This document shows positions 1-64,000 of a stretch of 64,000 bases of DNA, piece by piece. The first letter of the stretch is position 1; every line of letters begins with the position of its first letter. The stretch is from a virus. The translations under genes were made by a program, and so were the position numbers. The notes under the pieces are model-generated. The model worked only from the letters and a program-made list of their open reading frames with translations, made no database searches and was not told the DNA's origin. The stretch spans positions 55,981 to 119,980 of IMG/VR virus record IMGVR_UViG_3300042397_001782; one strand, given 5' to 3'.

Positions 1-120
1 CTCCGATATACTACAGAATAGTTTTTTACTCGTATGAGTAGAAAATTTACAATACTCCTTTATAATAGCTTTTTTTTCTGCCTCTGTATAGGCAAATGGT
101 TTGATTTTTCCTACTTTCAT
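1..120 (-). CDS. Hypothetical protein, N-terminal part only
   Basis: A leftward frame opens with ATG at 120 (MKVGKIKPFAYTEAEKK...) and stays open for 40 codons to the left edge, so only the N-terminus is visible. It is Lys-rich and probably soluble. It starts 9 nt after the stop of the gene at 129-383 and is read in the same direction, so it is probably in the same leftward operon. The protein is not recognised. The tight spacing and the absence of stops make a real gene likely. Confidence 0.55.
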   Translation of the reverse strand, partial: MKVGKIKPFAYTEAEKKAIIKEYCKFSTHTSKKLFCSISE

Positions 121-128
121 TTAATTAT

Positions 129-383
129 TTATTTAGTGGCGTTATTAATTACTTTCTCAATTCTGACTAATAGCCACAACGGCATATCATTCCAGTTATC
201 TTTTCTTTGATAATACTCCTGTATTTCCTTTAGTAGTTCTAATTTTTCATCTTCGGGATTATGTTTATCTAAATAGTCTCTTAAATCTGATTTTAAATTA
301 TACAATAATTCATCTTCATCTTTATCATTATAGGTGGATGATTGGTATATATTAAATAGTTCGCTATATTGTGTCTCTGTCAT
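129..383 (-). CDS. Hypothetical acidic protein, 84 aa
   Basis: ATG start; the residues around 20-60 are strongly charged and look helical (many Asp, Glu and Lys in alternation), followed by a short hydrophobic stretch (MPLWLLVRIEKVI). No catalytic motif, signal peptide or membrane span is seen. It lies in the leftward series with short A/T-rich gaps and a leader like that of its neighbours (ttttatgattttaaa just upstream when read on the top strand). The function is not recognised. Confidence 0.6.
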   Translation of the reverse strand: MTETQYSELFNIYQSSTYNDKDEDELLYNLKSDLRDYLDKHNPEDEKLELLKEIQEYYQRKDNWNDMPLWLLVRIEKVINNATK

Positions 384-409
384 TTTTTATGATTTTAAAT
401 TGTTATAAA

Positions 410-565
410 TTAGTTTAATTTGCCAAATATTTTCTTATAGATAGCATTCAAACTTGTTGCACTATATTGTCTTTGATCCTTTTTGGCTATATAAGTTCCA
501 TTCATTCCTAGAGTAATTGAATATCCGTTTTTTGATAGTTTTTTTCTTATTGATTCAGTTGTCAT
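410..565 (-). CDS. Hypothetical basic small protein, 51 aa
   Basis: A short leftward frame from ATG 565 to TAA 410 fills the gap between its neighbours. The product begins MTTESIRKKLSKNGYSI and is basic (about ten Lys/Arg), with the segment SATSLNAIYKKIFGK near the end. The sequence before the start (top-strand gtcattttttatgatttttaaa) closely matches the leader of the gene ending at 383, which supports the start. A small nucleic-acid-binding protein is possible, but nothing proves it. Confidence 0.6.
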   Translation of the reverse strand: MTTESIRKKLSKNGYSITLGMNGTYIAKKDQRQYSATSLNAIYKKIFGKLN

Positions 566-596
566 TTTTTATGATTTTTAAAGTGTTATAAATTTT

Positions 597-962
597 TTAT
601 ATAGTAGCCTCAGTCAGTTCGTGAATAGTCAAAAAGATATTATTCGCATATAATTCTAATTTGTCTTTTTTCCATAGTTCTATATCTTCTTCACTTGCTT
701 CACTATTTTCATTGTCCACTAGTACGCTATAGTGTAAGGTATTTTTTGAAGTGTTTATTCCTTCTTCGTGGTCTATATGTGCATAATCAAAATTAAATTT
801 GTAATATAGTTCGTATTCAAAATATTTTTGAATAGCTTCTTTTGTAGTTTCTGAATTGATTATTTTACTTTTTAAGGAATAGCCGTTTACATAGTCGGTT
901 TCGCCCTCGTTATAGCTATCTTTGAAAATTTCGTGGGTACTTGAAATGATAAATTTTTTCAT
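597..962 (-). CDS. Hypothetical acidic protein, 121 aa
   Basis: ATG at 962 begins MKKFIISSTHEIFKDSYN. The protein is acidic in the middle (NSEASEEDIELWKKDKLELY) and aromatic-rich, with no membrane segment. The mixed strand/helix appearance would suit a small alpha/beta protein acting on a phage or host partner. It lies downstream of a terminator-like hairpin at 992-1013, so it may have its own promoter or depend on read-through. The family is not recognised. Confidence 0.65.
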   Translation of the reverse strand: MKKFIISSTHEIFKDSYNEGETDYVNGYSLKSKIINSETTKEAIQKYFEYELYYKFNFDYAHIDHEEGINTSKNTLHYSVLVDNENSEASEEDIELWKKDKLELYANNIFLTIHELTEATI

Positions 963-983
963 TGGTTTACTTTTTTAAGATAT

Positions 984-1013
984 TAATAAAACGGGCGTTT
1001 TTAGGCACGCCCG
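984..1013 (-). terminator. Rho-independent terminator of the 281-aa gene
   Basis: Read leftward, a 7-bp perfect stem (CGGGCGT with ACGCCCG, positions 1013-1007 and 998-992) with an 8-nt loop is followed by TTTTATTA. It sits 17 nt after the stop codon at 1030, where the leftward gene 1030-1875 ends. Confidence 0.75.
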
Positions 1014-1029
1014 AAGCCTCTGTAATTAA

Positions 1030-1875
1030 TTAAAAATGTTTTTTTGCTAATTGGTTAAGGTATGCAATTTCAAACGTATGGCACCCGATTTTAATTATTT
1101 TTTTGTCTATATAGTTTATGGAGTAGTCTAGGACACTATCGCCCACCTTTAATATATTTTTTTCTAAACATTCATAAAACTTTTTAGCAATTACGAAAGG
1201 AATTTCAACTCTCTGCGTAGTTTCAAAACGATTTTTTTCTGTGTTATACCTCAAAAAGTCTCTATCCAGTCTTTTATATAGATAGTTAGTTTCGAAATTA
1301 TACCACTTTGTCAACTCTTTTTTAAGTAATTTTTTGGCTTCTGCTAGTTTCTTTTTTGCTTCTGTTTTTTGTAGTTCGGATATTTTACTACTAAACTCTA
1401 AAAACTCGTTTTTATTTTGTACGTTTAGGGCTTCTGCAAGAGTTAAAGGCGTTTCAATCTCAAAAAATTGTACATACTTATCAACTTGACTTTTGATATT
1501 ATTTAATTGGTTTATATAAATTTCGGGTTTTTTTGCCTTTAATAGGCTACGCCCTATATTTTTAGCCTCATTTAGCCACGTTTTAAAGTTTTCCTCGTGG
1601 TCTGTTAAATGATAACAATAAATTTTGTCTATATGACTACTTGCACCCCTTACAATACTAATCTGCTTAGAGGTGGTGTTGCTATAAGATCTTAAAGTGA
1701 AAAGTATTTTATTTTCCCCTCCCCGCTCTATATGTTTAGCAATTGGAAAATGACTCCCGTACGAGTATATCGTATCATTGTGGAAATAAAAATTATTTGT
1801 TGGTGTACGGGCTTCGTTTTGTAATTTATTTGCCCATAGGTGTGCTACTTGTTGTTTATTTACTACTTTTTTCAT
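1030..1875 (-). CDS. Conserved phage protein of unknown function, 281 aa
   Basis: ATG start (MKKVVNKQQVAHLWANKLQNEART). The first 100 residues carry a pattern I recall from other phage proteins: an N-terminal HLWAN, then NFYFHNDTIYSYGSHFPIA, then a LRSYSNTTSKQIS...RGASSH stretch. Residues about 125-190 are a long charged helix or coiled coil rich in Lys, Glu and Ala. There are no obvious catalytic residues and no membrane segment. A terminator-like hairpin follows, and a TATCTTTG box lies 36 nt upstream, so it is probably its own transcription unit. The function is unknown. Confidence 0.75.
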   Translation of the reverse strand: MKKVVNKQQVAHLWANKLQNEARTPTNNFYFHNDTIYSYGSHFPIAKHIERGGENKILFTLRSYSNTTSKQISIVRGASSHIDKIYCYHLTDHEENFKTWLNEAKNIGRSLLKAKKPEIYINQLNNIKSQVDKYVQFFEIETPLTLAEALNVQNKNEFLEFSSKISELQKTEAKKKLAEAKKLLKKELTKWYNFETNYLYKRLDRDFLRYNTEKNRFETTQRVEIPFVIAKKFYECLEKNILKVGDSVLDYSINYIDKKIIKIGCHTFEIAYLNQLAKKHF

Positions 1876-1907
1876 ATTGTTACTTTTTTAAAGATTTTAA
1901 AATAATA

Positions 1908-1938
1908 GGGCAAAGATATAGTTTTTTAATCTTTGCCC
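1908..1938 (-). promoter_or_regulatory. Promoter -7 box within a perfect 10-bp inverted repeat
   Basis: Leftward, TATCTTTG (complement of 1911-1918) matches the Bacteroidota -7 consensus TAnnTTTG and points at the gene starting at 1875. The box is embedded in an inverted repeat: GGGCAAAGAT (1908-1917) and ATCTTTGCCC (1929-1938) with an 11-nt spacer. The repeat also lies just after the end of the upstream gene (stop at 1957) and could act as its terminator. No good -33 TTG is seen at the usual spacing. Confidence 0.55.
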
Positions 1939-1956
1939 CTGTTAATAGTTGTTAAT

Positions 1957-2628
1957 TTAAGACTTTTTAGCTATGGTATAAACATCAAAAGTTTTTCCCG
2001 ATGCTATTGTTTTGAACTCATAGCCTAATTTTTCAAATATTCTAGGATAGCACGAAACGCCAACGCCTCCCTCAATACTCGGAGTTATTCCGTAGCCACT
2101 ACCATAGCCGAAAATATCCCTATTTTCTTTGTCTAAATTATCATTCTTTATTGAATATAGGGGCTTTAATACCTCATTAATTTGATTCAGACAATTAGCC
2201 ACAGACGTACTTTGTTTATCGTACCCGCACCCGCTTACACTACCCGAAAATACTTTGTTTGTTCTCGTATTGCCTTCTATATCTTTGTAGCTATAAACAC
2301 ACTCAGCCGATGGGTTCATTCCCCACGTTTTAGATTTTTTCCACTCTATCAATATTTGAGCCTCGATAAATTCCCCCGCCTTGCCAATGGTTAAGACTTG
2401 ATTAACTTGTCTCTCTATGCTCTTAAATACTTGCTTTTCTTTACGCTTGATTAAATAGGCTTTAGCCTCCTCTAGCGTTGATTCTTTTAGGCTTTTTCCC
2501 TTTGGGAGTAGATTATTATAGTACCAAATGTCAAGGTCTTGCACCTCGTTAATTTTTTCTAGGTCTGTGATAAAATCGGTTAACCTTGTTTTTTCTTTTG
2601 CCTCTATGGCTTTTATTATATTTCTCAT
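1957..2628 (-). CDS. Conserved hypothetical protein, 223 aa
   Basis: ATG at 2628 (MRNIIKAIEAKEKTRL). The N-terminal 90 residues are helical and charged. The C-terminal part holds a dense set of small and aromatic motifs: WKKSKTWGMNPSAE, SGSVSGCGYDKQST, FGYGSGYGITPSIEGGVGVSCYPRIFEKLGYEF and SGKTFDVYTI. I recall this motif set from conserved hypothetical proteins of Bacteroidetes phages and mobile elements, without an assigned function. The three Cys (GCGYD, ANCLNQ, VSCYP) and the Gly-rich patches suggest a compact binding fold. It is read leftward from the divergent region. Confidence 0.75.
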   Translation of the reverse strand: MRNIIKAIEAKEKTRLTDFITDLEKINEVQDLDIWYYNNLLPKGKSLKESTLEEAKAYLIKRKEKQVFKSIERQVNQVLTIGKAGEFIEAQILIEWKKSKTWGMNPSAECVYSYKDIEGNTRTNKVFSGSVSGCGYDKQSTSVANCLNQINEVLKPLYSIKNDNLDKENRDIFGYGSGYGITPSIEGGVGVSCYPRIFEKLGYEFKTIASGKTFDVYTIAKKS

Positions 2629-2689
2629 TCTATCCCGTTTATTTATTCAGTTTTGACGGGTTACTGGGTTTTTAATTTAAAGATATTAA

Positions 2690-2854
2690 TTATTTATTAT
2701 TTTGTTTTATTCCTGTTATACACTCTATATAGTTTTTTGTTGGCTTACCCTTACAAGCCTCCATAGCGTTTCTATATTCTATTTGTTTAAATAGATACAT
2801 CATCGAACATAACGCTAAAAAGAATAGTATTGTTTTTATTATGTCTTTTTTCAT
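2690..2854 (-). CDS. Small single-pass membrane protein, 54 aa
   Basis: The chosen start is ATG at 2854 (MKKDIIKTILFFLALCSMMYLF). An in-frame ATG at 2902 is rejected because it lies between the -33 and -7 boxes of the promoter at 2889-2918, upstream of the likely transcript start. Residues about 6-22 form one hydrophobic helix, followed by a charged tail with a Cys pair (EACKGKPTKNYIECITG) that could form a disulfide outside the inner membrane. It is the first gene of the leftward transcript, a position typical of early host-interaction genes. The function is unknown. Confidence 0.6.
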   Translation of the reverse strand: MKKDIIKTILFFLALCSMMYLFKQIEYRNAMEACKGKPTKNYIECITGIKQNNK

Positions 2855-2888
2855 ATTGATTATATTTATTTGGTTATGAATTATAGTG

Positions 2889-2918
2889 CAAAGATAGTAC
2901 ATATACAGAACTTGTCAA
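2889..2918 (-). promoter_or_regulatory. Bacteroidota-type promoter, leftward
   Basis: Read leftward: TTG (complement of 2916-2918), 19-nt spacer, TATCTTTG (complement of 2889-2896). Both boxes match the Bacteroidota housekeeping consensus. It faces the leftward gene cluster; the expected transcript start is near 2882. Confidence 0.75.
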
Positions 2919-3489
2919 GCCCCCTAGACGTTAAAGATTGTAAAAAGATATTAATAAATGTAAACTAAAAGATCGCCCCTTTCTTAACACAATTTAACGA
3001 AACCACGCATATAACATTCTAAACTAAATACCCCCAATTATCTTGTTAAACTTTGTTAATGTTTCAGAGATCTATAATAGTATTTTGCTATATCTAAGCT
3101 ACTAGGATATTGATATGTAAATAGGCTTTAATGGGTGGATAGGGGCGAGAGTGGGTATAATAGGTCACTTACCCTTACCCACCAGAAAATAATCGCTTAG
3201 AACGCCTCTAATGAGATAATGTATAAATATATTCGGACAAATTTGTCTTTTTTTCCTACTGCTAGTTGCACTCCTCCCGTTTTCCCGCCCCTACTTTGCC
3301 CCTCCTCTGTACTTTGCACCCTGTCCGCCCTACTTTGTCCCGCCCTCAATATCCCGCCCCTGTATTGTGCGGGGATATGTAGCCACCCCACCCTATATAT
3401 ATTATTCTATTAGAACTCCCCTCCCCCCTCCGCCCTATGTATATACCCCGCCCTATATATACCCGCCTATGGATATTCTGTATACTAGT

Positions 3490-3553
3490 AGATAGACAGA
3501 CAGACAGACTAGACAGACAGAGAAACCCTAGAGACTATAGACTAGAGACTAGT
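3490..3553. repeat. GACA and AGACTA short tandem repeats
   Basis: ATAGACAGACAGACAGACT is followed by AGACAGACAG and then by several copies of AGACTA/GAGACTAG up to about 3553. This low-complexity tract lies within the C-rich half of the divergent region. Open frames crossing it look like composition artefacts. Confidence 0.7.
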
Positions 3554-3943
3554 CCACCACCACCCGCCCCCAGTCCACAGACTAGGCACAACGCCCACGC
3601 CCTAGAGATATTCCCCAAAACTATTTCTCGCTAATGGAAAACCGAGTTTTTGGAATTTATGGGAGGGTATTTGAAAATTGGGTCATGCATACGGGCTATG
3701 TTATTGATACACCCCACTTTTCATTCTCACATAACATACGGGGGGATAGTTTTTTTGTTCTACTGGGGGGGATATGATTTTGGGTAGGGCTAAAAAAATT
3801 TTAGGGGGGTGGGGGGTGTATAAAAAATAAAAAATTAGGGGGAGATTTTCGGGGGTTTGGTTATAGGTAAAACTTGCATATAAATAATTAAAGAAGCGTT
3901 AAAAAAAGTACCTAGGAAAATCAAGGGTTCCGAGAGGGTGAAA

Positions 3944-3982
3944 GTACATTTTTGTACTTTTCGTGTACATTTTTGTACTTTT
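3944..3982. repeat. Two 18-bp direct repeats, each with an internal palindrome
   Basis: GTACATTTTTGTACTTTT occurs at 3944-3961 and again at 3965-3982, a period of 21 bp (two helical turns). Each copy holds a near-palindrome (GTACA, TTTT spacer, TGTAC). About 10 nt further on, AAACCC (3992-3997) can pair with GGGTTT (4014-4019), followed by a T run to 4021. Tandem palindromic sites upstream of the promoter at 4077-4106 suit operator or iteron sites; this is inference. Confidence 0.6.
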
Positions 3983-4076
3983 GACCCGCTGAAACCCGCA
4001 TTTCTTCGTTGAGGGGTTTTTGGAAAAGGGTGTGATAAATGTGTAAAATAAATTCTTTCTAATAGAAAAATAATTC

Positions 4077-4106
4077 TTGCTATTTGTATAAAAGTTTGTA
4101 TCTTTG
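4077..4106 (+). promoter_or_regulatory. Bacteroidota-type promoter, rightward
   Basis: TTG (4077-4079), a 19-nt spacer, then TATCTTTG (4099-4106). The expected transcript start is near 4113, ten nt before the ATG at 4123. This leaves no room for an earlier start codon and fixes the start of the next gene. Confidence 0.8.
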
Positions 4107-4122
4107 CAGAAATATTAAAAAT

Positions 4123-4551
4123 ATGAAAAAATTAGAAATAGGAACTAGAGTATTTGATATTAGATGGGGGTGGGGAGAAGTTGTAGAATATAGGGAAGAT
4201 TTTAATGAAATTTCCTATCCTATTATTGTTAGGTTTGATGGAAAGGGAATAAGTACATACACTCTAAGTGGGGTACATAGTATGGGGGATTCATCTCCTC
4301 TATTATCTCTTACAGAATATTCTTTAGAGAACGGGGGCTTCACTGATATAAGTGAGTGGGGTAAGCCTAAGGTGGGGGATTTGGGGTATTTCTGGAATTA
4401 TGAGACTAAATCTTTTGTATTCTATTCTAAGCTAATAGGTATTGATAGTTCTTCCACATACAAATATACTATGGCAGATAGTACTGATTGGACATATTTT
4501 AGCAAAGAAGTTCCAGAATGGTTTTTAGATAAAATAAATAAACAAATATAA
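4123..4551 (+). CDS. Hypothetical protein with KOW/Tudor-like N-terminus, 142 aa
   Basis: ATG at 4123 begins MKKLEIGTRVFDIRWGWGEVVEY. A longer frame opening with TTG at 4084 is rejected because that codon overlaps the promoter. Residues about 6-50 (GTRVFD, GWGEVVEY, YPIIVRFDGKGISTYTLSG) resemble the small beta-barrel pattern of phage proteins that begin with a GxxVFD...GxG...VxFD motif, a KOW- or Tudor-like fold. The rest is aromatic and soluble. As the first rightward gene after the divergent region it is probably expressed early. The function is unknown. Confidence 0.65.
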   Translation: MKKLEIGTRVFDIRWGWGEVVEYREDFNEISYPIIVRFDGKGISTYTLSGVHSMGDSSPLLSLTEYSLENGGFTDISEWGKPKVGDLGYFWNYETKSFVFYSKLIGIDSSSTYKYTMADSTDWTYFSKEVPEWFLDKINKQI

Positions 4552-4620
4552 AACAATTAGTTATGACGGTTGATATAGTGGAAATAGATGTATTAGGAGG
4601 ATAGAAAATAAATATATTGT

Positions 4621-5142
4621 ATGTACGAGAAGGTAATTAAATTAAAACATAACGAAAGGGCTGCTAAGATAGACTTAGACACTGGAGAAGTGGCAGAAGT
4701 GGCAGTGCATAATAGGGAAAAAAAGCAGCCAAAGGACCCTTCTATGAATTTCTTTATCAGTACTGAGAGTTATTCTAGATTTTTTACAAAGGCTTGGCAA
4801 TTATTAGAGACTCAAACCACTGATACAGAGTTTAAAGTGGCTTATAAGATGTCTATGATGGCTCATGCCTATACAAATAGTTTAGAACCATTAAGACCAG
4901 AGAGTACAATGAAGGAATTATCGGAGTTTTTCAATGTTGATAGGAGAAAAATACAGAATATAATTGAAAAATTATTTAAATTAGGGGTGATAGGAAAGTT
5001 TCAGGTGTATGATAGGTTTGAAAATCATCATAACTACTGGGTATTCAACCCTTATTTGTCTTTTAATGGAAAAATAATTAAAAAAGACGTACAAAGTTTA
5101 TTTAATAACACGCACTATGCGGCACTATCCCCTATTTTATAA
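4621..5142 (+). CDS. RepL-like winged-helix protein, probable replication initiator or regulator
   Basis: 173 aa. The N-terminus is charged. Residues about 75-125 (TDTEFKVAYKMSMMAHAYTN...STMKELSEFFNVDRRKIQNIIEKLFKLGVIGKF) read as a helix-turn-helix/winged-helix domain. The C-terminus (NYWVFNPYLSFNGKIIKKDVQSLFNNTHYA) resembles the end of RepL-type plasmid replication proteins, where NP(Y/F)...G precedes a short helix. Such proteins bind an origin or act as regulators. Its place about 640 bp from a repeat pair and a skew switch suits origin binding, but a transcription regulator is an equal option. The start is the ATG at 4621; a 13-codon frame (4563-4604) lies upstream and was not called. Confidence 0.6.
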   Translation: MYEKVIKLKHNERAAKIDLDTGEVAEVAVHNREKKQPKDPSMNFFISTESYSRFFTKAWQLLETQTTDTEFKVAYKMSMMAHAYTNSLEPLRPESTMKELSEFFNVDRRKIQNIIEKLFKLGVIGKFQVYDRFENHHNYWVFNPYLSFNGKIIKKDVQSLFNNTHYAALSPIL

Positions 5143-5158
5143 ATAAATTAACATAACA

Positions 5159-5482
5159 ATGAGTGTAAGAGTTATCTGTATTGACGAAAAGAATAAGCCA
5201 AAGGAAATCCCAGCAAGTAAATGGGTGAAAGAACAAGAACTCTATCATATTCTAATGATATTCTATTCCATTCCCTCTAAAACAATGGCATACACTTTGG
5301 AAGAAATAGATCTTGACGAATCCTGTGCTCCTTATGGAGTATTTGATGCTAAAAGATTTGCCATACATCAGGATGATTTAGAGGAATTTATAGAACTTGC
5401 TAAAAATTGCACAGAGTTAAATGATATTGAGATAAAGGAATTAATTGAACAAGAAGAATTTGAAATAATAGAAAATGAATAA
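5159..5482 (+). CDS. Hypothetical acidic protein, 107 aa
   Basis: ATG start (MSVRVICIDEKNKPKEIPASKWVKE) 16 nt after the RepL-like gene. The first 25 residues look like a beta hairpin of the kind seen in small phage proteins (VRVICIDEKNKPKEIPASKWV). The C-terminal half is a run of acidic helices (LIEQEEFEIIENE). No catalytic motif or membrane span is seen. It overlaps the next gene by 8 nt, so translation is probably coupled. Confidence 0.65.
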   Translation: MSVRVICIDEKNKPKEIPASKWVKEQELYHILMIFYSIPSKTMAYTLEEIDLDESCAPYGVFDAKRFAIHQDDLEEFIELAKNCTELNDIEIKELIEQEEFEIIENE

Positions 5483-5654
5483 CATAGCATATTGTATAGG
5501 GGGTATTCTCATTATATTGAAGGCATTAGGATATATACAAGATTTGTCTTGGTGGTGGTGTACGTTTCCTTTTTGGATAGAAATAGTTTCTATAATTGTT
5601 GTTGTGGGAGTTATTAATGTAATGGGAATATTAAAAGAATTTTTTAATTCATAA
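5475..5654 (+). CDS. Small two-segment membrane protein, 59 aa
   Basis: ATG at 5475 lies inside the end of the previous gene (8-nt overlap) and the frame runs to TAA at 5652-5654. The product begins MNNIAYCIGGILIILKALGYI, followed by a Trp-rich turn (DLSWWWCTFPFWIE) and a second hydrophobic run (IVSIIVVVGVINVMGIL). The pattern of a Trp-rich loop between two hydrophobic segments is common in small phage inner-membrane proteins. The function is unknown. The next gene begins 4 nt after its stop. Confidence 0.7.
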   Translation: MNNIAYCIGGILIILKALGYIQDLSWWWCTFPFWIEIVSIIVVVGVINVMGILKEFFNS

Positions 5655-5658
5655 GGAC

Positions 5659-5886
5659 ATGGAGTTTGAGATAGATTTCAATAGACACAATAATGATAGA
5701 TTTCTAATTGATAGATTAGGTGCTTGGGTGGATAGATATGATGATTTTGACGCTATTAAGATAGAAATAAAAGACTTAGAGGAATTAGAAATGCTTTTAG
5801 CAAAAGTAAATCACTGTTTAGGAGGGGAGTATTCTGCAATAGTTTCTTTCGATCCTCCCGCTATATTCTTAGATGACAAAGTTTAA
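5659..5886 (+). CDS. Hypothetical acidic protein, 75 aa
   Basis: ATG at 5659 with GGAC just before it. The product is rich in Asp, Asn and Ile (MEFEIDFNRHNNDRFLIDRLG...), with a helix around residues 35-55 (IKIEIKDLEELEMLLAKVNHCLGG) and a hydrophobic end. It is soluble and shows no motif. It belongs to the tightly spaced rightward operon that begins at 4123. The function is not recognised. Confidence 0.6.
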   Translation: MEFEIDFNRHNNDRFLIDRLGAWVDRYDDFDAIKIEIKDLEELEMLLAKVNHCLGGEYSAIVSFDPPAIFLDDKV

Positions 5887-5910
5887 TCATTAAAATTAAA
5901 ATATAAAAAA

Positions 5911-6099
5911 ATGGCAGAAATAATTATTACAGACTTACAAGGAAATAAACAAACTATATCTTTTCCTGAAAAATTTAATATAGAGGTGGGGGAGTATAAA
6001 ACCACAGATGTCATCTCTAGGGAAACTTTTATTAGGAAGATTCAAGATTTAGTGTCTTTTTCTAACTTTTTAAATGAAAAAACTGTTTTTAAGGAGTGA
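5911..6099 (+). CDS. Hypothetical small protein, 62 aa
   Basis: ATG with an A-rich leader (aaatataaaaaaatg). The product (MAEIIITDLQGNKQTISFPEKFNIEVGEYKTTDV) begins like a small beta-rich domain and ends in a helix (RKIQDLVSFSNFLNEKTVFKE). There is no membrane segment. It ends with TGA, as do several genes here, consistent with the standard code. The function is unknown. Confidence 0.6.
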   Translation: MAEIIITDLQGNKQTISFPEKFNIEVGEYKTTDVISRETFIRKIQDLVSFSNFLNEKTVFKE

Positions 6100-6146
6100 T
6101 GGAACTTTTTTAAAATAATAATTGTTAAATAAAAAACACATACAAA

Positions 6147-6563
6147 ATGGGAGTATATAAACAAAGTATAAAAAAAGGCAAGAAAGAGTGCTTTATAGAA
6201 AGGGCTAGAGTATTACTAGCCACTAGAGGGCTATTACTTTCTGACAAGACCCTAGAGGTTTTATATTGGGTATTGTATTATAAAATAGACTACCCTGCAT
6301 TAGATGCTAATAATGTGGGAAAATTTAAGAATATGAATCAAATGCATGTAGTGATTGCAAAGCACATGCAAGTATTTTCTTCTTATATTGGGGCTTATAT
6401 AAATGATAGAATCATTCCTTTTAAGATTTTAAAGAAGACAGTTTCAATACCAGCAGATAGATTCTCTAAACCTAGGGTATTGGATTATGAAATACCTCAA
6501 TGGCTAGAAAAAATGTACAAAGATAAAGAATTTAAATTAGATATAAATTTTATATATGAATAA
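6147..6563 (+). CDS. Hypothetical basic protein, 138 aa
   Basis: ATG start (MGVYKQSIKKGKKECFIERARVLLATRG). The protein is basic and mainly helical, with LSDKTLEVLYWVLYYKIDYP near the N-terminus and a C-terminal segment ending DINFIYE. No catalytic motif is seen; a nucleic-acid-binding role is possible from charge alone. Its end overlaps the next gene by 8 nt, suggesting coupled expression. Confidence 0.65.
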   Translation: MGVYKQSIKKGKKECFIERARVLLATRGLLLSDKTLEVLYWVLYYKIDYPALDANNVGKFKNMNQMHVVIAKHMQVFSSYIGAYINDRIIPFKILKKTVSIPADRFSKPRVLDYEIPQWLEKMYKDKEFKLDINFIYE

Positions 6564-6747
6564 GAGCATTGTACAGATAATAAAAGAAATGAACTCTCCA
6601 TATAGAAAGCTTATGATAATGGATAATGCCACCTATGACATGCTTAAAAGAGAGCTAGGTATGGAATACTATGAGGAGCTAGTAAAATATAAAAACCTCA
6701 CAATAGCTATAAGCTTAGACGATAACTTAAAATTAATGTTAGTATGA
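6556..6747 (+). CDS. Hypothetical small protein, 63 aa
   Basis: ATG at 6556 overlaps the previous gene by 8 nt, and its stop overlaps the next start (ATGA arrangement at 6744). The product is MNKSIVQIIKEMNSPYRKLMIMDNATYDMLKREL..., helical, with a hydrophobic Leu/Ile-rich end. No motif is recognised. The nested overlaps on both sides are good support for a real gene. Confidence 0.6.
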   Translation: MNKSIVQIIKEMNSPYRKLMIMDNATYDMLKRELGMEYYEELVKYKNLTIAISLDDNLKLMLV

Positions 6748-6938
6748 TGGTGATATTGGCTGTAAAATTACTTTTAATCTTAACTTTTCTGCTCACCATG
6801 GCAGCTTTAAATATATTTTTTAAGGTAGAAGAAGACTGTGATTTTAATATAATGATTAAAAGAATAGCCAGAGACTTTTTAATTATATTGGTGCTATTTT
6901 GTTTCATATCCACCTTAGTGATTGCAAATGTCCAATAG
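6744..6938 (+). CDS. Small two-pass membrane protein, 64 aa
   Basis: The start overlaps the previous stop (ATGA). Residues about 3-24 (VILAVKLLLILTFLLTMAALNI) and 43-62 (FLIILVLFCFISTLVIANV) are hydrophobic helices separated by an acidic/basic loop (KVEEDCDFNIMIKRIARD). The size and topology would fit a holin, antiholin or small early membrane protein, but it lies far from the lysis cassette at 37906. It ends in TAG, overlapping the next gene. The function is unknown. Confidence 0.65.
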   Translation: MMVILAVKLLLILTFLLTMAALNIFFKVEEDCDFNIMIKRIARDFLIILVLFCFISTLVIANVQ

Positions 6939-7209
6939 TATATTTGAGGAAGTTTCTAGTAATCTTGGGGATGTTTCCCCCGAAATGGTGGAAATCATTT
7001 ATAAGGATTATGTAAAAACGCTTTCAAAGGAAATGTCAAAGTCTCCAGATAGGGAGATGTATTTGCCTAAGTTTGGTAAAATAGCTCCAAGCATTATAAA
7101 GATAAAGAAAAGGCTTAGGATGTTCTTTAAGTTGAGGCATGTAGAAAAAACACAAAAAATGATAAATACAATTAGATCATTAAGAAATAATAAAAATAAA
7201 AGAAAATAA
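6928..7209 (+). CDS. Hypothetical basic protein, 93 aa
   Basis: The start chosen is ATG 6928 (MSNSIFEEVSSNLGDVSPEM), which overlaps the previous gene by 11 nt; an in-frame TTG at 6922 is unlikely. The N-terminal 50 residues hold a helix followed by EMYLPKFGKIAPS, a pattern like the arm entry of HU/IHF-type proteins. The C-terminal 40 residues are strongly basic (KKRLRMFFKLRHVEKTQ...RNNKNKRK). DNA binding is plausible but not shown. It is the last gene before a new promoter-like box. Confidence 0.6.
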   Translation: MSNSIFEEVSSNLGDVSPEMVEIIYKDYVKTLSKEMSKSPDREMYLPKFGKIAPSIIKIKKRLRMFFKLRHVEKTQKMINTIRSLRNNKNKRK

Positions 7210-7221
7210 AAATTATTTTCG

Positions 7222-7229
7222 TATATTTG
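7222..7229 (+). promoter_or_regulatory. Promoter -7 box before the 142-aa gene
   Basis: TATATTTG matches TAnnTTTG and lies 34 nt before the ATG at 7264, in the first real gap of the operon. The -33 region is A-rich without a clear TTG. The leader (aaaacacacaaaacaatc) resembles those before 10417 and 18746. Confidence 0.5.
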
Positions 7230-7263
7230 TAAAAATTTTAAAACACACAAAACAATCAAAATT

Positions 7264-7692
7264 ATGACAATTAAAGAATTCAAAGAACAACCAATTCCAG
7301 ATTTTGGATTTGAAATCAAAAGAGAAAATCACATTTTAGTACAATGTTACGCTAAAAAAAGTGCATTGGCTTCTCAGCTAGTGGGTATGGACAACCGTAA
7401 AACCACTGAAATTAAAAATGCTTTTAAAGTATTGATGGCTAATGGTTCTAAAACCTTTAAAGAAGGAGATATTATTTCTCTTGGAGATAATATGGTGGAT
7501 AAACCAATTGTAAGCTATAAGCCACCTGTAGGAGGAGATCCTGAGGGAGAAGCTAGACCAGTATTCGGCTCCTATCTACAAGGACTAATGCCATTTGCAT
7601 TCTTCTGTAATAAGTTAGAAGACGCAGACGATGCTTTAGAGCTTACATTTTTAATACCAGAGGATCTTGTCACCGTAAAACATAATATATAA
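7264..7692 (+). CDS. Hypothetical protein, 142 aa, probably well expressed
   Basis: ATG start (MTIKEFKEQPIPDFGFEIKREN). The protein is mixed alpha/beta with a Gly/Pro loop (SYKPPVGGDPEGEARPVFGSYLQGLMPFAFF) and an acidic C-terminal segment (NKLEDADDALELTFLIPEDLVTV). A single-strand DNA-binding or virion role was considered, but no family motif was recognised. Codon use is slightly less AT-extreme than in its neighbours, and it has its own promoter-like box and leader. Confidence 0.65.
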   Translation: MTIKEFKEQPIPDFGFEIKRENHILVQCYAKKSALASQLVGMDNRKTTEIKNAFKVLMANGSKTFKEGDIISLGDNMVDKPIVSYKPPVGGDPEGEARPVFGSYLQGLMPFAFFCNKLEDADDALELTFLIPEDLVTVKHNI

Positions 7693-7693
7693 A

Positions 7694-7948
7694 ATGGAAA
7701 AAAATATCAATAAGAAAAAAACACCCGCTTCTCCTAAGAAGAAATCGTCTAGAGTGACTAAAAAAGAAGAGACCTCTTTGTTAGAGAGCAATAAGATAGA
7801 GGATAGTATTATAAATGAAACTCCAATTGTTTATAATACCCCAAAATGCACTGTTCCTTCTTCAGATATTCTTGGAATAAAGTCATTTACGGAGTCTTTA
7901 CGATACAAAATTGTAAATTTTATAAAACTATTACTAACCTATAAATAA
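7694..7948 (+). CDS. Hypothetical Lys/Ser-rich protein, 84 aa
   Basis: ATG directly after the previous stop (1 nt apart). The N-terminal 40 residues are disordered and very basic (NINKKKTPASPKKKSSRVTKKEE). They are followed by Thr/Ile-rich linkers and a helix near the end (ESLRYKIVNFIKLLLTYK). The basic tail suits nucleic-acid or envelope contact; no motif identifies it. Confidence 0.55.
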   Translation: MEKNINKKKTPASPKKKSSRVTKKEETSLLESNKIEDSIINETPIVYNTPKCTVPSSDILGIKSFTESLRYKIVNFIKLLLTYK

Positions 7949-7953
7949 AAAAA

Positions 7954-8274
7954 ATGAAACCAATGATGATGATGAACAACAAAAAGAAAATTCTTTCATT
8001 AACAAAAGAGACTAATTCAGAGAAAGAAACTTATGCCCTTAAAAAAAGAACTGAGAAAGAAGAAGTTACAAAAACTTTAGAAAAAATCAGCAACGGATGG
8101 CTTTTAACAGTGGATAAATATTCTTTAGATGGAGGAGATGAGTATTCTTGCATTAAAAAGTATTTTGAAAAAAACCCTTTAGAAATGGAAGAAGAAGAGG
8201 ATAAAGAAGAGGAAGAAGTTGGAAAAATGGCAGGAGAAGGGTTTATGGAAAATTGGGATGTTTTAAGCCTATAA
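7954..8274 (+). CDS. Hypothetical charged protein, 106 aa
   Basis: ATG at 7954. The first third is basic (MKPMMMMNNKKKILSLTKETNSEKET). The last third is strongly acidic (KNPLEMEEEEDKEEEEVGKMAGEG). A central region (NGWLLTVDKYSLDGGDEYSCIKKYFEKNP) reads like a small beta sheet with a helix. The function is unknown. The Met/Glu-rich runs make it low in complexity, but the spacing to both neighbours fits a real gene. Confidence 0.55.
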   Translation: MKPMMMMNNKKKILSLTKETNSEKETYALKKRTEKEEVTKTLEKISNGWLLTVDKYSLDGGDEYSCIKKYFEKNPLEMEEEEDKEEEEVGKMAGEGFMENWDVLSL

Positions 8275-8286
8275 ATAATTTTCAAT

Positions 8287-8592
8287 ATGTTTGCCAATCC
8301 AAATGCAGCTAATCCTGCAAAGATTAATTTTAAGAATGTAAAAAACTTCCTCTCTGCACAAGTCAGGGAGGCAGGTTTTTTGCCTGAATGTGAAAAAGAA
8401 CAAGTGCTCTGGAGAGCAGAAGTGGCTAAAGAATGCACTGTAAATGGTAGCTGCTTAGAATGTGGGTGTGAAACCCCCGACCTATATTACGGTACAGATG
8501 GGTGTAAGAGAAAGGAAAATCCTTGCTTCCCTGATATGATGGGAGAAGAGGAGTGGGAGAAGTTTAAATTAGAAAACAATATAAATTTTTAA
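8287..8592 (+). CDS. Small Cys-rich protein beside the DUF1573-like gene, 101 aa
   Basis: ATG start (MFANPNAANPAKINFKNVKNFLSAQ). Residues about 55-85 carry a Cys cluster (KECTVNGSCLECGCETPDLYYGT, then CKRKENPCFPDMM), spaced so that it could bind zinc or form disulfides. The CxxCxC arrangement followed by a second Cys pair and a C-terminal acidic helix (GEEEWEKFKLENN) is distinctive. It lies 4 nt upstream of the DUF1573-like gene, and I recall this kind of pairing in related phages; a joint role is inference. Confidence 0.65.
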   Translation: MFANPNAANPAKINFKNVKNFLSAQVREAGFLPECEKEQVLWRAEVAKECTVNGSCLECGCETPDLYYGTDGCKRKENPCFPDMMGEEEWEKFKLENNINF

Positions 8593-8596
8593 TAAA

Positions 8597-8926
8597 ATGA
8601 CAGATAATATCAACCCAAACTTAAAGCTCACCACAGTGGTATTTGAACCAGACGTAGTATTGGTTACAGGTAGAAGAAATGACACTGTAAGCGGAAAAGC
8701 ATTAGTAAAAAACATAGGGAATGAAACCTTTGTATGCCAAAGTGTTTCTAAAAGTTGTGGGTGTACCACTCCTTCAGGAATCAATACAGGAACTATTATA
8801 GAGCCAGGAGAAAGCAATGAGTTAAATTTTAGTATTCAACTAGGCACTCCTTCAGATAAGTTCATTTATGTCCATGGTAATGCCACCGCAATATCTCTTA
8901 GAATCACAAAAAACATTATTTCTTAA
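8597..8926 (+). CDS. DUF1573-like Ig-fold protein, 109 aa
   Basis: The sequence fits a single DUF1573 domain. A first strand region (LTTVVFEPDVVLVTGRRNDTVSGKALVKNIGNETFVCQSV) leads to the hallmark SCGCTTPSG, followed by GTIIEPGESNELNFSIQLGT and a closing strand region. DUF1573 proteins are common in Bacteroidota, usually exported, with unknown partners. No signal peptide is present here, so a virion or cytosolic role is more likely. The Cys pair of SCGCTTP is intact. Confidence 0.75.
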   Translation: MTDNINPNLKLTTVVFEPDVVLVTGRRNDTVSGKALVKNIGNETFVCQSVSKSCGCTTPSGINTGTIIEPGESNELNFSIQLGTPSDKFIYVHGNATAISLRITKNIIS

Positions 8927-8935
8927 ACTTTTATT

Positions 8936-9448
8936 ATGGAACTAATTGTAGATAATAAAAGATTAACTTATATTTTTCATAATGATTTTGAGTTATCAGC
9001 AATTAATGATGCCTTAACATTTTTAAATAATAATGATTTACCTATTAATTTTTTCATTAACACTCCTGGAGGTTATACAAGTTTTGTACATCCTTTATCT
9101 AAAGCTATTGAGGATTATGAGGATATAGTTCTCTACCCTATTGAGGAATGCTCAAGTGCAGGATTTTTCTTATTAATGAACACTACCGCTCCAATTTGTT
9201 TTTTAGATAAATCAATGAGGGCTATTGTTCATTTTCCAAGAATAGATTGTTTAGTGGACCTTAATGAAACTCCTATTTATGATAAAAAAGAATTAAAACT
9301 TAGATCATTGAATAATAAATTTAAAGACCTTTTGTTAAAACTACCCTTAGAGCAAAAGCAACTAAAAAAACTATTAAAAGGAGAAGACATAACCCTATAT
9401 TATAATGATTTATTAGAGATTTTTAAAGATAGAATAATACATGAGTAA
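8936..9448 (+). CDS. ClpP/S14-like serine protease
   Basis: 170 aa with the ClpP core: an FFINTPGG strand-turn (residues 39-46; ClpP has FINSPGG), ECSSAGFF around the nucleophile (Ser74, aligned with GxAASMG), and AIVHFP with His99 (aligned with the catalytic MIHQP). The Ser-His spacing is 25 residues, as I recall it for ClpP. The third residue cannot be placed with certainty. In phages such folds often serve as capsid maturation proteases; here the gene lies about 1.4 kb upstream of TerL. Processing of capsid or cargo proteins is inference. Its stop overlaps the SET-like gene by 8 nt. Confidence 0.75.
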   Translation: MELIVDNKRLTYIFHNDFELSAINDALTFLNNNDLPINFFINTPGGYTSFVHPLSKAIEDYEDIVLYPIEECSSAGFFLLMNTTAPICFLDKSMRAIVHFPRIDCLVDLNETPIYDKKELKLRSLNNKFKDLLLKLPLEQKQLKKLLKGEDITLYYNDLLEIFKDRIIHE

Positions 9449-9854
9449 CCATAATAATCATTTTGAAATTAGAAAAAGTAAAAGACTAAAACAAGTACAT
9501 TCTACAAGGGATTTCTTTACTGGCGAGACTATTCTTTTTATATGTTGCGAAGAATCAAAGATACCTACTCAACACACAATACAATTAGACGTAAATTACC
9601 ATGTGCTAGACCCTATTGTAAAATACATTAAGCATTCCTTTGACCCCAACGTAAGAGTAGAGGGACATTCTTTAGTAGCCACTAGGAGAATAAGAGAGGG
9701 GGAGGAGATTAAGAGAAACTATTACGAAACTGAGGAAATTATTGTAAAAGAGTTTACAGATAAGGAAACAGGAGAAAAGGTAAACACAAAGAATCTCTAT
9801 TTATTTAATAATAAAAACACAGACGATGGATTATTATTTAATGCAGAATTTTGA
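9441..9854 (+). CDS. SET-domain-like protein (possible protein lysine methyltransferase)
   Basis: 137 aa. It begins with KQVHSTRDFFTGETILF, which matches the first SET strand (actual residue pattern ...F.GE.I). It continues with YIKHSFDPNVRV (residues 62-73), matching the NHS-x-DPN signature used for S-adenosylmethionine and fold knotting. It then has LVATRRIREGEEIKRNYYE (residues 79-97), matching the A.R.I..GEEI...Y end of SET domains. The first His is preceded by Lys rather than Asn. SET proteins methylate protein lysines; the target is unknown. It overlaps the ClpP-like gene by 8 nt, so the two are probably translated together. Confidence 0.7.
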   Translation: MSNHNNHFEIRKSKRLKQVHSTRDFFTGETILFICCEESKIPTQHTIQLDVNYHVLDPIVKYIKHSFDPNVRVEGHSLVATRRIREGEEIKRNYYETEEIIVKEFTDKETGEKVNTKNLYLFNNKNTDDGLLFNAEF

Positions 9855-10377
9855 TTATGAGGTTAATAGAATTTTATTTTGGGAAGTGAATCCTGAATTT
9901 AAATTTACAGAACCTTTTGATAATTTTTATAATTCTTCAGAGAACAAGGACTACACTTCAGAAGTAATGTGGGCCATATATCTTTTTTGTGATATAAAGT
10001 CTCCAAAGATTAGACTTAGAAAAGATGAAAGAGCAGAAGACATTAAAAAATACTTTTTAAAAGAAGATTCTTTTGATTTTGACCATCACGAAGACTTGAT
10101 AGATGCCTATCCAAAGGTAGTGATGACAAAGATACAAAGAGAGTTGAAGGTATGGCAGGATAAGATAGAGGAGAGAAATAAGTTTCTAGAAACCCTTTCT
10201 TATAGCTTAGATACCTTTGAAGCCCTTGATAAGATGATGAAAGACTCCAAGCTTATCTGGGAATCTTTTGGAAAGGTTTACAAGGAATACCAAGATGAGA
10301 ACATTGAAACTAGGGCTAGAGGAGGAAGAGAAGAATCTTTCACTGAGAAATTAGTAAGCAAAGCAAGCAAAAAATAA
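9826..10377 (+). CDS. Hypothetical protein upstream of terminase, 183 aa
   Basis: ATG at 9826 overlaps the SET-like gene by 29 nt; a second in-frame ATG at 9841 would reduce this to 14 nt and is equally possible. The N-terminal half is aromatic and acidic (MWAIYLFCDIKSPKIRLRKDERAEDIKKYF). The C-terminal half is a long charged helix (MTKIQRELKVWQDKIEERNKFLETL). The helical build and location before TerL would suit a small-terminase-like or packaging accessory role, but no helix-turn-helix could be identified. Confidence 0.6.
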   Translation: MDYYLMQNFDYEVNRILFWEVNPEFKFTEPFDNFYNSSENKDYTSEVMWAIYLFCDIKSPKIRLRKDERAEDIKKYFLKEDSFDFDHHEDLIDAYPKVVMTKIQRELKVWQDKIEERNKFLETLSYSLDTFEALDKMMKDSKLIWESFGKVYKEYQDENIETRARGGREESFTEKLVSKASKK

Positions 10378-10416
10378 ACAACACACACAAAACAATAATT
10401 TATAAAACTAAAAAGT

Positions 10417-10611
10417 ATGTACCCAGTAAATAAACCAAATATTTATAATCAGCCAAAACCAGGAGAAAGATTTTCTTTAAAAGAAGGGAGATATTTTTGG
10501 TATTCAAGTATTATGAAAACGTATAATAAAGCCCAACAAGCTGCTTGGCAGAAAGAAATGGAAGAAAAAACCAAGCAAGACCCTCAAACAACAGATGATA
10601 ATATTAATTGA
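10417..10611 (+). CDS. Hypothetical small protein, 64 aa
   Basis: ATG start with the leader acacacaaaacaataatttat, like other gene leaders here. The product (MYPVNKPNIYNQPKPGERFSLKEGRYFWYSS) has an N-terminal Pro/Tyr-rich region and a helical Gln/Lys-rich end (NKAQQAAWQKEMEEKTKQ). It overlaps the next gene by 17 nt. A packaging accessory role is possible from position only. Confidence 0.55.
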   Translation: MYPVNKPNIYNQPKPGERFSLKEGRYFWYSSIMKTYNKAQQAAWQKEMEEKTKQDPQTTDDNIN

Positions 10612-10852
10612 TACGGAAGATAAAGTAATTGAAGTAGAAGGTGTTGATAACGCAAAAGAAACAAAAAAAATTATTAGAGAAACTCTAAAAAATTTTGATG
10701 ATTTTGAGCACATTATAACTCCATCTATAGAAATTAAAATTATTCCTATAAATACAGATTTTATAATGAATAATTTTTTTAAAAATTTTACTAACCTATC
10801 TGGTGACAAAAAAAATAGTTTAGACATAAAACCTGGTCCGCCAAAACAATGA
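10595..10852 (+). CDS. Hypothetical small protein upstream of terminase, 85 aa
   Basis: ATG at 10595, overlapping the previous gene by 17 nt and TerL by 4 nt (ATGA). The product (MIILIDTEDKVIEVEGVDNAKETKKIIRETLKNF) has an alternating hydrophobic N-terminal strand and an acidic helix. It might be a small terminase accessory, but it lacks any recognised DNA-binding motif. The two-sided overlaps support it as real. Confidence 0.6.
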   Translation: MIILIDTEDKVIEVEGVDNAKETKKIIRETLKNFDDFEHIITPSIEIKIIPINTDFIMNNFFKNFTNLSGDKKNSLDIKPGPPKQ

Positions 10853-13152
10853 TTATAGATACTTCTTATATTTTTCCAAAAATATATGACAATACTCCTT
10901 TTATTAAAAACCACCCTGTTTTACACCCTCATAGTACAGCTTATTCTGAATATTGGACTAAAGAACTTGAGGAATTTATTTTAGGGATGTGGAGAGAGGA
11001 ACAAACTCCTGAAGGACTGCGTTGGAGGTACATGAACCCTCAATTAAACTACTTTGCCAACTATCACACCATCACTATTCAAGATGGTAAGCAACGTATT
11101 AAATCTAGACCTAGCCTATTGGATATAAATTGGACAATTTTAAATTGTTGGTTTATTTGTAGAGGCTTTAGCGGGTTTGATGAGGATGATGAATACACCT
11201 GTAATTGGACTGCAAAGTTAAAGCAAGATAAATTGTTAAACAATAGTCTTCCTGATATTCCTCTTAAATTTTTAAATAACCTCACTGATAATTGTTATAA
11301 GAAAGATGGCACGTTAAAGACTTATGTAGATCCTTTAGAATATCTTAATGGTACCCATGAAAAACCTCTTGGTAATCCTTTTTATGAGAATAACGCATTG
11401 AACCTCTTTGTGTTAGGGTCTAGGTCTGGAGGAAAAAGCTTTATGGCATCAGCGTTAATGGAACATGAGTGGTTATCAGATGGGGCAAAGACTGTGGAGG
11501 ATTATCTATCAGGTAGGAATAAAGTGGAAATATTTTGCGGGTCAGCCAGTTCAGGAAAATCTTCTCAGCTTTTAGATAAATTCTCAAACTCTTTAAAGAA
11601 TCTTCCTGGGGAGTATTTTGACAGGGATTATTTTCCTTCTCCTTTTAGTAGGACTTTTTCAGGAACATTGAAGGTAGGTAACTCTAAAAATCCTTATAGG
11701 TTTGAGTATGAGAAAAAGATAGGAAATTCTCTAGTAAAAGAAGGTACAGGGTCCTTGTTGATACATGAAACGTATAAAGACAATAAGCAAGCAGCCGTTG
11801 GGGGTCGTTACAATGTCCTAGTGGTAGAAGAGGTGGGTTTGGAAGATAAGATTCTCACCGTACATGGAGCGAATGAGTCTACACAGGATATGGGGGCAGG
11901 TAAGTTTGGATCTTCCTTATATTTAGGAACAGGCGGGGATATGGATAAAGTTATTGAGTCTGAGATTATATTCAGAGACCCTGAAGCTTATGATTTTCTA
12001 GGATTTAAAGATATTTATGAAGGAAGAGGAACTATAGGCTTCTTTCTTCCAGCTATTTACACCAATTTAGCATATAAAGATGAAAATGGTAATACGGATG
12101 TAGACACCTCTCTTAAATTTGAGATGGAAAGACGTGAAGAAAAGAAGCAAGCTAATAATACTTCTGCTTATGATGAGTATATTATGTCTAGGCCAATTAA
12201 GCCTTCTGAAATGTTTCTCTCAAAAACAGGTAATAAATTCCCTATCGTTATGCTCAGAGAACAACAAGCTTCCAATGATAGATACCAGTTTAAAAAACAT
12301 TTAAGAACATTGGGAAACCTTGTTGAAGACCCTGATTTTATTACAGGTGTTAAATTTAAACCTAACTTTGATTTAAGACCTATAGATAGATTTCCACATG
12401 ATTCTAAGTCAGATTTAAAAAGTGCTTGGGAATTTTATGAGCACCCTCCAGTGGGAATTATACCCCCTAATTTATTTAAAATTGTATATGACCCTATTAG
12501 AGATGAAGGCGGAGGTACCTCATTAGCAGCAATTTACGTTTACAAGTCTAATAATACCTTAGACAATAACGGTAATGAAATTGTGGCTTGGTGGGTAGGA
12601 AGATATGATATGCCTGAAGAAATACATTTAAATTGTGTATTGGCTGCTAAATACTTTAATGCTCAAGTGATGTTTGAGAATAACATTATTGACTTTAAGA
12701 ATTATTGTATGCGTACAGGAAACTACCATATACTTGCCTCCACCCCAAAACAAATAATTGAGAAAGCTATAAAAGACCCCACATTAAAGTATGATGTGGG
12801 AATTCCAATGACAAACCCTTTGAAGCAATATGCTTTAAGATTGGCACAACAATGGTTGTTGGAGGAGAAGAAAAAATATGCAGAAGAGCTAGAGGATGGG
12901 ACAAAGAGAGAAATAGTGGTGAGAAACTTAAACACTATTAAAGATGATTTGCTATTAGAAGAACTTGTACAATTCAACGATAAGGGAAACTTTGACCGTG
13001 TGTCTGCTTTCCTGTTATTAATGCTTTGGCTAGAGCAAGATAAAGAAATGGTTATAAAAGAGTCTGAAGACATAGTGAAAAAAACTTCAAATGATTTTTA
13101 TAAAGACTTATATAATAACCAGTTAAAAAACACTAATTTACTGAAATATTAA
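10849..13152 (+). CDS. terL: Terminase large subunit (ATPase and nuclease)
   Basis: 767 aa; packages DNA into the procapsid as the ATP-driven motor and cuts the concatemer. An N-terminal segment (YWTKELEEFILGMWREE...NYFANYHTI) resembles crAss-like TerL proteins. A P-loop-like GSRSGGKS is at residues 190-197, and a second, GSASSGKS, at 231-238. Walker B reads VVEE at 325-328. The nuclease domain shows the acidic residues expected of the RNase H fold: Asp548 (KIVYDPIRDE), Glu610 (VMFENN) and Asp716 (NFDRVS). Its length is in the range of crAss-like TerL. It begins within the previous gene (ATGA). Confidence 0.9.
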   Translation: MIIDTSYIFPKIYDNTPFIKNHPVLHPHSTAYSEYWTKELEEFILGMWREEQTPEGLRWRYMNPQLNYFANYHTITIQDGKQRIKSRPSLLDINWTILNCWFICRGFSGFDEDDEYTCNWTAKLKQDKLLNNSLPDIPLKFLNNLTDNCYKKDGTLKTYVDPLEYLNGTHEKPLGNPFYENNALNLFVLGSRSGGKSFMASALMEHEWLSDGAKTVEDYLSGRNKVEIFCGSASSGKSSQLLDKFSNSLKNLPGEYFDRDYFPSPFSRTFSGTLKVGNSKNPYRFEYEKKIGNSLVKEGTGSLLIHETYKDNKQAAVGGRYNVLVVEEVGLEDKILTVHGANESTQDMGAGKFGSSLYLGTGGDMDKVIESEIIFRDPEAYDFLGFKDIYEGRGTIGFFLPAIYTNLAYKDENGNTDVDTSLKFEMERREEKKQANNTSAYDEYIMSRPIKPSEMFLSKTGNKFPIVMLREQQASNDRYQFKKHLRTLGNLVEDPDFITGVKFKPNFDLRPIDRFPHDSKSDLKSAWEFYEHPPVGIIPPNLFKIVYDPIRDEGGGTSLAAIYVYKSNNTLDNNGNEIVAWWVGRYDMPEEIHLNCVLAAKYFNAQVMFENNIIDFKNYCMRTGNYHILASTPKQIIEKAIKDPTLKYDVGIPMTNPLKQYALRLAQQWLLEEKKKYAEELEDGTKREIVVRNLNTIKDDLLLEELVQFNDKGNFDRVSAFLLLMLWLEQDKEMVIKESEDIVKKTSNDFYKDLYNNQLKNTNLLKY

Positions 13153-13182
13153 AATAAATTTTATAAAAAAATAATTTTTAAT

Positions 13183-13190
13183 TAATTTTG
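13183..13190 (+). promoter_or_regulatory. Promoter -7 box before the portal gene
   Basis: TAATTTTG fits TAnnTTTG, 20 nt upstream of the portal ATG (13211), in a 58-nt AT-only gap. The -33 element is not clear. It may mark a separate late transcript. Confidence 0.4.
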
Positions 13191-13210
13191 TTTTTTTAAA
13201 TAAACTAAAA

Positions 13211-15721
13211 ATGGTAATAAACGATAGTTTAACCGCACAATTCTTAAACATGCCTGGAAGTGATAGGCTAAGTTATAAGAAAAAAATAGCTGATAACTAT
13301 GCCTGGGCAAGGCAAAGAATGGATTACCTATGCAATCAATACAACTATTATAACGAGAGAAAAGAAAAATTCAAGATAAACTACGAACTATATAACGGTA
13401 GAATGGATTTTACCAGTTATATAAATACAGGGAATATAATTGAGAATGAATTAGGAATGGATATTCCAGAAATAGAAATCAATCAAAGTGATTTTATACA
13501 TTTTCCTATATTACAAAACGTATTACACGATCTAGAAGGAGAGGAGATAAAAAGACCTTTTAATCTTAGAGTGGTTAGTACAAACTCTACAAGTGAGTCA
13601 GTTAGACAAAGAAAGCGTAGAGAGCTTTTAATTGAGAATACTTCTAAGATTGTAAGACAAGAATTGCTTTTAAAAGCAAAGGCAGTTAATCAAAAAAGAC
13701 TAGAAGAAATAAAAGCCCAGATGGACCCTTCAATGGACCCTCAGTATTTAGAAAAGCTACAAGAAATTACTGCTAATCTAGATGCACAGCTTGAGGAAAC
13801 CATTAATAAAATGACTCCAGTGGAGGTAGAAACTTACATGGCTAAAGGCTTTAGATTACCTGAAGAGAAGCTTACCGATGAGCTATTACAATACCATATT
13901 CGTACAGATAGAATTAAAAAAGTTTTTGATAAAGGCTGGAAAGATGTAATTATTACAGGAGAAGAAGTATATTGGACAGGAGAGTTAAATGGTAGACCTA
14001 CTATCAGAGCTTGTAATCCCCTGTATTTTAACTATGCTAAGTCAAAAGATGTTGACTTCTTGGATGAAGCAGACTGGTGTACTTACGATGAGTATCTATC
14101 TATTTACGAGATATATCAAAAATTTGGTAATATAATTACCGAAGAAGAAAGAGAAGTTTTTGACAAATATGAGTCTACATTAAACTCTCCTTCAGATTCT
14201 AAGGTGTGGGAAATTATTCCTAACGCTATTATGAATCCTACAGATTCCGAAGCTACTCCTAGCTGGGTAGACCCTTGGGAAGATAATTACAGTGATAATT
14301 TTAAAATTAGAAGACTTAGAGTAACGCATGTTGTTTGGAAGTCTTTGAAAAAAATTAAATATATCTTTAGGTTAAATGAAAATGGCACCCTAGAAAAAAC
14401 TATTGCGGATGAAACTTATGTTTTTAACAAAGAAACAGATGTTAAGCAAGAAATTTTATGGATACCTGAATTTTGGCATGGATATAAAATATTCACCAAT
14501 CCAAAGATTTATATAAAAGTTGAACCTATTCCTAATCAATATAGAGACGTTGACAACCCTTTTCAAATTAGAGGCCCTTATACAGGCTCTGTTTATTCGG
14601 CAAGAAACTCCGCCCCTATAGCAATTGCTGACTTAGGAAAACCTTGGCAGTTCTTGTACAATGTAGTTATCAATCAAATTATTGAATTGATGAAGACAGA
14701 TATAGGTAATGTATTGCTAGGATTACAAGAACAAATTCCAAAGGAAATGACTCCTACACAGTGGATGACTTATATTAAGAAATTCAAGGTGGCTTTAATT
14801 AGTGCTTCTAAAGAAGGAGATTTAAGAAATATGGGAATAGATCCTAACTATTGGAAATCTATCAACCTATCTCACGCACAAGAAATAAATCAAAAAATAC
14901 AACTATTAGAATATATTGAGAAAAAAATGGCACAGTCTATGAGCTATAACCCTGGTAGACTAGGACAGCAATCTCCTTATGAGTCTATAGGCAATAACCA
15001 ACAAAGTATTATACAATCCTCTAATCAAACGGAGAAATGGTTCTACATGCATAATTATGTAAAAGAAAGAACCGTTGAGAACTATATTGAAATATGTAAA
15101 GTAATCTATAAGGAAAACCCATTAAAGGCTTCTTATATTCTTTCAGATTTAAGTATAGCTACTTTGAATACAGAGGTGGCAGATTTTGCAAATTATAACT
15201 ATAAAGTATTCATTACAAATACATTAAGAGATACAGAGATTATTAGTCAATTGAAAACCTTAATTCAACCTATTATCCAAAATAGTGGAGGAGATTTAAG
15301 AGTGGCTACAGAAATTCTCACTACAGAGAATGCTACAGAAGTTAAAAATATCATTGCTAGGATTCAGGAGCAAAAAGAAGCTAAAGAAGAGCAAATGCAA
15401 AAATCTCAACAAGAGCAACAAATGCAAATGCAACAAATGCAGATTCAAGCTAAACAAGAAGAAATGAAAATGCAGAAACAAATAGCTGATGATAGAAACG
15501 CTGTAACATTAAAGGCTGCGGAGTTGAATGCTCAGAGATTAGAAAGAGCAAACGATATTGACCAAGATGGAACAAACGACTTGATTCAATTGCAGATGGA
15601 AAAAAATGAAAATGAGTCAAGCGTAGAGCTCAATGATGCCAAGATAGCACAGATACAACTTCAGAATAAAAAAATTGAAACTGAAATTCAACTAATGAAA
15701 AAAAAGGGTAAAAAGGAGTAA
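13211..15721 (+). CDS. Portal protein
   Basis: 836 aa, directly after TerL, as in most tailed phages. The protein forms the DNA-entry ring of the head. The N-terminal half is polar and helical; the central part holds the clip/stem-like segment (NIITEEEREVFDKYESTLNSP) and GPYTGSVYSARNSAPIAIADLGKPWQFLYNVV. Residues about 700-836 are Gln/Glu-rich coiled coil (QQEQQMQMQQMQIQAK...), typical of long crAss-like portals. Identification rests on position, length and this architecture. Confidence 0.85.
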   Translation: MVINDSLTAQFLNMPGSDRLSYKKKIADNYAWARQRMDYLCNQYNYYNERKEKFKINYELYNGRMDFTSYINTGNIIENELGMDIPEIEINQSDFIHFPILQNVLHDLEGEEIKRPFNLRVVSTNSTSESVRQRKRRELLIENTSKIVRQELLLKAKAVNQKRLEEIKAQMDPSMDPQYLEKLQEITANLDAQLEETINKMTPVEVETYMAKGFRLPEEKLTDELLQYHIRTDRIKKVFDKGWKDVIITGEEVYWTGELNGRPTIRACNPLYFNYAKSKDVDFLDEADWCTYDEYLSIYEIYQKFGNIITEEEREVFDKYESTLNSPSDSKVWEIIPNAIMNPTDSEATPSWVDPWEDNYSDNFKIRRLRVTHVVWKSLKKIKYIFRLNENGTLEKTIADETYVFNKETDVKQEILWIPEFWHGYKIFTNPKIYIKVEPIPNQYRDVDNPFQIRGPYTGSVYSARNSAPIAIADLGKPWQFLYNVVINQIIELMKTDIGNVLLGLQEQIPKEMTPTQWMTYIKKFKVALISASKEGDLRNMGIDPNYWKSINLSHAQEINQKIQLLEYIEKKMAQSMSYNPGRLGQQSPYESIGNNQQSIIQSSNQTEKWFYMHNYVKERTVENYIEICKVIYKENPLKASYILSDLSIATLNTEVADFANYNYKVFITNTLRDTEIISQLKTLIQPIIQNSGGDLRVATEILTTENATEVKNIIARIQEQKEAKEEQMQKSQQEQQMQMQQMQIQAKQEEMKMQKQIADDRNAVTLKAAELNAQRLERANDIDQDGTNDLIQLQMEKNENESSVELNDAKIAQIQLQNKKIETEIQLMKKKGKKE

Positions 15722-15849
15722 ACCCTTATAAACACTGGGCTCATTAATGAATTTTTTTATTCTAAGAAAAAAATAATTTATAAAAAAATAATTTTTTTTC
15801 AATTTTGCAGTACAAAACAATTATTTCACACACACATAAACAAACAAAC

Positions 15850-16992
15850 ATGCAAGATAACAATTTAGATTTTGAAATTATAGAATTCAATGAAGATCTT
15901 TTAAATGATAATAATTTATCAGATAAAATAGAATCTATAAACGAAACGGAACAAACAGAGGAGGAAGAAGAAGATGAGGATAACGATTCTTCTTTAGTTA
16001 ATGCTGATTTAGTAGATGAAGACAATATTGATGACCTTGACCTCAATGACGAAGAAAAGGAAGCAATATTAAATAAGAAGAAAGAAAGCTCCTCTTCTCA
16101 AAAAGAAGAAGAAGAAGAAGAGTCTTCAGAAAATGAGGAAGAAAATTCAGAAGTAGATCCTTTAAAAATATTCGCTTCAGAATTACAGGAAAAAAACCTT
16201 TTAAATCTTCCAGAAGATTGGGATGGATCAGAAGAAGCTTTATTTGAAGCTTATGAAGCCACTTTAGATGAAAGGGCTTTAAATTTAATAAAGAGTTCTT
16301 ATAAAATAAATGACCCTAGAGTAGACGGTGTTCTTAATTTTTTAAAGAATGGGGGAAATATTGATGATTATGTCAATTTACACGCAGAAACAAATTGGGT
16401 GGATGTAGACATTGAAGATGAAGATAATGCTACAGCTCTTGTAAAAACATATTTAACTTCGGTTAAAAATTTAGAAGAAGAAGAGGCAGAATCGTTATTG
16501 GATGGGTATAAAGAAAAAGGAAAGCTATTTAGTCAAGCTAGTAAAATTCAAGCTGATTTAAAAGTTTTCAGAGAAAAACAAGAAGACGATCTTATAAAAT
16601 CTCAACAAGAATATGCTCGTATACAAAGAGAAGAATACATTAAGAGTGTAAATAAAATAAGAGAAACTATTCAAAGCGGCAAAAGTAATAATGTAGTTAT
16701 TGCTAAAAACCAAAAAAGTAATTTTGAAGATTTTATTTTTTCACCTCAAGAGATAAGAAACGCTAGAGGAGAAGTTGTAGGAAGAGCTACAGGCTTCAAA
16801 CAAAAATTAAATGAGTATCTTTCTGACCCTGAAAAAATGGTAGCATTAGCTTACAAAATATTTGAAGGATTGTCAGATAAGTCAGATAAAGTTGAAGTGG
16901 CAAGTAAAGAAAAAAGTAAGTTGGCAGAAAGTTTAAGAAGAGCTTCTGGAAAAACAAAGCCAAACACAATTAAATTAGAATTCATAAATTAA
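15850..16992 (+). CDS. Scaffold-like acidic protein
   Basis: 380 aa starting at ATG 15850 (MQDNNLDFEIIEFNEDLLNDN). A longer frame opening with TTG at 15805 is rejected because that stretch is a promoter-like AT tract. The first 120 residues are extremely acidic with Ser and Asn (EEEEEDEDNDSS..., KKEEEEEESSENEEEN). The rest is helical with coiled coil (KIQADLKVFREKQEDDLIKSQ) and a basic end (SKLAESLRRASGKTKPN). An acidic, helical protein encoded between portal and capsid is the usual place of the head scaffold. Function is by position and composition. Confidence 0.7.
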   Translation: MQDNNLDFEIIEFNEDLLNDNNLSDKIESINETEQTEEEEEDEDNDSSLVNADLVDEDNIDDLDLNDEEKEAILNKKKESSSSQKEEEEEESSENEEENSEVDPLKIFASELQEKNLLNLPEDWDGSEEALFEAYEATLDERALNLIKSSYKINDPRVDGVLNFLKNGGNIDDYVNLHAETNWVDVDIEDEDNATALVKTYLTSVKNLEEEEAESLLDGYKEKGKLFSQASKIQADLKVFREKQEDDLIKSQQEYARIQREEYIKSVNKIRETIQSGKSNNVVIAKNQKSNFEDFIFSPQEIRNARGEVVGRATGFKQKLNEYLSDPEKMVALAYKIFEGLSDKSDKVEVASKEKSKLAESLRRASGKTKPNTIKLEFIN

Positions 16993-17017
16993 ATATAAAA
17001 AATTAAATTAAATTAAC

Positions 17018-18595
17018 ATGAAATTATCACAAAGTAAATTCGGTATTATAAAGGCCCCTACGATTACAGGCGATCGTAACTGGGGTATGAACTATACCAA
17101 CTTAAACAATCTATATGCTGCAGGTTTGATTAAAACAGACGTAGACGCATTAGGTGGTATGGGTCAATTAGCCTCTATGAAAACATTGTTTGACGGTACT
17201 GCACCACTATTGGAACTTGCCCAAGGTTCTGACACTATCACTGTTGAAGGTGACAAAGTAGAATGGGAATTCATGGTTTCAGGATACAGACCCGCTCTTA
17301 TAGTTGAAGACGTTGAAGCAGGAAACCTTACAAAAGGTATTGCTCAAAGAGAGTTTAAAATTAAACTTGACATTGGAACATTTGTAGAAGGTGATACACT
17401 AGTATTCACTGACAGCAAAAAATTCAACATGCGTGTAAGTAAAGCTCCTGTTAAAGAAGGATCTTTTACAGTTTACACAGTTAAATTGATGACTGACAGC
17501 CCAAGCTTGTTTGTTGACAATAGTTTGTTCACTCCAGGAACAAGAGTGATGAAAATGCACTCCACTTATTCTGAGGCATCTGTAAAAGGTGGTTCAATGA
17601 GTGTTGATGCTATCGGTAAAATTAAATTCCGTTCTGGATTGACAAGATTTAGAAAACAATATGCAATGACAGGAGATGCTGCTCAAAGAAAATTGAACGG
17701 TAACTTGTCTGAGGCAGATTTGTTAATCTTAGCAGGAAGAAAAGCAGGTGAGAGCCAACAAGCTTTCCAAACAAGAATTGCTAACGCATTGAGCAAAAAA
17801 AATACAGGTAACATGTATATCACTTCCGTTGCTGAGGTTAAATTCAACAAAGAATTTGAAATGGAAAAAGAACTTCACTTGATGTATCAAAGAAGTACTT
17901 CTACAGTTATTGACGAGTCTACAGGATACTTTGTAAACCAAGGTCCAGGTCTTCAAGAGATTTTGGAAGATGGATATAGAGAATTCTATAACACTTTCTC
18001 TATTGGTCTTATCAAAGACTTCCTACAAGATATATTCTTCGGTAGAGTTGCTTACGATCAAAGAAATGTTGTAATGTGGACAGGTGAAATAGGACTAAGA
18101 TTATTTGATGAGGCTATCAACCAAATAACTCAAGGTTTCTTCAAAGATATGAAAGATTATTTCATCAAAACAGATGGTGCTTCATTGGTACCAGGTGGAC
18201 CAACAGGATTGTCTTACACTGAAACTCCATATACTCAATACAAATTGAAATTTGGTGGTTCATTGACAGTTATGCACATGAAAGCTTATGATGATGTAAC
18301 TTTCAACACTATCCTAGATGAGAATGGTTATCCAGCAGAGTCTTCAAGATTTACATTCGTTAACTACGGATTAGGTGATGGTTTTGGTAAAAACATTTCC
18401 TACTTGAAATCTAAGAGAGATGTAGCTTACGGTTACGAAGGTGGATTGTCAAGTCCTTACGGTAATAACCAAGGAGGATTGATGTCTCACTCAGGTGACT
18501 TCTGGACAGTACATAGAATGGAATACGCAGGTATCTTGGTAAAAGATGTTACAAAATGCGGTGAGTTGATTCCAGCAGCATTAAGAGGAAAATAA
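17018..18595 (+). CDS. Major capsid protein
   Basis: 525 aa, after the scaffold-like gene and before a terminator. It starts MKLSQSKFGIIKAPTITGDRNWGMNYTNLNNLYAAG. The middle part (residues about 60-200) looks beta-rich (DTITVEGDKVEWEFMVSGYRP; FKIKLDIGTFVEGDTLVFT), and a long loop region follows. No HK97 motif can be proved by eye. Codon choice differs from its neighbours, with frequent TTG, GGT, AAC and TAC among mostly AT-ending genes, which usually marks the most abundant virion protein. Position and length agree with crAss-like capsid proteins. Confidence 0.8.
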   Translation: MKLSQSKFGIIKAPTITGDRNWGMNYTNLNNLYAAGLIKTDVDALGGMGQLASMKTLFDGTAPLLELAQGSDTITVEGDKVEWEFMVSGYRPALIVEDVEAGNLTKGIAQREFKIKLDIGTFVEGDTLVFTDSKKFNMRVSKAPVKEGSFTVYTVKLMTDSPSLFVDNSLFTPGTRVMKMHSTYSEASVKGGSMSVDAIGKIKFRSGLTRFRKQYAMTGDAAQRKLNGNLSEADLLILAGRKAGESQQAFQTRIANALSKKNTGNMYITSVAEVKFNKEFEMEKELHLMYQRSTSTVIDESTGYFVNQGPGLQEILEDGYREFYNTFSIGLIKDFLQDIFFGRVAYDQRNVVMWTGEIGLRLFDEAINQITQGFFKDMKDYFIKTDGASLVPGGPTGLSYTETPYTQYKLKFGGSLTVMHMKAYDDVTFNTILDENGYPAESSRFTFVNYGLGDGFGKNISYLKSKRDVAYGYEGGLSSPYGNNQGGLMSHSGDFWTVHRMEYAGILVKDVTKCGELIPAALRGK

Positions 18596-18611
18596 AACTT
18601 CAATAGGCTTT

Positions 18612-18642
18612 AGGGTATGAGCCATCTAATCATACCCTTTTT
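18612..18642 (+). terminator. Terminator after the major capsid gene
   Basis: An 8-bp perfect stem (GGGTATGA 18613-18620, TCATACCC 18630-18637; extended by A18612-T18638) has a 9-nt loop, followed by TTTTT. It lies 17 nt after the capsid stop. A strong stem with only five T may terminate partly and set the ratio of capsid to downstream genes. Confidence 0.75.
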
Positions 18643-18643
18643 A

Positions 18644-18716
18644 TAGCAGGAGGGAGGTATGGATCTCTCTGGTCTCATAAACCAGTTTAACCAGTTCGAG
18701 TCTGAGTCGTTGCTAC
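18644..18716 (+). tRNA. tRNA-Met-like element (anticodon CAT), possibly degenerate
   Basis: A 73-nt stretch can be folded as a cloverleaf. The acceptor pairs TAGCAG (18644-18649) with TTGCTA (18710-18715), including one G-U. The D stem pairs GGAG (18653-18656) with CTCT (18665-18668), and the D loop contains GG. The anticodon stem CTGGT/ACCAG is perfect and has the loop CTCATAA, so the anticodon is CAT. GTTCGAGTC lies where the T loop belongs. Defects: the seventh acceptor pair is G-G, the T stem needs a bulged A18705, and the usual nucleotide 26 is missing. It lies directly between the capsid terminator and the next gene. It could be a decayed tRNA or tRNA mimic. Confidence 0.5.
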
Positions 18717-18745
18717 TATTTTTTAATCACACAAACAACAAAACA

Positions 18746-19657
18746 ATGAGTACATTATTAAACAAGAAGGTAAAAATTTACCCTAACATTAAAAAAAATA
18801 AGCATTGGCAAGTAAATATTGACCCTGCTTATAGACAAGCTTCTGAAAGCTATGCATTTTTGGCTAATGCTAACACCATTAGACCTCAATTTGATGAGAA
18901 TGCTTACAGATACAATCTAGGTCCTATCAATGATAGATACACTGATGAACAAATAAATGAATTAGTAAGAAAACTTGCATTAAATGATGAGTATACTAAT
19001 CAAAAAATAACTTCAGCAGATCCTTCTAATAGAAAAGACCCTTTCTTTACACATAGTAAGTGTAGAGCTAAATTAGGAAGAGATATTCAAACTCTTGACC
19101 TAAATAAACCGACAGAAGAATTGATTTATGCAATCATGTCGGCAGATTCAATGACAGTGGTGGGAGAGACTTCTCTATCTAAACACCCAGCCGCAGAGTG
19201 GATTATTGAAGATGAAATAGCAGATGCTACTGTGAGAGAGTCTAAGCGTGAAAAAACAAGTAAATTACACGAAAGATACAATAAACTCACACTATCTCAA
19301 AAGAGAGACATGAGTACCGCTTTAGGTATTAAATTGACAGGAGATGAGAAAGAAGTGATTATAGAAGACTTGTTGTATTCTAAAATTACAGAAAACAGTA
19401 ATAAAGAAACTTTGACAGCTATACAAGATTTATTTATTGAGCTATCAGATTCTAAAAATAAAGCAAAATTGGAAGTTACTATCAATGTTGAGAAAATGTA
19501 CCAATATGCAGTGTTAAGAAAAGAAAATATAAAAGTATTTTTTAACGGAGAGCAACTTCAAACAGATACTATAAATATTATTGATTTCTTACAAAAACCA
19601 GAAAATTCTTCACTATATTTAAGCCTAGAAGAGGCTTTAAAAGCTAAGATGAAATAA
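18746..19657 (+). CDS. Virion-associated protein of the head module, 303 aa
   Basis: Start chosen at ATG 18746 (MSTLLNKKVKIYPNIKKNKHWQVNID), preceded by the leader cacacaaacaacaaaacaatg. An in-frame ATG at 18659 lies inside the tRNA-like element and is rejected. The protein is soluble and mostly helical, with a Lys/Glu-rich middle (TVRESKREKTSKLHERYNKL) and an Asn/Glu-rich end (KPENSSLYLSLEEALKAKMK). It overlaps the next start by 1 nt (TAATG). By position it could be a head completion or auxiliary protein; no family is recognised. Confidence 0.7.
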   Translation: MSTLLNKKVKIYPNIKKNKHWQVNIDPAYRQASESYAFLANANTIRPQFDENAYRYNLGPINDRYTDEQINELVRKLALNDEYTNQKITSADPSNRKDPFFTHSKCRAKLGRDIQTLDLNKPTEELIYAIMSADSMTVVGETSLSKHPAAEWIIEDEIADATVRESKREKTSKLHERYNKLTLSQKRDMSTALGIKLTGDEKEVIIEDLLYSKITENSNKETLTAIQDLFIELSDSKNKAKLEVTINVEKMYQYAVLRKENIKVFFNGEQLQTDTINIIDFLQKPENSSLYLSLEEALKAKMK

Positions 19658-20361
19658 TGTTTTCAATAAAAGAAGCCCATTATAAATTTAAACAACATGC
19701 AAACAAGGTAGATGGGTTAAGAAACGCTAACTTTCTTATACCTCAGATAGACGAATACCTTTTTGAAGCTTACATAATTTATATTGAAAACATTTGTGAG
19801 CAATTAGAGATAAACCAAAAAAGAAGAGATGACATAAGGGAGCTAGAAATTAAAAATTTTCTACTCCCAGTCACTAAGATTAACGATGACTATTACACTG
19901 CAGATTTACCCGCAGATTACTATAGATATTTAGAGTCTTATTCTGTATGTTTTACAGATAAATGTCCAAAGAAAAGTATTAAGAATTTTTTCATACAAAA
20001 GGATGATATTTATACAAATGATCCTATGTTTAATTCTTCCTATGTTTTTGAAAGAGTTAACATGGATATGTCAGGCAATAAGTTATACTTATACTATGAA
20101 GGATTTGATATAGACAAAGTTTTTCTTTCTTATATTAGAAAACCTTTAAGGCCAGGAAATCCACAAGACTTTTTAAATGGAGGGGGCACTTATAACTTAC
20201 CTAATGGAACTCCTGCAGTTCAAAGAGATATAGAAATCAACTCAACTTTCCAAGCAAACAAAATTATAGATATTGCAGTATTAATAGCAATGAGAGATAT
20301 AGGCAATACTATAGATTTTGAGTCACAATTAAATAAAATTTTAAACATATCAAAAATTTAA
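19657..20361 (+). CDS. Head-tail connector or ring-like protein, 234 aa
   Basis: Begins at ATG 19657 (MFSIKEAHYKFKQHANKVDGLR). The N-terminal 60 residues are helical; the middle (LPVTKINDDYYTADLPADYYRYLESYSV) is a pattern I associate with connector or adaptor proteins of crAss-like and similar phages. The end (INSTFQANKIIDIAVLIAMRDIGNTIDFESQLNKI) is helical. It is placed soon after the capsid gene, where crAss-like genomes encode ring proteins that join head and tail. The assignment is moderate. Confidence 0.6.
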   Translation: MFSIKEAHYKFKQHANKVDGLRNANFLIPQIDEYLFEAYIIYIENICEQLEINQKRRDDIRELEIKNFLLPVTKINDDYYTADLPADYYRYLESYSVCFTDKCPKKSIKNFFIQKDDIYTNDPMFNSSYVFERVNMDMSGNKLYLYYEGFDIDKVFLSYIRKPLRPGNPQDFLNGGGTYNLPNGTPAVQRDIEINSTFQANKIIDIAVLIAMRDIGNTIDFESQLNKILNISKI

Positions 20362-20383
20362 TAAACCTTAAATAAATTTAAAA

Positions 20384-21559
20384 ATGAGATCAAGAATTCA
20401 AAAACAAATTTTCCTTCCAACTGCCGCAGTATCAGGTAGTGCAACAGGATACGGTATTGTCCCAACGGGTACTGCATTTTACAATGCTACCACTAAGCAA
20501 TACTTATTAAGACCAGGTCAAATCGGATTTTACAATGCCGAGACCAACACAGCAGTAAATGCTACTACTATCGTAGGAGTAAAATCTATTTTTATTGCAA
20601 TTGGTGTAGATAAAACTGCATCTAAATTAACTTCTGACAGTGTAAGATTAGCTTCAGGTGAGACTATTACATCTTGTTCAATTGATGATGCAAGTGTAAA
20701 AGCTCCTCAAGAGGGTGAGTCTAACAAAGCTAAGTTTAACTTCTCTTGTACAGATTGTTCACAAAACTATTCTATTGGAATCAGAATTAACGATCCTACA
20801 TTGAACTTTTTCTACCCAGAAAACAGATACCATGTAGAATTGATTTCTGTTCAATCAGAAGAATGTCCTTCTTGCGATGGTGATTGTGACTACACTCATG
20901 ATTGTGAAGAAGTTGCATTGAAATTGAAAGCAGAAATTGAAGCAAACGAGTTGTTGTCTAAATATGTAGATACAGTAAGAACTTCTGCAGACCCAGTTAG
21001 TCCAATAACTCCAGCAGCAGGTTTCTCTTGTGCAATCGAAATTACTTTCAAAGTAAACACTGCAGAGTGTGTATGTTTCCCTCCATCAGAGGCTATCATT
21101 GATAGATATACTATCGGTTCTATTCAAGTTATCTTAGGTTCAGCTTGGGCTCCAAATTCTACAAGTGTTTCTGTAGACAATACAGGAATGCAATTGCCAG
21201 AAGGTCATGGTGCTAAGTTGCAATGGGAAGAGTATCATGAAATGCCAGGTGGTACAGGTTTCGATGGTTTGAACAATGAAGTTGAAACTACAGGAGCTCC
21301 TTACTATGCTCAATTAAATGTATCAAGAACTAAAAACTTACTAGTAGATTGTAATGAAACATATTGCCAATATGTGTTAGGATACCATACAGTTTCTCCA
21401 AATGAGAATGCAAATGGTATGAATTGGAATCCAAACTTTATCACAACTATCTTAGTACCAGAAGCTCATAGCACTACTCAAACAGCAGTGGAAGCTACTT
21501 TGAATGCTTTTGTTACAACAGGACCTTGTGGTAAGACAATTGAACTTGAGTGTCTATAA
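20384..21559 (+). CDS. Capsid auxiliary or structural protein, 391 aa
   Basis: Begins MRSRIQKQIFLPTAAVSGSATGYGIVPTG. It is beta-rich with many Thr, Ser and Asn and a cluster of Cys around residue 165 (SEECPSCDGDCDYTHDCEE) that could bind metal or form disulfides. The codon choice is again less AT-biased (many GGT, TTG, ACT), like the capsid gene, suggesting an abundant virion protein. A terminator hairpin follows, which closes the head module. Candidate roles are head decoration, head fibre or major tail protein. Confidence 0.65.
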   Translation: MRSRIQKQIFLPTAAVSGSATGYGIVPTGTAFYNATTKQYLLRPGQIGFYNAETNTAVNATTIVGVKSIFIAIGVDKTASKLTSDSVRLASGETITSCSIDDASVKAPQEGESNKAKFNFSCTDCSQNYSIGIRINDPTLNFFYPENRYHVELISVQSEECPSCDGDCDYTHDCEEVALKLKAEIEANELLSKYVDTVRTSADPVSPITPAAGFSCAIEITFKVNTAECVCFPPSEAIIDRYTIGSIQVILGSAWAPNSTSVSVDNTGMQLPEGHGAKLQWEEYHEMPGGTGFDGLNNEVETTGAPYYAQLNVSRTKNLLVDCNETYCQYVLGYHTVSPNENANGMNWNPNFITTILVPEAHSTTQTAVEATLNAFVTTGPCGKTIELECL

Positions 21560-21613
21560 GACATTCTACAAAAAAAGAATATTATTAATTAATATATTGT
21601 TTTGTGTGTGGAG

Positions 21614-21649
21614 TAGGTGGTAGAGGAAACTTTGCCGCCTATTTTTTTT
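21614..21649 (+). terminator. Terminator closing the head module
   Basis: TAGGTGG (21614-21620) pairs with CCGCCTA (21635-21641) through seven pairs, one of them G-U, with a 14-nt loop, followed by a run of about eight T. It lies 55 nt after the stop at 21559. Confidence 0.75.
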
Positions 21650-21689
21650 ATACATATAACATAAATTTTATAATATAAAAATTAATACT

Positions 21690-21697
21690 TATTTTTG
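21690..21697 (+). promoter_or_regulatory. Promoter -7 box opening the adhesin region
   Basis: TATTTTTG fits TAnnTTTG, after the terminator at 21614-21649 and 25 nt before the ATG at 21722. No clear -33 TTG is seen. Confidence 0.45.
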
Positions 21698-21721
21698 TTT
21701 ATTATTATTAAAAATAAATAC

Positions 21722-22171
21722 ATGAAAAACACTTTAATTCTTTCAGAGGCGATTTATAAAGGCAAAATAAAACAAGTCAATCAAGATTCCTTTGTAAATA
21801 TGACAGATATTGTCAATGAGATTTTTGCTTGTTTTAACATTCCTTGTTGTGAAAACCAATCAGATTTTTTTATTAGAAAAGCCTACTTATTAAAAGGAAG
21901 AAAAAAACCAGGAGCTAACTGGACTTCCCTTAACAAAATAGTAATGGATATTTATAATTGTGAATTCACAGAAACCTTCTGCCCTGGATTAAGAAGTGAA
22001 CAGTGGTGGATTACCACTGATGTCATAAGACCTGCAAAAACTGTTGAAACTATTAGCTTTACAGGAGTAATTAAAAAAGTTTTTGCATGTTGCAATTTAT
22101 TAACAAATATTGTTACTCAAAATTCAAATTGTTTATTATCTCAAAATGGTCAATATATTGTAACTCAATAA
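21722..22171 (+). CDS. Adhesin-module protein, shared N-terminal anchor (family A), 149 aa
   Basis: Start ATG 21722 (MKNTLILSEAIYKGKIKQVNQDSFVNMTDIV); an upstream TTG at 21695 overlaps the promoter box and is rejected. Residues 1 to about 115 align by eye with the N-termini of the genes at 24620 and 25840: SEAIYKGK, CFNIPCC, RKKPGANW(T/Q)SLNK, QWWITTDVIRPAKTVETI. Here the shared domain is followed by only a short tail (SNCLLSQNGQYIVTQ). It may be the bare anchor to which other adhesins dock, or a truncated adhesin. Cys pairs (PCC, ACC) suggest disulfides or metal. Confidence 0.7.
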   Translation: MKNTLILSEAIYKGKIKQVNQDSFVNMTDIVNEIFACFNIPCCENQSDFFIRKAYLLKGRKKPGANWTSLNKIVMDIYNCEFTETFCPGLRSEQWWITTDVIRPAKTVETISFTGVIKKVFACCNLLTNIVTQNSNCLLSQNGQYIVTQ

Positions 22172-22182
22172 ACTAAAAAAAT

Positions 22183-22833
22183 ATGTCAAGTGTAAAAATA
22201 ACAGAACTATCAAGTTCAGGACCTTTAACAGGTTCAGAAGTATTACCTATTGTGCAAGGTAATCAAACAGTAAAAACAACAGTACAAGAAATAGGTTCAT
22301 TTACTAGACCTTACAAAGTTTATACAGCTTTATTGACTCAAAGTGGTGGGGATGACCCGCTATCAATTGATTCAGGTTTATTAACTATTGGAGTAACGTA
22401 TTATATAAATAATAATTCTTCCGGAATGGATTTTACAAATGTTGGAGCGCCAAATAATATTGCAGGGGAATCTACATACTTTATTGCAACAGGAACTACT
22501 CCTAACTCGTGGGGGGCAGGAGAAGGAACAGGAAACGGTACTTTAAGCTACAACACAGGAGCTCCCGTAGTAACAGTGTTAGAGAATACTATTGGGAATA
22601 TTTGGTTTACTTATGATATGGTTGGAAGATATAATGTAAATTCTGATGGATTATTTACAACAAATAAAACTTATAGTGTGCCTTATGTGTATAGTCCTCT
22701 TTCAGATTTACCTAATGGCATTTTTATAGAAAATTTAACAGTAAATTATTCACAAATTATTTCTATATATAATGCAGATACAGTAGATAATCAATTATCA
22801 AACACCTCAATCGAGATCAGAGTTTACGAATAA
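22183..22833 (+). CDS. Virion adhesin protein with family-B N-terminus, 216 aa
   Basis: Begins MSSVKITELSSSGPLTGSEVLPIVQGNQTVKTTVQEIG. This 40-residue start (SVKIT.L......L.IV......TVQE/VEEIG) recurs in the next gene and is typical of N-termini of phage tail-fibre proteins. The rest is Thr/Asn/Gly-rich and beta-strand-like, with no catalytic site seen. A tail-associated receptor-binding or fibre-linking protein is likely. Confidence 0.6.
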   Translation: MSSVKITELSSSGPLTGSEVLPIVQGNQTVKTTVQEIGSFTRPYKVYTALLTQSGGDDPLSIDSGLLTIGVTYYINNNSSGMDFTNVGAPNNIAGESTYFIATGTTPNSWGAGEGTGNGTLSYNTGAPVVTVLENTIGNIWFTYDMVGRYNVNSDGLFTTNKTYSVPYVYSPLSDLPNGIFIENLTVNYSQIISIYNADTVDNQLSNTSIEIRVYE

Positions 22834-22863
22834 AAATAAATAAAAGATATTAAATAAATAAAA

Positions 22864-24246
22864 ATGGCAAGTGTAAAAATAACTCAACTTCCTAATGTAT
22901 TAGGAAATCAAATAAATCCAGCAGTGGATATTTTACCTATTGTAAGAGTAGGTGCAGATTCTACAGATAAAATAACTGTAGAAGAATTAGGAACCCTTTT
23001 TGGAGGAGGATTAGAAGGGACTCAATATGTTTATGTAGCAGCTAATGGTACAGATGTAGAAAATGCTGCTGAACTTCAAGCTGCTTATGTTACTGCTCAG
23101 GGTATGTCTTCAAGTATAACAAATAGAATTACTATAATTGCTGCACCCGGAAATTATAATTTTAGCACTGCTAATTTTGTAATGAATAAACAATACATTG
23201 ACTTAGTTTCATTAGATGGAAATAAAAGTATAGTATTTAACGGCTCAAATACAATAGAGATAACTGAAAATGATGTATTTGTCAAAGGTGTAGATGTTGG
23301 AACATTAAACTTTACTATAGCAAATTCATTAAATTTCTTAAGGGTTGAAAACTGCACAGGTGGAGAGGGTTCATTTGCTGGTTACGGCGGCATAGCAAGT
23401 GGCACGTTTACTAACTGCACAGGTGGAAAGAATTCATTTGGTGGTGACGGTGGCACAGCAAGTGGCACGTTTACTAACTGCACAGGTGGAGATAATTCAT
23501 TTGGTGGTGCCGGCACAGCAAGTGGCACTTTCACTAGTTGCACAGGTGGAAATAATTCATTTGGAGGTGACGGTGGCACAGCAAGTGGTGTGTTTACTAA
23601 CTGCACAGGTCTATATGCTTCATTTAGTGGCGATGGTGGCACAGCGAATGGTGTGTTTACTAATTGCACAGGTGTAGATAATTCATTTGGTGGTAACGGT
23701 GGCATAGCAAGTGGTGTGTTTACTAATTGTACAGGTAGAGATTATTCATTTGGTGGTGCCGGCATAGCAAATAGCACTTTCACTAATTGCACAGGTGGAG
23801 ATTATTCATTTGGTGGCGATGCCGGCACAGCAAGTGGTGTGTTTACTAATTGTACAGGTGGAAGGGGTGTATTTGGTGGCAGTGGCGGCACAGCAAATGG
23901 CACGTTTAATAGTTGCACAGGTGGAGATGGTTCATTTGGTGGCGGTGGCACAGCGAGTGGTGTGTTTACTAATTGTACAGGTGTAGATTATTCATTTGGA
24001 ATAACGTCTTTAGGAACTTTTACAAATTGCACAGCAGGAATTAATTCATTTGGAGGTAGCGGAACATCATCAGGAATATTTACTTCTTGTGTAGGAGGGG
24101 AATATTCATTTGGTGGAGATTTAATGGGAACATTATCAGGAAAATTATTTTATTGTCGTATAACATTAGGTACATTTGCAACCGTATCAGGTAGTGGAAG
24201 AACTTATTACTGTGTAGATGGAAATGGAAACCCTAATAATCAATAA
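22864..24246 (+). CDS. Repeat adhesin with 13-unit Gly/Cys solenoid, 460 aa
   Basis: N-terminus MASVKITQLPNVLGNQINPAVDILPIVRVG matches the preceding gene (family B). Residues about 60-160 form a linker with a right-handed-helix look (IAAPGNYNFSTANFVMNKQYIDLVSLDG). From about residue 160 there follow 13 units of 18-22 aa with the pattern TFTNCTGG.(N/Y)SFGG.GGTASG, each with one Cys, Phe positions and Gly-rich turns, which suits a beta-solenoid. The protein ends KLFYCRITLGTFATVSGSGRTYYCVDG. A long rod-like receptor-binding protein is probable. Confidence 0.75.
   Translation: MASVKITQLPNVLGNQINPAVDILPIVRVGADSTDKITVEELGTLFGGGLEGTQYVYVAANGTDVENAAELQAAYVTAQGMSSSITNRITIIAAPGNYNFSTANFVMNKQYIDLVSLDGNKSIVFNGSNTIEITENDVFVKGVDVGTLNFTIANSLNFLRVENCTGGEGSFAGYGGIASGTFTNCTGGKNSFGGDGGTASGTFTNCTGGDNSFGGAGTASGTFTSCTGGNNSFGGDGGTASGVFTNCTGLYASFSGDGGTANGVFTNCTGVDNSFGGNGGIASGVFTNCTGRDYSFGGAGIANSTFTNCTGGDYSFGGDAGTASGVFTNCTGGRGVFGGSGGTANGTFNSCTGGDGSFGGGGTASGVFTNCTGVDYSFGITSLGTFTNCTAGINSFGGSGTSSGIFTSCVGGEYSFGGDLMGTLSGKLFYCRITLGTFATVSGSGRTYYCVDGNGNPNNQ
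23345..24110 (+). repeat. Tandem coding repeats of 54-66 bp (13 units)
   Basis: Units resemble each other at DNA level: a block such as agtggcacgtttactaactg recurs, followed by CACAGGTGGA and TTCATTTGGTGG with variable middles. Adjacent units are nearly identical, while others are diverged by a few bases, as expected of repeat gain and loss. They all keep frame with the 460-aa adhesin. Confidence 0.85.
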
Positions 24247-24266
24247 CATAAAAAACAAATAAAAAT

Positions 24267-24599
24267 ATGAAAAATTATCAATTAATAATAGAAGGAACTT
24301 GGATAGAATTATTACCTGTAGAATTAACAGAAACTCAAATAGAGTTATTAAAGTCTACTAAAGAAACAGATGCAGAAGCTAAATCTGAATTAATAGCAGA
24401 GATTAAAGAATCAAGAGAAGGAGCAGTATCTTCTGAATTGACTGAAAAGTTAAATACACTTTACACTTCTTTAAAACCTGAATTAAAAGAAGAAGATATT
24501 TATCAATTAATTTCTGCTGACTTTTCTGAAAAAGAAAATAAATTTACAGGAATTATTAACTATAGAGTTAATGGAGAACATAAGCAAGTAAGATTCTAA
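24267..24599 (+). CDS. Hypothetical protein in adhesin region, 110 aa
   Basis: ATG start (MKNYQLIIEGTWIELLPVELTETQIELL). It begins with a beta hairpin, has a central acidic helix (KETDAEAKSELIAEIKESREGA) and ends with a strand (FTGIINYRVNGEHKQVRF). It is small, soluble, and sits after a large adhesin gene, as do tail-fibre assembly chaperones; that role is inference. No family is recognised. Confidence 0.6.
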   Translation: MKNYQLIIEGTWIELLPVELTETQIELLKSTKETDAEAKSELIAEIKESREGAVSSELTEKLNTLYTSLKPELKEEDIYQLISADFSEKENKFTGIINYRVNGEHKQVRF

Positions 24600-24619
24600 A
24601 AATAAATAAATAAAAATAC

Positions 24620-25801
24620 ATGAAAAGAATTAATATTATTTCAGAGACAATTTACAAAGGGCAACATAAACTTGTTAATAAAGGTGCTTTTATTAATATG
24701 TCAAAATTAATTTCAGACATATTTGCTTGTTTTAATATTCCTTGCTGTGACAAACAAGCAGATTACTTTGTAAGAAAATCTGCTTTAATTTATAGTAGAA
24801 AAAAACCAGGAGCTAATTGGCAATCTTTAAACAAATTAGTTTTAGATGTTTATAATTGTTGTGCAAATACAACCTTGTGTTCTAATAACCAAAGTCAATG
24901 GTGGATAACTACAGATGTTATTAGACCTAGAAAAACAGTTGAAACAATTAACTTTACAAATATAATAATTAAAGTTCTTACTTGTTGTGAACTATTAGAT
25001 TGTTGTGCACCTGTAGTGCCTCCAGGACCTCTTTATAATTTTGATATAACAGCATTAGATTGGCCAGGTATTAATGGAGTAACAGATCAAGCTTCTTTTG
25101 AAGCATTTATATTAGGTTCCTCAGATTATACTAATATTACTGTAACTTCTTTTAATTATACTCCTACAAGAGTTCAAGCAAATATAAATGTTACTGGGGG
25201 ATCAATTGTTAATTTTGGAATTTTTGGGAATGGTTTTGAAATTATTCACGCTTTAAGTGGTTTTGATAATTTATCTAGTTTATATTTAAGTAATAATTTA
25301 CTAACAGCCTTTAATCCAACTATTCCTTTAGATTCTACCCTAGGTAATATAGAGTTAGTTAATAATCAAATAGTAAACTTTAACCCATCAATTGCTTTAC
25401 CAAGTGGTTTGATGGGATTAAATTTAAATAATAATCAAATAGTAACTTTTGACCCTACTATTGCGTTACCAAGTACTTTGACTCAATTACAACTGCAAGG
25501 TAATCAAATAGTTACTTTTAATCCTACTAATCCTCTTCCTTCTCCTATCTTTTTATTAAATTTAGATAATAATTTGTTAACAGAGTTTAATCCAACTACA
25601 CTATTTCCAACTACTAGTTTAACAGATTTAAGGTTAAAAAATAATTTAATAACTACTGCAGGATATGTTGCTTCTGAACCATGGGCAAATAGTTTATCAG
25701 TAGGTATATCAGCTATTCAATTTACAGGTAATGTTAACTCTGTAGCTGGTACAAATTTAGAAAGCATATTAATAGGTAAAGGATATAACGTAATACCTTA
25801 A
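24620..25801 (+). CDS. Leucine-rich-repeat adhesin, family-A anchor, 393 aa
   Basis: The N-terminal 115 residues (MKRINIISETIYKGQHKLVNK...RKKPGANWQSLNKLVLDVYNCC...QWWITTDVIRPRKTVE) are shared with the genes at 21722 and 25840. A linker (GPLYNFDITALDWPG) follows. Residues about 210-350 are 23-aa leucine-rich repeats of the type NNQIVTFDPTIALPSTLTQL, about six units, and the end is a capping segment (AGYVASEPWANSLSV). LRR tips bind protein or sugar receptors; here, a host receptor. It is a neighbour paralogue of the next gene. Confidence 0.8.
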   Translation: MKRINIISETIYKGQHKLVNKGAFINMSKLISDIFACFNIPCCDKQADYFVRKSALIYSRKKPGANWQSLNKLVLDVYNCCANTTLCSNNQSQWWITTDVIRPRKTVETINFTNIIIKVLTCCELLDCCAPVVPPGPLYNFDITALDWPGINGVTDQASFEAFILGSSDYTNITVTSFNYTPTRVQANINVTGGSIVNFGIFGNGFEIIHALSGFDNLSSLYLSNNLLTAFNPTIPLDSTLGNIELVNNQIVNFNPSIALPSGLMGLNLNNNQIVTFDPTIALPSTLTQLQLQGNQIVTFNPTNPLPSPIFLLNLDNNLLTEFNPTTLFPTTSLTDLRLKNNLITTAGYVASEPWANSLSVGISAIQFTGNVNSVAGTNLESILIGKGYNVIP

Positions 25802-25839
25802 AATCTATAATAACTATAAAATTAAATAAAAATAAAAAC

Positions 25840-27093
25840 GTGAAAAAAATTAATATTATTTCAGAGACAATTTATAAAGGAAAACACAAACTTGTGAATC
25901 AAGGGGCTTTTGTTAATATGTCAGACTTGATGGGAGATATATTCTCTTGTTTTGGTATAACTTGTTGTAATGGGTTACTTGACAGCAAATCAGATTATTT
26001 TTTAAGAAAATCTGCTTTAATTTATGGTAGAAAAAAACCAGGTGCTAATTGGCAATCTCTAAACAAATTAGTCTTAGACGTATATAATTGTTGCAAAAAA
26101 ACAACTTTATGTCCAGGCTCAAGAAGTGCACAATGGTGGATTACAACAGATGTGATTAGGCCAGCTAAAACTATTGAAACTATTAATTTTACCACTATTA
26201 TAGATAAAGTATTAAACTGTTGTGGAATAACTGAATGTGGATGTCCTCTTTCTTATAATTTTGATATAACAGCAGATTGGCGTTTAGTAGGAACAGTACC
26301 TGTAAGTGACCAAGCTACTTTTGAAGATTGGTTAACTAATGATTTAGGGGCTACGTCTGTAGTAATAAGTTCTTTTGATTTAACAGGTAATAGATTACAA
26401 GCTAATATAACAGTAGCTGGAGTAGTAACTATTAATTTAGCTAGTAAAAATGTTACTTTAGTAGAAAAGATTGGAGGATTTGACAGTAGTTTATTAATAC
26501 TAGGATTAAATGGTAATCAAATAGTTACTTTTAACCCATCAATTCCTTTACCAAGTAGTTTAGGGATATTACAATTAAATGGTAATCAAATTGTAACATT
26601 TAATCCAACTATTGCGTTACCAAGTAGTTTAGCTTTGTTAGGTTTATCTTATAATCAAATAGTTACATTTAACCCTAGTATTGCCTTACCAAATAGTTTA
26701 ATTAGCTTAACTTTAGATGGAAATTTAATTGTAACATTTAATCCAACTATTGCGTTACCAAGTAGTTTAACTCAATTACTACTGCAAGGTAATCAAATAG
26801 TTACTTTTGACCCTACTTTATCTTTACCTAGTAGTTTAATTGAGTTAGGTTTATCTGGTAATCAAATAGTAATATTTAATCCATCTAATGAACTGCCTAT
26901 TTCTTTAACTCAATTAGCTTTAGATAGTAATCAAATGACAACGGCAGGATTTACATCTAGTGAACCTTGGGCAAATGCTCAAACTGCTTTTTCTTCTACT
27001 TGTACTGTAAGTATGTTCAGTAATATTAATTCAATTACAGGCACAAACTTAGAGACTATATTGCTAACTAAAAACTGTACAATAATTCCTTAA
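25840..27093 (+). CDS. Leucine-rich-repeat adhesin, family-A anchor, 417 aa
   Basis: Start is GTG at 25840, equivalent to the ATG of its paralogue; the leader (aaaataaaaacgtg) and the aligned N-terminus (KKINIISETIYKGKHKLVNQGAFVNMSDLM) support it. The family-A anchor ends near residue 130 with RPAKTIETINFTTIIDKVLNCC. About eight LRR units of 23 aa (NQIVTFNPSIPLPSSLGILQLNG) follow, then a cap with a Cys (SSTCTVSMF...LTKNCTIIP). Stretches of near-identical DNA are shared with the gene at 24620. Confidence 0.8.
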   Translation: MKKINIISETIYKGKHKLVNQGAFVNMSDLMGDIFSCFGITCCNGLLDSKSDYFLRKSALIYGRKKPGANWQSLNKLVLDVYNCCKKTTLCPGSRSAQWWITTDVIRPAKTIETINFTTIIDKVLNCCGITECGCPLSYNFDITADWRLVGTVPVSDQATFEDWLTNDLGATSVVISSFDLTGNRLQANITVAGVVTINLASKNVTLVEKIGGFDSSLLILGLNGNQIVTFNPSIPLPSSLGILQLNGNQIVTFNPTIALPSSLALLGLSYNQIVTFNPSIALPNSLISLTLDGNLIVTFNPTIALPSSLTQLLLQGNQIVTFDPTLSLPSSLIELGLSGNQIVIFNPSNELPISLTQLALDSNQMTTAGFTSSEPWANAQTAFSSTCTVSMFSNINSITGTNLETILLTKNCTIIP

Positions 27094-27167
27094 AATATAA
27101 TTAAACTTTAATTTATAAACTCAAAATTAATTCTCATATTTGCAATAAATCTTACGAAAAATAATTT

Positions 27168-27836
27168 ATGCCAGAATTTGCAAATGAAAGAGAAAAAAAT
27201 ATAAAATTCCAAATTACTTTAAATGAGGAACAAAAACAAGCGAAATCAGTTATACTTCAAAATAGTATAACGTATATTGCAGGAAAGGCGGGGTCAGGAA
27301 AAACACTGGTATCTTGCCAAGTAGCTTTAGATTTGTTTTTTAAAAAGCAAGTAAAGCATATTATAATAACAAGACCTGCTGTAGAAGCTGGAGAAAAATT
27401 AGGGTTTTTACCTGGGGGTATGGAAGAAAAACTTGACCCTTATGTACAAGCCATCTATCAGAATTTCTATTCTTTATATAAGAAAGACAAGATAGATAAT
27501 ATGATAAAAGAAGGGTCTATACAGATAAAACCTTTTGCTTATATGAGAGGTAGTACATTTTGTGAAGCTGTAATTATAGTGGATGAAGTACAAAATACTA
27601 CTGAAAGTCAGGTAAAAATGGTTCTGGAAAGATTAGGTAAAGGAAGTAAGATGATGCTATGTGGAGATATTAACCAAATAGATTTAGGTAGAGGAATTAC
27701 TTCAGGAATAAAATTTTTAGATTTTTTACAAGAAAAAGAATTAAAAAATTATACTAAAATTGTTTTAAAAACTAACCATAGAGATCCAATTGTAGAGGAA
27801 ATATTAAACTTATACGAAAGCTTTAAAGCACAATAA
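27168..27836 (+). CDS. phoH: PhoH-like ATPase
   Basis: 222 aa. Walker A AGKAGSGKT at residues 38-46; TRPAVEAGEKLGFLPGG and the MEEKLDPYVQAIY segment; Walker B VIIVDEVQNT (Asp139, Glu140); a CGDINQIDLG sensor-like motif; and a C-terminal KTNHRDPIVEEIL. This is the PhoH signature set. PhoH-type proteins are ATPases often carried by phages and have been linked to RNA handling, but their exact role is unsettled. The gene lies within the adhesin region and overlaps nothing; it ends 1 nt before the next gene, so it is likely co-transcribed. Confidence 0.85.
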   Translation: MPEFANEREKNIKFQITLNEEQKQAKSVILQNSITYIAGKAGSGKTLVSCQVALDLFFKKQVKHIIITRPAVEAGEKLGFLPGGMEEKLDPYVQAIYQNFYSLYKKDKIDNMIKEGSIQIKPFAYMRGSTFCEAVIIVDEVQNTTESQVKMVLERLGKGSKMMLCGDINQIDLGRGITSGIKFLDFLQEKELKNYTKIVLKTNHRDPIVEEILNLYESFKAQ

Positions 27837-27837
27837 A

Positions 27838-28404
27838 ATGAATTTAAATTTAGAATTTAGTCAACATAGTTGCAAATATATTTATGTTAATAATACTTCA
27901 GAGTATGATTTAACATTAGGTGCAGTTAAAACAACTTATATTAAAGTATTAAATCCAGGTCAAACTGAAACTATACAACTATCAATTCCTTTTGAAGGAC
28001 AACTTACTTTAAATGCTAAAAATTTAGGCCAACAAACTGATTTAAACGCACTTTTACAGGATATATTAGAAGGTTATTATACTATTGAGTTAGTGGTAAC
28101 ACAACAACTAAATAATAGTAGTCCTATAGTAACTAGTAGCGAAACTTTTTGTTATTATAATACTTGTCAATTAGATTGTACTATTGATAAGAAAACCTTG
28201 GAATTTTTACAAAACAAATGTTGTAATGAACAAGATTGTACAGGTAAATTAAGACAAGAAACTAAAGATATTGAAACTTTAAAGTTATATAGAGAAGGAT
28301 TAAAATCTTCTGCAAGTCTATGTAAAAAAGAAACTGCCACGGAAATACACGAATGTCTTCAGTATAAATTAGGAGTATTAAATATTGATTGTGGTTGTAA
28401 ATAA
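27838..28404 (+). CDS. Cys-rich structural protein, 188 aa
   Basis: Starts MNLNLEFSQHSCKYIYVNNTSEYDLTLGAVKTTYIKVLNPG. The N-terminal 110 residues look like a beta sandwich; then CYYNTCQLDCTIDKKTLEFLQNKCCNEQ follows and the tail ends DCGCK, ten Cys in all. The arrangement (strand domain, then FCYYNTC..DC.I.. helix, then Cys pairs) resembles that of the 288-aa protein at 29073 and the large Cys-rich protein at 29926. It is likely an adhesin-associated or tail protein. The function is unknown. Confidence 0.65.
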   Translation: MNLNLEFSQHSCKYIYVNNTSEYDLTLGAVKTTYIKVLNPGQTETIQLSIPFEGQLTLNAKNLGQQTDLNALLQDILEGYYTIELVVTQQLNNSSPIVTSSETFCYYNTCQLDCTIDKKTLEFLQNKCCNEQDCTGKLRQETKDIETLKLYREGLKSSASLCKKETATEIHECLQYKLGVLNIDCGCK

Positions 28405-28412
28405 CTAAATAT

Positions 28413-29009
28413 ATGACTTTAAGTACTTATAAAGATTTATTGTGTAAATTAGATGCTGAAATTTCAAAGTTAGTGCAATCTTTTTGTAGATCAGAAACTT
28501 ATGGGTATAAGACTTGTAAAGATAAATTACAAAAATTAATTTATACTAAACAACTTTTAAAAAACAATTTTATTAGAATAAAATTAGATAAGAACTTTTA
28601 TTGCTTAGAAGAGACTGAAGATTATACAATTACAAAGACTTTAATTAGAATAATAGGAACTAAAGCTGAAATACTTGTAAAGAAAATAAAAAAAATTATT
28701 AAAACTGATAAAAGTTTTGTGTGGGATTTTCCCCCACTTCCACAACCAAATGGAGTTTGGGTAGGGTCTTTTTTTGTACCAGTGCCTGTCAATACTCTTG
28801 CTGATATAGAAAATGTAAAAATATATTTAGAAAATAAAAAATTATTTTCTTTCTTTGCATTTGCAGTTGATTACAGTAAAAAACAAATACTATCTTCTAA
28901 ATATCTTGAAGAAGAAATAGAGGAATGTATTGAGTATCAAGAAATAGATAAATATTGTCTACAGTGTTTAGATGAATTAAAACTAAAAAGACTGATAGAA
29001 ACTATTTAA
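28413..29009 (+). CDS. Hypothetical protein, 198 aa
   Basis: ATG start (MTLSTYKDLLCKLDAEISKLVQSF). It is mostly helical and charged, with a Cys-containing first helix and a C-terminal helix rich in Glu and Cys (EEEIEECIEYQEIDKYCLQCLDELK). A Trp/Pro-rich stretch (VWDFPPLPQPNGVWVGSFFVPVP) is in the middle. It lies between two Cys-rich structural genes and is likely part of the same complex. The family is not recognised. Confidence 0.6.
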   Translation: MTLSTYKDLLCKLDAEISKLVQSFCRSETYGYKTCKDKLQKLIYTKQLLKNNFIRIKLDKNFYCLEETEDYTITKTLIRIIGTKAEILVKKIKKIIKTDKSFVWDFPPLPQPNGVWVGSFFVPVPVNTLADIENVKIYLENKKLFSFFAFAVDYSKKQILSSKYLEEEIEECIEYQEIDKYCLQCLDELKLKRLIETI

Positions 29010-29072
29010 TATTATTAAACATATAAATAACTTTCCAATAGAATTTATTGGATATATAAAAAAAATATAAAA

Positions 29073-29939
29073 ATGTTAACAGTAGAAAACTATAATTGCC
29101 AGTACCTTAAATTAGATTCTCCTACAATTCAAAGATTAAAGGAAAATTTGTTATTAATGCCTTCTGAGTTTACAAAAGTAGAGTTAGAGTATAATATTAA
29201 TTGTGGAGACACCCCTATTAAAAAGGAATTGCAATACACTCATTTTAATTATTGGTCAATAGATTTGTCTCAGAATATTGCTAAAAGTGATGTTTTAGAT
29301 GAAATTATTTTTAAACATATAATAACTGGCCAAGAATTTTCTATAGATAACTTAAATATAGATATGGCTACTGCTACAGTAGGAGATTACTTAACTGCAA
29401 TAACTGATTTGTTGATAAACAATGGATTAAGTACTGTAGGGTTAAGTGTTGTACTTGTGGGCAATGAACTTAGAATAACAGGATTACCTACAGGTATAGT
29501 TCCTATTAGTTTTAATATGTCTACAACTATTGAGATATTTTTATTTAACTTTAATAGCCAAGGAAATTGGTTTTATGGGTTAGATTATTTATACTTACGA
29601 CCAGCATCTTTTAATCTTGTAAACTTTATAGATGGGGTTTATAGAATTAAACTTATATATACATTAGTAGATGGCTCAACTATAGAAGAAACTCAGTGTT
29701 TTTTTGCTGATTGTACTATTAAATGTAAAATAGCCTCATTATTAGAAGATGCCTTAGAAGATGATACATTAAATAAAAACATGTATCTATATTATTTAGC
29801 CCTAACTACTTCTGGAAATTGCGGAGGTTGTAATTGTGCAGAAATGTGTGAATTATACGAAAGAATAGTTGCATATTTAAATAACCCTATTATAATAGAT
29901 AAATTAAATTCTAAATCTTGTTGCAGTGGATGTAATTAA
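29073..29939 (+). CDS. Cys-rich structural protein, 288 aa
   Basis: Begins MLTVENYNCQYLKLDSPTIQRLKENLL. Beta-rich N-terminal region; a strand-rich middle with FIDGVYRIKLIYTLVDGSTIEETQCFFADCTIKCKI, like the 27838 protein; then a helix-and-Cys end (NCGGCNCAEMCELYERIVAYL...SCCSGCN). The gap before it holds a small hairpin (CCAATA 29034-29039 with TATTGG 29045-29050). It overlaps the next gene by 14 nt. Probably an adhesin-module protein. Confidence 0.65.
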   Translation: MLTVENYNCQYLKLDSPTIQRLKENLLLMPSEFTKVELEYNINCGDTPIKKELQYTHFNYWSIDLSQNIAKSDVLDEIIFKHIITGQEFSIDNLNIDMATATVGDYLTAITDLLINNGLSTVGLSVVLVGNELRITGLPTGIVPISFNMSTTIEIFLFNFNSQGNWFYGLDYLYLRPASFNLVNFIDGVYRIKLIYTLVDGSTIEETQCFFADCTIKCKIASLLEDALEDDTLNKNMYLYYLALTTSGNCGGCNCAEMCELYERIVAYLNNPIIIDKLNSKSCCSGCN

Positions 29940-32553
29940 GTGCTCATTACCACAACTGGTAATTAATTTTATTGACCATATTGGACCTGACTCTCAAGAA
30001 TTAGAGTCTGTTATTATACAAAACTATATAAATAGTTTAAATTGTAATACTAAAGAGATAATTTGTGTGTCAAAATACGATACTATATGTGAAGACACTG
30101 TAAATAATTTATGTAAATTATTTATTAACGCTCTTACCATAGAGGCAACTCCTACTGGAATTAAAATAACTCCAGTTATATTTAATAGTTTTGGAACTAT
30201 TACATATAATTGGACTTTTGATCCTACAAAATTTACTTTGCCTAGTGGTAAAACTGTAACAGACCCTGTATTATTTCTTGATTGGATTAATGGAAATATT
30301 GTTTCAGACTTTGAGGTTAGTTTAAAAATAGTAGATGGAAAAGGTTGTAATTTTGAAATACAAAAGGATATAAGTTATTGTGAATCATGTTTAAACCCCA
30401 CTTTATCTATAGAATATGCTCCTTGTTGGGTTTACATAGGTAATGATGATTATTTATTAAAAATAACCCCTGATTTTTCTTGTGTAGGACTTCCTAATTA
30501 CAATAATTACTTAACTAATATTTACATATCTAGTCCTGATATTTCTATAGTAAAAGATACAAATAATGATTGGAATTTAAAAGTAAAAGATATAAATGCT
30601 TTTAAAGCTTTAAATTGTGGAAATGATGGGAAGATATATTTTGGAAAGTCATTTGCCAGAGAAATATATGAATATAACGTAAATACAGGAGATGCTACGT
30701 TTAAACTTACATTTCCTCCTAGTGTAGTTTACAATCACCCTACATTGGGAAGCATTACAGTGCCTTTAAACACAGGAGATGGGGATATAGCAGTAACGGC
30801 AAATAAGATTTTCTTCCTAAATTGGTTTACAGCACCAGACCCTACAGGAACATTTCCTATGAATTATTCATTTGTAGGCAGATATGATATTGATTGGAAT
30901 GCGTTAGTTTTATCTAACTTTACAATGATAGCAGAACCTTCTGGAGCAGACTATGAAGATGGGTTTTATGTTTCTTTAGAAGCAGTAAGCGATGATTTAG
31001 TATTAGTAGATTGGGTTCAAGGAATGCAGCCTGGAGGATTTCTTCCTGCAACAGAATATGAGATTAGAGAATACGATTTCTCAACTTTAACTTATACTTT
31101 ATTTTCAGATATAACTGCTCTTTATGGAGTTGATAGTTGTGTAAATGATATTGCATTTGATGGTACACATGTTTACATGTTACAGGGCAATTTTACTAGT
31201 AATCCTGTATTTATAATAAGAAAATTTAATTATATTACAAAGGCTCTTGTAGCTTCAAGTTCACCCTTATCATTCTCTATAAATGCTGTGAGTCCTCCAG
31301 GAATAGCAGTATTAGATGGAAAGATATATGTTGCCGAAGATTTTGGAAATGTATTAGTGTATGATGCTACTACATTTAATTACTTATACAACAGAGATAT
31401 AACTAACATAAATATCAGAGGAACTGTTCCTCCTGCTGCTCCTCTAGATGCTATTTCTGGAATGGGTCAAATACCTCCTTCACCTTCTGAAAATTTAGAA
31501 ATAAATTATACTGTAGACTATAACGAATGTGGAGTAGTAAAAACTATAGAATTAACTGAAGATTTTCCTTGTGATATACCATTGTGTTGTGAAGATTGCG
31601 AACTAGATTTAAATATTACATTTGCAGACTGCTATATTCCTTATTCAGATGAAGGTATAGTTGGTGGTGCAGTAGAAGTTACTATTACATCTAATGGTTG
31701 TGTAAATGTAAATAATATTGATTTTGAAGGAGCAGTAGTCACTGATAATACATTGGGTACCTCAAATATACTAAAATTTGTAAAAATAAACAATAAGTGG
31801 CATATTCTTTCATCTGAAAGTTCTTGGCCAGTAGGCATGATTAGTGTAATATTTGGGTATACAGTTTGCGGAGTTTCTAAAAATTATTCAGGAACTTTTG
31901 GAAAAAATGACATAAATGAGTGTTGTGCAGATTGTCCAGAAGAAAATGCTTTTACTGTAACAATAGCAGATTGTTATGAGAAAACAGAGGGTATCACCAT
32001 ACTAGCTAACTATACAATAAATTGTCCAGGTTGGACAAACACTAGTAGCGTTGTAGCATCTGTAATAAAAAATGGAGTTCAAATAGGAACAGTGTCTACT
32101 TTTGGTGGTGGATATAGAATAGAATTTTCAACTAATGAAATTTCAGAAATTTGTGACATTGAACTACAATTAACTTCAAACATAGATGATTGTAATGGAG
32201 ACCCAACTTTGTTTTATAGTACATTAACAATCCCTTGTGATATTGCAGAATGCGGACCATGTGTTGATTGTGATGATATTAATGAAGCCGATTATAGTAT
32301 AAATATAAATGATTTATGTTGGTCTGAAACTAATCCTGCATTAAGTAAGTATGAAGCAGTTATTCCAAACGTGTTCACTTGTGCAGGTAAAGTATTAAAA
32401 GTTAGTTCTATAACAGTACTATCATCTACGGGTTGTACTTATACTACCGTAGTTAGAGATGGAATTTGGTACTTAACAGTAGATAAAACCTGTGCGGACA
32501 TTAACCCTAATTCAACTATAAATTTAAGAATCTGTTGGAATGATTGCGACTAA
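29926..32553 (+). CDS. Large Cys-rich adhesin with propeller-like insert, 875 aa
   Basis: Start GTG 29926, overlapping the previous gene by 14 nt. Several Ig-like modules each open with a Cys pair and end in an acidic-Cys step: YCESCLNPTLSIEYAPC, CCEDCELDLNITFADC, CCADCPEENAFTVTIADC, CGPCVDCDDINEADYS. Between the first and second modules, residues about 220-520, lies a stretch resembling beta-propeller blades (GNDGKIYFGKSFAREIYEYNVNTG; VYVAEDFGNVLVYDATT is close to its last blade). The whole looks like a multi-domain surface protein for receptor binding. No catalytic site is seen. Confidence 0.65.
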   Translation: MDVIKCSLPQLVINFIDHIGPDSQELESVIIQNYINSLNCNTKEIICVSKYDTICEDTVNNLCKLFINALTIEATPTGIKITPVIFNSFGTITYNWTFDPTKFTLPSGKTVTDPVLFLDWINGNIVSDFEVSLKIVDGKGCNFEIQKDISYCESCLNPTLSIEYAPCWVYIGNDDYLLKITPDFSCVGLPNYNNYLTNIYISSPDISIVKDTNNDWNLKVKDINAFKALNCGNDGKIYFGKSFAREIYEYNVNTGDATFKLTFPPSVVYNHPTLGSITVPLNTGDGDIAVTANKIFFLNWFTAPDPTGTFPMNYSFVGRYDIDWNALVLSNFTMIAEPSGADYEDGFYVSLEAVSDDLVLVDWVQGMQPGGFLPATEYEIREYDFSTLTYTLFSDITALYGVDSCVNDIAFDGTHVYMLQGNFTSNPVFIIRKFNYITKALVASSSPLSFSINAVSPPGIAVLDGKIYVAEDFGNVLVYDATTFNYLYNRDITNINIRGTVPPAAPLDAISGMGQIPPSPSENLEINYTVDYNECGVVKTIELTEDFPCDIPLCCEDCELDLNITFADCYIPYSDEGIVGGAVEVTITSNGCVNVNNIDFEGAVVTDNTLGTSNILKFVKINNKWHILSSESSWPVGMISVIFGYTVCGVSKNYSGTFGKNDINECCADCPEENAFTVTIADCYEKTEGITILANYTINCPGWTNTSSVVASVIKNGVQIGTVSTFGGGYRIEFSTNEISEICDIELQLTSNIDDCNGDPTLFYSTLTIPCDIAECGPCVDCDDINEADYSININDLCWSETNPALSKYEAVIPNVFTCAGKVLKVSSITVLSSTGCTYTTVVRDGIWYLTVDKTCADINPNSTINLRICWNDCD

Positions 32554-32565
32554 AAAATAAAAAAT

Positions 32566-33657
32566 ATGGCAGAAAAATGTATAAATAAGGGTTTAGAAGC
32601 TCTTACAGAATTTGATAAAACTTGTTGTGGGTGTCCTGCAGAAATTACTTCTTATTATCCAAGTGCTGATCCTTATATTTCTTATGAGGTTGGTCCAGAA
32701 GATATGTTAAGTTTTTCTACGACTCAATGGGTAATCCCTATTAAATTTCATTGTGGATGTAATGAAGTTTACAATCCTGGGGGAGGGGCAACTAAAACAG
32801 AATATTATTCTAAAATACATTCTGTAAAAGTTGTAGGAACAAATACTGCTAATGTATCTTTTGTATATTTAAACAACGCTACTTTTTCAAATGCATATCC
32901 CTCTAATTTTGGAGGAAATACTTATAGCCAAACATTAAATGGATGGGCAATGGTTGTAGATAAAGACCCTACAAATGTTTTACAAGCTAAATCTTCTGGA
33001 CTAGGGGGAGTTAATATAGAGGTTCAAAAATGTTCAGATAGTACACCTTTTCCTTTCTCGTTATATACTGAGTATTTTTTTGCAGACAATTTTAGAAGAT
33101 ATAGCAATACGACAGGTTGTAGTAATACAGGTGGAGCAACAAATCAAATTTATTTATGGCAAGGTGCCCAAAATGGTGGAGGTGACACATTTTTAAATGG
33201 AAGCACTGGAACTGGATATGTAGGATGCTACAAAGATTTAACTACATACTTTGCAACACCTGTAGTTTTTTCAGACAGTTGTCTTGTTAGTCAGACAGGT
33301 TCTAATATTAGATGGCAAGCATTAAAGACAATCCAATCTATAACTGTAGTTGGTTCAAATGAGCCTTTAACTTGGGGGTCAAATACTCCAAATAGTGTTT
33401 GGGCTACTTATAATGGTTCCCAAGGATTATGGTATATAAATGTAGATAAAAATCCTGGAGGAACTTATCATACTAAAACAGTGGCTAATCCAACTATTGA
33501 TTCAACAGTTGATTTAGAGATAGTGGTATTGGAAGCCAATACCCCTTGTAAAGTAGACCCAAATGACGCTTTTGATAACTCTATAAAAACAAGTACAATT
33601 ACTGTTACTAATTTGGCTCTAAGTAATTTTAACAATACTACTTTCTGTACTTTTTAA
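32566..33657 (+). CDS. Cys-rich structural protein, 363 aa
   Basis: Begins MAEKCINKGLEALTEFDKTCCGCPAEITSYYP. Beta-strand-rich with many Thr, Ser, Asn and Gly, aromatic strands and single Cys residues; the end is KTSTITVTNLALSNFNNTTFCTF. It lies immediately downstream of the 875-aa protein and has a similar composition. Probably a further fibre or adhesin protein; no motif defines its role. Confidence 0.6.
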   Translation: MAEKCINKGLEALTEFDKTCCGCPAEITSYYPSADPYISYEVGPEDMLSFSTTQWVIPIKFHCGCNEVYNPGGGATKTEYYSKIHSVKVVGTNTANVSFVYLNNATFSNAYPSNFGGNTYSQTLNGWAMVVDKDPTNVLQAKSSGLGGVNIEVQKCSDSTPFPFSLYTEYFFADNFRRYSNTTGCSNTGGATNQIYLWQGAQNGGGDTFLNGSTGTGYVGCYKDLTTYFATPVVFSDSCLVSQTGSNIRWQALKTIQSITVVGSNEPLTWGSNTPNSVWATYNGSQGLWYINVDKNPGGTYHTKTVANPTIDSTVDLEIVVLEANTPCKVDPNDAFDNSIKTSTITVTNLALSNFNNTTFCTF

Positions 33658-33674
33658 TTAATTAAACAAAAAAT

Positions 33675-34670
33675 ATGTGTGTAGACTGTAACCCTTTAGA
33701 AAGCAATACTGGATTAATTCAATATTCAGGACCAGATTTAGTTATTTGTAATGGGAATACCATTACTAATGGAGAATTACTTACATCTGTAATTGCTAAG
33801 TTTGATAATTGTATTGGAGTAATCCAAAGTCAATTAGATATGTCAAGTTTAGTAGAAAATAGTCCTTGTATTAATTTAACTAAAACTTCTTTATTAACAG
33901 TACTACAAAGTATTTTAGACACTGAGTCTGCTTATTGTACTCAGTTGCAAACATTAAATACTCAATTAACTGCTTTACAAATTCAAGTAGATAATTTAAA
34001 TTTAACAAAGCCTGTTACTGTAACTGCTTGTGACCCCACTAGAGTTACTTTAACTGAAACCCCTAGTTCAAAGACTTTTAACGTAAGTGGATTAGTTCCA
34101 CCAAAAACTATTCTTCCTTATTTTGGATTACTTACAGATTTTTCTCCATCAGGTTTAGGGCTACCTAATACGCCAATGGCGGGATGGGCAATTGCAAATG
34201 GAAATAATGGCACTATAAATGCTTTAAACCGATTTATAAAGTATGGTCCTAGTGCAATTACAACCCCAAGCGGTAGTAATACAGTTCTATTAGATGATAC
34301 CAATATTCCTCCAGTATCTTTTACTACCAATGCTAATTTTACTGTAACAGGTACTACTAATGAGTCAGGAAAACATACTCATAGGATTAGACATGCTTTT
34401 AATGAAGGACCTTTAACAAATTGTCCTGATTGGTTTGAAAATTCTGGTGAAGACCCTTGTTGTGCAAATGGTTCAGGAGTAGATCCTGGAACTGATTGTG
34501 GGGGGTCCCAATATGGAACAATTGGATATTCAGGATTACATTCTCATACATTTACAGGAAGTGCTACAGGGTCATTTACAGGAAGTACTATAAATTCTAG
34601 TGTTCAATCTATAAGTGTTCAACCTGTTCATATACAAGCTATTCCTATTCAATGGGTTGGACAATGCTAA
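33675..34670 (+). CDS. Tail-collar-type fibre protein with His tip motifs, 331 aa
   Basis: N-terminus (MCVDCNPLESNTGLIQYSGPDLVICNGN) is Cys-containing. A helical coil region (QTLNTQLTALQIQVDNLNLTK) suggests trimerisation. The C-terminal part resembles collar or short-fibre tips: GWAIANGNNGTINALNRFIKYG, then repeated small His motifs (ESGKHTHRIRH; GLHSHTFTGSATGSFTG) and the ending PVHIQAIPIQWVGQC. The HxH pairs may bind metal ions, as known in T4 gp12-like tips. Confidence 0.7.
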   Translation: MCVDCNPLESNTGLIQYSGPDLVICNGNTITNGELLTSVIAKFDNCIGVIQSQLDMSSLVENSPCINLTKTSLLTVLQSILDTESAYCTQLQTLNTQLTALQIQVDNLNLTKPVTVTACDPTRVTLTETPSSKTFNVSGLVPPKTILPYFGLLTDFSPSGLGLPNTPMAGWAIANGNNGTINALNRFIKYGPSAITTPSGSNTVLLDDTNIPPVSFTTNANFTVTGTTNESGKHTHRIRHAFNEGPLTNCPDWFENSGEDPCCANGSGVDPGTDCGGSQYGTIGYSGLHSHTFTGSATGSFTGSTINSSVQSISVQPVHIQAIPIQWVGQC

Positions 34671-34683
34671 TAATAAATAAATA

Positions 34684-35925
34684 ATGACTAAGCAAAAAAT
34701 TATAGACCTTTTTGGGTATAAAGCAGGAAGAAAGTTATATAACTTACTATATAGTAGTTGTGCTAATTTTTGTTGCATGGTAAAAGACTGTCTTGGAATT
34801 AGTTCTTTAGGAAGTCCAACATTGTATTTAAATCAACAAGGAGAATGGAGTGCTTCAACAGGACCTCAAGGACCCCAGGGTCCGCAGGGACCACAAGGTA
34901 TCCAAGGTATTCAAGGGATTCAAGGTCCAGTAGGTGCAGCATTAACAGTATTAGGTTCTTATCCTGATCTTGCTTCATTTTTAGCAGGACCTGGAGGAAG
35001 TCCAGGAAACCCTGGAGAAGCTTGGATTATAGAATCTGATGGTTCTTTATATGTATGGCATACAATAACTAATACTTGGGATGATGTAGGAGATTTGCAA
35101 GGACCTCAAGGTTTACAAGGTGTTCAAGGGATTCAGGGTATTCAAGGAATACAGGGTTTACAGGGAATACAGGGTGTGCAAGGTCCTCAAGGACTTTCAG
35201 GATTTGAATGGGACCCAACAAGAATAAGTCCAAATCAATATTTAATAGGAGATATTGTAAACTATCTTGGCAATTATTATATTTGTATAGCTAACAATGA
35301 TGCATTAATTCCTCCTTCTTCTTTAGGGGTTTATTGGAACACATATTCATTTGTTGGTCCTCAAGGACCTCAAGGTATTCAAGGGATACAAGGTGTCCCA
35401 GGACCTGTAGGTATGCCAGGATTATTTGCTCAAACTGGTAATAGTACAATAATTTCAGGAACAACAGTAGAAAGTTCTTTAATTAACGGAGGTGTGGGTA
35501 CTTTAAGTGTACCTGCAAATGGATTTCAAGTTGGCGATAGTTTTAGAGCAGTATTTGGAGGGGTTATGAATGCTGCTAATAACCAAACTATAAGAATAAG
35601 AGTAAAAACAAATGGAACTATACTATTAGATAGTGGTGTACAGGCTTTGACAAACTCAATTATAAATGATATTTGGAGTTTAAATATTGATTTTACCATT
35701 AGACAAATAGGCGGTGCAACTGTAGCATCTATAGTTTCACTTGGCTCATTTCATTATATTAAAACTTCTAATGCATCAACTCAAGGCTTTGCATTTAACG
35801 TGGTCAATAATACTACATTTAACACTACAATAAACAATACATTAGATGTAACTGTACAATGGGGTTCCAATAATGCAGGTAATAATATTTATAGTGATAT
35901 ATTTATATTAAATAAAACATATTAA
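34684..35925 (+). CDS. Collagen-like fibre protein (family-C anchor), 413 aa
   Basis: The N-terminus [31 protein letters not shown]...CLGISS...LNQQGEW is shared with the next gene. Three collagen-like G-X-Y tracts follow, for example [19 protein letters not shown] (residues about 60-80, about 140-170, about 225-245), each separated by globular pieces such as [30 protein letters not shown]. The C-terminus is a beta-rich tip ([26 protein letters not shown]). A trimeric fibre is likely. Confidence 0.8.
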
Positions 35926-35938
35926 AAAAGTTAAATAA

Positions 35939-36835
35939 ATGAGCAGATTAAGTAGAGCAGATATTTTAACAATGTTTGGGTACAAAGCAGGTACCAAACT
36001 ATACAATTTATTATACAGCAGTTGTGCTAACTTTTGTTGTATAATTAAAAATTGTTTAGGTATTTCTAGTGGAGGTAATGCAGGTTTAGTTTTAAATCAA
36101 CGGGGAGATTGGGTTACTGCAGGTGGTGGAGGTAGTCAAAACTTATCAAGTGTTTTAGTAGTAGGCAATACATCTGGAGCTAATGATATAGTTTTTGACG
36201 CTACTCAAGGATTATATTTTGCGAATAGCTCACGATTAAGAGAGGGAACTATAGATGCATCACTTGGAGGTGCAAAAGGTATAGCTCAAATTTGTGCGGT
36301 TGGCTATGAATTAAAGTGGGAAGCTGGGAGACTTTATGTAATGGATGGTAATGGTACTGGAATTAGACAATCACTATATAATTTCATAACTGCTCCAACA
36401 GTAAATGATGATGTTACAAAAGGATATGGAATAGGGTCTTTATGGACACTAGATGATAATACTACTTATGTATGTTCTGATGCAAGTACAGGAGCTGCGG
36501 TGTGGGCTAGATTTGTATCTACTCCTAGTGTTCAGTTTTTTGTAAGTTCTGCAACAGTAACGCCTGTATTCGGAAATGACTTAGTAGTTATAACAGCTCA
36601 GGCTGCAGGATTAACACTAGCAAATCCTACAGGAACATGGGTACAAGGTAAAGACTTAGTAATAAGAATAAAAGACAATGGAACTCCAAGGTCAATAGCA
36701 TACGATACAAAATATAGAGCTATAGGAGTAACTTTGCCAATTACAACGGTTGCAAATAAAACTACTTATTTAGGTATTGTTTACAACTCAACAGATGATA
36801 CATTTGATATAATTGGAGTAACTACACAAGCATAA
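35939..36835 (+). CDS. Fibre protein with family-C anchor, 298 aa
   Basis: Starts [44 protein letters not shown], nearly the same as the start of the preceding protein, followed by a Gly linker (TAGGGGSQNL). The rest is beta-rich (NTSGANDIVFDATQGLYFANSSRLREGTID). The C-terminus has VRFVSTPSVQFF-like strands ending in TTQA. A second fibre using the same attachment site but a different tip; receptor unknown. Confidence 0.7.
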   Translation: MSRLSRADILTMFGYKAGTKLYNLLYSSCANFCCIIKNCLGISSGGNAGLVLNQRGDWVTAGGGGSQNLSSVLVVGNTSGANDIVFDATQGLYFANSSRLREGTIDASLGGAKGIAQICAVGYELKWEAGRLYVMDGNGTGIRQSLYNFITAPTVNDDVTKGYGIGSLWTLDDNTTYVCSDASTGAAVWARFVSTPSVQFFVSSATVTPVFGNDLVVITAQAAGLTLANPTGTWVQGKDLVIRIKDNGTPRSIAYDTKYRAIGVTLPITTVANKTTYLGIVYNSTDDTFDIIGVTTQA

Positions 36836-36836
36836 T

Positions 36837-37637
36837 ATGAGCTATCGAACTATAATATCTTTAATGCCAAAACCTTTTTCTATTGATCCAGATGCTCAAG
36901 CTTTTTTAACGGCTGCTAGTATAACAAATGCTACTATTTCAGGAGCTATTAATACTTTAGTAGTTCAAATGAAAACTGATAATATATGGTCTAAAATGAA
37001 AGCTATATATCCTATGGTAGGAGGTACGGCATCTACTCACAAGTTCAATTTAAAAGACCCACGAGATTTAGATGCAGCGTTTAGATTGCAATTTAATGGA
37101 GGATGGACACATTCAGCTAATGGTGCTTTGCCAAATGGAGTAAATGCTTTTGCTAATACATATTATAATCCACGAAATAGTGGTCAATTAAATTCCGCAC
37201 ATTTATCATATTATTCTAGAACAAATTTGGGTACATCAGGACTTCAAGTTGAAATTGGGGCTTTTGATGGCAACTCTCAATGGTTATTATATACTTACGC
37301 TAATAGTAGCACTCAAGGAATTAATGGTAGTTTTGTTAATATACCTTATGGTGCTATAATACCAACAAATGGGTTTTTATTAGGTCAAAGATTAAACAAC
37401 ACTACAATTAATTATTTTCACAAAGGAGTTAAAATACAAACTTTGACCAATAATTCAACTAACACCCCAAATAGTTCAATTTACTTAGCAGCCAGAAATG
37501 ATGGAACACCCGTTTTAGTTTCCTCAAAAGAATGTGCATTTGCATCATTAGGTGATGGATTAACCGACACAGAAGCTGCTAATATGTATACAGCTTTGCA
37601 AACCTTCCAAACCACTTTAAATAGGCAAATAGTTTAA
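36837..37637 (+). CDS. Receptor-binding tip protein, LamG/lectin-like, 266 aa
   Basis: The sequence (DPDAQAFLTAASITNATISGAINTLV...IWSKMKAIYPMVGGTASTHKFNLKDPRDLDAAFRLQFNGGWTHSANG) belongs to a type I recall as frequent at the end of tail-fibre clusters in Bacteroidetes phages. It is beta-sandwich-like with YYSRTNLG, HKGVKIQTL and EAANMYTALQTFQTTLNR near the end. Probably a glycan-binding tip domain encoded as its own gene. It starts 1 nt after the previous stop. Confidence 0.7.
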   Translation: MSYRTIISLMPKPFSIDPDAQAFLTAASITNATISGAINTLVVQMKTDNIWSKMKAIYPMVGGTASTHKFNLKDPRDLDAAFRLQFNGGWTHSANGALPNGVNAFANTYYNPRNSGQLNSAHLSYYSRTNLGTSGLQVEIGAFDGNSQWLLYTYANSSTQGINGSFVNIPYGAIIPTNGFLLGQRLNNTTINYFHKGVKIQTLTNNSTNTPNSSIYLAARNDGTPVLVSSKECAFASLGDGLTDTEAANMYTALQTFQTTLNRQIV

Positions 37638-37648
37638 AAATAAATAAC

Positions 37649-37864
37649 ATGATATTAGTAGGGCTTTTAACAGAAACACAAAAAGAACAATTAGTAGGAC
37701 AGTGGTATGAAACAGACAGTTTTTTTAACCCAATACAAGACATTAATGATAATTGGGTTATATCTATTGAGGAGATGCATGATTGCGTAAACCCTGACTT
37801 TATGTGGGTAAAAGACTTAGAGCAGATAGAATACCAACCGAAACCAATTGAGCCTCCTTTTTAA
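37649..37864 (+). CDS. Small accessory protein after the fibre genes, 71 aa
   Basis: MILVGLLTETQKEQLVGQWYETDSFFNPIQDINDNWVISIEE...: an acidic, Pro-ended protein, with a segment QWYETDSFFNPIQDINDNWVIS of a kind I have seen beside receptor-binding genes in Bacteroidetes phages. A fibre-assembly chaperone is possible; nothing decisive. Confidence 0.6.
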   Translation: MILVGLLTETQKEQLVGQWYETDSFFNPIQDINDNWVISIEEMHDCVNPDFMWVKDLEQIEYQPKPIEPPF

Positions 37865-37905
37865 TTATTAATTAATAAAATTATATAATTTAAATATAAA
37901 AAATA

Positions 37906-38334
37906 ATGGGAAAATATTTTAATGCTTTTATAATGTCCATAATAACTTTTTTTTCTCCTATAGTAGGATTATTATTAGCTGTCGGAGCTATGATTATTTT
38001 AGACACTGTATTAGGAATTACAAAGGCTATTAAAAATGAAGGATGGGAATCTGTTACTTCAAGAAAAGCAAGTGTTATTATAAGTAAATTTTTACTTTAC
38101 CAATTAACAGTAATAACATTTTTTATAATAGACTATAACTTAATAAATGAGTTTACAAAAGTACATTATCAAAACAATTATTTATTAACTAAATTTATAA
38201 CACTCTCTTTATGTTTTGTTGAAGCAAAAAGTATAGATGAAAATATTAAATCTATATTTGGATTTTCTATTTGGACAACCCTAAAAGAAGTTTTAATGAG
38301 AACACAAGAAATAAAAAAAACTATAAAAAAATAA
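37906..38334 (+). CDS. Holin (phage_holin_4-like)
   Basis: 142 aa with hydrophobic helices at about 7-24, 24-43, 65-84 and 94-108. The signature GLLLAVGAMIILDTVLGITKAI...SVTSRKASVIISKFLLYQLTVITFF matches the holin_4 family, whose members open the inner membrane at the end of infection. The C-terminus is basic (MRTQEIKKTIKK). The M15 peptidase gene starts 4 nt after its stop. It is the first gene of the lysis cassette. Confidence 0.8.
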   Translation: MGKYFNAFIMSIITFFSPIVGLLLAVGAMIILDTVLGITKAIKNEGWESVTSRKASVIISKFLLYQLTVITFFIIDYNLINEFTKVHYQNNYLLTKFITLSLCFVEAKSIDENIKSIFGFSIWTTLKEVLMRTQEIKKTIKK

Positions 38335-38338
38335 AATT

Positions 38339-38806
38339 ATGAAATTATCAAAACATTTAGATCTAGCGGAAGTTACAAGATCAGAAACTGCAAAAAGAAA
38401 TGGAGTTAGCAACATACCTACTCCTGAGCATATTGAAAACTTTAAATTATTGGCTGAAAAAATATTCGAGCCTATTAGAGAGCATTTTAATGTTCCTATT
38501 TTTATATCTAGTGGATATAGAAGCAAAGCTTTAAACCAAGCTATTGGTGGGAGTTTAACCTCACAACATTGCCAAGGTGAAGCAATTGATATTGATATGG
38601 ATGGTAGCTCAAGCGGAGTTACTAATGCTCAAGTATTCCAATTCATTAAAGACAACTTGAATTTTGACCAAATGATTTGGGAATTTGGAACAGATAAAAA
38701 TCCTGATTGGGTTCATGTTTCTTATGAATCAACTGGTAAACAAAGAAAACAAATACTTAAAGCCATAAAAGTTAACGGTAAAACAAGTTATGTTCCTTAT
38801 AAATAA
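38339..38806 (+). CDS. Peptidase M15-type peptidoglycan hydrolase
   Basis: 155 aa. ISSGYRS near residue 58, then SQHCQGEAIDIDM (residues about 77-89) supplies the SxHxxGxAxD zinc motif, and DWVHVSYES (near residue 123-131) supplies the second His. These are the hallmarks of M15 (D-Ala-D-Ala carboxypeptidase-type) endolysins that cut peptide cross-links. There is no signal peptide, so export would need the holin. Confidence 0.85.
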   Translation: MKLSKHLDLAEVTRSETAKRNGVSNIPTPEHIENFKLLAEKIFEPIREHFNVPIFISSGYRSKALNQAIGGSLTSQHCQGEAIDIDMDGSSSGVTNAQVFQFIKDNLNFDQMIWEFGTDKNPDWVHVSYESTGKQRKQILKAIKVNGKTSYVPYK

Positions 38807-38838
38807 ATTAAAACTACAAAAACTTAAAAAATAAAACT

Positions 38839-39099
38839 ATGAAATTTTTTAGAGAAATGTTTAGCGATGATAATTCAATTAATGAGAAATCTGTTATTGG
38901 ATTCCTGGCATTTATTATGATGTCCTTATTCGCAATTGTAGATATTGTTACAGGATATTTAGGAAAAGAGCTTGTTGTAAATGAATTTATATTCAATGCT
39001 TTTGAAGTGCTAGTGTTAGGTTCATTTGGTATTGCAGCTACAGAAAAAATTACAAGCATTATAAAATCTAATAAAAACGAAGAAAATGAGTCTGAGTAA
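38839..39099 (+). CDS. Small holin-like membrane protein, 86 aa
   Basis: Two hydrophobic helices (residues about 20-42, NEKSVIGFLAFIMMSLFAIVD and on; and about 52-72, FNAFEVLVLGSFGIAATEK) with a charged C-terminus (SNKNEENESE). The size and two-pass topology suit a class II holin or an antiholin. It overlaps the GH19 gene by 14 nt, so the two are likely co-translated. Together with 37906-38334 this makes two holin-like genes in one cassette. Confidence 0.7.
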   Translation: MKFFREMFSDDNSINEKSVIGFLAFIMMSLFAIVDIVTGYLGKELVVNEFIFNAFEVLVLGSFGIAATEKITSIIKSNKNEENESE

Positions 39100-39697
39100 A
39101 TTACAAGAAAAAATTGGGGTAACTGCTGATGGAGCGTTTGGCCCTGGAACAATGAAAGCTGCTATGGCTTTTTATGGGTTTACACCTGAGAGAGCTGCAC
39201 ACTTTTTTGCACAAACAGCACATGAGTCTGGAAACTTTAAAGCGTTCTCTGAAAACTTAAACTATTCTGCTGACGGATTGGTAAAAATCTTTGGCAAATA
39301 CTTTACAGCGGCCACTGCCCCTAAGTATGCTAGAAACCCTGAAAAAATTGCTAACAAAGTTTATTCTTCTAGAATGGGCAATGGTGACGAAGCTTCAGGA
39401 GATGGCTGGAAATTTAGAGGAAGAGGGGCTCTTCAATTAACTGGTAAATCAAACTATCAAGCATTTTCAGATTATTTGAATAACCCTGATATTATGACTA
39501 ATCCTGACTTAGTTGCAGGTGAGCTTTCTTTTGAGTCTGCTAAATTCTTTTTTGATAAAAACAAACTTTGGGATATATGTGATAAAGGTGTAACCAAAGA
39601 AACTATTTTAGCCCTTACTAAAAGAATAAATGGGGGTACCCATGGTTTGGCTGATAGAGAAGAAAAAACCTTTAAATATTATACATACGTTAAATAA
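39086..39697 (+). CDS. Glycoside hydrolase family 19 endolysin
   Basis: 203 aa. The start (MSLSKLQEKIGVTADGAFGPGTMKAAMAFYGF) is a short peptidoglycan-binding-like segment. It is followed by the GH19 core: HFFAQTAHESGNFKAFSENLNYSADGL with the catalytic Glu of AHESG, DGWKFRGRGALQLTGKSNY, and KRINGGTHGLADREE. It cleaves the glycan strands. It starts within the previous gene and overlaps the next by 1 nt. Confidence 0.9.
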   Translation: MSLSKLQEKIGVTADGAFGPGTMKAAMAFYGFTPERAAHFFAQTAHESGNFKAFSENLNYSADGLVKIFGKYFTAATAPKYARNPEKIANKVYSSRMGNGDEASGDGWKFRGRGALQLTGKSNYQAFSDYLNNPDIMTNPDLVAGELSFESAKFFFDKNKLWDICDKGVTKETILALTKRINGGTHGLADREEKTFKYYTYVK

Positions 39698-40158
39698 TGA
39701 AATATTTATTTATAATTCTTATTGTTTTACTAGCAGTATATATGTGGCTATCACATGATAAGTTTGTTCAAAACGAAGCTATTATACAAAGACTAGAAGA
39801 CAGTTTGTCTAGAAAAGTAGACACCTTGATAGTAGAAAGAGATGTGGTAAAAGACCATTACATTAAATCTAAAGAGATTGTATATAAGATAGACGAAAGA
39901 TACATTGCAGGCAAAGATTCTGTTTGTGATAGCTTAGTAGTAGCCCTAAAAACATCTCTTACAAACTGTGATAAAGTAATAGTTAAATCAGATACTTTAA
40001 TCAAAACCCTTCTTGTGAGAGACACAGTTAGAGTGAAACATATACAATATTTACAGGCAAGAAATAAATTTTCTTTAATAGCTGGCCCAACCCTATCCTT
40101 TACTCCACAAGGAATACAACCTGGTGTTGGTATTGCTTTTGGGCTAAAGATAAAATAA
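39697..40158 (+). CDS. Spanin-like protein with strand-rich C-terminus, 153 aa
   Basis: An N-terminal helix (residues 4-18, LFIILIVLLAVYMWL) is followed by a long charged helical region (residues about 25-120) with heptad-like spacing and Cys at DSVCDSL and LTNCDK. The C-terminus (FSLIAGPTLSFTPQGIQPGVGIAFGLKIK) reads as strands ending like an outer-membrane barrel strand. One protein spanning both membranes would be a unimolecular spanin or an Rz-like i-spanin with an unusual end. Position last in the lysis cassette supports this. Confidence 0.6.
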   Translation: MKYLFIILIVLLAVYMWLSHDKFVQNEAIIQRLEDSLSRKVDTLIVERDVVKDHYIKSKEIVYKIDERYIAGKDSVCDSLVVALKTSLTNCDKVIVKSDTLIKTLLVRDTVRVKHIQYLQARNKFSLIAGPTLSFTPQGIQPGVGIAFGLKIK

Positions 40159-40163
40159 AGCTA

Positions 40164-40193
40164 TTGACAAATAAAATAAATGTTGTATATTTG
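40164..40193 (+). promoter_or_regulatory. Bacteroidota-type promoter of the candidate RNA
   Basis: TTG (40164-40166; TTGAC), a 19-nt spacer, TATATTTG (40186-40193). The expected start near 40200 coincides with the first hairpin of the candidate structured RNA. The -33 box overlaps the end of no gene. Confidence 0.8.
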
Positions 40194-40197
40194 TGCC

Positions 40198-40510
40198 AAA
40201 TTTATCTCACTGAGACAAATTTCTAGTGCCTGACGTTTGAGGGGAAACCCTGGTTCATAAGATTTCACTAGATAGTTTTAAATAAGTAAGGACCTCCGAG
40301 GATTAACAATTCAGATACCTTCAGGGATAGGAGAGGAAAAAATAGGATCAATGACGTAAGAACTGGGCTTCCCAGTTTCCTATTAAAATACACGATAGTA
40401 AATATTCCTAAGTACAGAGATGTATATGGAAATTTATGAACGAACTTACCAATAGAAACAAGATAAATGCGTTTATTGCAAAGTATATTCTGATTTCCTA
40501 GATTTTTTTT
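40198..40510 (+). ncRNA. Candidate structured noncoding RNA, about 310 nt
   Basis: This stretch has no convincing gene but several helices: an 11-position hairpin, AAATTTATCTC (40198-40208) with GAGACAAATTT (40212-40222), one mismatch; a 7-bp long-range helix TCTAGTG (40222-40228) with CACTAGA (40266-40272); within it AGGG-GAAA-CCCT (40240-40251), a GNRA tetraloop; and AACTGGG-CTT-CCCAGTT (40361-40377) stacked on AATAGGA (40341-40347) with TCCTATT (40378-40384). A run of eight T (40503-40510) could mark the 3' end. No known RNA family was recognised. The class (regulatory RNA, ribozyme, riboswitch-like) is unknown. Confidence 0.6.
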
Positions 40511-40615
40511 CTCGGGAGAACCCTCTATTTCTTTAAATAATATACTATAATCTTTAGTACTATTAATATGCTCTAACTATGCCCAAAAAAAATCACAAAA
40601 AATACATTTTTTTCT

Positions 40616-40643
40616 TTGAATTAAAAAAAAAGAAGTATCTTTG
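40616..40643 (+). promoter_or_regulatory. Promoter of the small two-hairpin RNA
   Basis: TTG (40616-40618), a 17-nt spacer, TATCTTTG (40636-40643). The box matches the consensus, with the spacer two nt shorter than in the other cases. The likely start is near 40650. Confidence 0.7.
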
Positions 40644-40649
40644 CGTGAG

Positions 40650-40720
40650 ATAAATATAAAGATAGAGCAATTCTATCGGATACCCCTTGCTGATTCCCTT
40701 TGAGCAAGGGGTATTTTTTT
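40650..40720 (+). ncRNA. Candidate small RNA of about 70 nt, two hairpins
   Basis: Between a good promoter and a strong terminator there is only a short transcript: the stem GATAGA (40661-40666) with TCTATC (40672-40677), loop GCAAT, then the terminator hairpin. No frame of useful length is present. It could be a regulatory RNA or simply the leader and terminator of a short attenuated transcript. Confidence 0.5.
40680..40720 (+). terminator. Strong rho-independent terminator
   Basis: ATACCCCTTGCT (40680-40691) pairs perfectly with AGCAAGGGGTAT (40703-40714), 12 bp, with an 11-nt loop, followed by six further T. It ends the small RNA and may also stop the lysis and RNA transcripts. Confidence 0.9.
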
Positions 40721-40791
40721 ATAAAAACTAATAAAATCATAATTTTTTTTTACTTTTGTGAAAAATTATGTGCAATAAATAAAAAAAGCAT

Positions 40792-40799
40792 TACTTTTG
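40792..40799 (+). promoter_or_regulatory. Promoter -7 box before the phosphoesterase gene
   Basis: TACTTTTG fits TAnnTTTG, 16 nt before ATG 40816 and after the terminator at 40680-40720. A clear TTG at the -33 spacing is absent; TGTGC lies there. Confidence 0.5.
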
Positions 40800-40815
40800 C
40801 ATAAAAAATATAATA

Positions 40816-42033
40816 ATGGTAGCACAAAAAACAATAAATAGATTTTTAAGTTGGAGAGAAAATAATCAAAATTATCTACAATTTGGAAGACCGAGTAAGA
40901 AAACTTTACTTAAAAGACTTAACAGAGAAGGGTTTAACCTTTGTCCAGAAGAATTAAGTTTTTTACTCAAACACTCAGGAAAAAATTCTTTTGTAAAAGA
41001 AAAAATAAATGAAGGGACTAATGTATGGGTTCCTTCGGAAATGGTAGATACAGTTAAAGAACTCAATGCCATCTACCAAGAAAGTAAAAAACTAGGATTA
41101 GATGTGGAAGACGTAAAGCATGGGTGGTTAAAAACACAAGATGCCTCAATGTTCTTCACTAATCCTTTATATAAGAAAAAAGAAGAGGATGGCTTCTATA
41201 ATGAACTAATAGAAGATTTACAAAGTTTTTCTCCTTCTTTTCCTGTCATAAAAAGAACACCTAGTAGTGAGGGCCATTTACTAATTATTGACCCTGCGGA
41301 TATACATGTGGGCAAATTAGCTATGGCTTTTGAAACAGGAGATGAATATAACACTAAAATTGCAGTAGAAAGAGTTTTAAAAGGAGTACAAGGTATTTTA
41401 GACAAGACATCAGGATTTAATATTGACCAAATTCTTTTTGTAGGCGGTAATGATATTTTACATATTGATACTCCAAAAAGAATGACTACTTCTGGTACTC
41501 CTCAAGATACAGATGGAATGTGGTATTCTAATTTCTTGGTAGCCAAGCAGTTGTATGTAGATGTATTAATGATGTTAATGCCAGTGGCAGATGTTCATTT
41601 CACATTTAACCCATCGAACCATGACTACACTAATGGCTTCTTTTTAGCGGATGTTATTAAAACATACTTTAAAGATTGCAAAAATATAACATTTGATTGT
41701 TCTATTGCACACAGAAAGTATTATAAGTATTATAACAACTTAATAGGAACAACTCATGGAGATGGAGCTAGACAAGCAGATTTGCCATTATTAATGGCAC
41801 ATGAAAGTAAAGATTGGAGCGATTGTAAGCATAGGTATATTTATACGCACCATGTGCACCATAAAACTGCTAAAGACCATATAGGGGTAACAATTGAAAG
41901 TTTAAGAAGCCCTAGTGCTTCAGATAGCTGGCACCATCGAAATGGGTATACAGGAGTACCAAAGGCGATAGAAGGGTTTATTCACCACAAAGAATTTGGA
42001 CAAGTGGCAAGGTTAACTCACATATTTATATAA
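40816..42033 (+). CDS. Calcineurin-like metallophosphoesterase (Mre11/SbcD-like), 405 aa
   Basis: After an N-terminal region of about 150 residues, the core shows the metallophosphoesterase pattern: DxH (Asp162, His164 in DPADIHVG), GGND (210-213), NH in NPSNHD (268-269), H in GTTHGDGA (314), and HHVHH (345-349). These bind two metals in phosphoesterases and nucleases such as SbcD. A DNA-processing role or nucleotidase is likely. It has its own promoter, so timing may differ from the lysis genes. Confidence 0.8.
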   Translation: MVAQKTINRFLSWRENNQNYLQFGRPSKKTLLKRLNREGFNLCPEELSFLLKHSGKNSFVKEKINEGTNVWVPSEMVDTVKELNAIYQESKKLGLDVEDVKHGWLKTQDASMFFTNPLYKKKEEDGFYNELIEDLQSFSPSFPVIKRTPSSEGHLLIIDPADIHVGKLAMAFETGDEYNTKIAVERVLKGVQGILDKTSGFNIDQILFVGGNDILHIDTPKRMTTSGTPQDTDGMWYSNFLVAKQLYVDVLMMLMPVADVHFTFNPSNHDYTNGFFLADVIKTYFKDCKNITFDCSIAHRKYYKYYNNLIGTTHGDGARQADLPLLMAHESKDWSDCKHRYIYTHHVHHKTAKDHIGVTIESLRSPSASDSWHHRNGYTGVPKAIEGFIHHKEFGQVARLTHIFI

Positions 42034-42037
42034 CAGT

Positions 42038-42232
42038 ATGGGGCCTTTTTTTTATTCTACAGGAGGTACTATAAATAACAACCAAACCAATGTTGATATG
42101 GGAGAAAACAGTATAAATCTAATATCAATTTATAGATACTTTATTTCCCATCCTTCATGCCAATTTAGAAATATGCCTTATCAAATTTTTGCACCAAGTT
42201 ATAAAAATTGGTTAGAAGCTAAGTATAATTAA
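42038..42232 (+). CDS. Hypothetical small protein, 64 aa
   Basis: MGPFFYSTGGTINNNQTNVDMGENSINLISIYRYFISHPSCQF...: it starts 4 nt after the previous stop. The product has an Asn-rich start and an aromatic basic end (APSYKNWLEAKYN). It may be a tail-complex accessory; no motif. The GG-TINNN start resembles a segment of the large protein at 49532 (NGGTINNNM), which may be chance. Confidence 0.5.
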   Translation: MGPFFYSTGGTINNNQTNVDMGENSINLISIYRYFISHPSCQFRNMPYQIFAPSYKNWLEAKYN

Positions 42233-42244
42233 AAATAAAACATT

Positions 42245-42919
42245 ATGACAATAAGAGAAATTATAAGTGGATATAGGGTGCCTATAGACCATGGTCTTCC
42301 TTCAGATGACACAGATTTTCCTACAAAATATATCTATCACTTAATGAAGTTAGCTAGAGCTAAGTTATTATATGATAGATTAAATGACCCTAGGTTTAAT
42401 TATAATTTAGCTCTACAAACTTTAGAATGTGTGGAGCTACAATTAGCAGATACTAACGAATGTTGTGAAAAGCTTCCTTCAGGATGCAAATGGTTGAAAT
42501 CAAAAAACCCTATACCTGAAACTATCAATAACATGATTAACAAAGTGTATAATGATAGGGGAGACACTTACAATAGAATACTATCAGAGTCTTCCAATTC
42601 ATTTAAAAGATATTCTTTTATAGAAGAAAGTGATTTTAAATATTTGATTAAAAACAGCTATTTATTTGTACCAGATTTAGATAGCCCTCAATGGGTAAAA
42701 ATTGAAGGCTTATTTTATGATGACGAAGTAATTAAAGCTACATGTGGACCAGTGTGTGATTTATTAGATACAGAGTTTCCTTTAGATAGCAGATTGGTTA
42801 CAACTATGTACGCTATTATGAATGAAATGATACTGAAAGTATATCCTTTCTTTAAGAAGGATGTTACAAATGATGGTACAACTGACGATACTTTAAATAC
42901 TAATGCGAAGGGTAAGTAA
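42245..42919 (+). CDS. Connector/ring-like protein, 224 aa
   Basis: Begins MTIREIISGYRVPIDHGLPSDDTDFPTKYIYHLMKLARAKLLYDRL. Helical N-terminal part, Cys-containing middle (TNECCEKLPSGCKWLKS), a strand-rich region (WVKIEGLFYDDEVIKAT), then a C-terminal segment ending in an Asn/Thr tail. In crAss-like genomes a protein of this kind stands before the IHF-like gene and belongs to the ring complex below the portal. That is from gene order as I recall it, not a motif. It overlaps the next gene by 17 nt. Confidence 0.65.
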   Translation: MTIREIISGYRVPIDHGLPSDDTDFPTKYIYHLMKLARAKLLYDRLNDPRFNYNLALQTLECVELQLADTNECCEKLPSGCKWLKSKNPIPETINNMINKVYNDRGDTYNRILSESSNSFKRYSFIEESDFKYLIKNSYLFVPDLDSPQWVKIEGLFYDDEVIKATCGPVCDLLDTEFPLDSRLVTTMYAIMNEMILKVYPFFKKDVTNDGTTDDTLNTNAKGK

Positions 42920-43286
42920 TAAACCAAAATCTTTTTATTCTTTAACTAAGGCGGCAAAGGATAGCAAATTTGAGGACAAGCAACTCTATAAAAGAGTTGT
43001 AGAAGAAATATTTAAAGTTGCTGGTCAAAGACTTATATATAAAAATAGAGTAAATCTTCCTGGATTAGGGGCATTTTATTTAACTGCTTATAAATCTGAT
43101 AAGAAAATAGTAGATTTTGGAATGACAAAAAAATTAGGTAAAACTGTTTACTATACAAATTTTCATTCAAATAGAGTTAGATATAGAATATCTTGGGGAA
43201 AAAGTATAAGAACAAAGTATTATATTTTTAAACCATATAGATTTTTAAATAGAGAATTAGCTAAAAAAATAATAAACGATGATTAA
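42903..43286 (+). CDS. IHF/HU-like DNA-binding protein, 127 aa
   Basis: The stretch LYKRVVEEIFKVAGQRLIYKNRVNLPGLGAFYLTAYKSDKK matches the HU/IHF start: an N-terminal helix pair, then a LPGLGxF turn before the strand. Residues 84-127 are basic and aromatic (RYRISWGKSIRTKYYIFKPYRF), unlike the HU arm. crAss-like phages carry such IHF-like genes within the tail module. Bending the phage DNA or a virion role are both possible. It overlaps both neighbours. Confidence 0.65.
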   Translation: MRRVSNKPKSFYSLTKAAKDSKFEDKQLYKRVVEEIFKVAGQRLIYKNRVNLPGLGAFYLTAYKSDKKIVDFGMTKKLGKTVYYTNFHSNRVRYRISWGKSIRTKYYIFKPYRFLNRELAKKIINDD

Positions 43287-44229
43287 TATAGAATTAGTAC
43301 CTATAAGCACTGTAATTGAAAACTGGAAACAAATTGCGGTATCAGAATTAAACTTTAACGAAGATCTACTCACTGAGTGGATTTTAGATGCTTATAACGA
43401 CATTGGAACCTATAAGCAATATAAAGAAAGAGTGCAGAAGCTTAAAGTAAGAAATTACAAAGCACAGCTTCCTTGTGGGTTTAGACAGTCTTTATATGTA
43501 TTGGCACAGCCTATACGACCTCAAGAAGAAGCTTTTTTCTTGACAGAGTACATTAGACAGGAACCTGGTAATGAAAACTGTACATGGGAGTATAAAAGAG
43601 TTTGTAAATGCCCTGAAGATAAACATTGTAATTGTGAACAAAACTACATAGAAACTGCAGGATATTTATTTATCAATAATCTAGAACAAGCAAAAGGTTT
43701 CAAGTTTGCAACAGTACAAGATTTTACACAATGGTTCACTACAAACCCAAGAAGATGGATAGTATTACAACCTCAAAAAAATGAGGTGTCCCTTTTAAAT
43801 TATAGAGAATTAGGCATTAAGCTACATCCTTCACACTTTTTTACTATAGATAATGGGTACATTATAACAGACTTTAAAGAGGCTGATTTATTAATTGGAT
43901 ATTTGGGAATACCAATTGGGGAAGATGGTCTTCCATTAGTTCCAAATATGGGAAGTTATACAAATGCTTTAATTGCTGCGTTAGAAAGAAAGTTTGCTTA
44001 TATACAATATAGAAAGAGCAGAAGCAATGCTGATTTAAACTTTTTCCAACTATCTGATAGAGAATATTCAAAATGGAAAGTTAAAGCGAGAGAGGACATG
44101 AATGCTCAGACATTTGAAGAAATGTGGGCTATGGGAGAAGCCACAAATCAGTTTTTGGTTCCTAACGAATATCATGGTTTAGATCAAAGAAAATCTCAGA
44201 AAATAAATAACGGATTTACAAGATATTAA
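43279..44229 (+). CDS. Ring/connector protein near the tail, 316 aa
   Basis: Starts MINIELVPISTVIENWKQIAVSELNFNEDLLTEWILDAYNDIGTYKQY (helical). The middle has a strand-rich part, QLPCGFRQSLYVLAQPIRP, and a Cys cluster (YKRVCKCPEDKHCNCEQ) that could bind metal. The end is basic (RDYLDQRK-like RKSQKINNGFTRY). It lies between the IHF-like gene and the giant tail protein, where crAss-like phages encode a ring protein. Assignment from position. Confidence 0.6.
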   Translation: MINIELVPISTVIENWKQIAVSELNFNEDLLTEWILDAYNDIGTYKQYKERVQKLKVRNYKAQLPCGFRQSLYVLAQPIRPQEEAFFLTEYIRQEPGNENCTWEYKRVCKCPEDKHCNCEQNYIETAGYLFINNLEQAKGFKFATVQDFTQWFTTNPRRWIVLQPQKNEVSLLNYRELGIKLHPSHFFTIDNGYIITDFKEADLLIGYLGIPIGEDGLPLVPNMGSYTNALIAALERKFAYIQYRKSRSNADLNFFQLSDREYSKWKVKAREDMNAQTFEEMWAMGEATNQFLVPNEYHGLDQRKSQKINNGFTRY

Positions 44230-44240
44230 TAAGTTAAGCT

Positions 44241-47200
44241 ATGGCAGAGCAAAATAATAATAAAACAAGAAGTTTACAAGATATAAAAAACTATACCTTC
44301 ACCAAAGGTATGAATGATGACGCTTCTCCAGAAGCACAGCCTGCAGATACCTACAGAGCCGCTTTAAACATGGTGAAAGAATCCTCTGAAGGAGATGAGA
44401 ATTTTCTCACCACAGAATATTCTAATGCATTTAGAATCAAGTTGCCTGGAAAAGTTTTACATTCTAACTTGATTAAGCAATTAAATCAAGTTGTAGTCTT
44501 CTTGCACACAAATGAAATAGGATTATATGACCCTAATTTAAATACTTATACTAAGTTATATGCTTCTCCTGGTTTAAATTTTTCAATATATATAGATTCT
44601 GTATCTTTTACAAAAACAGAATGTGAAGATGTTGTATTAATTTTTTGGGACTCAGTAAATAGAGTGCGAAATATTAATATATCTAAATTTATAAAAGAAG
44701 GGCCTGGTGATGGTCCTGTTGAGGAATTAGAGTTATTTAAAACTGCAGACACTTGTATTAATTTAAGTGATGTAAGTTTTATAGAAAATGCTGCTTATAA
44801 TGTAGACGCAGGAGTTTATAGACCTTTTATTCAATATGAAGATGAGGATGGTAATACTACTAATTATTATATAATAAATGAAAATATACCTTTAATAGAA
44901 GATGGTACAAATGGTACCTATGAGTACATTGATGGGAATGAGTCTAAAATTTTAAATAAAAGTATTGTACTAAAATTTGATAATGTAGACACTAAATATC
45001 CTTTTATTAACGTAGGGTTTATAAAAACAGTTAATGGAGTGCCCACTGCTTTTATTTTTAAAAGAAAGCAACCTACAAATATTTTTTCTACAGTAACGTA
45101 TGAAGGAGATACTACTTTTATTCAAACTGTAGATATTGCAGAAGTTCTAACTAAAAGAGCTTTTTATTTATCTGCAAAAACAGGTTTAATTTATAATAAT
45201 AGTTTACTATTAGGAGGATTAAAAGGTAAAAGAAATGTTGATTATCAACAATATGCAAATAAAATTTCTGTAAAATATGTAACAGGAAGAATTAATTTAA
45301 GTAGAACAAAGGGATATAAAAATCCTGAACATATTATTCACCATAAGTCTTGGATGAGGGATGAAAATTATATGTTAGGTATTGTATTAGAGTTTGAAGA
45401 TATGTCAGAATCTGCTGCATTTCCTTTAATAAATAAACAATATACTCCTTTTCCTGAATTTACAGGTTCGGGAGGTCCTAGACCTGAGACAAATGATACA
45501 AAATTATGTTGTACAGATGATAGAGTTTATTGGAAAGAAGTTAATACAGCAAAAAGAACTGCATATAATCATTTTGCAGGAGACCTTAGTGTAACAGATT
45601 TTTGTTCAGGAACTATAGATAATAATTCTAACAATATTAGATCTGAGGGTTATTTAGGTTATTTTGAATCAGAAGAAAAATATCCTGTTATATTAAGATG
45701 TGGAGCTTCTCCAGGGTCATTAGATGTTAATGATTATATGTATCCTGTAGATACTAGCACTGGAAAAGCAATAGGAAAAAATATTACATTATTTAAAATG
45801 CCAGACTCTACTATTGAGCCTTTCCACAATAATATAATAGATGATTTTGCTATTGAAGATAATAAAAATAGATTTGATAGTAAATATGATAATTTAGAAA
45901 TTTATCCTTTAGGTTTAAAACTAGAGAATATAGAGTTTCCTACACTAGAAGAAACAGATGGGGTAAAAGTTACAGGATATAGAATTGTATATGTAAGGAG
46001 AGACACTTTTAATAAGTCAGTACAAGATAAAGGTTGGTTTGTTGAGATGTTTAAAAATAATCTTAATGGCACAGATTATATTTATCCTAAACATAATGTT
46101 AATTCTGGAGCTAAGTGGGATTATTTTTCAAATCTTAGAGATAGAACTATTGAAAGCTCTAGCCCTATACAAGATTTTGTAAGAAACTGTGGATATGGAA
46201 AACACTATGATAATGGTATAATATTTTATGGGGGTAATACATTATTTTCTCAACTAGGAGTTAATGTTAATCATGTTAAAATAGAGCAACAATATAATAC
46301 AACAGGTTATTATATAGATTCTGTTAGAGGTCAAAATTCTGATAGGTTTAGTACTATAGGAGATAATACTTATGACCCTTCTACATTTTTAGATAAAGAT
46401 GGTAGATTTAGATCTGCTTCAATACAAATTTATAATTTATATAATTATGGATATGACCAAAAGTCGGATGGAACTTTAGATAGAAGTAGAGGCTATTTTA
46501 ATAGAACAGAAGTTATTTATCAATTTAAAAATATTTGTACAGATAACTATTCTTATGTAAATGATAATGTCATTCTTAATAAAATTTTAAACTCAGATTT
46601 TTCTTTAGTTAATTTTTACAGAGAAAGTGGGTTTTATTTAGATTTTAATAACCCTACAGACTTATCATTTAATAAAAATTATAGAGAGTTTAATAATCAA
46701 ACTTTTACAGTAGCGAGTACTACTACAGTAACTATACCTCTTAATACTTTTTTATCTCCAGGGCAAATTGTAACAATATCTAATTTAGGGGGTTGTAATA
46801 CTACTTCTGTATTTGGCCCAGTAGGTAGACAATTTACTGTTATTAATGGTACAACATTACAAGTAATAGGAACTCCTTTTACTTTGGCTCAAGTTGGTTT
46901 AAGTTGTAATACTATTGACTATGATGTAAGTACTTCTAGACAATATTTTAATTCAGATTCTAGTGCAAAAAAATGTAATTGTACTACTTTATTTGATAAT
47001 ATTGTAGAAAATATAATTGGTGGAATAGGGGTAAGATTGTTGACAGCAACTTCAACATCTGATATATTAGTACCTATTCCTCCCGCTACATCTTTTCCTA
47101 CAACAATAACTGATTATCCTAACGGAACAATATTTACTATTAATGCAGTGTCTCCTCCTACTGTTCCTTTTTTAGCTGGAGATAAATATAAATGGAATAG

Positions 47201-49532
47201 TACATTAAATCAATTAGAAAAACAAAGTCCTTATTATAGTCCAATACCTTCTCCTCTTCCTATAGATACTACTTTAGATTTTGAAGCAGATACATGGGTA
47301 AACCAAACTTTTACAGTCCCTGCTGGACTTGGAAAAATAATTAATTATGCTAACTCTTTACCTACAGGTTCTCAAATAACTATTATAAATAGTCCAGGAT
47401 CACCATTGGCAAATGGGCAATCTTTTATTGTAAGTAGTACTACTCAAATAACTTATACAGGATTTTTTAATTTAGATGGGGGCAGTTCAGGAGTAACACT
47501 ATCAAATGTTTCTATTAGAGTTAATTTAATGCCTGGAAATAGCGATCAATATTTTTTAGAAAATTATTTAGATAATGCTACTTCTACAAATATTTTAAAT
47601 GATTGTAATACAGGGTATATTTACTATGGTTCCATAAAAAATAACTTACCTAGACAATATGGAAGTATTGATGATATGTTTTTTATTGATACAGGGTTGA
47701 AAGGATGTGCTGGTCAAAACAGTTTGATAGGATTTTATGGAGATAGTTATATTAATACTTTTTCTTTTGTAAGAACAGGTGTTACAGGAATGTTAGAAGA
47801 TTCTATTATAGATGATAATAGTGCTACATTTGCAGATAAATTTGACCCTAAATATACTATAAATAATATAATAGGGGCAAGCAATAGGTCTTATTTATTA
47901 AATTTATACTTAGCTCAAAAAGCAAATATAACTTTATTAAACACTGTTACAGAGTCTGATGTAAACTTAGATTTAAGATATGAAGGGCCTACTTTTAATG
48001 AAGTGTATTATCCTAAATTAGCTAATGGTAAATATAAATTATTTTCCACTAGAAAAATTGAATATGCAGAAGACTGTTATTTAAATACTTATTTTTATGA
48101 ACTATTTTGCAATAATAAAAATGATAATTGTACAACTAGTGCGACTGAATTCATAGAATATAATGATGCCTATAGAAATTTCCATGATAATAAAATAAAC
48201 TTAAATAATGATTATAATGAATTAAATGGTATGAGATTTAATCTTATTAAACCAATTAATTCTACATATAAAACTTGTGAGTGTGATACTGAATTTGACA
48301 ATAGAATTGCAATTTCTTCTAAAGATAATCAATCTATTAGTCAATTAAATTATAGTAAATTTTTACCAAATGATTTTATTACACTACCTCATAAAGAAGG
48401 AAAGATAACTAATTTATTTAAAGAAAACCAAGTACTTTATGCACATACCACAGATAATGTTTGGAAATTACTTACATTAGAGTCTAGGCTTCAAGCGGAT
48501 AATAATCAAGTATATTTAGGAACTAATAATTTATTATCCAGTCAATCTCTAGAATTATTTGCTTCTAATGAAGGATATATGGGATTACAAGATAAAAGAT
48601 TTTCATTCCAAAATAATACTGGATATTTCTTTGCAGACTTAAAAACCCAAACATTAAATCTAATGTCAGGGGGAAGGTTAGATGCTATTTCTACTTATGG
48701 TATGAACAGCTTCTTTAAAAACCAATGGAATACATACTTTAATTCTTATGGGGCTTCTACAAACTCTAATTTGCCTATTATACCTCAATCAAACCCAGAT
48801 TTGTCCACAGTGGAGATTTATTTTGGATATGATTATAGACATAAAAGACTTCTTCTAACGGATAAAACAAACGGATTTACCCTTAGTTATTACCCAGAAG
48901 ATAAGGCATTTTATTCTTTCCATTCGTATCTACCAATGGCGTATCTTCAGAATAGAGACACTTTCTTTACTCAGAATGATAATTATGACGTTTATATACA
49001 TCAAGATAACTTTAATTCTTATAGAAAATTCTATGGTGTTAATTACCCTTCTTTAATTGACGGAGTATTTACCTATCATCCATTAGTATACACAACACTT
49101 AATAATGTTGGTATGAAAATAGATGCCTATAAAAATGTTAACGGTCAGCTATTGATTACCAATGAAGTACCTACAAGTTTACAGGTTTGGACTAGCAGAC
49201 AACATAGTGGGGAAGTTTTCTTAAAAACTCCTATTAACGCTGATTACATGGAGAATGTTGTATTAAATAATCAATTTCACAACATAATAAATGGGGTTGT
49301 ATATTGTAACAACTTGGCTAACTATGTGTTAGACGATACTATTAATTTTTTGAATGGGGATATTTTTCCAGTTCCTAATGCCAATGTAAGTTTTTCTAAG
49401 GATTGGACCCAAGTAGATAGGCTTGAGAATAATTTCTTTAACTATCGAATCAGTATAGATAACAAAGATTTAGAAAATTTAAAATTTATACTTAAATTTA
49501 CAGTTCTTAATTACAATATATCCATGCGTTAA
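44241..49532 (+). CDS. Giant tail protein (crAss-like muzzle/stabilisation type), 1763 aa
   Basis: The N-terminus (SLQDIKNYTFTKGMNDDASPEAQPADTYRAALNMVKESSEGDENFL) has the motif KGMN.D..PE...YR.A.NM that I associate with the long tail-stabilisation or muzzle proteins of crAss-like phages. The rest is beta-rich and Asn/Thr-heavy, with repeated blocks of strands over 1700 residues. The C-terminal part (DISFKNQW-like, then LTDKTNGFTLSYYPEDKAFYSFHSYLPMAYLQN) resembles repeated beta sheets. No enzyme motif is seen. It overlaps the next start by 1 nt. Confidence 0.7.
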   Translation: MAEQNNNKTRSLQDIKNYTFTKGMNDDASPEAQPADTYRAALNMVKESSEGDENFLTTEYSNAFRIKLPGKVLHSNLIKQLNQVVVFLHTNEIGLYDPNLNTYTKLYASPGLNFSIYIDSVSFTKTECEDVVLIFWDSVNRVRNINISKFIKEGPGDGPVEELELFKTADTCINLSDVSFIENAAYNVDAGVYRPFIQYEDEDGNTTNYYIINENIPLIEDGTNGTYEYIDGNESKILNKSIVLKFDNVDTKYPFINVGFIKTVNGVPTAFIFKRKQPTNIFSTVTYEGDTTFIQTVDIAEVLTKRAFYLSAKTGLIYNNSLLLGGLKGKRNVDYQQYANKISVKYVTGRINLSRTKGYKNPEHIIHHKSWMRDENYMLGIVLEFEDMSESAAFPLINKQYTPFPEFTGSGGPRPETNDTKLCCTDDRVYWKEVNTAKRTAYNHFAGDLSVTDFCSGTIDNNSNNIRSEGYLGYFESEEKYPVILRCGASPGSLDVNDYMYPVDTSTGKAIGKNITLFKMPDSTIEPFHNNIIDDFAIEDNKNRFDSKYDNLEIYPLGLKLENIEFPTLEETDGVKVTGYRIVYVRRDTFNKSVQDKGWFVEMFKNNLNGTDYIYPKHNVNSGAKWDYFSNLRDRTIESSSPIQDFVRNCGYGKHYDNGIIFYGGNTLFSQLGVNVNHVKIEQQYNTTGYYIDSVRGQNSDRFSTIGDNTYDPSTFLDKDGRFRSASIQIYNLYNYGYDQKSDGTLDRSRGYFNRTEVIYQFKNICTDNYSYVNDNVILNKILNSDFSLVNFYRESGFYLDFNNPTDLSFNKNYREFNNQTFTVASTTTVTIPLNTFLSPGQIVTISNLGGCNTTSVFGPVGRQFTVINGTTLQVIGTPFTLAQVGLSCNTIDYDVSTSRQYFNSDSSAKKCNCTTLFDNIVENIIGGIGVRLLTATSTSDILVPIPPATSFPTTITDYPNGTIFTINAVSPPTVPFLAGDKYKWNSTLNQLEKQSPYYSPIPSPLPIDTTLDFEADTWVNQTFTVPAGLGKIINYANSLPTGSQITIINSPGSPLANGQSFIVSSTTQITYTGFFNLDGGSSGVTLSNVSIRVNLMPGNSDQYFLENYLDNATSTNILNDCNTGYIYYGSIKNNLPRQYGSIDDMFFIDTGLKGCAGQNSLIGFYGDSYINTFSFVRTGVTGMLEDSIIDDNSATFADKFDPKYTINNIIGASNRSYLLNLYLAQKANITLLNTVTESDVNLDLRYEGPTFNEVYYPKLANGKYKLFSTRKIEYAEDCYLNTYFYELFCNNKNDNCTTSATEFIEYNDAYRNFHDNKINLNNDYNELNGMRFNLIKPINSTYKTCECDTEFDNRIAISSKDNQSISQLNYSKFLPNDFITLPHKEGKITNLFKENQVLYAHTTDNVWKLLTLESRLQADNNQVYLGTNNLLSSQSLELFASNEGYMGLQDKRFSFQNNTGYFFADLKTQTLNLMSGGRLDAISTYGMNSFFKNQWNTYFNSYGASTNSNLPIIPQSNPDLSTVEIYFGYDYRHKRLLLTDKTNGFTLSYYPEDKAFYSFHSYLPMAYLQNRDTFFTQNDNYDVYIHQDNFNSYRKFYGVNYPSLIDGVFTYHPLVYTTLNNVGMKIDAYKNVNGQLLITNEVPTSLQVWTSRQHSGEVFLKTPINADYMENVVLNNQFHNIINGVVYCNNLANYVLDDTINFLNGDIFPVPNANVSFSKDWTQVDRLENNFFNYRISIDNKDLENLKFILKFTVLNYNISMR

Positions 49533-52500
49533 TGGCTAAAGGTAAAAATAAACTTAATAAACCTAATTCTTCAGGGTGGTTGGATAACTACTCTGAGGAA
49601 TTTTCTATTAGTAAATATGCTGATGGAGATAGAGTTATTGACCCTTTACTTTCTCCTGGACAGCTAGCTCAACTAAATAAATTAAAAGAATTATCAAAAA
49701 AACTTCCAAAAGATGAAGAAATTCTTTTAAAACAAATGCAAAATAAAAGAGCTCAAGATAAATTATCTGTTTCAAAAGAAAAAACTACTGCTGATAAATT
49801 AAAAAAGCTTGTTAGAGAGCCTGTTACTACATTAGCAGACCAAGCTGAATATAATAATTTTGATTTATTATTTGGTACTCCAGGAAGAGTAGGTACAGGT
49901 ATATATAGTACTGTTGGTAATTTATTAACTCCTTCTACTTATCCTACATTAGGAAAAGGTGCGGTTAATTTAGTTAGTAATGCTTTAGCAGATAAAAATG
50001 TTTATGAGGGAGTTAATGAAGATGCTAGTAAAATATTAGGAGAAGGGTTAGATATTTTAGATATAATAGATATGGGAGTGGCTTTAAAGTCTTTGCCTTA
50101 TTTAAATAAATATATACCTAACTCTAAACAACTATCTGGTTCTAGTATAACTTCTTCTGTAGAGGATGTTGGTAAAGGTTTTAAATCAGAAATAGATAAT
50201 ATTAGTTCTGATATTTTAAAACTAAGGGAGGAAAAAACCCTTTATGAAAATAATTATAAAAACCTTATTAGTAGATATAAAAATAAAGAAATAACTCCTG
50301 AACAATATAAGATAGAGTACCAAAAAATATTACCAAAAGATGTGTATTTATTAGGGGATTTAGAGAAAAAAGTAAGAGAATTGCGAGTAAGACAAGATAT
50401 TTTTAACACTCCACAAAAAAATATATTAAACTCTAAAAACCAATTAGGTAAAAATATATCCGATGGTGGGTCAAATAATAAAGGTGTTTTTGAAATTGGC
50501 GATAAGTATGTAGCAAAACTATCAGCACATGGATATGATGATGCAAGTAGATTGGTGAATTACGCTGATAAAATTAAGTCTTCAAGAATAATGAAAACAC
50601 ATCAAGTTAAAGATATAGATGGAAAAGTTTATTTAGTTCAAGATAAAGCAAAAGGCACTCCTTATACTAAATTATCAGAAAAAGACTTAAAAACTATTCC
50701 CAAAAATCAAATAGATAATTTTTATAATGATATTGCAGAATTAGAAAAAAATGGTTTAAATATAGATATTAGTGGGAATAAATCAAATATATTTTATGAC
50801 CCTAAAAAAGGATTTCAGTTTATAGATTTAGGAATAGGTAAAATGCCAGATATTGAAGATATAAATAAATTAGTTATTAAAAAACAAGATGGGGGAGAAA
50901 TAAATCAATATGAAGATGGTGGCAAATTAAAACAATATTTTAAACTTCCAACCAAACGTGTTGCTGTGGATAACACTTATAATAAGAATAGTCCAATAGG
51001 CAACAGTTCTGATGATAAGGAAATGGTTAACAGGTTGTTAATAGAAAAAGTCAACAACGCCCGAAAGGCTAAAGAAAATGAAGATGCAAAAAAATATGTA
51101 GAAAAAGACTTTAAAGAATCTGTAGATTTCTTTGAGAATTATTATAATTCTCCTAGATACAAAGAAATGTTAAAAAATTCTACAAATCTAGAAGATGTAT
51201 ATAATGAACAAAGAATAGATAATCTTAGAACTACTGCTGCATTTAGTAAAAATAATGATGAAGGAAATCCAAATAGTTTTGGATATTCTAATAGTTATTC
51301 AGGAGATATTTCTATTTTACCTGCGGGTAGGGGAGATAAATATACAATGACACATGAACTAAGTCATTCTTCTGATAGACCCTATATTTCTTCATTACCT
51401 AATGAATTATTTAAAGATTTAGGGTTAAAAACTAGATTTAATCCTACAAAATCTGTTTTAAAAAACGTATTAAATATTGGAACTACTAAAAATAGAGTAA
51501 TACCCTATTTAGATGAAATGAGAATTTTAGATAACCAAAAAAAGTTTGATTCAAAATTTCATTTAAATAAAAATAATATTAATGAAGAAAACTTTAATTC
51601 TTTTTATAGAAATTATGTAGGAGAGCCTACTGAAGTAAGAGCAAGGTTAATGGAAATTAGAAGAGGGGGACTAGACAATAATATTTATAATCCTTTTAAA
51701 GAAAAGGTTACTCCTGAAAATTATAAAAAATTAAAAGATTACTTTTATAAAAAAGATGACATAGATAGTCCAATTTTTGATTTAGAACAGTTATACGATG
51801 AAAATAAAGTTATAAAGTTTTTAAATGAAATTTCTGAAAACAAAGAGGAAGACACAGTTCCAATGGCTAAAAATGGAGGAGAAATAAACCAATATGAAGA
51901 TGGGGGCAAATTAAAACAATATTTTAAACTCCCAACCAAACGTGTTGCTGTAGATAACACTTATAATAAGAATAGTTTAAAATTAGACAGTTCTGATGAT
52001 AAGGAAATGGTTAACAGGTTATTAAGAGAAAAAGCCAATGAATCCCAAAAGGCTAAAGAAAAAAGGATAGCTGATGTAAGAAGGCTAGAAGAGTTAAATC
52101 AGAAATCTATGTTAGAAACTGCAAATGCAAAAGATTTGTATGACATAGGAGAAGGGATGAAAAGTAAATATAGATTTTCAAATGAAGACAACTTCTTTGA
52201 TGACTATATTAACCCACTTAATATGGTAGGGGGAATGGCTGGAGGATTAGCTCAAACTCCAGAATTAATTAACCAAGGAGAGTATTTAAATGCAGCATTA
52301 AATGTAGGATTACCTTTAACCGTTGGGGCTTTAGCAGGTATTGGCACTCAAAATACAGGACAGTTTGTAAATAACTTAATTAATCCTTTAGCTGATGTAA
52401 GTGATAAACTTTTAAAAAAACAATCAGTACAAAAATTTTTAAAAACCCCTCGTTTTGATTTAGGTCGTAAAGAGTTTTTACCAGAATCTTTATCTTTTGA

Positions 52501-54586
52501 TTATCAAGATTTAGGTGATGAAAATTTTGCTGTTTTATTAAAAGACCCTAATAATAAAATCCAAGCAAATCTTTCTTTATTTAAAGAAGATGAAGATTGG
52601 TATAAGCCTAGAATGATTACAGTAAAAGAAATTCTTCAAGGACATAAAATACAAGATATTTTATATCAAAAAGGTATTGAAGAAGTTAGAAAAAAAGGCT
52701 TAAAAGGTATTAGAAGTGGGGATTATTTAATGGAACCAGAAAAAACTATAAAAGCTCAAAATAGATTTATTAAAGAAAATTTACTGCCTGATGCTAGTAC
52801 ACAAAATAAAAATTTACCTATAGTAGGATTATTAAACCATAAAAATCCAAATTTATATGAAGATTTTTTTGCATATTATGCTACTATACCTAAAGAAATA
52901 AAATATAAACATTCTATAAAAGAATTGTATGATAGTTTTAAAAATATACTACCAGGTAATAAATCTACAAAAGCTTTAGAGTATTTAAATGGTGGTACCA
53001 TAAATAACAATATGAAAAATAAAAAAACTAAAAAATATCCTGCAGGAGGTTATCTTAATTATCAAGAAGGATATAAAGGATTCGGTATGGGTCCTGAATT
53101 ATATCAAGATAATTCATACTTTAGATCAGTAATGCCTGACAATATTGAAGATATGGAAGAAATGATTAATAAACCAAGCGTATTTTCAGGAATTAATGAT
53201 GTATTAGGTTCTGTAAATCAAGGAGTTAATCAAGTTACTGGGTTAATGAGTAAATTTCAAAATCCACAAACAGGTATGACTAATACAGGTATGATTAATC
53301 CTGAACAAGCTTTTATGCAAAATTATCAAAGTACTCCAGGAAAAAAAATAGATATTAACGATCCTGCTAACCTTACAGATTTTGAAGATTTTGATATGTC
53401 AAATCTTTGGTCAGATTATTTTAATCCTTCAAAATCATCTAATCCTTTTCCCTCAAATTTATTAAATTCAGTTGCACCTCCAGCTAAAAATGGAGGTTAT
53501 TTAAAAAAATACCAAGATGGAGGAGAAATGGATATGTTGCCTGTGGGTGCCCCAGAATATATTCATAAAAGCAATGTATTTAATGAACAGTATAATCCTG
53601 TACCGAGAGTACATTTTAGTGATGATACTACTGCTTATGATATGGGAGTAAATCTAAATGATTTAGTAAATATGAACGGAGGTAGAATAAGACAATATGC
53701 AGGAGGTGGTTTTGCAGAAATGTATGGTAATAGTTATGGCGGGGCATCTAGTTCTCCTAGATTATTTAATGCAAATACAGGTAGAGCAACTTTAGGAGAA
53801 TTACAAGCTGCTACTCAAAATGATTTTTTAAATACAAAAGTAAGAAATGATAGACAACAGTTTGTAGATGATAAAGTAGATTGGGGTGCATTTAACTTTT
53901 TAAAACAACCTGCAGGATTTGTATTAGGTAGATTAAGTGAAGTACCGATTGTAGGAAATATTACTAAAAGTGCTTTAGGAGATTCTTTTTTAACAAGAAC
54001 AAAAGGTTACACAGTAGGGTCTGGTGTAGGAAAAACTATTACGGGGGTTGGAAAAATTGCTGGAGGTATAGCTACAGGTAATGTTGGTATGGTAGGTAGT
54101 GGTATTGGAGATGTAGGTTCAGGAGTTGGAAGTACTTATGGTAATTTAGCTGCTAGAGATGCTATGTCAGATTATAATAAATCAGGCTATGTTTCAAATA
54201 AAAGACTTGAAAAAGCTTCCCAAGATTTTGGTAATATGATGGATACTGCTTCAGGGTTATTTGGTAACATAAAAGGAGGAGTAGGTATGGCTAAAAATAT
54301 GGGGGGAATGGAAGGAATGTTTGGAAATATGAAAGGAGGCCAAACAGGTATGAAAGGATTTGGTAATTTTATGGGTAATTTGACAGGATTTAGAAACGAA
54401 GATGGAGGCATGTTAGATTATGAATATACTATGGTTCCTGAGTTTAAAAAAGGAGGACTTACTCCTAGTAAAGCAGAGAAAATGTTACACGATAAAAGTT
54501 TTACTACTGATAAACAAAGAAAATACTTTGGTTATATAGCTTCACAAAATAAAAAAACTGAGGGTGGTTGGTTAGACTCTCTATAA
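49532..54586 (+). CDS. Large virion protein with kinase-, metallopeptidase- and acetyltransferase-like segments, 1684 aa
   Basis: Order by residue: 1-300 helical; 318-435 kinase-like (GVFEIGDKYVAKL, VQDKAKGTPY, Asp412 in DISGNKSN, FIDLG at 430-434); a 60-aa linker at 453-515 (GGEINQYEDGGKLKQYFK...); about 520-770 metallopeptidase-like with HELSH at 608-612; a second copy of the linker at 782-845; about 990-1083 acetyltransferase-like (ITVKEILQGHKIQDILYQKG); 1150-1684 with several GG...Y..GG motifs and a C-terminal KAEKML...QRKYFGYIA segment. It is probably a packaged or ejected protein. All domain calls are by eye. Confidence 0.6.
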   Translation: MAKGKNKLNKPNSSGWLDNYSEEFSISKYADGDRVIDPLLSPGQLAQLNKLKELSKKLPKDEEILLKQMQNKRAQDKLSVSKEKTTADKLKKLVREPVTTLADQAEYNNFDLLFGTPGRVGTGIYSTVGNLLTPSTYPTLGKGAVNLVSNALADKNVYEGVNEDASKILGEGLDILDIIDMGVALKSLPYLNKYIPNSKQLSGSSITSSVEDVGKGFKSEIDNISSDILKLREEKTLYENNYKNLISRYKNKEITPEQYKIEYQKILPKDVYLLGDLEKKVRELRVRQDIFNTPQKNILNSKNQLGKNISDGGSNNKGVFEIGDKYVAKLSAHGYDDASRLVNYADKIKSSRIMKTHQVKDIDGKVYLVQDKAKGTPYTKLSEKDLKTIPKNQIDNFYNDIAELEKNGLNIDISGNKSNIFYDPKKGFQFIDLGIGKMPDIEDINKLVIKKQDGGEINQYEDGGKLKQYFKLPTKRVAVDNTYNKNSPIGNSSDDKEMVNRLLIEKVNNARKAKENEDAKKYVEKDFKESVDFFENYYNSPRYKEMLKNSTNLEDVYNEQRIDNLRTTAAFSKNNDEGNPNSFGYSNSYSGDISILPAGRGDKYTMTHELSHSSDRPYISSLPNELFKDLGLKTRFNPTKSVLKNVLNIGTTKNRVIPYLDEMRILDNQKKFDSKFHLNKNNINEENFNSFYRNYVGEPTEVRARLMEIRRGGLDNNIYNPFKEKVTPENYKKLKDYFYKKDDIDSPIFDLEQLYDENKVIKFLNEISENKEEDTVPMAKNGGEINQYEDGGKLKQYFKLPTKRVAVDNTYNKNSLKLDSSDDKEMVNRLLREKANESQKAKEKRIADVRRLEELNQKSMLETANAKDLYDIGEGMKSKYRFSNEDNFFDDYINPLNMVGGMAGGLAQTPELINQGEYLNAALNVGLPLTVGALAGIGTQNTGQFVNNLINPLADVSDKLLKKQSVQKFLKTPRFDLGRKEFLPESLSFDYQDLGDENFAVLLKDPNNKIQANLSLFKEDEDWYKPRMITVKEILQGHKIQDILYQKGIEEVRKKGLKGIRSGDYLMEPEKTIKAQNRFIKENLLPDASTQNKNLPIVGLLNHKNPNLYEDFFAYYATIPKEIKYKHSIKELYDSFKNILPGNKSTKALEYLNGGTINNNMKNKKTKKYPAGGYLNYQEGYKGFGMGPELYQDNSYFRSVMPDNIEDMEEMINKPSVFSGINDVLGSVNQGVNQVTGLMSKFQNPQTGMTNTGMINPEQAFMQNYQSTPGKKIDINDPANLTDFEDFDMSNLWSDYFNPSKSSNPFPSNLLNSVAPPAKNGGYLKKYQDGGEMDMLPVGAPEYIHKSNVFNEQYNPVPRVHFSDDTTAYDMGVNLNDLVNMNGGRIRQYAGGGFAEMYGNSYGGASSSPRLFNANTGRATLGELQAATQNDFLNTKVRNDRQQFVDDKVDWGAFNFLKQPAGFVLGRLSEVPIVGNITKSALGDSFLTRTKGYTVGSGVGKTITGVGKIAGGIATGNVGMVGSGIGDVGSGVGSTYGNLAARDAMSDYNKSGYVSNKRLEKASQDFGNMMDTASGLFGNIKGGVGMAKNMGGMEGMFGNMKGGQTGMKGFGNFMGNLTGFRNEDGGMLDYEYTMVPEFKKGGLTPSKAEKMLHDKSFTTDKQRKYFGYIASQNKKTEGGWLDSL
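50888..51071 (+). repeat. Direct repeat copy 1 (linker), about 180 bp
   Basis: Encodes GGEINQYEDGGKLKQYFKL, then TKRVAVDNTYNKNS...SSDDKEMVNRLL. It matches the copy at 51870-52060 almost exactly at DNA level for the first 110 bp, with only a few mismatches. It lies between the kinase-like and the metallopeptidase-like segments of the 1684-aa protein. Confidence 0.85.
51870..52060 (+). repeat. Direct repeat copy 2 (linker), about 180 bp
   Basis: Second copy of the linker, about 980 bp after copy 1, between the metallopeptidase-like and acetyltransferase-like segments. Both copies have the insert-like variation at the same point (after NTYNKNS). Confidence 0.85.
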
Positions 54587-54597
54587 AAAATAACAAT

Positions 54598-57204
54598 ATG
54601 AAAGAATTATTATTAAAACTTGCTAAAGTTAAAAATGAGAAGGAATTCTATAAAAAGTATCCTACTCAAGAAGCATTCTTTAAGGCACATCCTGAAGCAA
54701 AAGAAATTATTGCTCAGTATCAGCAAGAAATGATGGCAAATTCCCAAGAAGAAATGCAAGGTAATCCTGAAGCATCTATGGAAAAAATGGCACAAGGAGG
54801 TTTGATAAGAAGAGCAGATGGCTCTTACTCTCAAAGAGGGTTATGGGATAACATAAGAGCTAACAAGGGTTCAGGTAAAAAACCTACAAAAGAAATGTTA
54901 GAGCAAGCTAAGAAAATCCAAGCAGAAGAAATGATGTATGGAGGAATGATAGATGAATACGGAAATGGAGGTTACACTGTAAGAAGAAGTAATGATAGAA
55001 AAGGTAAAACACACGTTGTTACTGGCCCTGATGGTACTAAAAAATATTTCGGGGATCCTAATATGGGTGAAAGAAGTAAATCTAAGCATGGTAAAGAAGC
55101 TTTTTATGCGAGACATAAAACAAATTTAAAAAATAACCCTTATTTTAGAGCTTATGCAAGATCAACTTGGGAAGATGGAGGAATTCTTCCTGATATGCAA
55201 CAATTAATGTTAGCAGGACAAGACATGTATAATATGGGAGGATATGTAGAATATCCTACAATGTACCCTGGAGGGGGAATGATAGCAGGTCCTATGATGG
55301 GGTATGTAGATAATTTTAACTATGCTATGGGAGGAAGAATGTATGAGCAAGGCGGCATGATAAATAGCATGACACAAGGTATTCCTGTACAGACAGAAAC
55401 ATTTGAAGGACAGGCAGAACAAGTTGCTTTGCCTGATGGTACAATTAAGTCAGTAGATGCTACTACTACTCATGAAAATATGTCAGACGGAGAAGTAACA
55501 GATGTTTTACCAGGAGGTTCGCATATTCAAAGTGCTCGTAATAAACTTACTACTGATCAGTATGCACAGTTAATGCAAATGTTTAATCCTGAGAGTGCCG
55601 AACAAGATATTAAAAAATTATCACAAGTATATCAAAATAAATATGGTAAGAAGAATGGTAAAAAACTTTCTCCTGCTGATATTTCAGAATACGCTAAAAA
55701 TAAATACCAAACAAAATCTACTCCAAATGCATTTGATACTGATAAATTAAAAGAAGGAAATAAAAAAGCCTACTTGGAATTGAGTATGCAAATGAATGAT
55801 TTGATAAAGTCAGGAAAAGAAATTGCTGAAGGTAAAATGCCTGAACAAACACCAATGATGGCTTGGGGAGGAAATGTAAATAAATATGTTGGTGGAGGAG
55901 AAATTGATACTTTTTTAAGCCAATTATTAACCCCAGAAACCACTAATCTAATTAAAAACACTACTTTTGATGAAAGTAGAGGAAAATATAGATTAAATAT
56001 GGAGCCTAATATGAGTTTGCAGGAAAAAATGGGTTTAGCTGATGCTGCGGAAAGATTTGGTATCAATAATTTAGTACAAGGAAGAAATAAAGATTTTCCT
56101 AATTTTGTAGGGGGATTTACTCCACAAGATTTTGAAAAAAGAATTGTATATGCTAATGAAGGACCTAAAGGTTTAGAGAATAAATCAGATCTTGAAATAA
56201 GAAAAAAAGCTTTAAACTTAATGGGATACAAAGGTAATCTAAGTGATACTCAATTAAGTGATGTAAAGTCTTTATATAATGATCCTAGATTTAAAGAAAT
56301 CTATTCAAGTTTTACCAATTACCTTCCTTCTGATAAATTTAGAAAAACAAGAGGTAATGATTTTATGATGGGTGCTGAACATTTTGATGCTTTAGGAAAT
56401 TATGTAGAACCTCAGCCAATAACGGCTACACCAGCAATAATTGCTCAAACTCCTGGAGAAAAAGTTGCTGGCCCACAATTAGGTGCAACAACTCCTGTGT
56501 CACCAGCGGCCAGAATTCCTATGCAAAATAGATTTAACTTTGGATTACTTGAAGGTCAATTAGGTAGAGGTTTACAAGGTAATCAAGCTTACTTAAATGC
56601 AGCTATGAGTTTATCTCCTGTTTATACAATGGAAACACCTGATACTTTTATTAGAAGCAGAAGAAATGAAATTCCTATAGGAAATATATTATATAATATT
56701 GAAAGAGCACAAAGAAACTCTGCTAATGCTTTAGCAAATCAAACAGGAGATTGGAGCACATTGGCAGGTAATATTGCTAATGCTGGAGCACAAGCTTATA
56801 ATCAAATAGGAGATACTTTAAGTGCTCTAAATGAGAAAAATCTAGGGTTATATAATACAACTCAAGACTTACAACAAAATCTATTGAGCTCTAATGTAGG
56901 GGTAAGAAATCAAAATCTTACCAACATGCAAAATATGATGAATTATAAAAGGAACTTATCTGGACAAAAAGCTGTTAAAGATGCAGAACTATATTCTAAA
57001 TATGTAAAATCTATGTCTGAAAATTCTCAAGAAGAACAAAATCAAAAACTAGCAATGTTAAATATTATGGCTTCTAAACCAGATATGTTTAAAGGAGAAC
57101 AAGGACAAAGATTTGCAAATCAGATTATGGGTAATTACGGATCTTATAATAATCCTTTTGCAGGATCAGTATTAGATTTTGGATTAAGTAATTTATTTAA
57201 ATAA
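54598..57204 (+). CDS. Large virion protein with GG-rich motifs, 868 aa
   Basis: Start ATG 54598 (MKELLLKLAKVKNEKEFYKKYPTQEAFFKAHPEAK), with the leader aaaaaataacaat; an upstream TTG lies inside the previous gene and is rejected. Repeated motifs follow: AQGGLIRRADG, MYGGMIDEYGNGG, MGGYVEYPTMYPGGG, AMGGRMYEQGGM and AWGGNVNKYVGGG. A region at about 280-330 (QVALPDGTIKSVDATTTHENMSDGEVTDVLPGGSHIQSARNKL) resembles a segment I recall in other phage proteins. The last third is a helical structural region with a C-terminal Asn/Gln-rich end. Probably an ejected or cargo protein. Confidence 0.65.
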   Translation: MKELLLKLAKVKNEKEFYKKYPTQEAFFKAHPEAKEIIAQYQQEMMANSQEEMQGNPEASMEKMAQGGLIRRADGSYSQRGLWDNIRANKGSGKKPTKEMLEQAKKIQAEEMMYGGMIDEYGNGGYTVRRSNDRKGKTHVVTGPDGTKKYFGDPNMGERSKSKHGKEAFYARHKTNLKNNPYFRAYARSTWEDGGILPDMQQLMLAGQDMYNMGGYVEYPTMYPGGGMIAGPMMGYVDNFNYAMGGRMYEQGGMINSMTQGIPVQTETFEGQAEQVALPDGTIKSVDATTTHENMSDGEVTDVLPGGSHIQSARNKLTTDQYAQLMQMFNPESAEQDIKKLSQVYQNKYGKKNGKKLSPADISEYAKNKYQTKSTPNAFDTDKLKEGNKKAYLELSMQMNDLIKSGKEIAEGKMPEQTPMMAWGGNVNKYVGGGEIDTFLSQLLTPETTNLIKNTTFDESRGKYRLNMEPNMSLQEKMGLADAAERFGINNLVQGRNKDFPNFVGGFTPQDFEKRIVYANEGPKGLENKSDLEIRKKALNLMGYKGNLSDTQLSDVKSLYNDPRFKEIYSSFTNYLPSDKFRKTRGNDFMMGAEHFDALGNYVEPQPITATPAIIAQTPGEKVAGPQLGATTPVSPAARIPMQNRFNFGLLEGQLGRGLQGNQAYLNAAMSLSPVYTMETPDTFIRSRRNEIPIGNILYNIERAQRNSANALANQTGDWSTLAGNIANAGAQAYNQIGDTLSALNEKNLGLYNTTQDLQQNLLSSNVGVRNQNLTNMQNMMNYKRNLSGQKAVKDAELYSKYVKSMSENSQEEQNQKLAMLNIMASKPDMFKGEQGQRFANQIMGNYGSYNNPFAGSVLDFGLSNLFK

Positions 57205-57219
57205 TTAAATTAATAATTA

Positions 57220-58629
57220 ATGAGTCAAAGAAGAAACCAAGCAGGTATGTTTCCTGGAGCTTTTGGAGGGTTTTCTAGAATTGGAGAACAAGAGATGTAT
57301 GACCCTACTTGGGCCAATATAGATTTTGCAGATTTTAAAGGATTAGATATGAATCTAATAAATGAAAATGCTAAATTTTCTCAAGAAGTAGCAAACGATA
57401 GGTTAAAAGATATTTTAAAGCAAAGAGATGCTATTTTAGATAAAGTAAAATTACATAAAAGATATAGTGATTTACAAGGACAATTGGATAATAAGCTAGG
57501 ATCTATTATAGATAATATGGGTAATGTTCAATTATCTGATGCTGCAAATTACACTGCGTTAAATACTAATTTAATTAAAACTAAAAATGACCCTGTTTTA
57601 CAAAATGCTGTAAAAGTTTCAGAAGAGGCTATGGCTTATGAAAAATATAAATCAGAACACCCTGAAATTGCAGATCAAGCTTGGAATAATGGAGGATTAG
57701 AAAACAATAATGAAATTAATTTTCAAAGATTTTTGAGAGGAGAAACAAATGATTTTCAGTTCAATCCAGTATATAAAGAATACGATTTACAGGCTAAAGC
57801 AGATGCTTTTGCTAAAGATCTTCCTGCTGAAGAGAGAAACTCTATAGAGAAGTATGGAGTATATGGATTGCAAGAAAAAGCAGTAGAAGATAAATCAGTT
57901 GCAAGAGTTCAACAAGCTTTTGAAGGATTTAAACAAGGTTTGATGCAAGATCCTGAATTTCTATCTTGGTATAATAGAAGAGGTAAATATGAGCAAAATA
58001 GAGGAGGAAGTATTGATGACGTAATTAATAATATGTTTAAATCTTCTGCTGCTAGATATGGTACATCTACACCAAATATTAAAGTAAGTATGCCTAGAGA
58101 AAACCCTGATATTGGAACGAGAATACAAATTGCTGAAAATGCTAGAGCTCAGGGAAGATATGATGCAGAGGTAGAAGAAGGTACTTTAGGTGGAGGAAGG
58201 GGTAACAATTCTGCTACAGGGCAACCTTATGTAAATTATAATGATAGTACTTTTAATCCTGTAGGTAATGAAACCACTTTAATTCAGGCAGATAAAATAA
58301 ATACATTAAAAAATTTATTAAACAAATCTCAACAAACAGGAAGCGAGGGGGCTAAACCTATTTTATTATCAGATCCTAATAAAGATAATATAGTTAGAGA
58401 TAAGAAAAAAGAAGCAATAAGATATACCTCAGAGTATCAGCCAACAGGTTATTTTACAAAAGGTAATAATAATAATGTTTTTGTAGAAGTAAAAGGAAAA
58501 GACGATAAAATATATTATGTTCAGTATGATCAAGGTACTTTTGAAAGAAATGTAGTAGGAGTTCCTGCTAATACTACTACTTCAACTAACACTAATACAG
58601 ATCCTTTAGGATTAGGAATAAAAAAATAA
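57220..58629 (+). CDS. Large helical virion protein, 469 aa
   Basis: Begins MSQRRNQAGMFPGAFGGFSRIGEQEMYDPTWANIDFADFKGLDMNLINENAK. It is largely helical with many Asn, Gln and Asp (KLHKRYSDLQGQLDNKLGSIIDNMGN). The C-terminal part is strand-like (TGYFTKGNNNNVFVEVKGKDDKIYYVQYDQGTFERN). No catalytic motif is seen. Placed between two large cargo-like proteins, it probably belongs to the same group. Confidence 0.6.
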   Translation: MSQRRNQAGMFPGAFGGFSRIGEQEMYDPTWANIDFADFKGLDMNLINENAKFSQEVANDRLKDILKQRDAILDKVKLHKRYSDLQGQLDNKLGSIIDNMGNVQLSDAANYTALNTNLIKTKNDPVLQNAVKVSEEAMAYEKYKSEHPEIADQAWNNGGLENNNEINFQRFLRGETNDFQFNPVYKEYDLQAKADAFAKDLPAEERNSIEKYGVYGLQEKAVEDKSVARVQQAFEGFKQGLMQDPEFLSWYNRRGKYEQNRGGSIDDVINNMFKSSAARYGTSTPNIKVSMPRENPDIGTRIQIAENARAQGRYDAEVEEGTLGGGRGNNSATGQPYVNYNDSTFNPVGNETTLIQADKINTLKNLLNKSQQTGSEGAKPILLSDPNKDNIVRDKKKEAIRYTSEYQPTGYFTKGNNNNVFVEVKGKDDKIYYVQYDQGTFERNVVGVPANTTTSTNTNTDPLGLGIKK

Positions 58630-58642
58630 ATTAAATTTACAA

Positions 58643-61600
58643 ATGACTAGAACTGAATTTCTTACAAATATAAGAACAAAATATCCTCAATATAATAATA
58701 TTGACGATAATACTCTTTTTAATAAAATAATTGAAAAATATCCTGTATATAAAAATCAAATTACAGATTTTAACACTCAACAAACCCCAAAACAACAAGC
58801 ACCTGTACAGCAAAACAAAGTTGCTACAGTAAAAAATCAGCCTACTCAAAAAGAGGAGCCAAGTATTTGGGAGAAAACAAAAAGTTTTTTAGGGTTTGGA
58901 GAAGAAGAAACTAAACCTGTAACTACTGCAAAAAAACAACCTGTTACAAAACCTCTTATTAGTCAAGAGTTTGTGGAAAAACTTCCAGAAACTGGTTATC
59001 AGGCACCTAAAGAAACTATTAGTATTTTAGATAATGAGTATGAAAAGAAAAAGAAAGCAGTAGAGGATAAATATAATGCTTTGCAAAATGCTAAAAGTAA
59101 CGTTGAAATATCTAGTTTTTCAGGAGGAATGGGAAGTCAGCCTTCTATAAGATATAAAGTAAATTACAATCAACAAAAACAGTTAGAGTTAGATGCACTA
59201 GATGTAGAAAAAGCAAAAAAACAAGGTAAAAATATTACTCCTGTAGAACAAACCTATTATGGAGTTAAATATGATGAAGCAAAAAAAGCTTCGCAAACTA
59301 AAATTGAAACTTTATCTAAACAAAAGAAAAGTTACAAAGAAGAGTTGGGGAAAGTGGAGGGATTCGCTATGGGTGCAGGAAAAATTATTGGAGGTATAAC
59401 TACAGGTAATCTAGGAATGATAGGAAGAGATGCTTATGCTTCAGTGTTTGGAGCAATAAAAGCAATAAAAAATACTTGGGATCATAACACACAAGTAGAT
59501 GCTCAAATTGCAGAGGAAGAAAGACAAGTACGTCAAACCGAAAGAAAGATAGAACTTAATAAATCAGGGGTATCTGTGTTTAAAAACGTAGACTTAACAA
59601 ATGATGCAGAAGTAATTAAAGCAGCATCATTGATTGATCCTACAATAAAAAGTGATATTAAAGAAGCTAGAAAAAAAATTGGAGAAGAGACCACAAAGCT
59701 TTTCCCTACTGCAATAAAACAAACTAAAGTAAAGGATACAGGGTTTTTATCCGAATTACCTGACTTTAGCTCAATTAACCCAACTATAGCTTTAATAGAA
59801 GGATTTATAAATTATACAAAAGTGGGTAAATTTAAAAACCTTACTTATGAACAATACCAAAGACAAGCGTTAGAAAAATCTCTTAGGGTTCTTGAAAATG
59901 AACAAAATATTGAGTTAACCTCTTATTATGATGATATTCAATCCTCTATTGGGGTACCAAAAACAAAAGTTAATACAAAAATTAACGAGTATATAAATTT
60001 ATCTAATGGATTTAATATAAATGAATTACCTATAGAAGATCAAAAATTATTTAATAATCCTAGTTTTCAAGCATTAGCAAATGTATTTGTAAACAGAAGT
60101 ATTCCTGCAATAGGCGAAGATAAGAAAAAAATCATATCTATGGCTAATATGGATAAGTTTATAGGAGAGAAAAGAAAACTTTTCGGAAATTTAAATAAAG
60201 TGGAAAACATAGGAAAAGAAGAAGCTGTTGCTTCTGCTATTCTTGATAAAAATTTAGAAGAACAAGGTACTTTTAGTTCAGCAGGATTTGATAATTTACT
60301 TTATAATAGTACTAAGTTTTTAACACGATCGGGAGATTTTGTAGTAAATCAAACTGCTGCTGGTGCTCAAATTATTTCTCAAGTTGCTACAGCAGATAAA
60401 TATACTCCAAAATGGACTGAGAAAATTCTTGATAACACAGACTTATTTGATAATCTTACTCAAGAAGATAGCCATTTTAAATTAGACTTCTTAAAAGATG
60501 ATAAATATTATATAGGAGAAACCCCTTCAGGTATAAAATACCACGCAAAGTTAGATGCAGATATGGATATTGAGAATGCATTTGGAGGAGGGTTTGAATA
60601 CACTATTAATAATCCTGAAGTAATGGAAGAAATTGCTAAGGATTTCTATGCTAATAAAGAAAAATATGTAGCTAGTGCTAAAACTTTAGCAGATATTGAA
60701 GGAGGTACTTCTGTTTTTATAGAAAACTTATGGAATAGTGTACAAAAAGAATTCGCTCAAGAAATTCCTTCATTAATTGTTGAAGGAGGGGCAGGTAGAG
60801 TTGTAGGAGCAGCCATTGGAACTATTTCTGATGCAGATAAAGCTAGGAGAGTAGCTAGAGGAGCTGATTTTTTAATTAATACTGCAAGTGCCATGACCGA
60901 AATGTATCCTTCTATATATAAAAAGTATAAGGAAGCAGCGGAGGATAAAGATAATCATATGCCTGCTTTATTGGCTTCAGGGGCATTAGCAATGGGTACT
61001 TATATGACTTCTTTCTTGCAGTCAAAAGCTATTGGATTAAATGGAGATTTTAGTACTCAAAGAATTATGCCTGGAGCTATAGATGCTACTTTAGAAACAG
61101 CAAGAATTCTTAGAAAAGAATTGGCCAACGTAGCTGATTTATCATTAAGAGAAAAACTTTTCAATGCAAATCTAAGAAAAGCTATGTATCAAAATGTGAT
61201 GAAAGTTGCAGGACAATCTATGAAAGATGCTGCTAGATCTGGATTGGAAGAAGGTGCTGAGGAAGTTATTTTAGAACCACTTATTAATCTAGGAGTAAAC
61301 TTCTTGAATGAAAAAATTACAGGAGATAAAGCTTATAATCAAGAAAGTTTGGCAGATTTAAATTTTTTAGACCCAAACACTGCAGCAGTATCTGCATTGA
61401 CTGGAAGTAGTTTATCTACAGGAATGGATTTGATGAAAGCTATGACTTCAAAAAATCCATATTCAAGAGAGGATTATTTAAAAGCAGCCTTTGAAAATGA
61501 AGCTACCTTTACTTCTTATGTAGATGTAATGACAGAAAGTAGTAGTAATAAATTTTCTAAGGAAGATCAAGCTAAAATGATGACTGATTATAAAGCACTA

Positions 61601-64000
61601 AAAGATGCTTATAATGCTAAAAAATCTGAACTTGGTGTAAATGAAGAAGCTCTTTCTACATTAAACTTTAAAAACCCTATCATTAAATCAATGATGGGTA
61701 ATATAGGACTAAGAGAAGAAGATTTAGAAAAAGTAAACAGTGAAAAGACTTTTGATAATGCTATTATCAGACAATCTCTTAATGAAAGAGATTTGGCTGA
61801 AAAGAAAATTGCATTGGATGAAGAAGTTGAAAAAGGAAATTTAACTGTTAATGCACAAGGAGCCTACAAAACAGTAGGGTCAAATCCTTTGACAAAGGAA
61901 CTAGAAACTAAAGTATCTGAATTTGAAAAACTACAATTAAGTAGCAATAATTTGTCTACTTTTATAGACACTTTTAACAAAGGTACTAAAAATGTACAAA
62001 AAGAGTACGTTTTGGAGATGGACGAAGCTACTTCTGCGGCACCTGATATTTTAGATGTTAAAAATAGTTCAGAAGGTAGTTATGCTTACAAGGCATTAAG
62101 TACTTCTGTCATGGATAAGCAAATGGCAGTGTCTCAATTAGCTGAAGTAAACACTAAGATAAATGATGCTAAACTAGATGGCCAAGATACTAAAGATCTA
62201 GAAGTTACTAAAAAAGAATTAGAAACTACTATAAAGAATAGTGATAAAGCAATTAATAACATTAAAAAACAATACAAAGCAGGTAGAACAGAGACTCAAT
62301 TAGAAGTAGAATCTAAGTTGAGAGATGTAAATACTGCTCAATCTGTTTTAGCAGAAAAATTGCGTATCCTTGCTCAAGTAGAAGCTTCTGGAGAAGAAGT
62401 GGATAACTCTGAAGTAGATCAAGTATTTTCTGAATATGAGAATACAGTAAAAGAATTAAACAAAGCTAACAACAAACTTAAAAAAGGGTATGGAGTTAGC
62501 TTAGTGAATAAAGAATATAAGCCTATGACAAGGCAAAGTTTTACTGAATTAAAAGAAAAAATTAAAGAAAAAAATGTTGTATCAGAGAAAGTAGCTGGGG
62601 GAAAAGCTACTTTAGGAGAATTAGAAAGTTTGTTAAGTCTAGAATATGAAACAGGTTCTAAAGAATTTACAGGAAGAACAGATATAACTACACCTAAAAC
62701 AAAGGAAGATATTGATGCTATTTTATCCAATAATGAACAACTTTATGAAGTGGCAAAAAGACTTGGTTTAGATAATAAAAAATCTTTAGCTCAAACTAAA
62801 AAAGCAGTTAAATCTTATCTTACAAAACAATTATCTTCTCAAGACGAGACTAAATTGGAAAGTATTTCTGCAATATTTTCACCAAAAACAGTGGTACAGA
62901 AAAATGGAAGTACATTATTTGAGGTGAATGGCGAATTGTTCTTACCTGTAGGTAATACAACGTCTATGGCTACAATGAGTGAGGAGGAAAAAAACACTGT
63001 ATTGACAAATGCTGTTATTACTGAAATAGCTAAACAAATATTTAATAATGCTTTAGTTTATACCCCATATAATCTTAGACAACTTATAAACAAAGTTATA
63101 GTTGATTCAGGGTTTGATACTGAAATTTCAATTAATGAAAACACTTTGAATATTATTATTGCTACTATTTCAGAGTTAAAATCAGACTTAGATGCTAATG
63201 GGTTTGCTTATAAGTTAAATGACGATGTAGTTACAAGTAATTTTCTATATCTATCTTTTGATAGAGGATATGAAGGAATGTCTACCCCACCTATATTAAC
63301 TGTAGTGGATAATGAAGGAAATGTACATTTAATTGATTTCCGATCATACTCTGATAATTATGTTGCAGATACTAATACATGGTCCAAAGAGCTTACAGAA
63401 ATGCAAGGGATTTTTGCTGATAATGGTATATCAGTATCTTCAATTAATGTATTACCAATACGAGTAAATAACTCTTATAGTACTGCAAACGGCTTAACTA
63501 CCTTAAATATAAATAAACAATCTTTTAATGTTATAGCTAACAATGATAACCCTATTAGTAAAACTCTTTTACAGTTGGCCAATGACCTACCTACTTTAGA
63601 AAATCTACAAGAAGAAGGTCTTTTAACAGAGGAAGAAGTAGAAGAATTTGCGCTTATTCCTATGGAAGAAGGAGTTACTGAAGATAAAACGGTAGAGAAA
63701 GAATTACCTTTTACAGAGCAAGAGTATGATGAAATGGTTTCAAATGAATTTGAAAATGTTAGTGATACTATAGTAGAAAAACTAAGAAATAAAATTACTA
63801 ATGGAGAGAAATTATCTCCAAAAGAGTTTGATGTTGTTAGTTTTGCAGAAGGAAAATTCACAGAAGAAGAAATCTCAAAAGCAAGAGAAAAATACATTGA
63901 AATTGATTTAACTCCTATAGATATTCCTACTACTGAAGAAGAAATAAAAGCAGAAGAAGTAAATAAGCCTGCGGAAACTATTGGAGAAAATATAATAGAA
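58643..64000 (+). CDS. Giant virion protein, partial (at least 1786 codons), with degenerate PD-(D/E)XK-like segment
   Basis: ATG at 58643 (MTRTEFLTNIRTKYPQYNNIDDNTLFNKI) and open to the right edge, so the C-terminus is missing. The first 130 residues are Gln/Lys/Pro-rich. Glycine-rich stretches at about 245-265 and 715-730 (IPSLIVEGGAGRVVGAAIGTI) might touch membranes. Long helical, Asn/Lys/Glu-rich regions fill the rest. Residues about 1530-1605 read ILTVVDNEGNVHLIDFRSY...LPIRV, a PD-(D/E)XK nuclease-like pattern with Asp1565 and Arg1567 in place of the usual Lys. It is probably an ejected protein of the head. The gene is complete outside this window. Confidence 0.7.
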   Translation, partial: MTRTEFLTNIRTKYPQYNNIDDNTLFNKIIEKYPVYKNQITDFNTQQTPKQQAPVQQNKVATVKNQPTQKEEPSIWEKTKSFLGFGEEETKPVTTAKKQPVTKPLISQEFVEKLPETGYQAPKETISILDNEYEKKKKAVEDKYNALQNAKSNVEISSFSGGMGSQPSIRYKVNYNQQKQLELDALDVEKAKKQGKNITPVEQTYYGVKYDEAKKASQTKIETLSKQKKSYKEELGKVEGFAMGAGKIIGGITTGNLGMIGRDAYASVFGAIKAIKNTWDHNTQVDAQIAEEERQVRQTERKIELNKSGVSVFKNVDLTNDAEVIKAASLIDPTIKSDIKEARKKIGEETTKLFPTAIKQTKVKDTGFLSELPDFSSINPTIALIEGFINYTKVGKFKNLTYEQYQRQALEKSLRVLENEQNIELTSYYDDIQSSIGVPKTKVNTKINEYINLSNGFNINELPIEDQKLFNNPSFQALANVFVNRSIPAIGEDKKKIISMANMDKFIGEKRKLFGNLNKVENIGKEEAVASAILDKNLEEQGTFSSAGFDNLLYNSTKFLTRSGDFVVNQTAAGAQIISQVATADKYTPKWTEKILDNTDLFDNLTQEDSHFKLDFLKDDKYYIGETPSGIKYHAKLDADMDIENAFGGGFEYTINNPEVMEEIAKDFYANKEKYVASAKTLADIEGGTSVFIENLWNSVQKEFAQEIPSLIVEGGAGRVVGAAIGTISDADKARRVARGADFLINTASAMTEMYPSIYKKYKEAAEDKDNHMPALLASGALAMGTYMTSFLQSKAIGLNGDFSTQRIMPGAIDATLETARILRKELANVADLSLREKLFNANLRKAMYQNVMKVAGQSMKDAARSGLEEGAEEVILEPLINLGVNFLNEKITGDKAYNQESLADLNFLDPNTAAVSALTGSSLSTGMDLMKAMTSKNPYSREDYLKAAFENEATFTSYVDVMTESSSNKFSKEDQAKMMTDYKALKDAYNAKKSELGVNEEALSTLNFKNPIIKSMMGNIGLREEDLEKVNSEKTFDNAIIRQSLNERDLAEKKIALDEEVEKGNLTVNAQGAYKTVGSNPLTKELETKVSEFEKLQLSSNNLSTFIDTFNKGTKNVQKEYVLEMDEATSAAPDILDVKNSSEGSYAYKALSTSVMDKQMAVSQLAEVNTKINDAKLDGQDTKDLEVTKKELETTIKNSDKAINNIKKQYKAGRTETQLEVESKLRDVNTAQSVLAEKLRILAQVEASGEEVDNSEVDQVFSEYENTVKELNKANNKLKKGYGVSLVNKEYKPMTRQSFTELKEKIKEKNVVSEKVAGGKATLGELESLLSLEYETGSKEFTGRTDITTPKTKEDIDAILSNNEQLYEVAKRLGLDNKKSLAQTKKAVKSYLTKQLSSQDETKLESISAIFSPKTVVQKNGSTLFEVNGELFLPVGNTTSMATMSEEEKNTVLTNAVITEIAKQIFNNALVYTPYNLRQLINKVIVDSGFDTEISINENTLNIIIATISELKSDLDANGFAYKLNDDVVTSNFLYLSFDRGYEGMSTPPILTVVDNEGNVHLIDFRSYSDNYVADTNTWSKELTEMQGIFADNGISVSSINVLPIRVNNSYSTANGLTTLNINKQSFNVIANNDNPISKTLLQLANDLPTLENLQEEGLLTEEEVEEFALIPMEEGVTEDKTVEKELPFTEQEYDEMVSNEFENVSDTIVEKLRNKITNGEKLSPKEFDVVSFAEGKFTEEEISKAREKYIEIDLTPIDIPTTEEEIKAEEVNKPAETIGENIIE

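Follow-up and report, generated by a model that had tools for sequence, protein, structure and literature searches.

What occupies a 657-nt gap between the genes of a phage when no protein-coding gene can be found to fill it? The gap lies in the DNA analysed here, a stretch of 64 kb at the right-hand end of a virus record 119,980 bases long; this whole stretch is hereafter called the window (W). PHROG matches in the window to terminase, portal and major head protein, together with a terminase tblastn search that led to crAss-like phages, Cellulophaga phage phi14:2 among them (best listed identity 33.8%), place the phage among the crAss-like phages and close to phages of Flavobacteriia; its host is probably of the Flavobacteriia type. 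A sequence-only reading had proposed that the gap holds a structured RNA (40198-40510) expressed separately from the genes around it. From comparison of homologous sequences, the case for a conserved, structured phage RNA holds and is stronger than that reading supposed, and we interpret the locus, with moderate confidence, as a freestanding noncoding RNA gene carried by a crAss-like phage, acting in trans and representing a new RNA family, its expression, tertiary docking, action in trans and target all being inferred.

The gap and the folded core

The gap (40159-40815) separates two complete open reading frames (ORFs), one ending at 40158 and the next beginning at 40816. Upstream stand two endolysin-like genes followed by a small unassigned ORF, and downstream a gene of the PHROG ‘DNA repair exonuclease’ family. 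The absence of genes claimed for the gap withstood comparison: nothing in 40159-40815 passes as a plausible gene, and W and the homologous loci L090, L143 and L172 keep no reading frame, their longest stop-to-stop frames (84, 58, 50 and 49 codons, respectively) not being one common frame. A protein-coding homologue aligning across the stretch had been named beforehand as grounds for refutation, and none does. Elsewhere in the window, the lysis genes (37906-39697) are mosaic among close relatives, each being ~99% or ~85% identical or unmatched in varying combinations, and a single open frame of 1786 codons (58643-64000) runs past the window's end, where the record stops as well.

The folded core comprises about 315 nt (~40210-40522, on the + strand like its helices and the promoter and terminator described below). 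Its ends would be joined by a terminal helix, P1 (CUGAG/CUCGG, 40210-40214/40511-40515), and a pseudoknot, PK (GGUUC/GAACC, 40252-40256/40518-40522), whose 3' limit falls outside the interval first proposed. Both form 5/5 pairs in 11/11 sequences, but because each contains a single doubly changed pair (G-C to A-U in P1; C-G to G-U in the L143/L172 lineage in PK) they are, on the sequences available, probable rather than proven. The P2 helix (40222-40228/40266-40272) encloses the P2a hairpin (40240..40251), and P3a (40275-40279/40455-40459), separated by an internal loop from P3b (40286-40290/40445-40449), closes a main domain; in P3b, GUAAG/CUUAC is replaced by GGUAG/CUACU and by GAUAG/CUAUC. 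Within this domain lie P4 (40294-40297/40330-40333 and 40298-40301/40318-40321), predicted by RNAalifold and invariant apart from a single G-U to C-G double change; P5, in which an outer helix (40341-40347/40378-40384) is stacked on a hairpin (40361-40367/40371-40377) with a one-sided bulge (40348-40360); and P6 (40393..40442), which carries an 11-nt tetraloop receptor in 11/11 sequences and a GNRA loop varying between GAGA, GAAA, GUGA and GCAA on a stem where C-G/A-U becomes U-A/G-C.

The closing helix P3, P4, P6 with its receptor, the terminal helix and the pseudoknot were all missing from the fold as originally drawn. Its stacked helices in P5 are upheld by covariation, seven pairs of P5 having changed on both sides, and the bulge is kept while its length and sequence vary. 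Its hairpin at the 5' end (AUUUAUCUC-ACU-GAGACAAAU, 40200..40221) is doubtful: the inverted repeat is there, but a pair is lost in each of L091 and L172, and the bases can alternatively pair with the 3' end, making the hairpin an alternative to P1. Two further pairings were excluded, one between the ACGU of the P2 loop and that of the P5 bulge, seen by eye and too short, and one a downstream helix with AACC in L091, L143 and L172 that is not present in W.

Covariation in homologues had been set beforehand as the test of the proposal, and it was found in both the main and the 5' domain. On A7, an alignment of the main domain from 11 matches (10 distinct rows), a 34-pair structure is paired in 99.4% of 334 cells and 12/34 pairs are doubly changed; shuffles gave a mean of 5.3 such pairs, none of 500 reaching 12, and slid controls gave 0-2. 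RNAalifold on the same alignment predicted 47 pairs, of which 17 had changed on both sides with pairing kept. On A8, the alignment of the 5' domain (5 distinct rows), the proposed 7-bp helix P2 around the GAAA hairpin proved sound, with 55/55 cells paired and double changes in 4/11 pairs, three of them in the stem below the GAAA loop. A7 was fitted to a hand-derived structure drawn from four of its own rows, and there are few independent change events because there are only three lineages. The MAFFT alignments A1 and A6, in which 1-nt indels were misplaced, and L002, which contains an N, were left out of the pair counts. Folding energy is unexceptional (z = -0.72; 17/100 shuffles at least as stable), and the case therefore depends on comparative evidence.

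The P2a loop (40244-40247) is GAAA, and CCUAAG/UAUGG (40407-40412/40425-40429) is present in P6, in 11/11 sequences, together forming what we take to be the classical GAAA/11-nt receptor pair, while the adjoining stems vary: P2 covaries (G-C to A-U, A-U to G-U) and the stem of the GAAA loop is replaced in the distant lineage (AGGG/CCCU to AACU/AGUU). By chance, CCTAAG-N6-16-TATGG would be expected 0.46 times per 64 kb, and its one occurrence is at P6. A GAAA tetraloop and its 11-nt receptor are hallmarks of compact ribozyme-like RNAs.

Promoter, terminator and relatives

The consensus promoter said to point into the gap is indeed there: TTG-N19-TATATTTG (40164..40193), of the Bacteroidota sigma-A type, is the sole exact match in the 64-kb window, where 17 matches with at most one mismatch were found against 5.85 expected. 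The TAnnTTTG box of Flavobacterium psychrophilum occupies -12 to -5 (PMC9723704), which would put the predicted +1 at 40198. A TAnnTTTG box stands ahead of the RNA, at a near-constant distance, in 11/11 sequences. An intrinsic terminator that the original description lacked (40680..40720) combines a covarying stem of -20.6 kcal/mol with a T-tract at +516, and with the -12/-5 rule it delimits a predicted primary transcript of ~523 nt (40198..40720). A stem and T-tract follow the RNA at +405 to +527 in 11/11 sequences; a simpler terminator scan detected a single site in W and none in L143 or L172, in both of which folding revealed the stem. The terminator loop UUCCCUUU is invariant in five aligned sequences. 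Taken at the level of sequence, promoter and terminator, the lack of a conserved ORF and covariation meet what would be asked of an autonomous RNA gene and support that designation.

Beyond the window's own record, which holds a single copy, the RNA occurs in 19 IMG/VR contigs, representing three lineages (W-type, L090/L091-type and L143/L172-type) in two unrelated genomic settings. Sixteen of these contigs, recovered by related-locus search and pattern scans, belong to the window's own clade, with gaps 78-100% identical where measured. A covariance model built on the main domain (R1) located the RNA in the record of L102 (E = 1.9e-17), and the last pattern scan added L177, which has an equal main-domain score, and the distinct L172. 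Within the window's clade, L090/L091 match 40215-40336 at 97% identity; the proteins encoded on either side reach 51-53% (upstream) and 34-77% (downstream) in this comparison, and the whole core from P1 to PK 82-84%, about the level of two neighbouring genes (74-84% over three genes), and core identity between W and L143 is 64%. In L143 and L172 the RNA has divergent gene sets on either side and small genes downstream of it and lies away from lysis and tail genes, and the syntenic gap in L102, L104 and phi14:2 measures just 99, 111 and 77 nt; the RNA is therefore an independent unit. The earlier proposal of a structured RNA separate from its neighbours is thus strongly supported by covariation, conservation above the flanks, promoter and terminator sequences in 11/11 sequences and a different location in relatives.

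Eight other crAss-like or Flavobacterium phage records gave no RNA match above chance and FpV4 gave none; in 395 Bacteroidota genomes the RNA was not found, a weak negative given strict filters. DNA similarity to 50,697 phage records yielded short matches only, all 20 listed falling in the gap's 3' part, which is rich in A/T, and a DNA similarity search with the distant homologue yielded no match. The exonuclease-like downstream gene proved a poor guide to relatives: of at least 596 loci it led to, the 80 best were retained, and 74 of these 80 had no above-chance match to the RNA. Pattern-scan matches L106, L116, L119 and L121 (4/20) and 30/49 matches of the last scan were rejected as chance, both sets having been read, and all nine genome matches of a pattern scan were rejected for want of an R1 match at E<=5. 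Weak matches to R1 or a second model, R2 (E 0.0076 to 0.8), were also rejected: the three aligned phage-record matches (phi14:2, cr1_1 and cr116_1) because the receptor is missing, and the record of L144 because it has no R2 match at E<=1.

Two observations were made alongside. The RNA at L120:3394-3715 looks recombinant, with a W-type promoter and first ~110 nt followed by L091-type sequence. Upstream of the divergent gene in L143 (2990-3100) and L172 (8280-8380) lies a conserved hairpin-rich leader; nothing in the window resembles a 19-nt piece of it, and in L143 its only Rfam matches, TD-1 and FuFi-1, fall below threshold.

Alternative readings

Conserved noncoding phage DNA is frequently a replication origin or packaging site, and the palindromes of the locus might merely resemble RNA helices. 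We regard such a DNA-level element as highly improbable, for a GNRA loop with its receptor is an RNA motif, a promoter and a terminator lie on either side, and variation differs between the strands: of 434 cells read on the + strand, 34 are G-U and 2 are A-C, an excess that points to RNA from that strand, with the caveat that the pairs had been selected as RNA pairs and the count is somewhat biased. Structured RNAs are also used by retron/DGR, TnpB/IscB, tmRNA and group I intron systems, all possible in phages, so that the RNA could be the template, guide or other RNA part of a known system nearby. That reading is largely refuted and retains only a vanishing chance. Reverse transcriptase (retron/DGR) was found in 0/4 records, the window's own included (control positive in 3/14 genomes), as was TnpB/Cas12f-like protein (control positive in 6/14), and ARAGORN found 0 tRNA and 0 tmRNA genes in the 64-kb window. 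At the gathering threshold no Rfam model matched the window; at E<=10, the 14 weak matches in 40150-40830 all lie past 40590 in A/T-rich sequence and none in the core; at E<=1, three homologous loci gave no match. Models unmatched in all three comparisons include GOLLD/ROOL, introns, RNase P and self-cleaving ribozymes, and the HEARO model, presumably that of the IscB guide RNA, matched neither window nor homologous loci. The original inability to place the RNA among tmRNA, RNase P RNA, group I introns or common self-cleaving ribozymes extends to a covariance search in which the core stayed unmatched, even permissively, in the lineages tested.

Two other possibilities, catalysis and cis-antitermination, are not excluded. 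Group I and II introns and RNase P RNA feature a GAAA tetraloop/11-nt receptor and a pseudoknot, and these, with long invariant stretches, give the present RNA a build like that of large ribozymes, in which a receptor-stabilised fold would serve catalysis, by self-processing or on another RNA. Against this stand the absence of any match to the Rfam ribozyme, intron or RNase P models, a location between genes that leaves nothing to be spliced together and no gene interrupted, a helix order that in our reading differs, and the presence of the same motifs in non-catalytic RNAs; a new large ribozyme is accordingly unlikely, although it ranks next after action in trans. A fuller version, in which a movable, stand-alone phage gene would supply a new class of tertiary-folded catalytic RNA (~315 nt, GAAA/11-nt receptor, end-closing pseudoknot) for use on host RNA during infection, is more tentative still. 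Ranking third, and doubtful, is a cis-acting leader, put-like or riboswitch-like, that would govern read-through of the terminator into the downstream operon. In the W, L143 and L172 settings a promoter is followed in turn by the RNA, a terminator and an operon, which fits it, and a cis role cannot be excluded because a gene in the same direction follows the terminator in all three; the HK022 put RNA, a phage element between promoter and terminator to which only the layout was compared, offers a precedent for antitermination in cis (PMC9378689). In W, L143 and L172, however, TAnnTTTG-like promoter sequences lie between the terminator and the gene that comes next, a strong terminator in 11/11 sequences suits the end of an RNA gene, and the downstream gene varies with the setting. 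L104, moreover, encodes a downstream protein 80% identical to that of the window behind its 111-nt gap, with no RNA in the L104 contig.

Proposed mode of action

The reading we prefer, a trans-acting RNA gene, draws on the conservation, secondary structure, promoter and terminator sequences and independence from flanking genes established here; against it count the lack of transcript data and the restriction to three lineages. Host sigma-A RNA polymerase would initiate at ~40198 and terminate at 40714-40720. In the resulting core (40210-40522), P1 and the pseudoknot would join the ends, a P2/P2a arm would be capped by GAAA, and the large domain closed by P3 would contain P4, P5 and P6. Most likely the GAAA loop docks into the 11-nt receptor of P6, an inferred contact that would fix a compact shape displaying the highly conserved unpaired bases of the P2 internal loop, the P3 internal loop and the P4-P5 joiner. 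So presented, the RNA may act in trans; its likeliest role is that of a structured scaffold or inhibitor that binds a macromolecule of the host or the phage.

Large orphan phage RNAs as such are already known. GOLLD and ROOL, of unknown function, are encoded by phages and prophages, GOLLD often exceeding 800 nt and a solved ROOL measuring 659 nt, and tRNA islands are often found close to both (PMC12286853). As far as that source can be compared, the present RNA shares with them phage origin, an elaborate conserved fold and an unknown function, and differs in its core of ~315 nt, the absence of tRNA genes from the 64 kb and the lack of an Rfam match. In the accessible portion of the literature on noncoding RNAs of crAss-like or Flavobacterium phages, nothing was found on such an RNA, and as far as these searches go the family is undescribed. 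Without a match in Rfam 15, it yet has the architecture of RNAs with elaborate jobs; first spotted by eye in one window, it has survived comparative testing, adds to the few large orphan phage RNAs at a size that suits structural work, gives an entry point to RNA use by crAss-like phages and probably represents a viral RNA tool of a new kind.

Within the predicted transcript lies a second, nested promoter-like box (TATCTTTG, 40636-40643), from which a short RNA (~40648-40720) ending at the same terminator could arise. Near the start of this nested promoter, every base of the 11-nt stretch 40645-40655 has its complement in 40200-40210 at the RNA's 5' end, a complementarity absent in L090 and present in W and L003.

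Follow-up and report, generated by a model that had tools for sequence, protein, structure and literature searches.

The locus and its phage

The window, that is, the whole stretch of DNA that was analysed, is the final 64 kb of a 119,980-bp virus contig (G000). It contains the gene of a tail "muzzle" protein, used here as the marker of the locus, and directly downstream of it the gene of a long mosaic protein, P0001 (Table 1). A long ORF after the tail genes had been reported in the preliminary description, and this is confirmed by a frame free of internal stops with the muzzle gene upstream. The muzzle protein is 72-77% identical in relatives that have a different cargo. Matches to phage families were obtained for the terminase, the portal and the major capsid protein, and the terminase and capsid are nearest to those of Crassvirales and crass-like phages of Cellulophaga, Flavobacterium and Bacteroides. 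Homologues of TerL, portal, major capsid protein and muzzle are found in crassvirus order. Full-length P0001 gave no usable match in Pfam and PHROGs, and no match in a tblastn search of named phages.

PhicrAss001 has the cargo genes gp45 and gp46 after its muzzle gene (gp44); the cargo has been found in virions by mass spectrometry, and parts of gp45 have been resolved inside the head and the tail by cryo-EM (PMC10172136). Gene-order comparison places P0001 in the slot of gp45. The assignment of the P0001 scaffold as a C1-type cargo protein is positional, because homology to gp45 consists of a weak, pairwise-only hhalign signal (P 0.02) between the constant C-terminus and the membrane-like region of gp45. 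The genes upstream of the mosaic proteins in L017, L022, L026 and L027 match muzzle-type PHROGs 37948/15100, with two small ORFs intervening in L026, and the slot is therefore conserved across distant phages.

The gene that follows P0001 probably encodes a second mosaic cargo protein, and its counterparts in relatives have 913, 1089 and 1216 residues. A conserved stretch, KGKTHVVTGPDGTKKYFGDP, is present in this ORF. Positions 1-6067 of G000 align with window positions 52826-57983. The first bases of the contig thus belong to a second, diverged allele of the cargo gene, and its other end lies beyond the first allele; both alleles are on one contig. G000 seems to cover a circular or permuted genome of about 109 kb more than once, in a mixed population, unless it is chimeric.

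Table 1. Features of the putative cargo locus in the window
Feature	Position	Strand	Evidence or remark
Tail muzzle protein gene, 1763 aa, locus marker	44241..49532	+	PHROG 15100 virion structural protein, E 2e-39
Mosaic protein P0001, putative cargo, 1684 aa	49532..54586	+	ORF call and relatives
Constant N-terminus, residues 1-32 (SSGWLDNYSEEFSISKY)	49532..49627	+	kept in relatives, sequence after it differs
Helical lead-in (33-205) and coiled-coil-like stretch (206-300)	49628..50431	+	relatives
Kinase-like module, residues 301-446	50432..50869	+	conserved E321, Q370, D412, N419, D432-L-G434
Linker copy 1 (DGGEINQYEDGGKLKQYFK)	50886..51078	+	89% DNA identity to copy 2
Predicted zincin metallopeptidase module, residues 520-780	51089..51871	+	H608, E609, H612, E701
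Linker copy 2 (NGGEINQYEDGGKLKQYFK)	51870..52062	+	89% DNA identity to copy 1
Hydrophobic helical segment, residues 861-960	52112..52411	+	common to L041; hydropathy peak at 919
Third module (earlier "acetyltransferase"), residues 975-1153	52454..52990	+	close copies only
Junction linker ALEYLNGG	52988..53016	+	site of the switch from one allele to the other
Constant C-terminal region, residues 1153-1684	52988..54583	+	YxxGG repeats, glycine-rich membrane-like segment
Second YxxGG-bearing, probably cargo-type protein, 878 aa	54568..57204	+	6 YxxGG vs 0.7 expected

Constant ends and modules of P0001

The constant N-terminus is retained in L002, L003, L010, L031, L036 and L041, and the constant C-terminal region is 52-67% identical in L001, L003, L010 and L011. 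L036 has the two joined directly, with zero modules. The lead-in at residues 33-205 also occurs in L031, where it stands before an ART-like module, and a lead-in similar to the stretch at 206-300 occurs in L017/L022. Residues 785-954 are 94% identical to L041, in which a different HExxH module comes after the hydrophobic helical segment.

The zinc metallopeptidase of the preliminary description has held up, with HELSH exactly at residues 608-612. From sequence, the identity of this module as a zinc metallopeptidase is strongly supported. The four residues listed in Table 1 are invariant in eight aligned module sequences (the window, L010, L026, L027, L028, Cellulophaga phage phi4:1 and the two copies of Cellulophaga phage phi14:2). 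The module has the HExxH motif and the Glu on a later helix that are expected of a zincin-like metallopeptidase, and the Glu helix is predicted with a pLDDT of 82-93. An HExxH motif arises by chance in 0.6% of P0001 shuffles, and HExxH with a downstream ExxAR[LV] in 0 of 2000. A profile built from uncultured zincin modules detects phi14:2 g070 with an E-value of 9e-10 and further matches within g070, and a BFVD fold search returns structural proteins of phi14:2 and phi4:1 (probability 1.0, E 1e-4 and 1.2e-3). The PDB gave no zincin match for the model, which is confident only in the Glu helix and the leading helices.

The peptidase module occurs twice in phi14:2 g070, and phi4:1 gp041 has a phage tail lysozyme (5e-32) and two HExxH motifs, one of which is aligned as a copy of the module. 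In both phages the gene is the next one downstream of the giant tail gene, and virion MS/MS proteomics is cited in its record; this is the strongest evidence that the peptidase module family is a virion component. The proposal that P0001 is a virion protein agrees with the annotation of these homologues in two cultured phages as well as with its own position in the crassvirus cargo slot. The zincin and kinase profiles gave no match in the PhicrAss001 genome, nor did a profile search of genome contigs with the kinase and zincin alignments. No common family is detectable between the HETGH module of L041 and the zincin of the window. In the zincin-lysozyme region of L027 (4965-11564) and L028 (2857-7449), pN (about 0.08) is higher than pS (about 0.03), which hints at diversifying selection.

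Another zincin-type module (HEMTH, EEIYSRL), likewise with GG linkers, was seen in cr109_1 gp90 (L029 5488-6759), from a gut Suoliviridae crassvirus. This gene lies near the portal and capsid genes, and its annotation says no more than hypothetical protein. In-frame TAG codons are present in its frame, suggesting stop-codon recoding.

The kinase-like segment is located where it had been reported, while its identity as a kinase is moderately supported by sequence and fold matches that are consistent but below threshold. A PDB search gives APH(2'')-Id with a whole-sequence E-value of 0.001, the best single stretch reaching only 0.23, and an NCBIfam search gives XopAU (E 0.007) and APH(2'') (E 0.009). 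OspG, NleH2, SteC, APH(2'') and MELK stand at the top of the Foldseek list, for which the query was a poor model (pLDDT 46) and every E-value is at least 0.05. A dN/dS of 0.11-0.24 indicates purifying selection on the module.

The truncated kinases of polyvalent proteins have no C-lobe, a Glu before strand 2 and a Gln in the last N-lobe strand (PMC5512222). The P0001 module stops at about residue 446, 12 residues past DLG, and is followed by the linker; in relatives the differing sequence begins at this same end point. E321 and Q370, which are conserved in all three kinase-like sequences, correspond to this Glu and this Gln, the strand positions being taken from a low-confidence model. The module is compatible, as far as its residues can tell, with a truncated kinase of this kind. 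For the insert that such kinases have between a conserved His and Asp, the catalytic His was not identifiable among the three similar sequences. D412, N419 and D432 are conserved, and kinase activity is uncertain because the equivalent of K329, the ATP-lysine position, is Arg in L017 and L022.

For the third module only near-identical copies were found in the sequence collections searched. Residues 990-1083, which had been read as an acetyltransferase, are present as sequence, but the GNAT label is not supported: no GNAT was found in Pfam, PHROG, NCBIfam, the PDB or hhalign. A comparison with the polyvalent-type GNAT of Mycobacterium phage Alice gp113 showed no similarity, with few sequences and little power. 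AlphaFold gives a pLDDT of 23-38 across most of the module, too low for a fold search to speak for or against a GNAT, and both structure predictions are poor overall (mean pLDDT about 46).

Module exchange among relatives

Relatives retain the N-terminus of about 32 residues, the C-terminus of about 530 residues, or both, and the modules between them vary. The contigs of the close relatives are all metagenome assemblies, in which repeated linkers may produce chimeric joins. The window has the kinase-like module, the zincin and the third module. L001 has these plus a transglycosylase-like module, and its N-part is 99.7% identical to the window. L002 combines a transglycosylase-like module with another without fold assignment, L003 a transglycosylase-like module with DUF5872 (1.7e-14), and L010 a transglycosylase-like module with a zincin; L004 equals L003 in length and match pattern. 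L031 has the ART-like (ADP-ribosyltransferase-like) module, which was named by eye, and L041 the second-type HExxH module (HETGH) and a transglycosylase-like one. The label "transglycosylase-like" denotes the conserved pattern QE[ST]..GK..NLGH..YNG, with no profile match behind it. Matches to SctB2, YbaB and UBC9 were judged to be chance.

Modules differ in L031 and L041, whose muzzle is 96% identical to that of the window, and TerL is 97% (L003) and 90% (L010) identical in phages whose modules nonetheless differ. The kinase-like module is shared by distant phages: it is 76% identical in L022, whose TerL is only 26% identical to that of the window, and 72-74% identical in L017, in whose contig no TerL was detected. 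The cassette organisation proposed earlier is borne out, as modules are swapped between constant ends and at linkers, and the same locus in related phages has different modules between the linkers, as had been predicted.

The duplication of the linkers, also described before, holds at the DNA level (Table 1). The copies are 984 bp apart and share at least 27 consecutive identical residues, at 454 and 782. Identity between the window and L001 is 99.9% along the 9.5 kb that end at position 53016, in the EYLNGG linker, where the two abruptly diverge; beyond this switch L001 is 99.7% identical to the start of the window's own contig. L002 is 77-81% identical to the window upstream and 99.2% over 52336-54339. 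Out of 71 protein breakpoints, which are clustered within each protein and for which independence between proteins is not given, 29 lie within 6 residues of a YxxGG-type motif (8% expected) and 44 within 15 residues (16% expected). The motif is clearly enriched in only 2 of the 20 window ORFs, P0001 and the next gene. Switch points of a second class lie after the helical lead-ins, at residues 205 and 954. YxxGG was also considered as a protease site; Gly-Gly-X processing occurs in some other viruses.

Several further segments were observed in the relatives. L027 has DUF2272 and phage lysozyme modules. In L031 (15289-16383) the ART-like module (FMYRGLNEEGF...TPYFTPNFSTAQSYG) stands in place of the kinase-like module, and the preceding 205 residues are 92% identical. 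L017 (4610-11500) encodes a mosaic protein of 2293 residues with the kinase-like module, an HEFGH zincin-like segment, a Pol-beta nucleotidyltransferase-like segment (GSSVLVTEAGMPHITGDIDVLI) and a duplicated linker of its own, ISGATDPVTGD. The cargo ORF of L041 (15289-17901) ends near the contig edge and its last 130 or so codons stand out (GFFHTGAYQDAISGYGGIKHCLIPSPKHVIIDRD). We take these codons to resemble the C-terminus of the arginine decarboxylase SpeA, and they may be either a capture or an assembly chimera.

Possible function of the putative cargo protein and known systems

P0001 is probably an ejected cargo protein in the virions of a Crassvirales phage, made of a constant scaffold and exchangeable enzyme cassettes. 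The constant N-terminus and the C-terminus of about 530 residues would be the virion or ejection scaffold, and the cassettes between these ends would have Y/F-x-x-G-G linkers or helical lead-ins at their borders. Cassettes may be swapped, added and removed when near-identical linkers, or conserved lead-ins, undergo homologous recombination. P0001 would be packed in the head or tail and would exit before or with the DNA, bringing its modules along; its slot and the MS/MS annotation of homologues point to such delivery into the host. The payload would be cell-wall enzymes for entry in some relatives, and a zinc peptidase, a kinase-like module and the third module in the window. We infer packaging and ejection as well as enzymatic activity and targets. 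It is more likely that part of the cargo acts on the cell wall during entry rather than on host proteins, because the modules of relatives include several lysozyme- or transglycosylase-like domains.

P0001 could also be a tail or ejection structural protein with modules used solely for assembling the virion and penetrating the wall, which we regard as unlikely. The zincin would then process its own polyprotein, lysozyme-like modules would open peptidoglycan, and the kinase-like and third modules would be degenerate spacers. Modules of the transglycosylase-like, phage lysozyme and tail-lysozyme types do occur in relatives, two of the three kinase-like modules have Arg at the ATP-lysine position, and autoprocessing by such zincins was proposed by Iyer et al. 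in 2017 (PMC5512222). However, purifying selection on a kinase-like module common to distant phages is odd for a spacer, and the module-free L036 implies that self-processing is dispensable. A tentative case can be made for the modules as cytoplasmic anti-defence or anti-host effectors (peptidase, kinase and acetyltransferase) with host takeover as the main function; the preliminary description had proposed a multi-effector cargo that modifies host proteins when infection starts. The same classes of enzyme are found together in polyvalent proteins, for which injection is presumed (PMC5512222), the folds nearest to the kinase model are injected effector kinases, and one pair of relatives has a higher pN than pS across the peptidase-lysozyme region. 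The lack of support for a GNAT and of a known target weighs against such effectors, as do the many sister modules that resemble cell-wall enzymes rather than enzymes of cytoplasmic proteins.

It is very improbable that the exchange of modules stems mainly from errors of metagenome assembly at the repeated linkers. The linkers are indeed near-identical repeats of 40-190 bp, and the window's contig exceeds one genome length and holds two alleles of the cargo gene. However, the same junctions are found in separate contigs (L001 and the start of G000; L003 and L004; the window and L002), modules differ between phages that are divergent along the whole locus (L003, L010 and L036), and module differences are also seen in the finished genomes of cultured phi14:2 and phi4:1.

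As a probable cargo protein with exchangeable cassettes, P0001 is best classed with the "polyvalent proteins" described by Iyer et al. (2017), as a crassviral form of them on a putative scaffold for ejection from the virion. Polyvalent proteins have several unrelated enzyme domains per polypeptide, with a zincin-like peptidase as the commonest hub, and include a truncated kinase family from Bacteroidetes prophages; injection with the DNA is presumed, cassette recombination has been suggested in Verrucomicrobium, and crAss is not mentioned (PMC5512222). P0001 resembles them in its zincin, its kinase-like module of truncated type, its presumed injection and its at least two unrelated enzyme-type domains, the second activity resting on the moderate kinase evidence. 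P0001 departs from polyvalent proteins in its constant crassvirus scaffold, whose slot behind the muzzle gene is fixed, in a recognisable boundary motif (YxxGG) and in the natural occurrence of empty, module-free versions. PhicrAss001 C1 (gp45) and C2 (gp46) share with P0001 the order after the muzzle, the abundance of GG and a membrane-like glycine-rich segment, but the profiles detect no such enzyme modules in that genome. The products of phi14:2 g070 and phi4:1 gp041 are alike in the slot after the giant tail gene, tandem zincin modules, GG linkers and MS/MS annotation, and differ in having no kinase-like module and no constant N- or C-terminus of the P0001 type; gp041 has the added tail lysozyme. 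Delivery of an enzyme from the virion is a concept that also applies to T4 Alt and other injected head enzymes, but these are single-activity and non-mosaic.

Crassviruses dominate the human gut virome. To our knowledge, the structure of their ejected cargo has been described but its function has not. There is perhaps an even chance that crassvirus-like phages of Bacteroidota have a polymorphic ejection-cargo locus, with a constant virion scaffold protein encoded beside the muzzle gene, at which recombination loads and exchanges cassettes at YxxGG motifs, giving a strain-specific injected payload. If so, the locus would correspond, in phages, to polymorphic toxins and would be a natural cargo for protein delivery that can be reprogrammed. 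The YxxGG boundaries offer a candidate rule for finding modules in otherwise unannotated virion proteins, and phages with an equal scaffold and a differing payload form a natural experiment. A constant-ended cargo with interchangeable enzymes and natural empty versions is a place to look for the entry and counter-defence functions of crassviruses.
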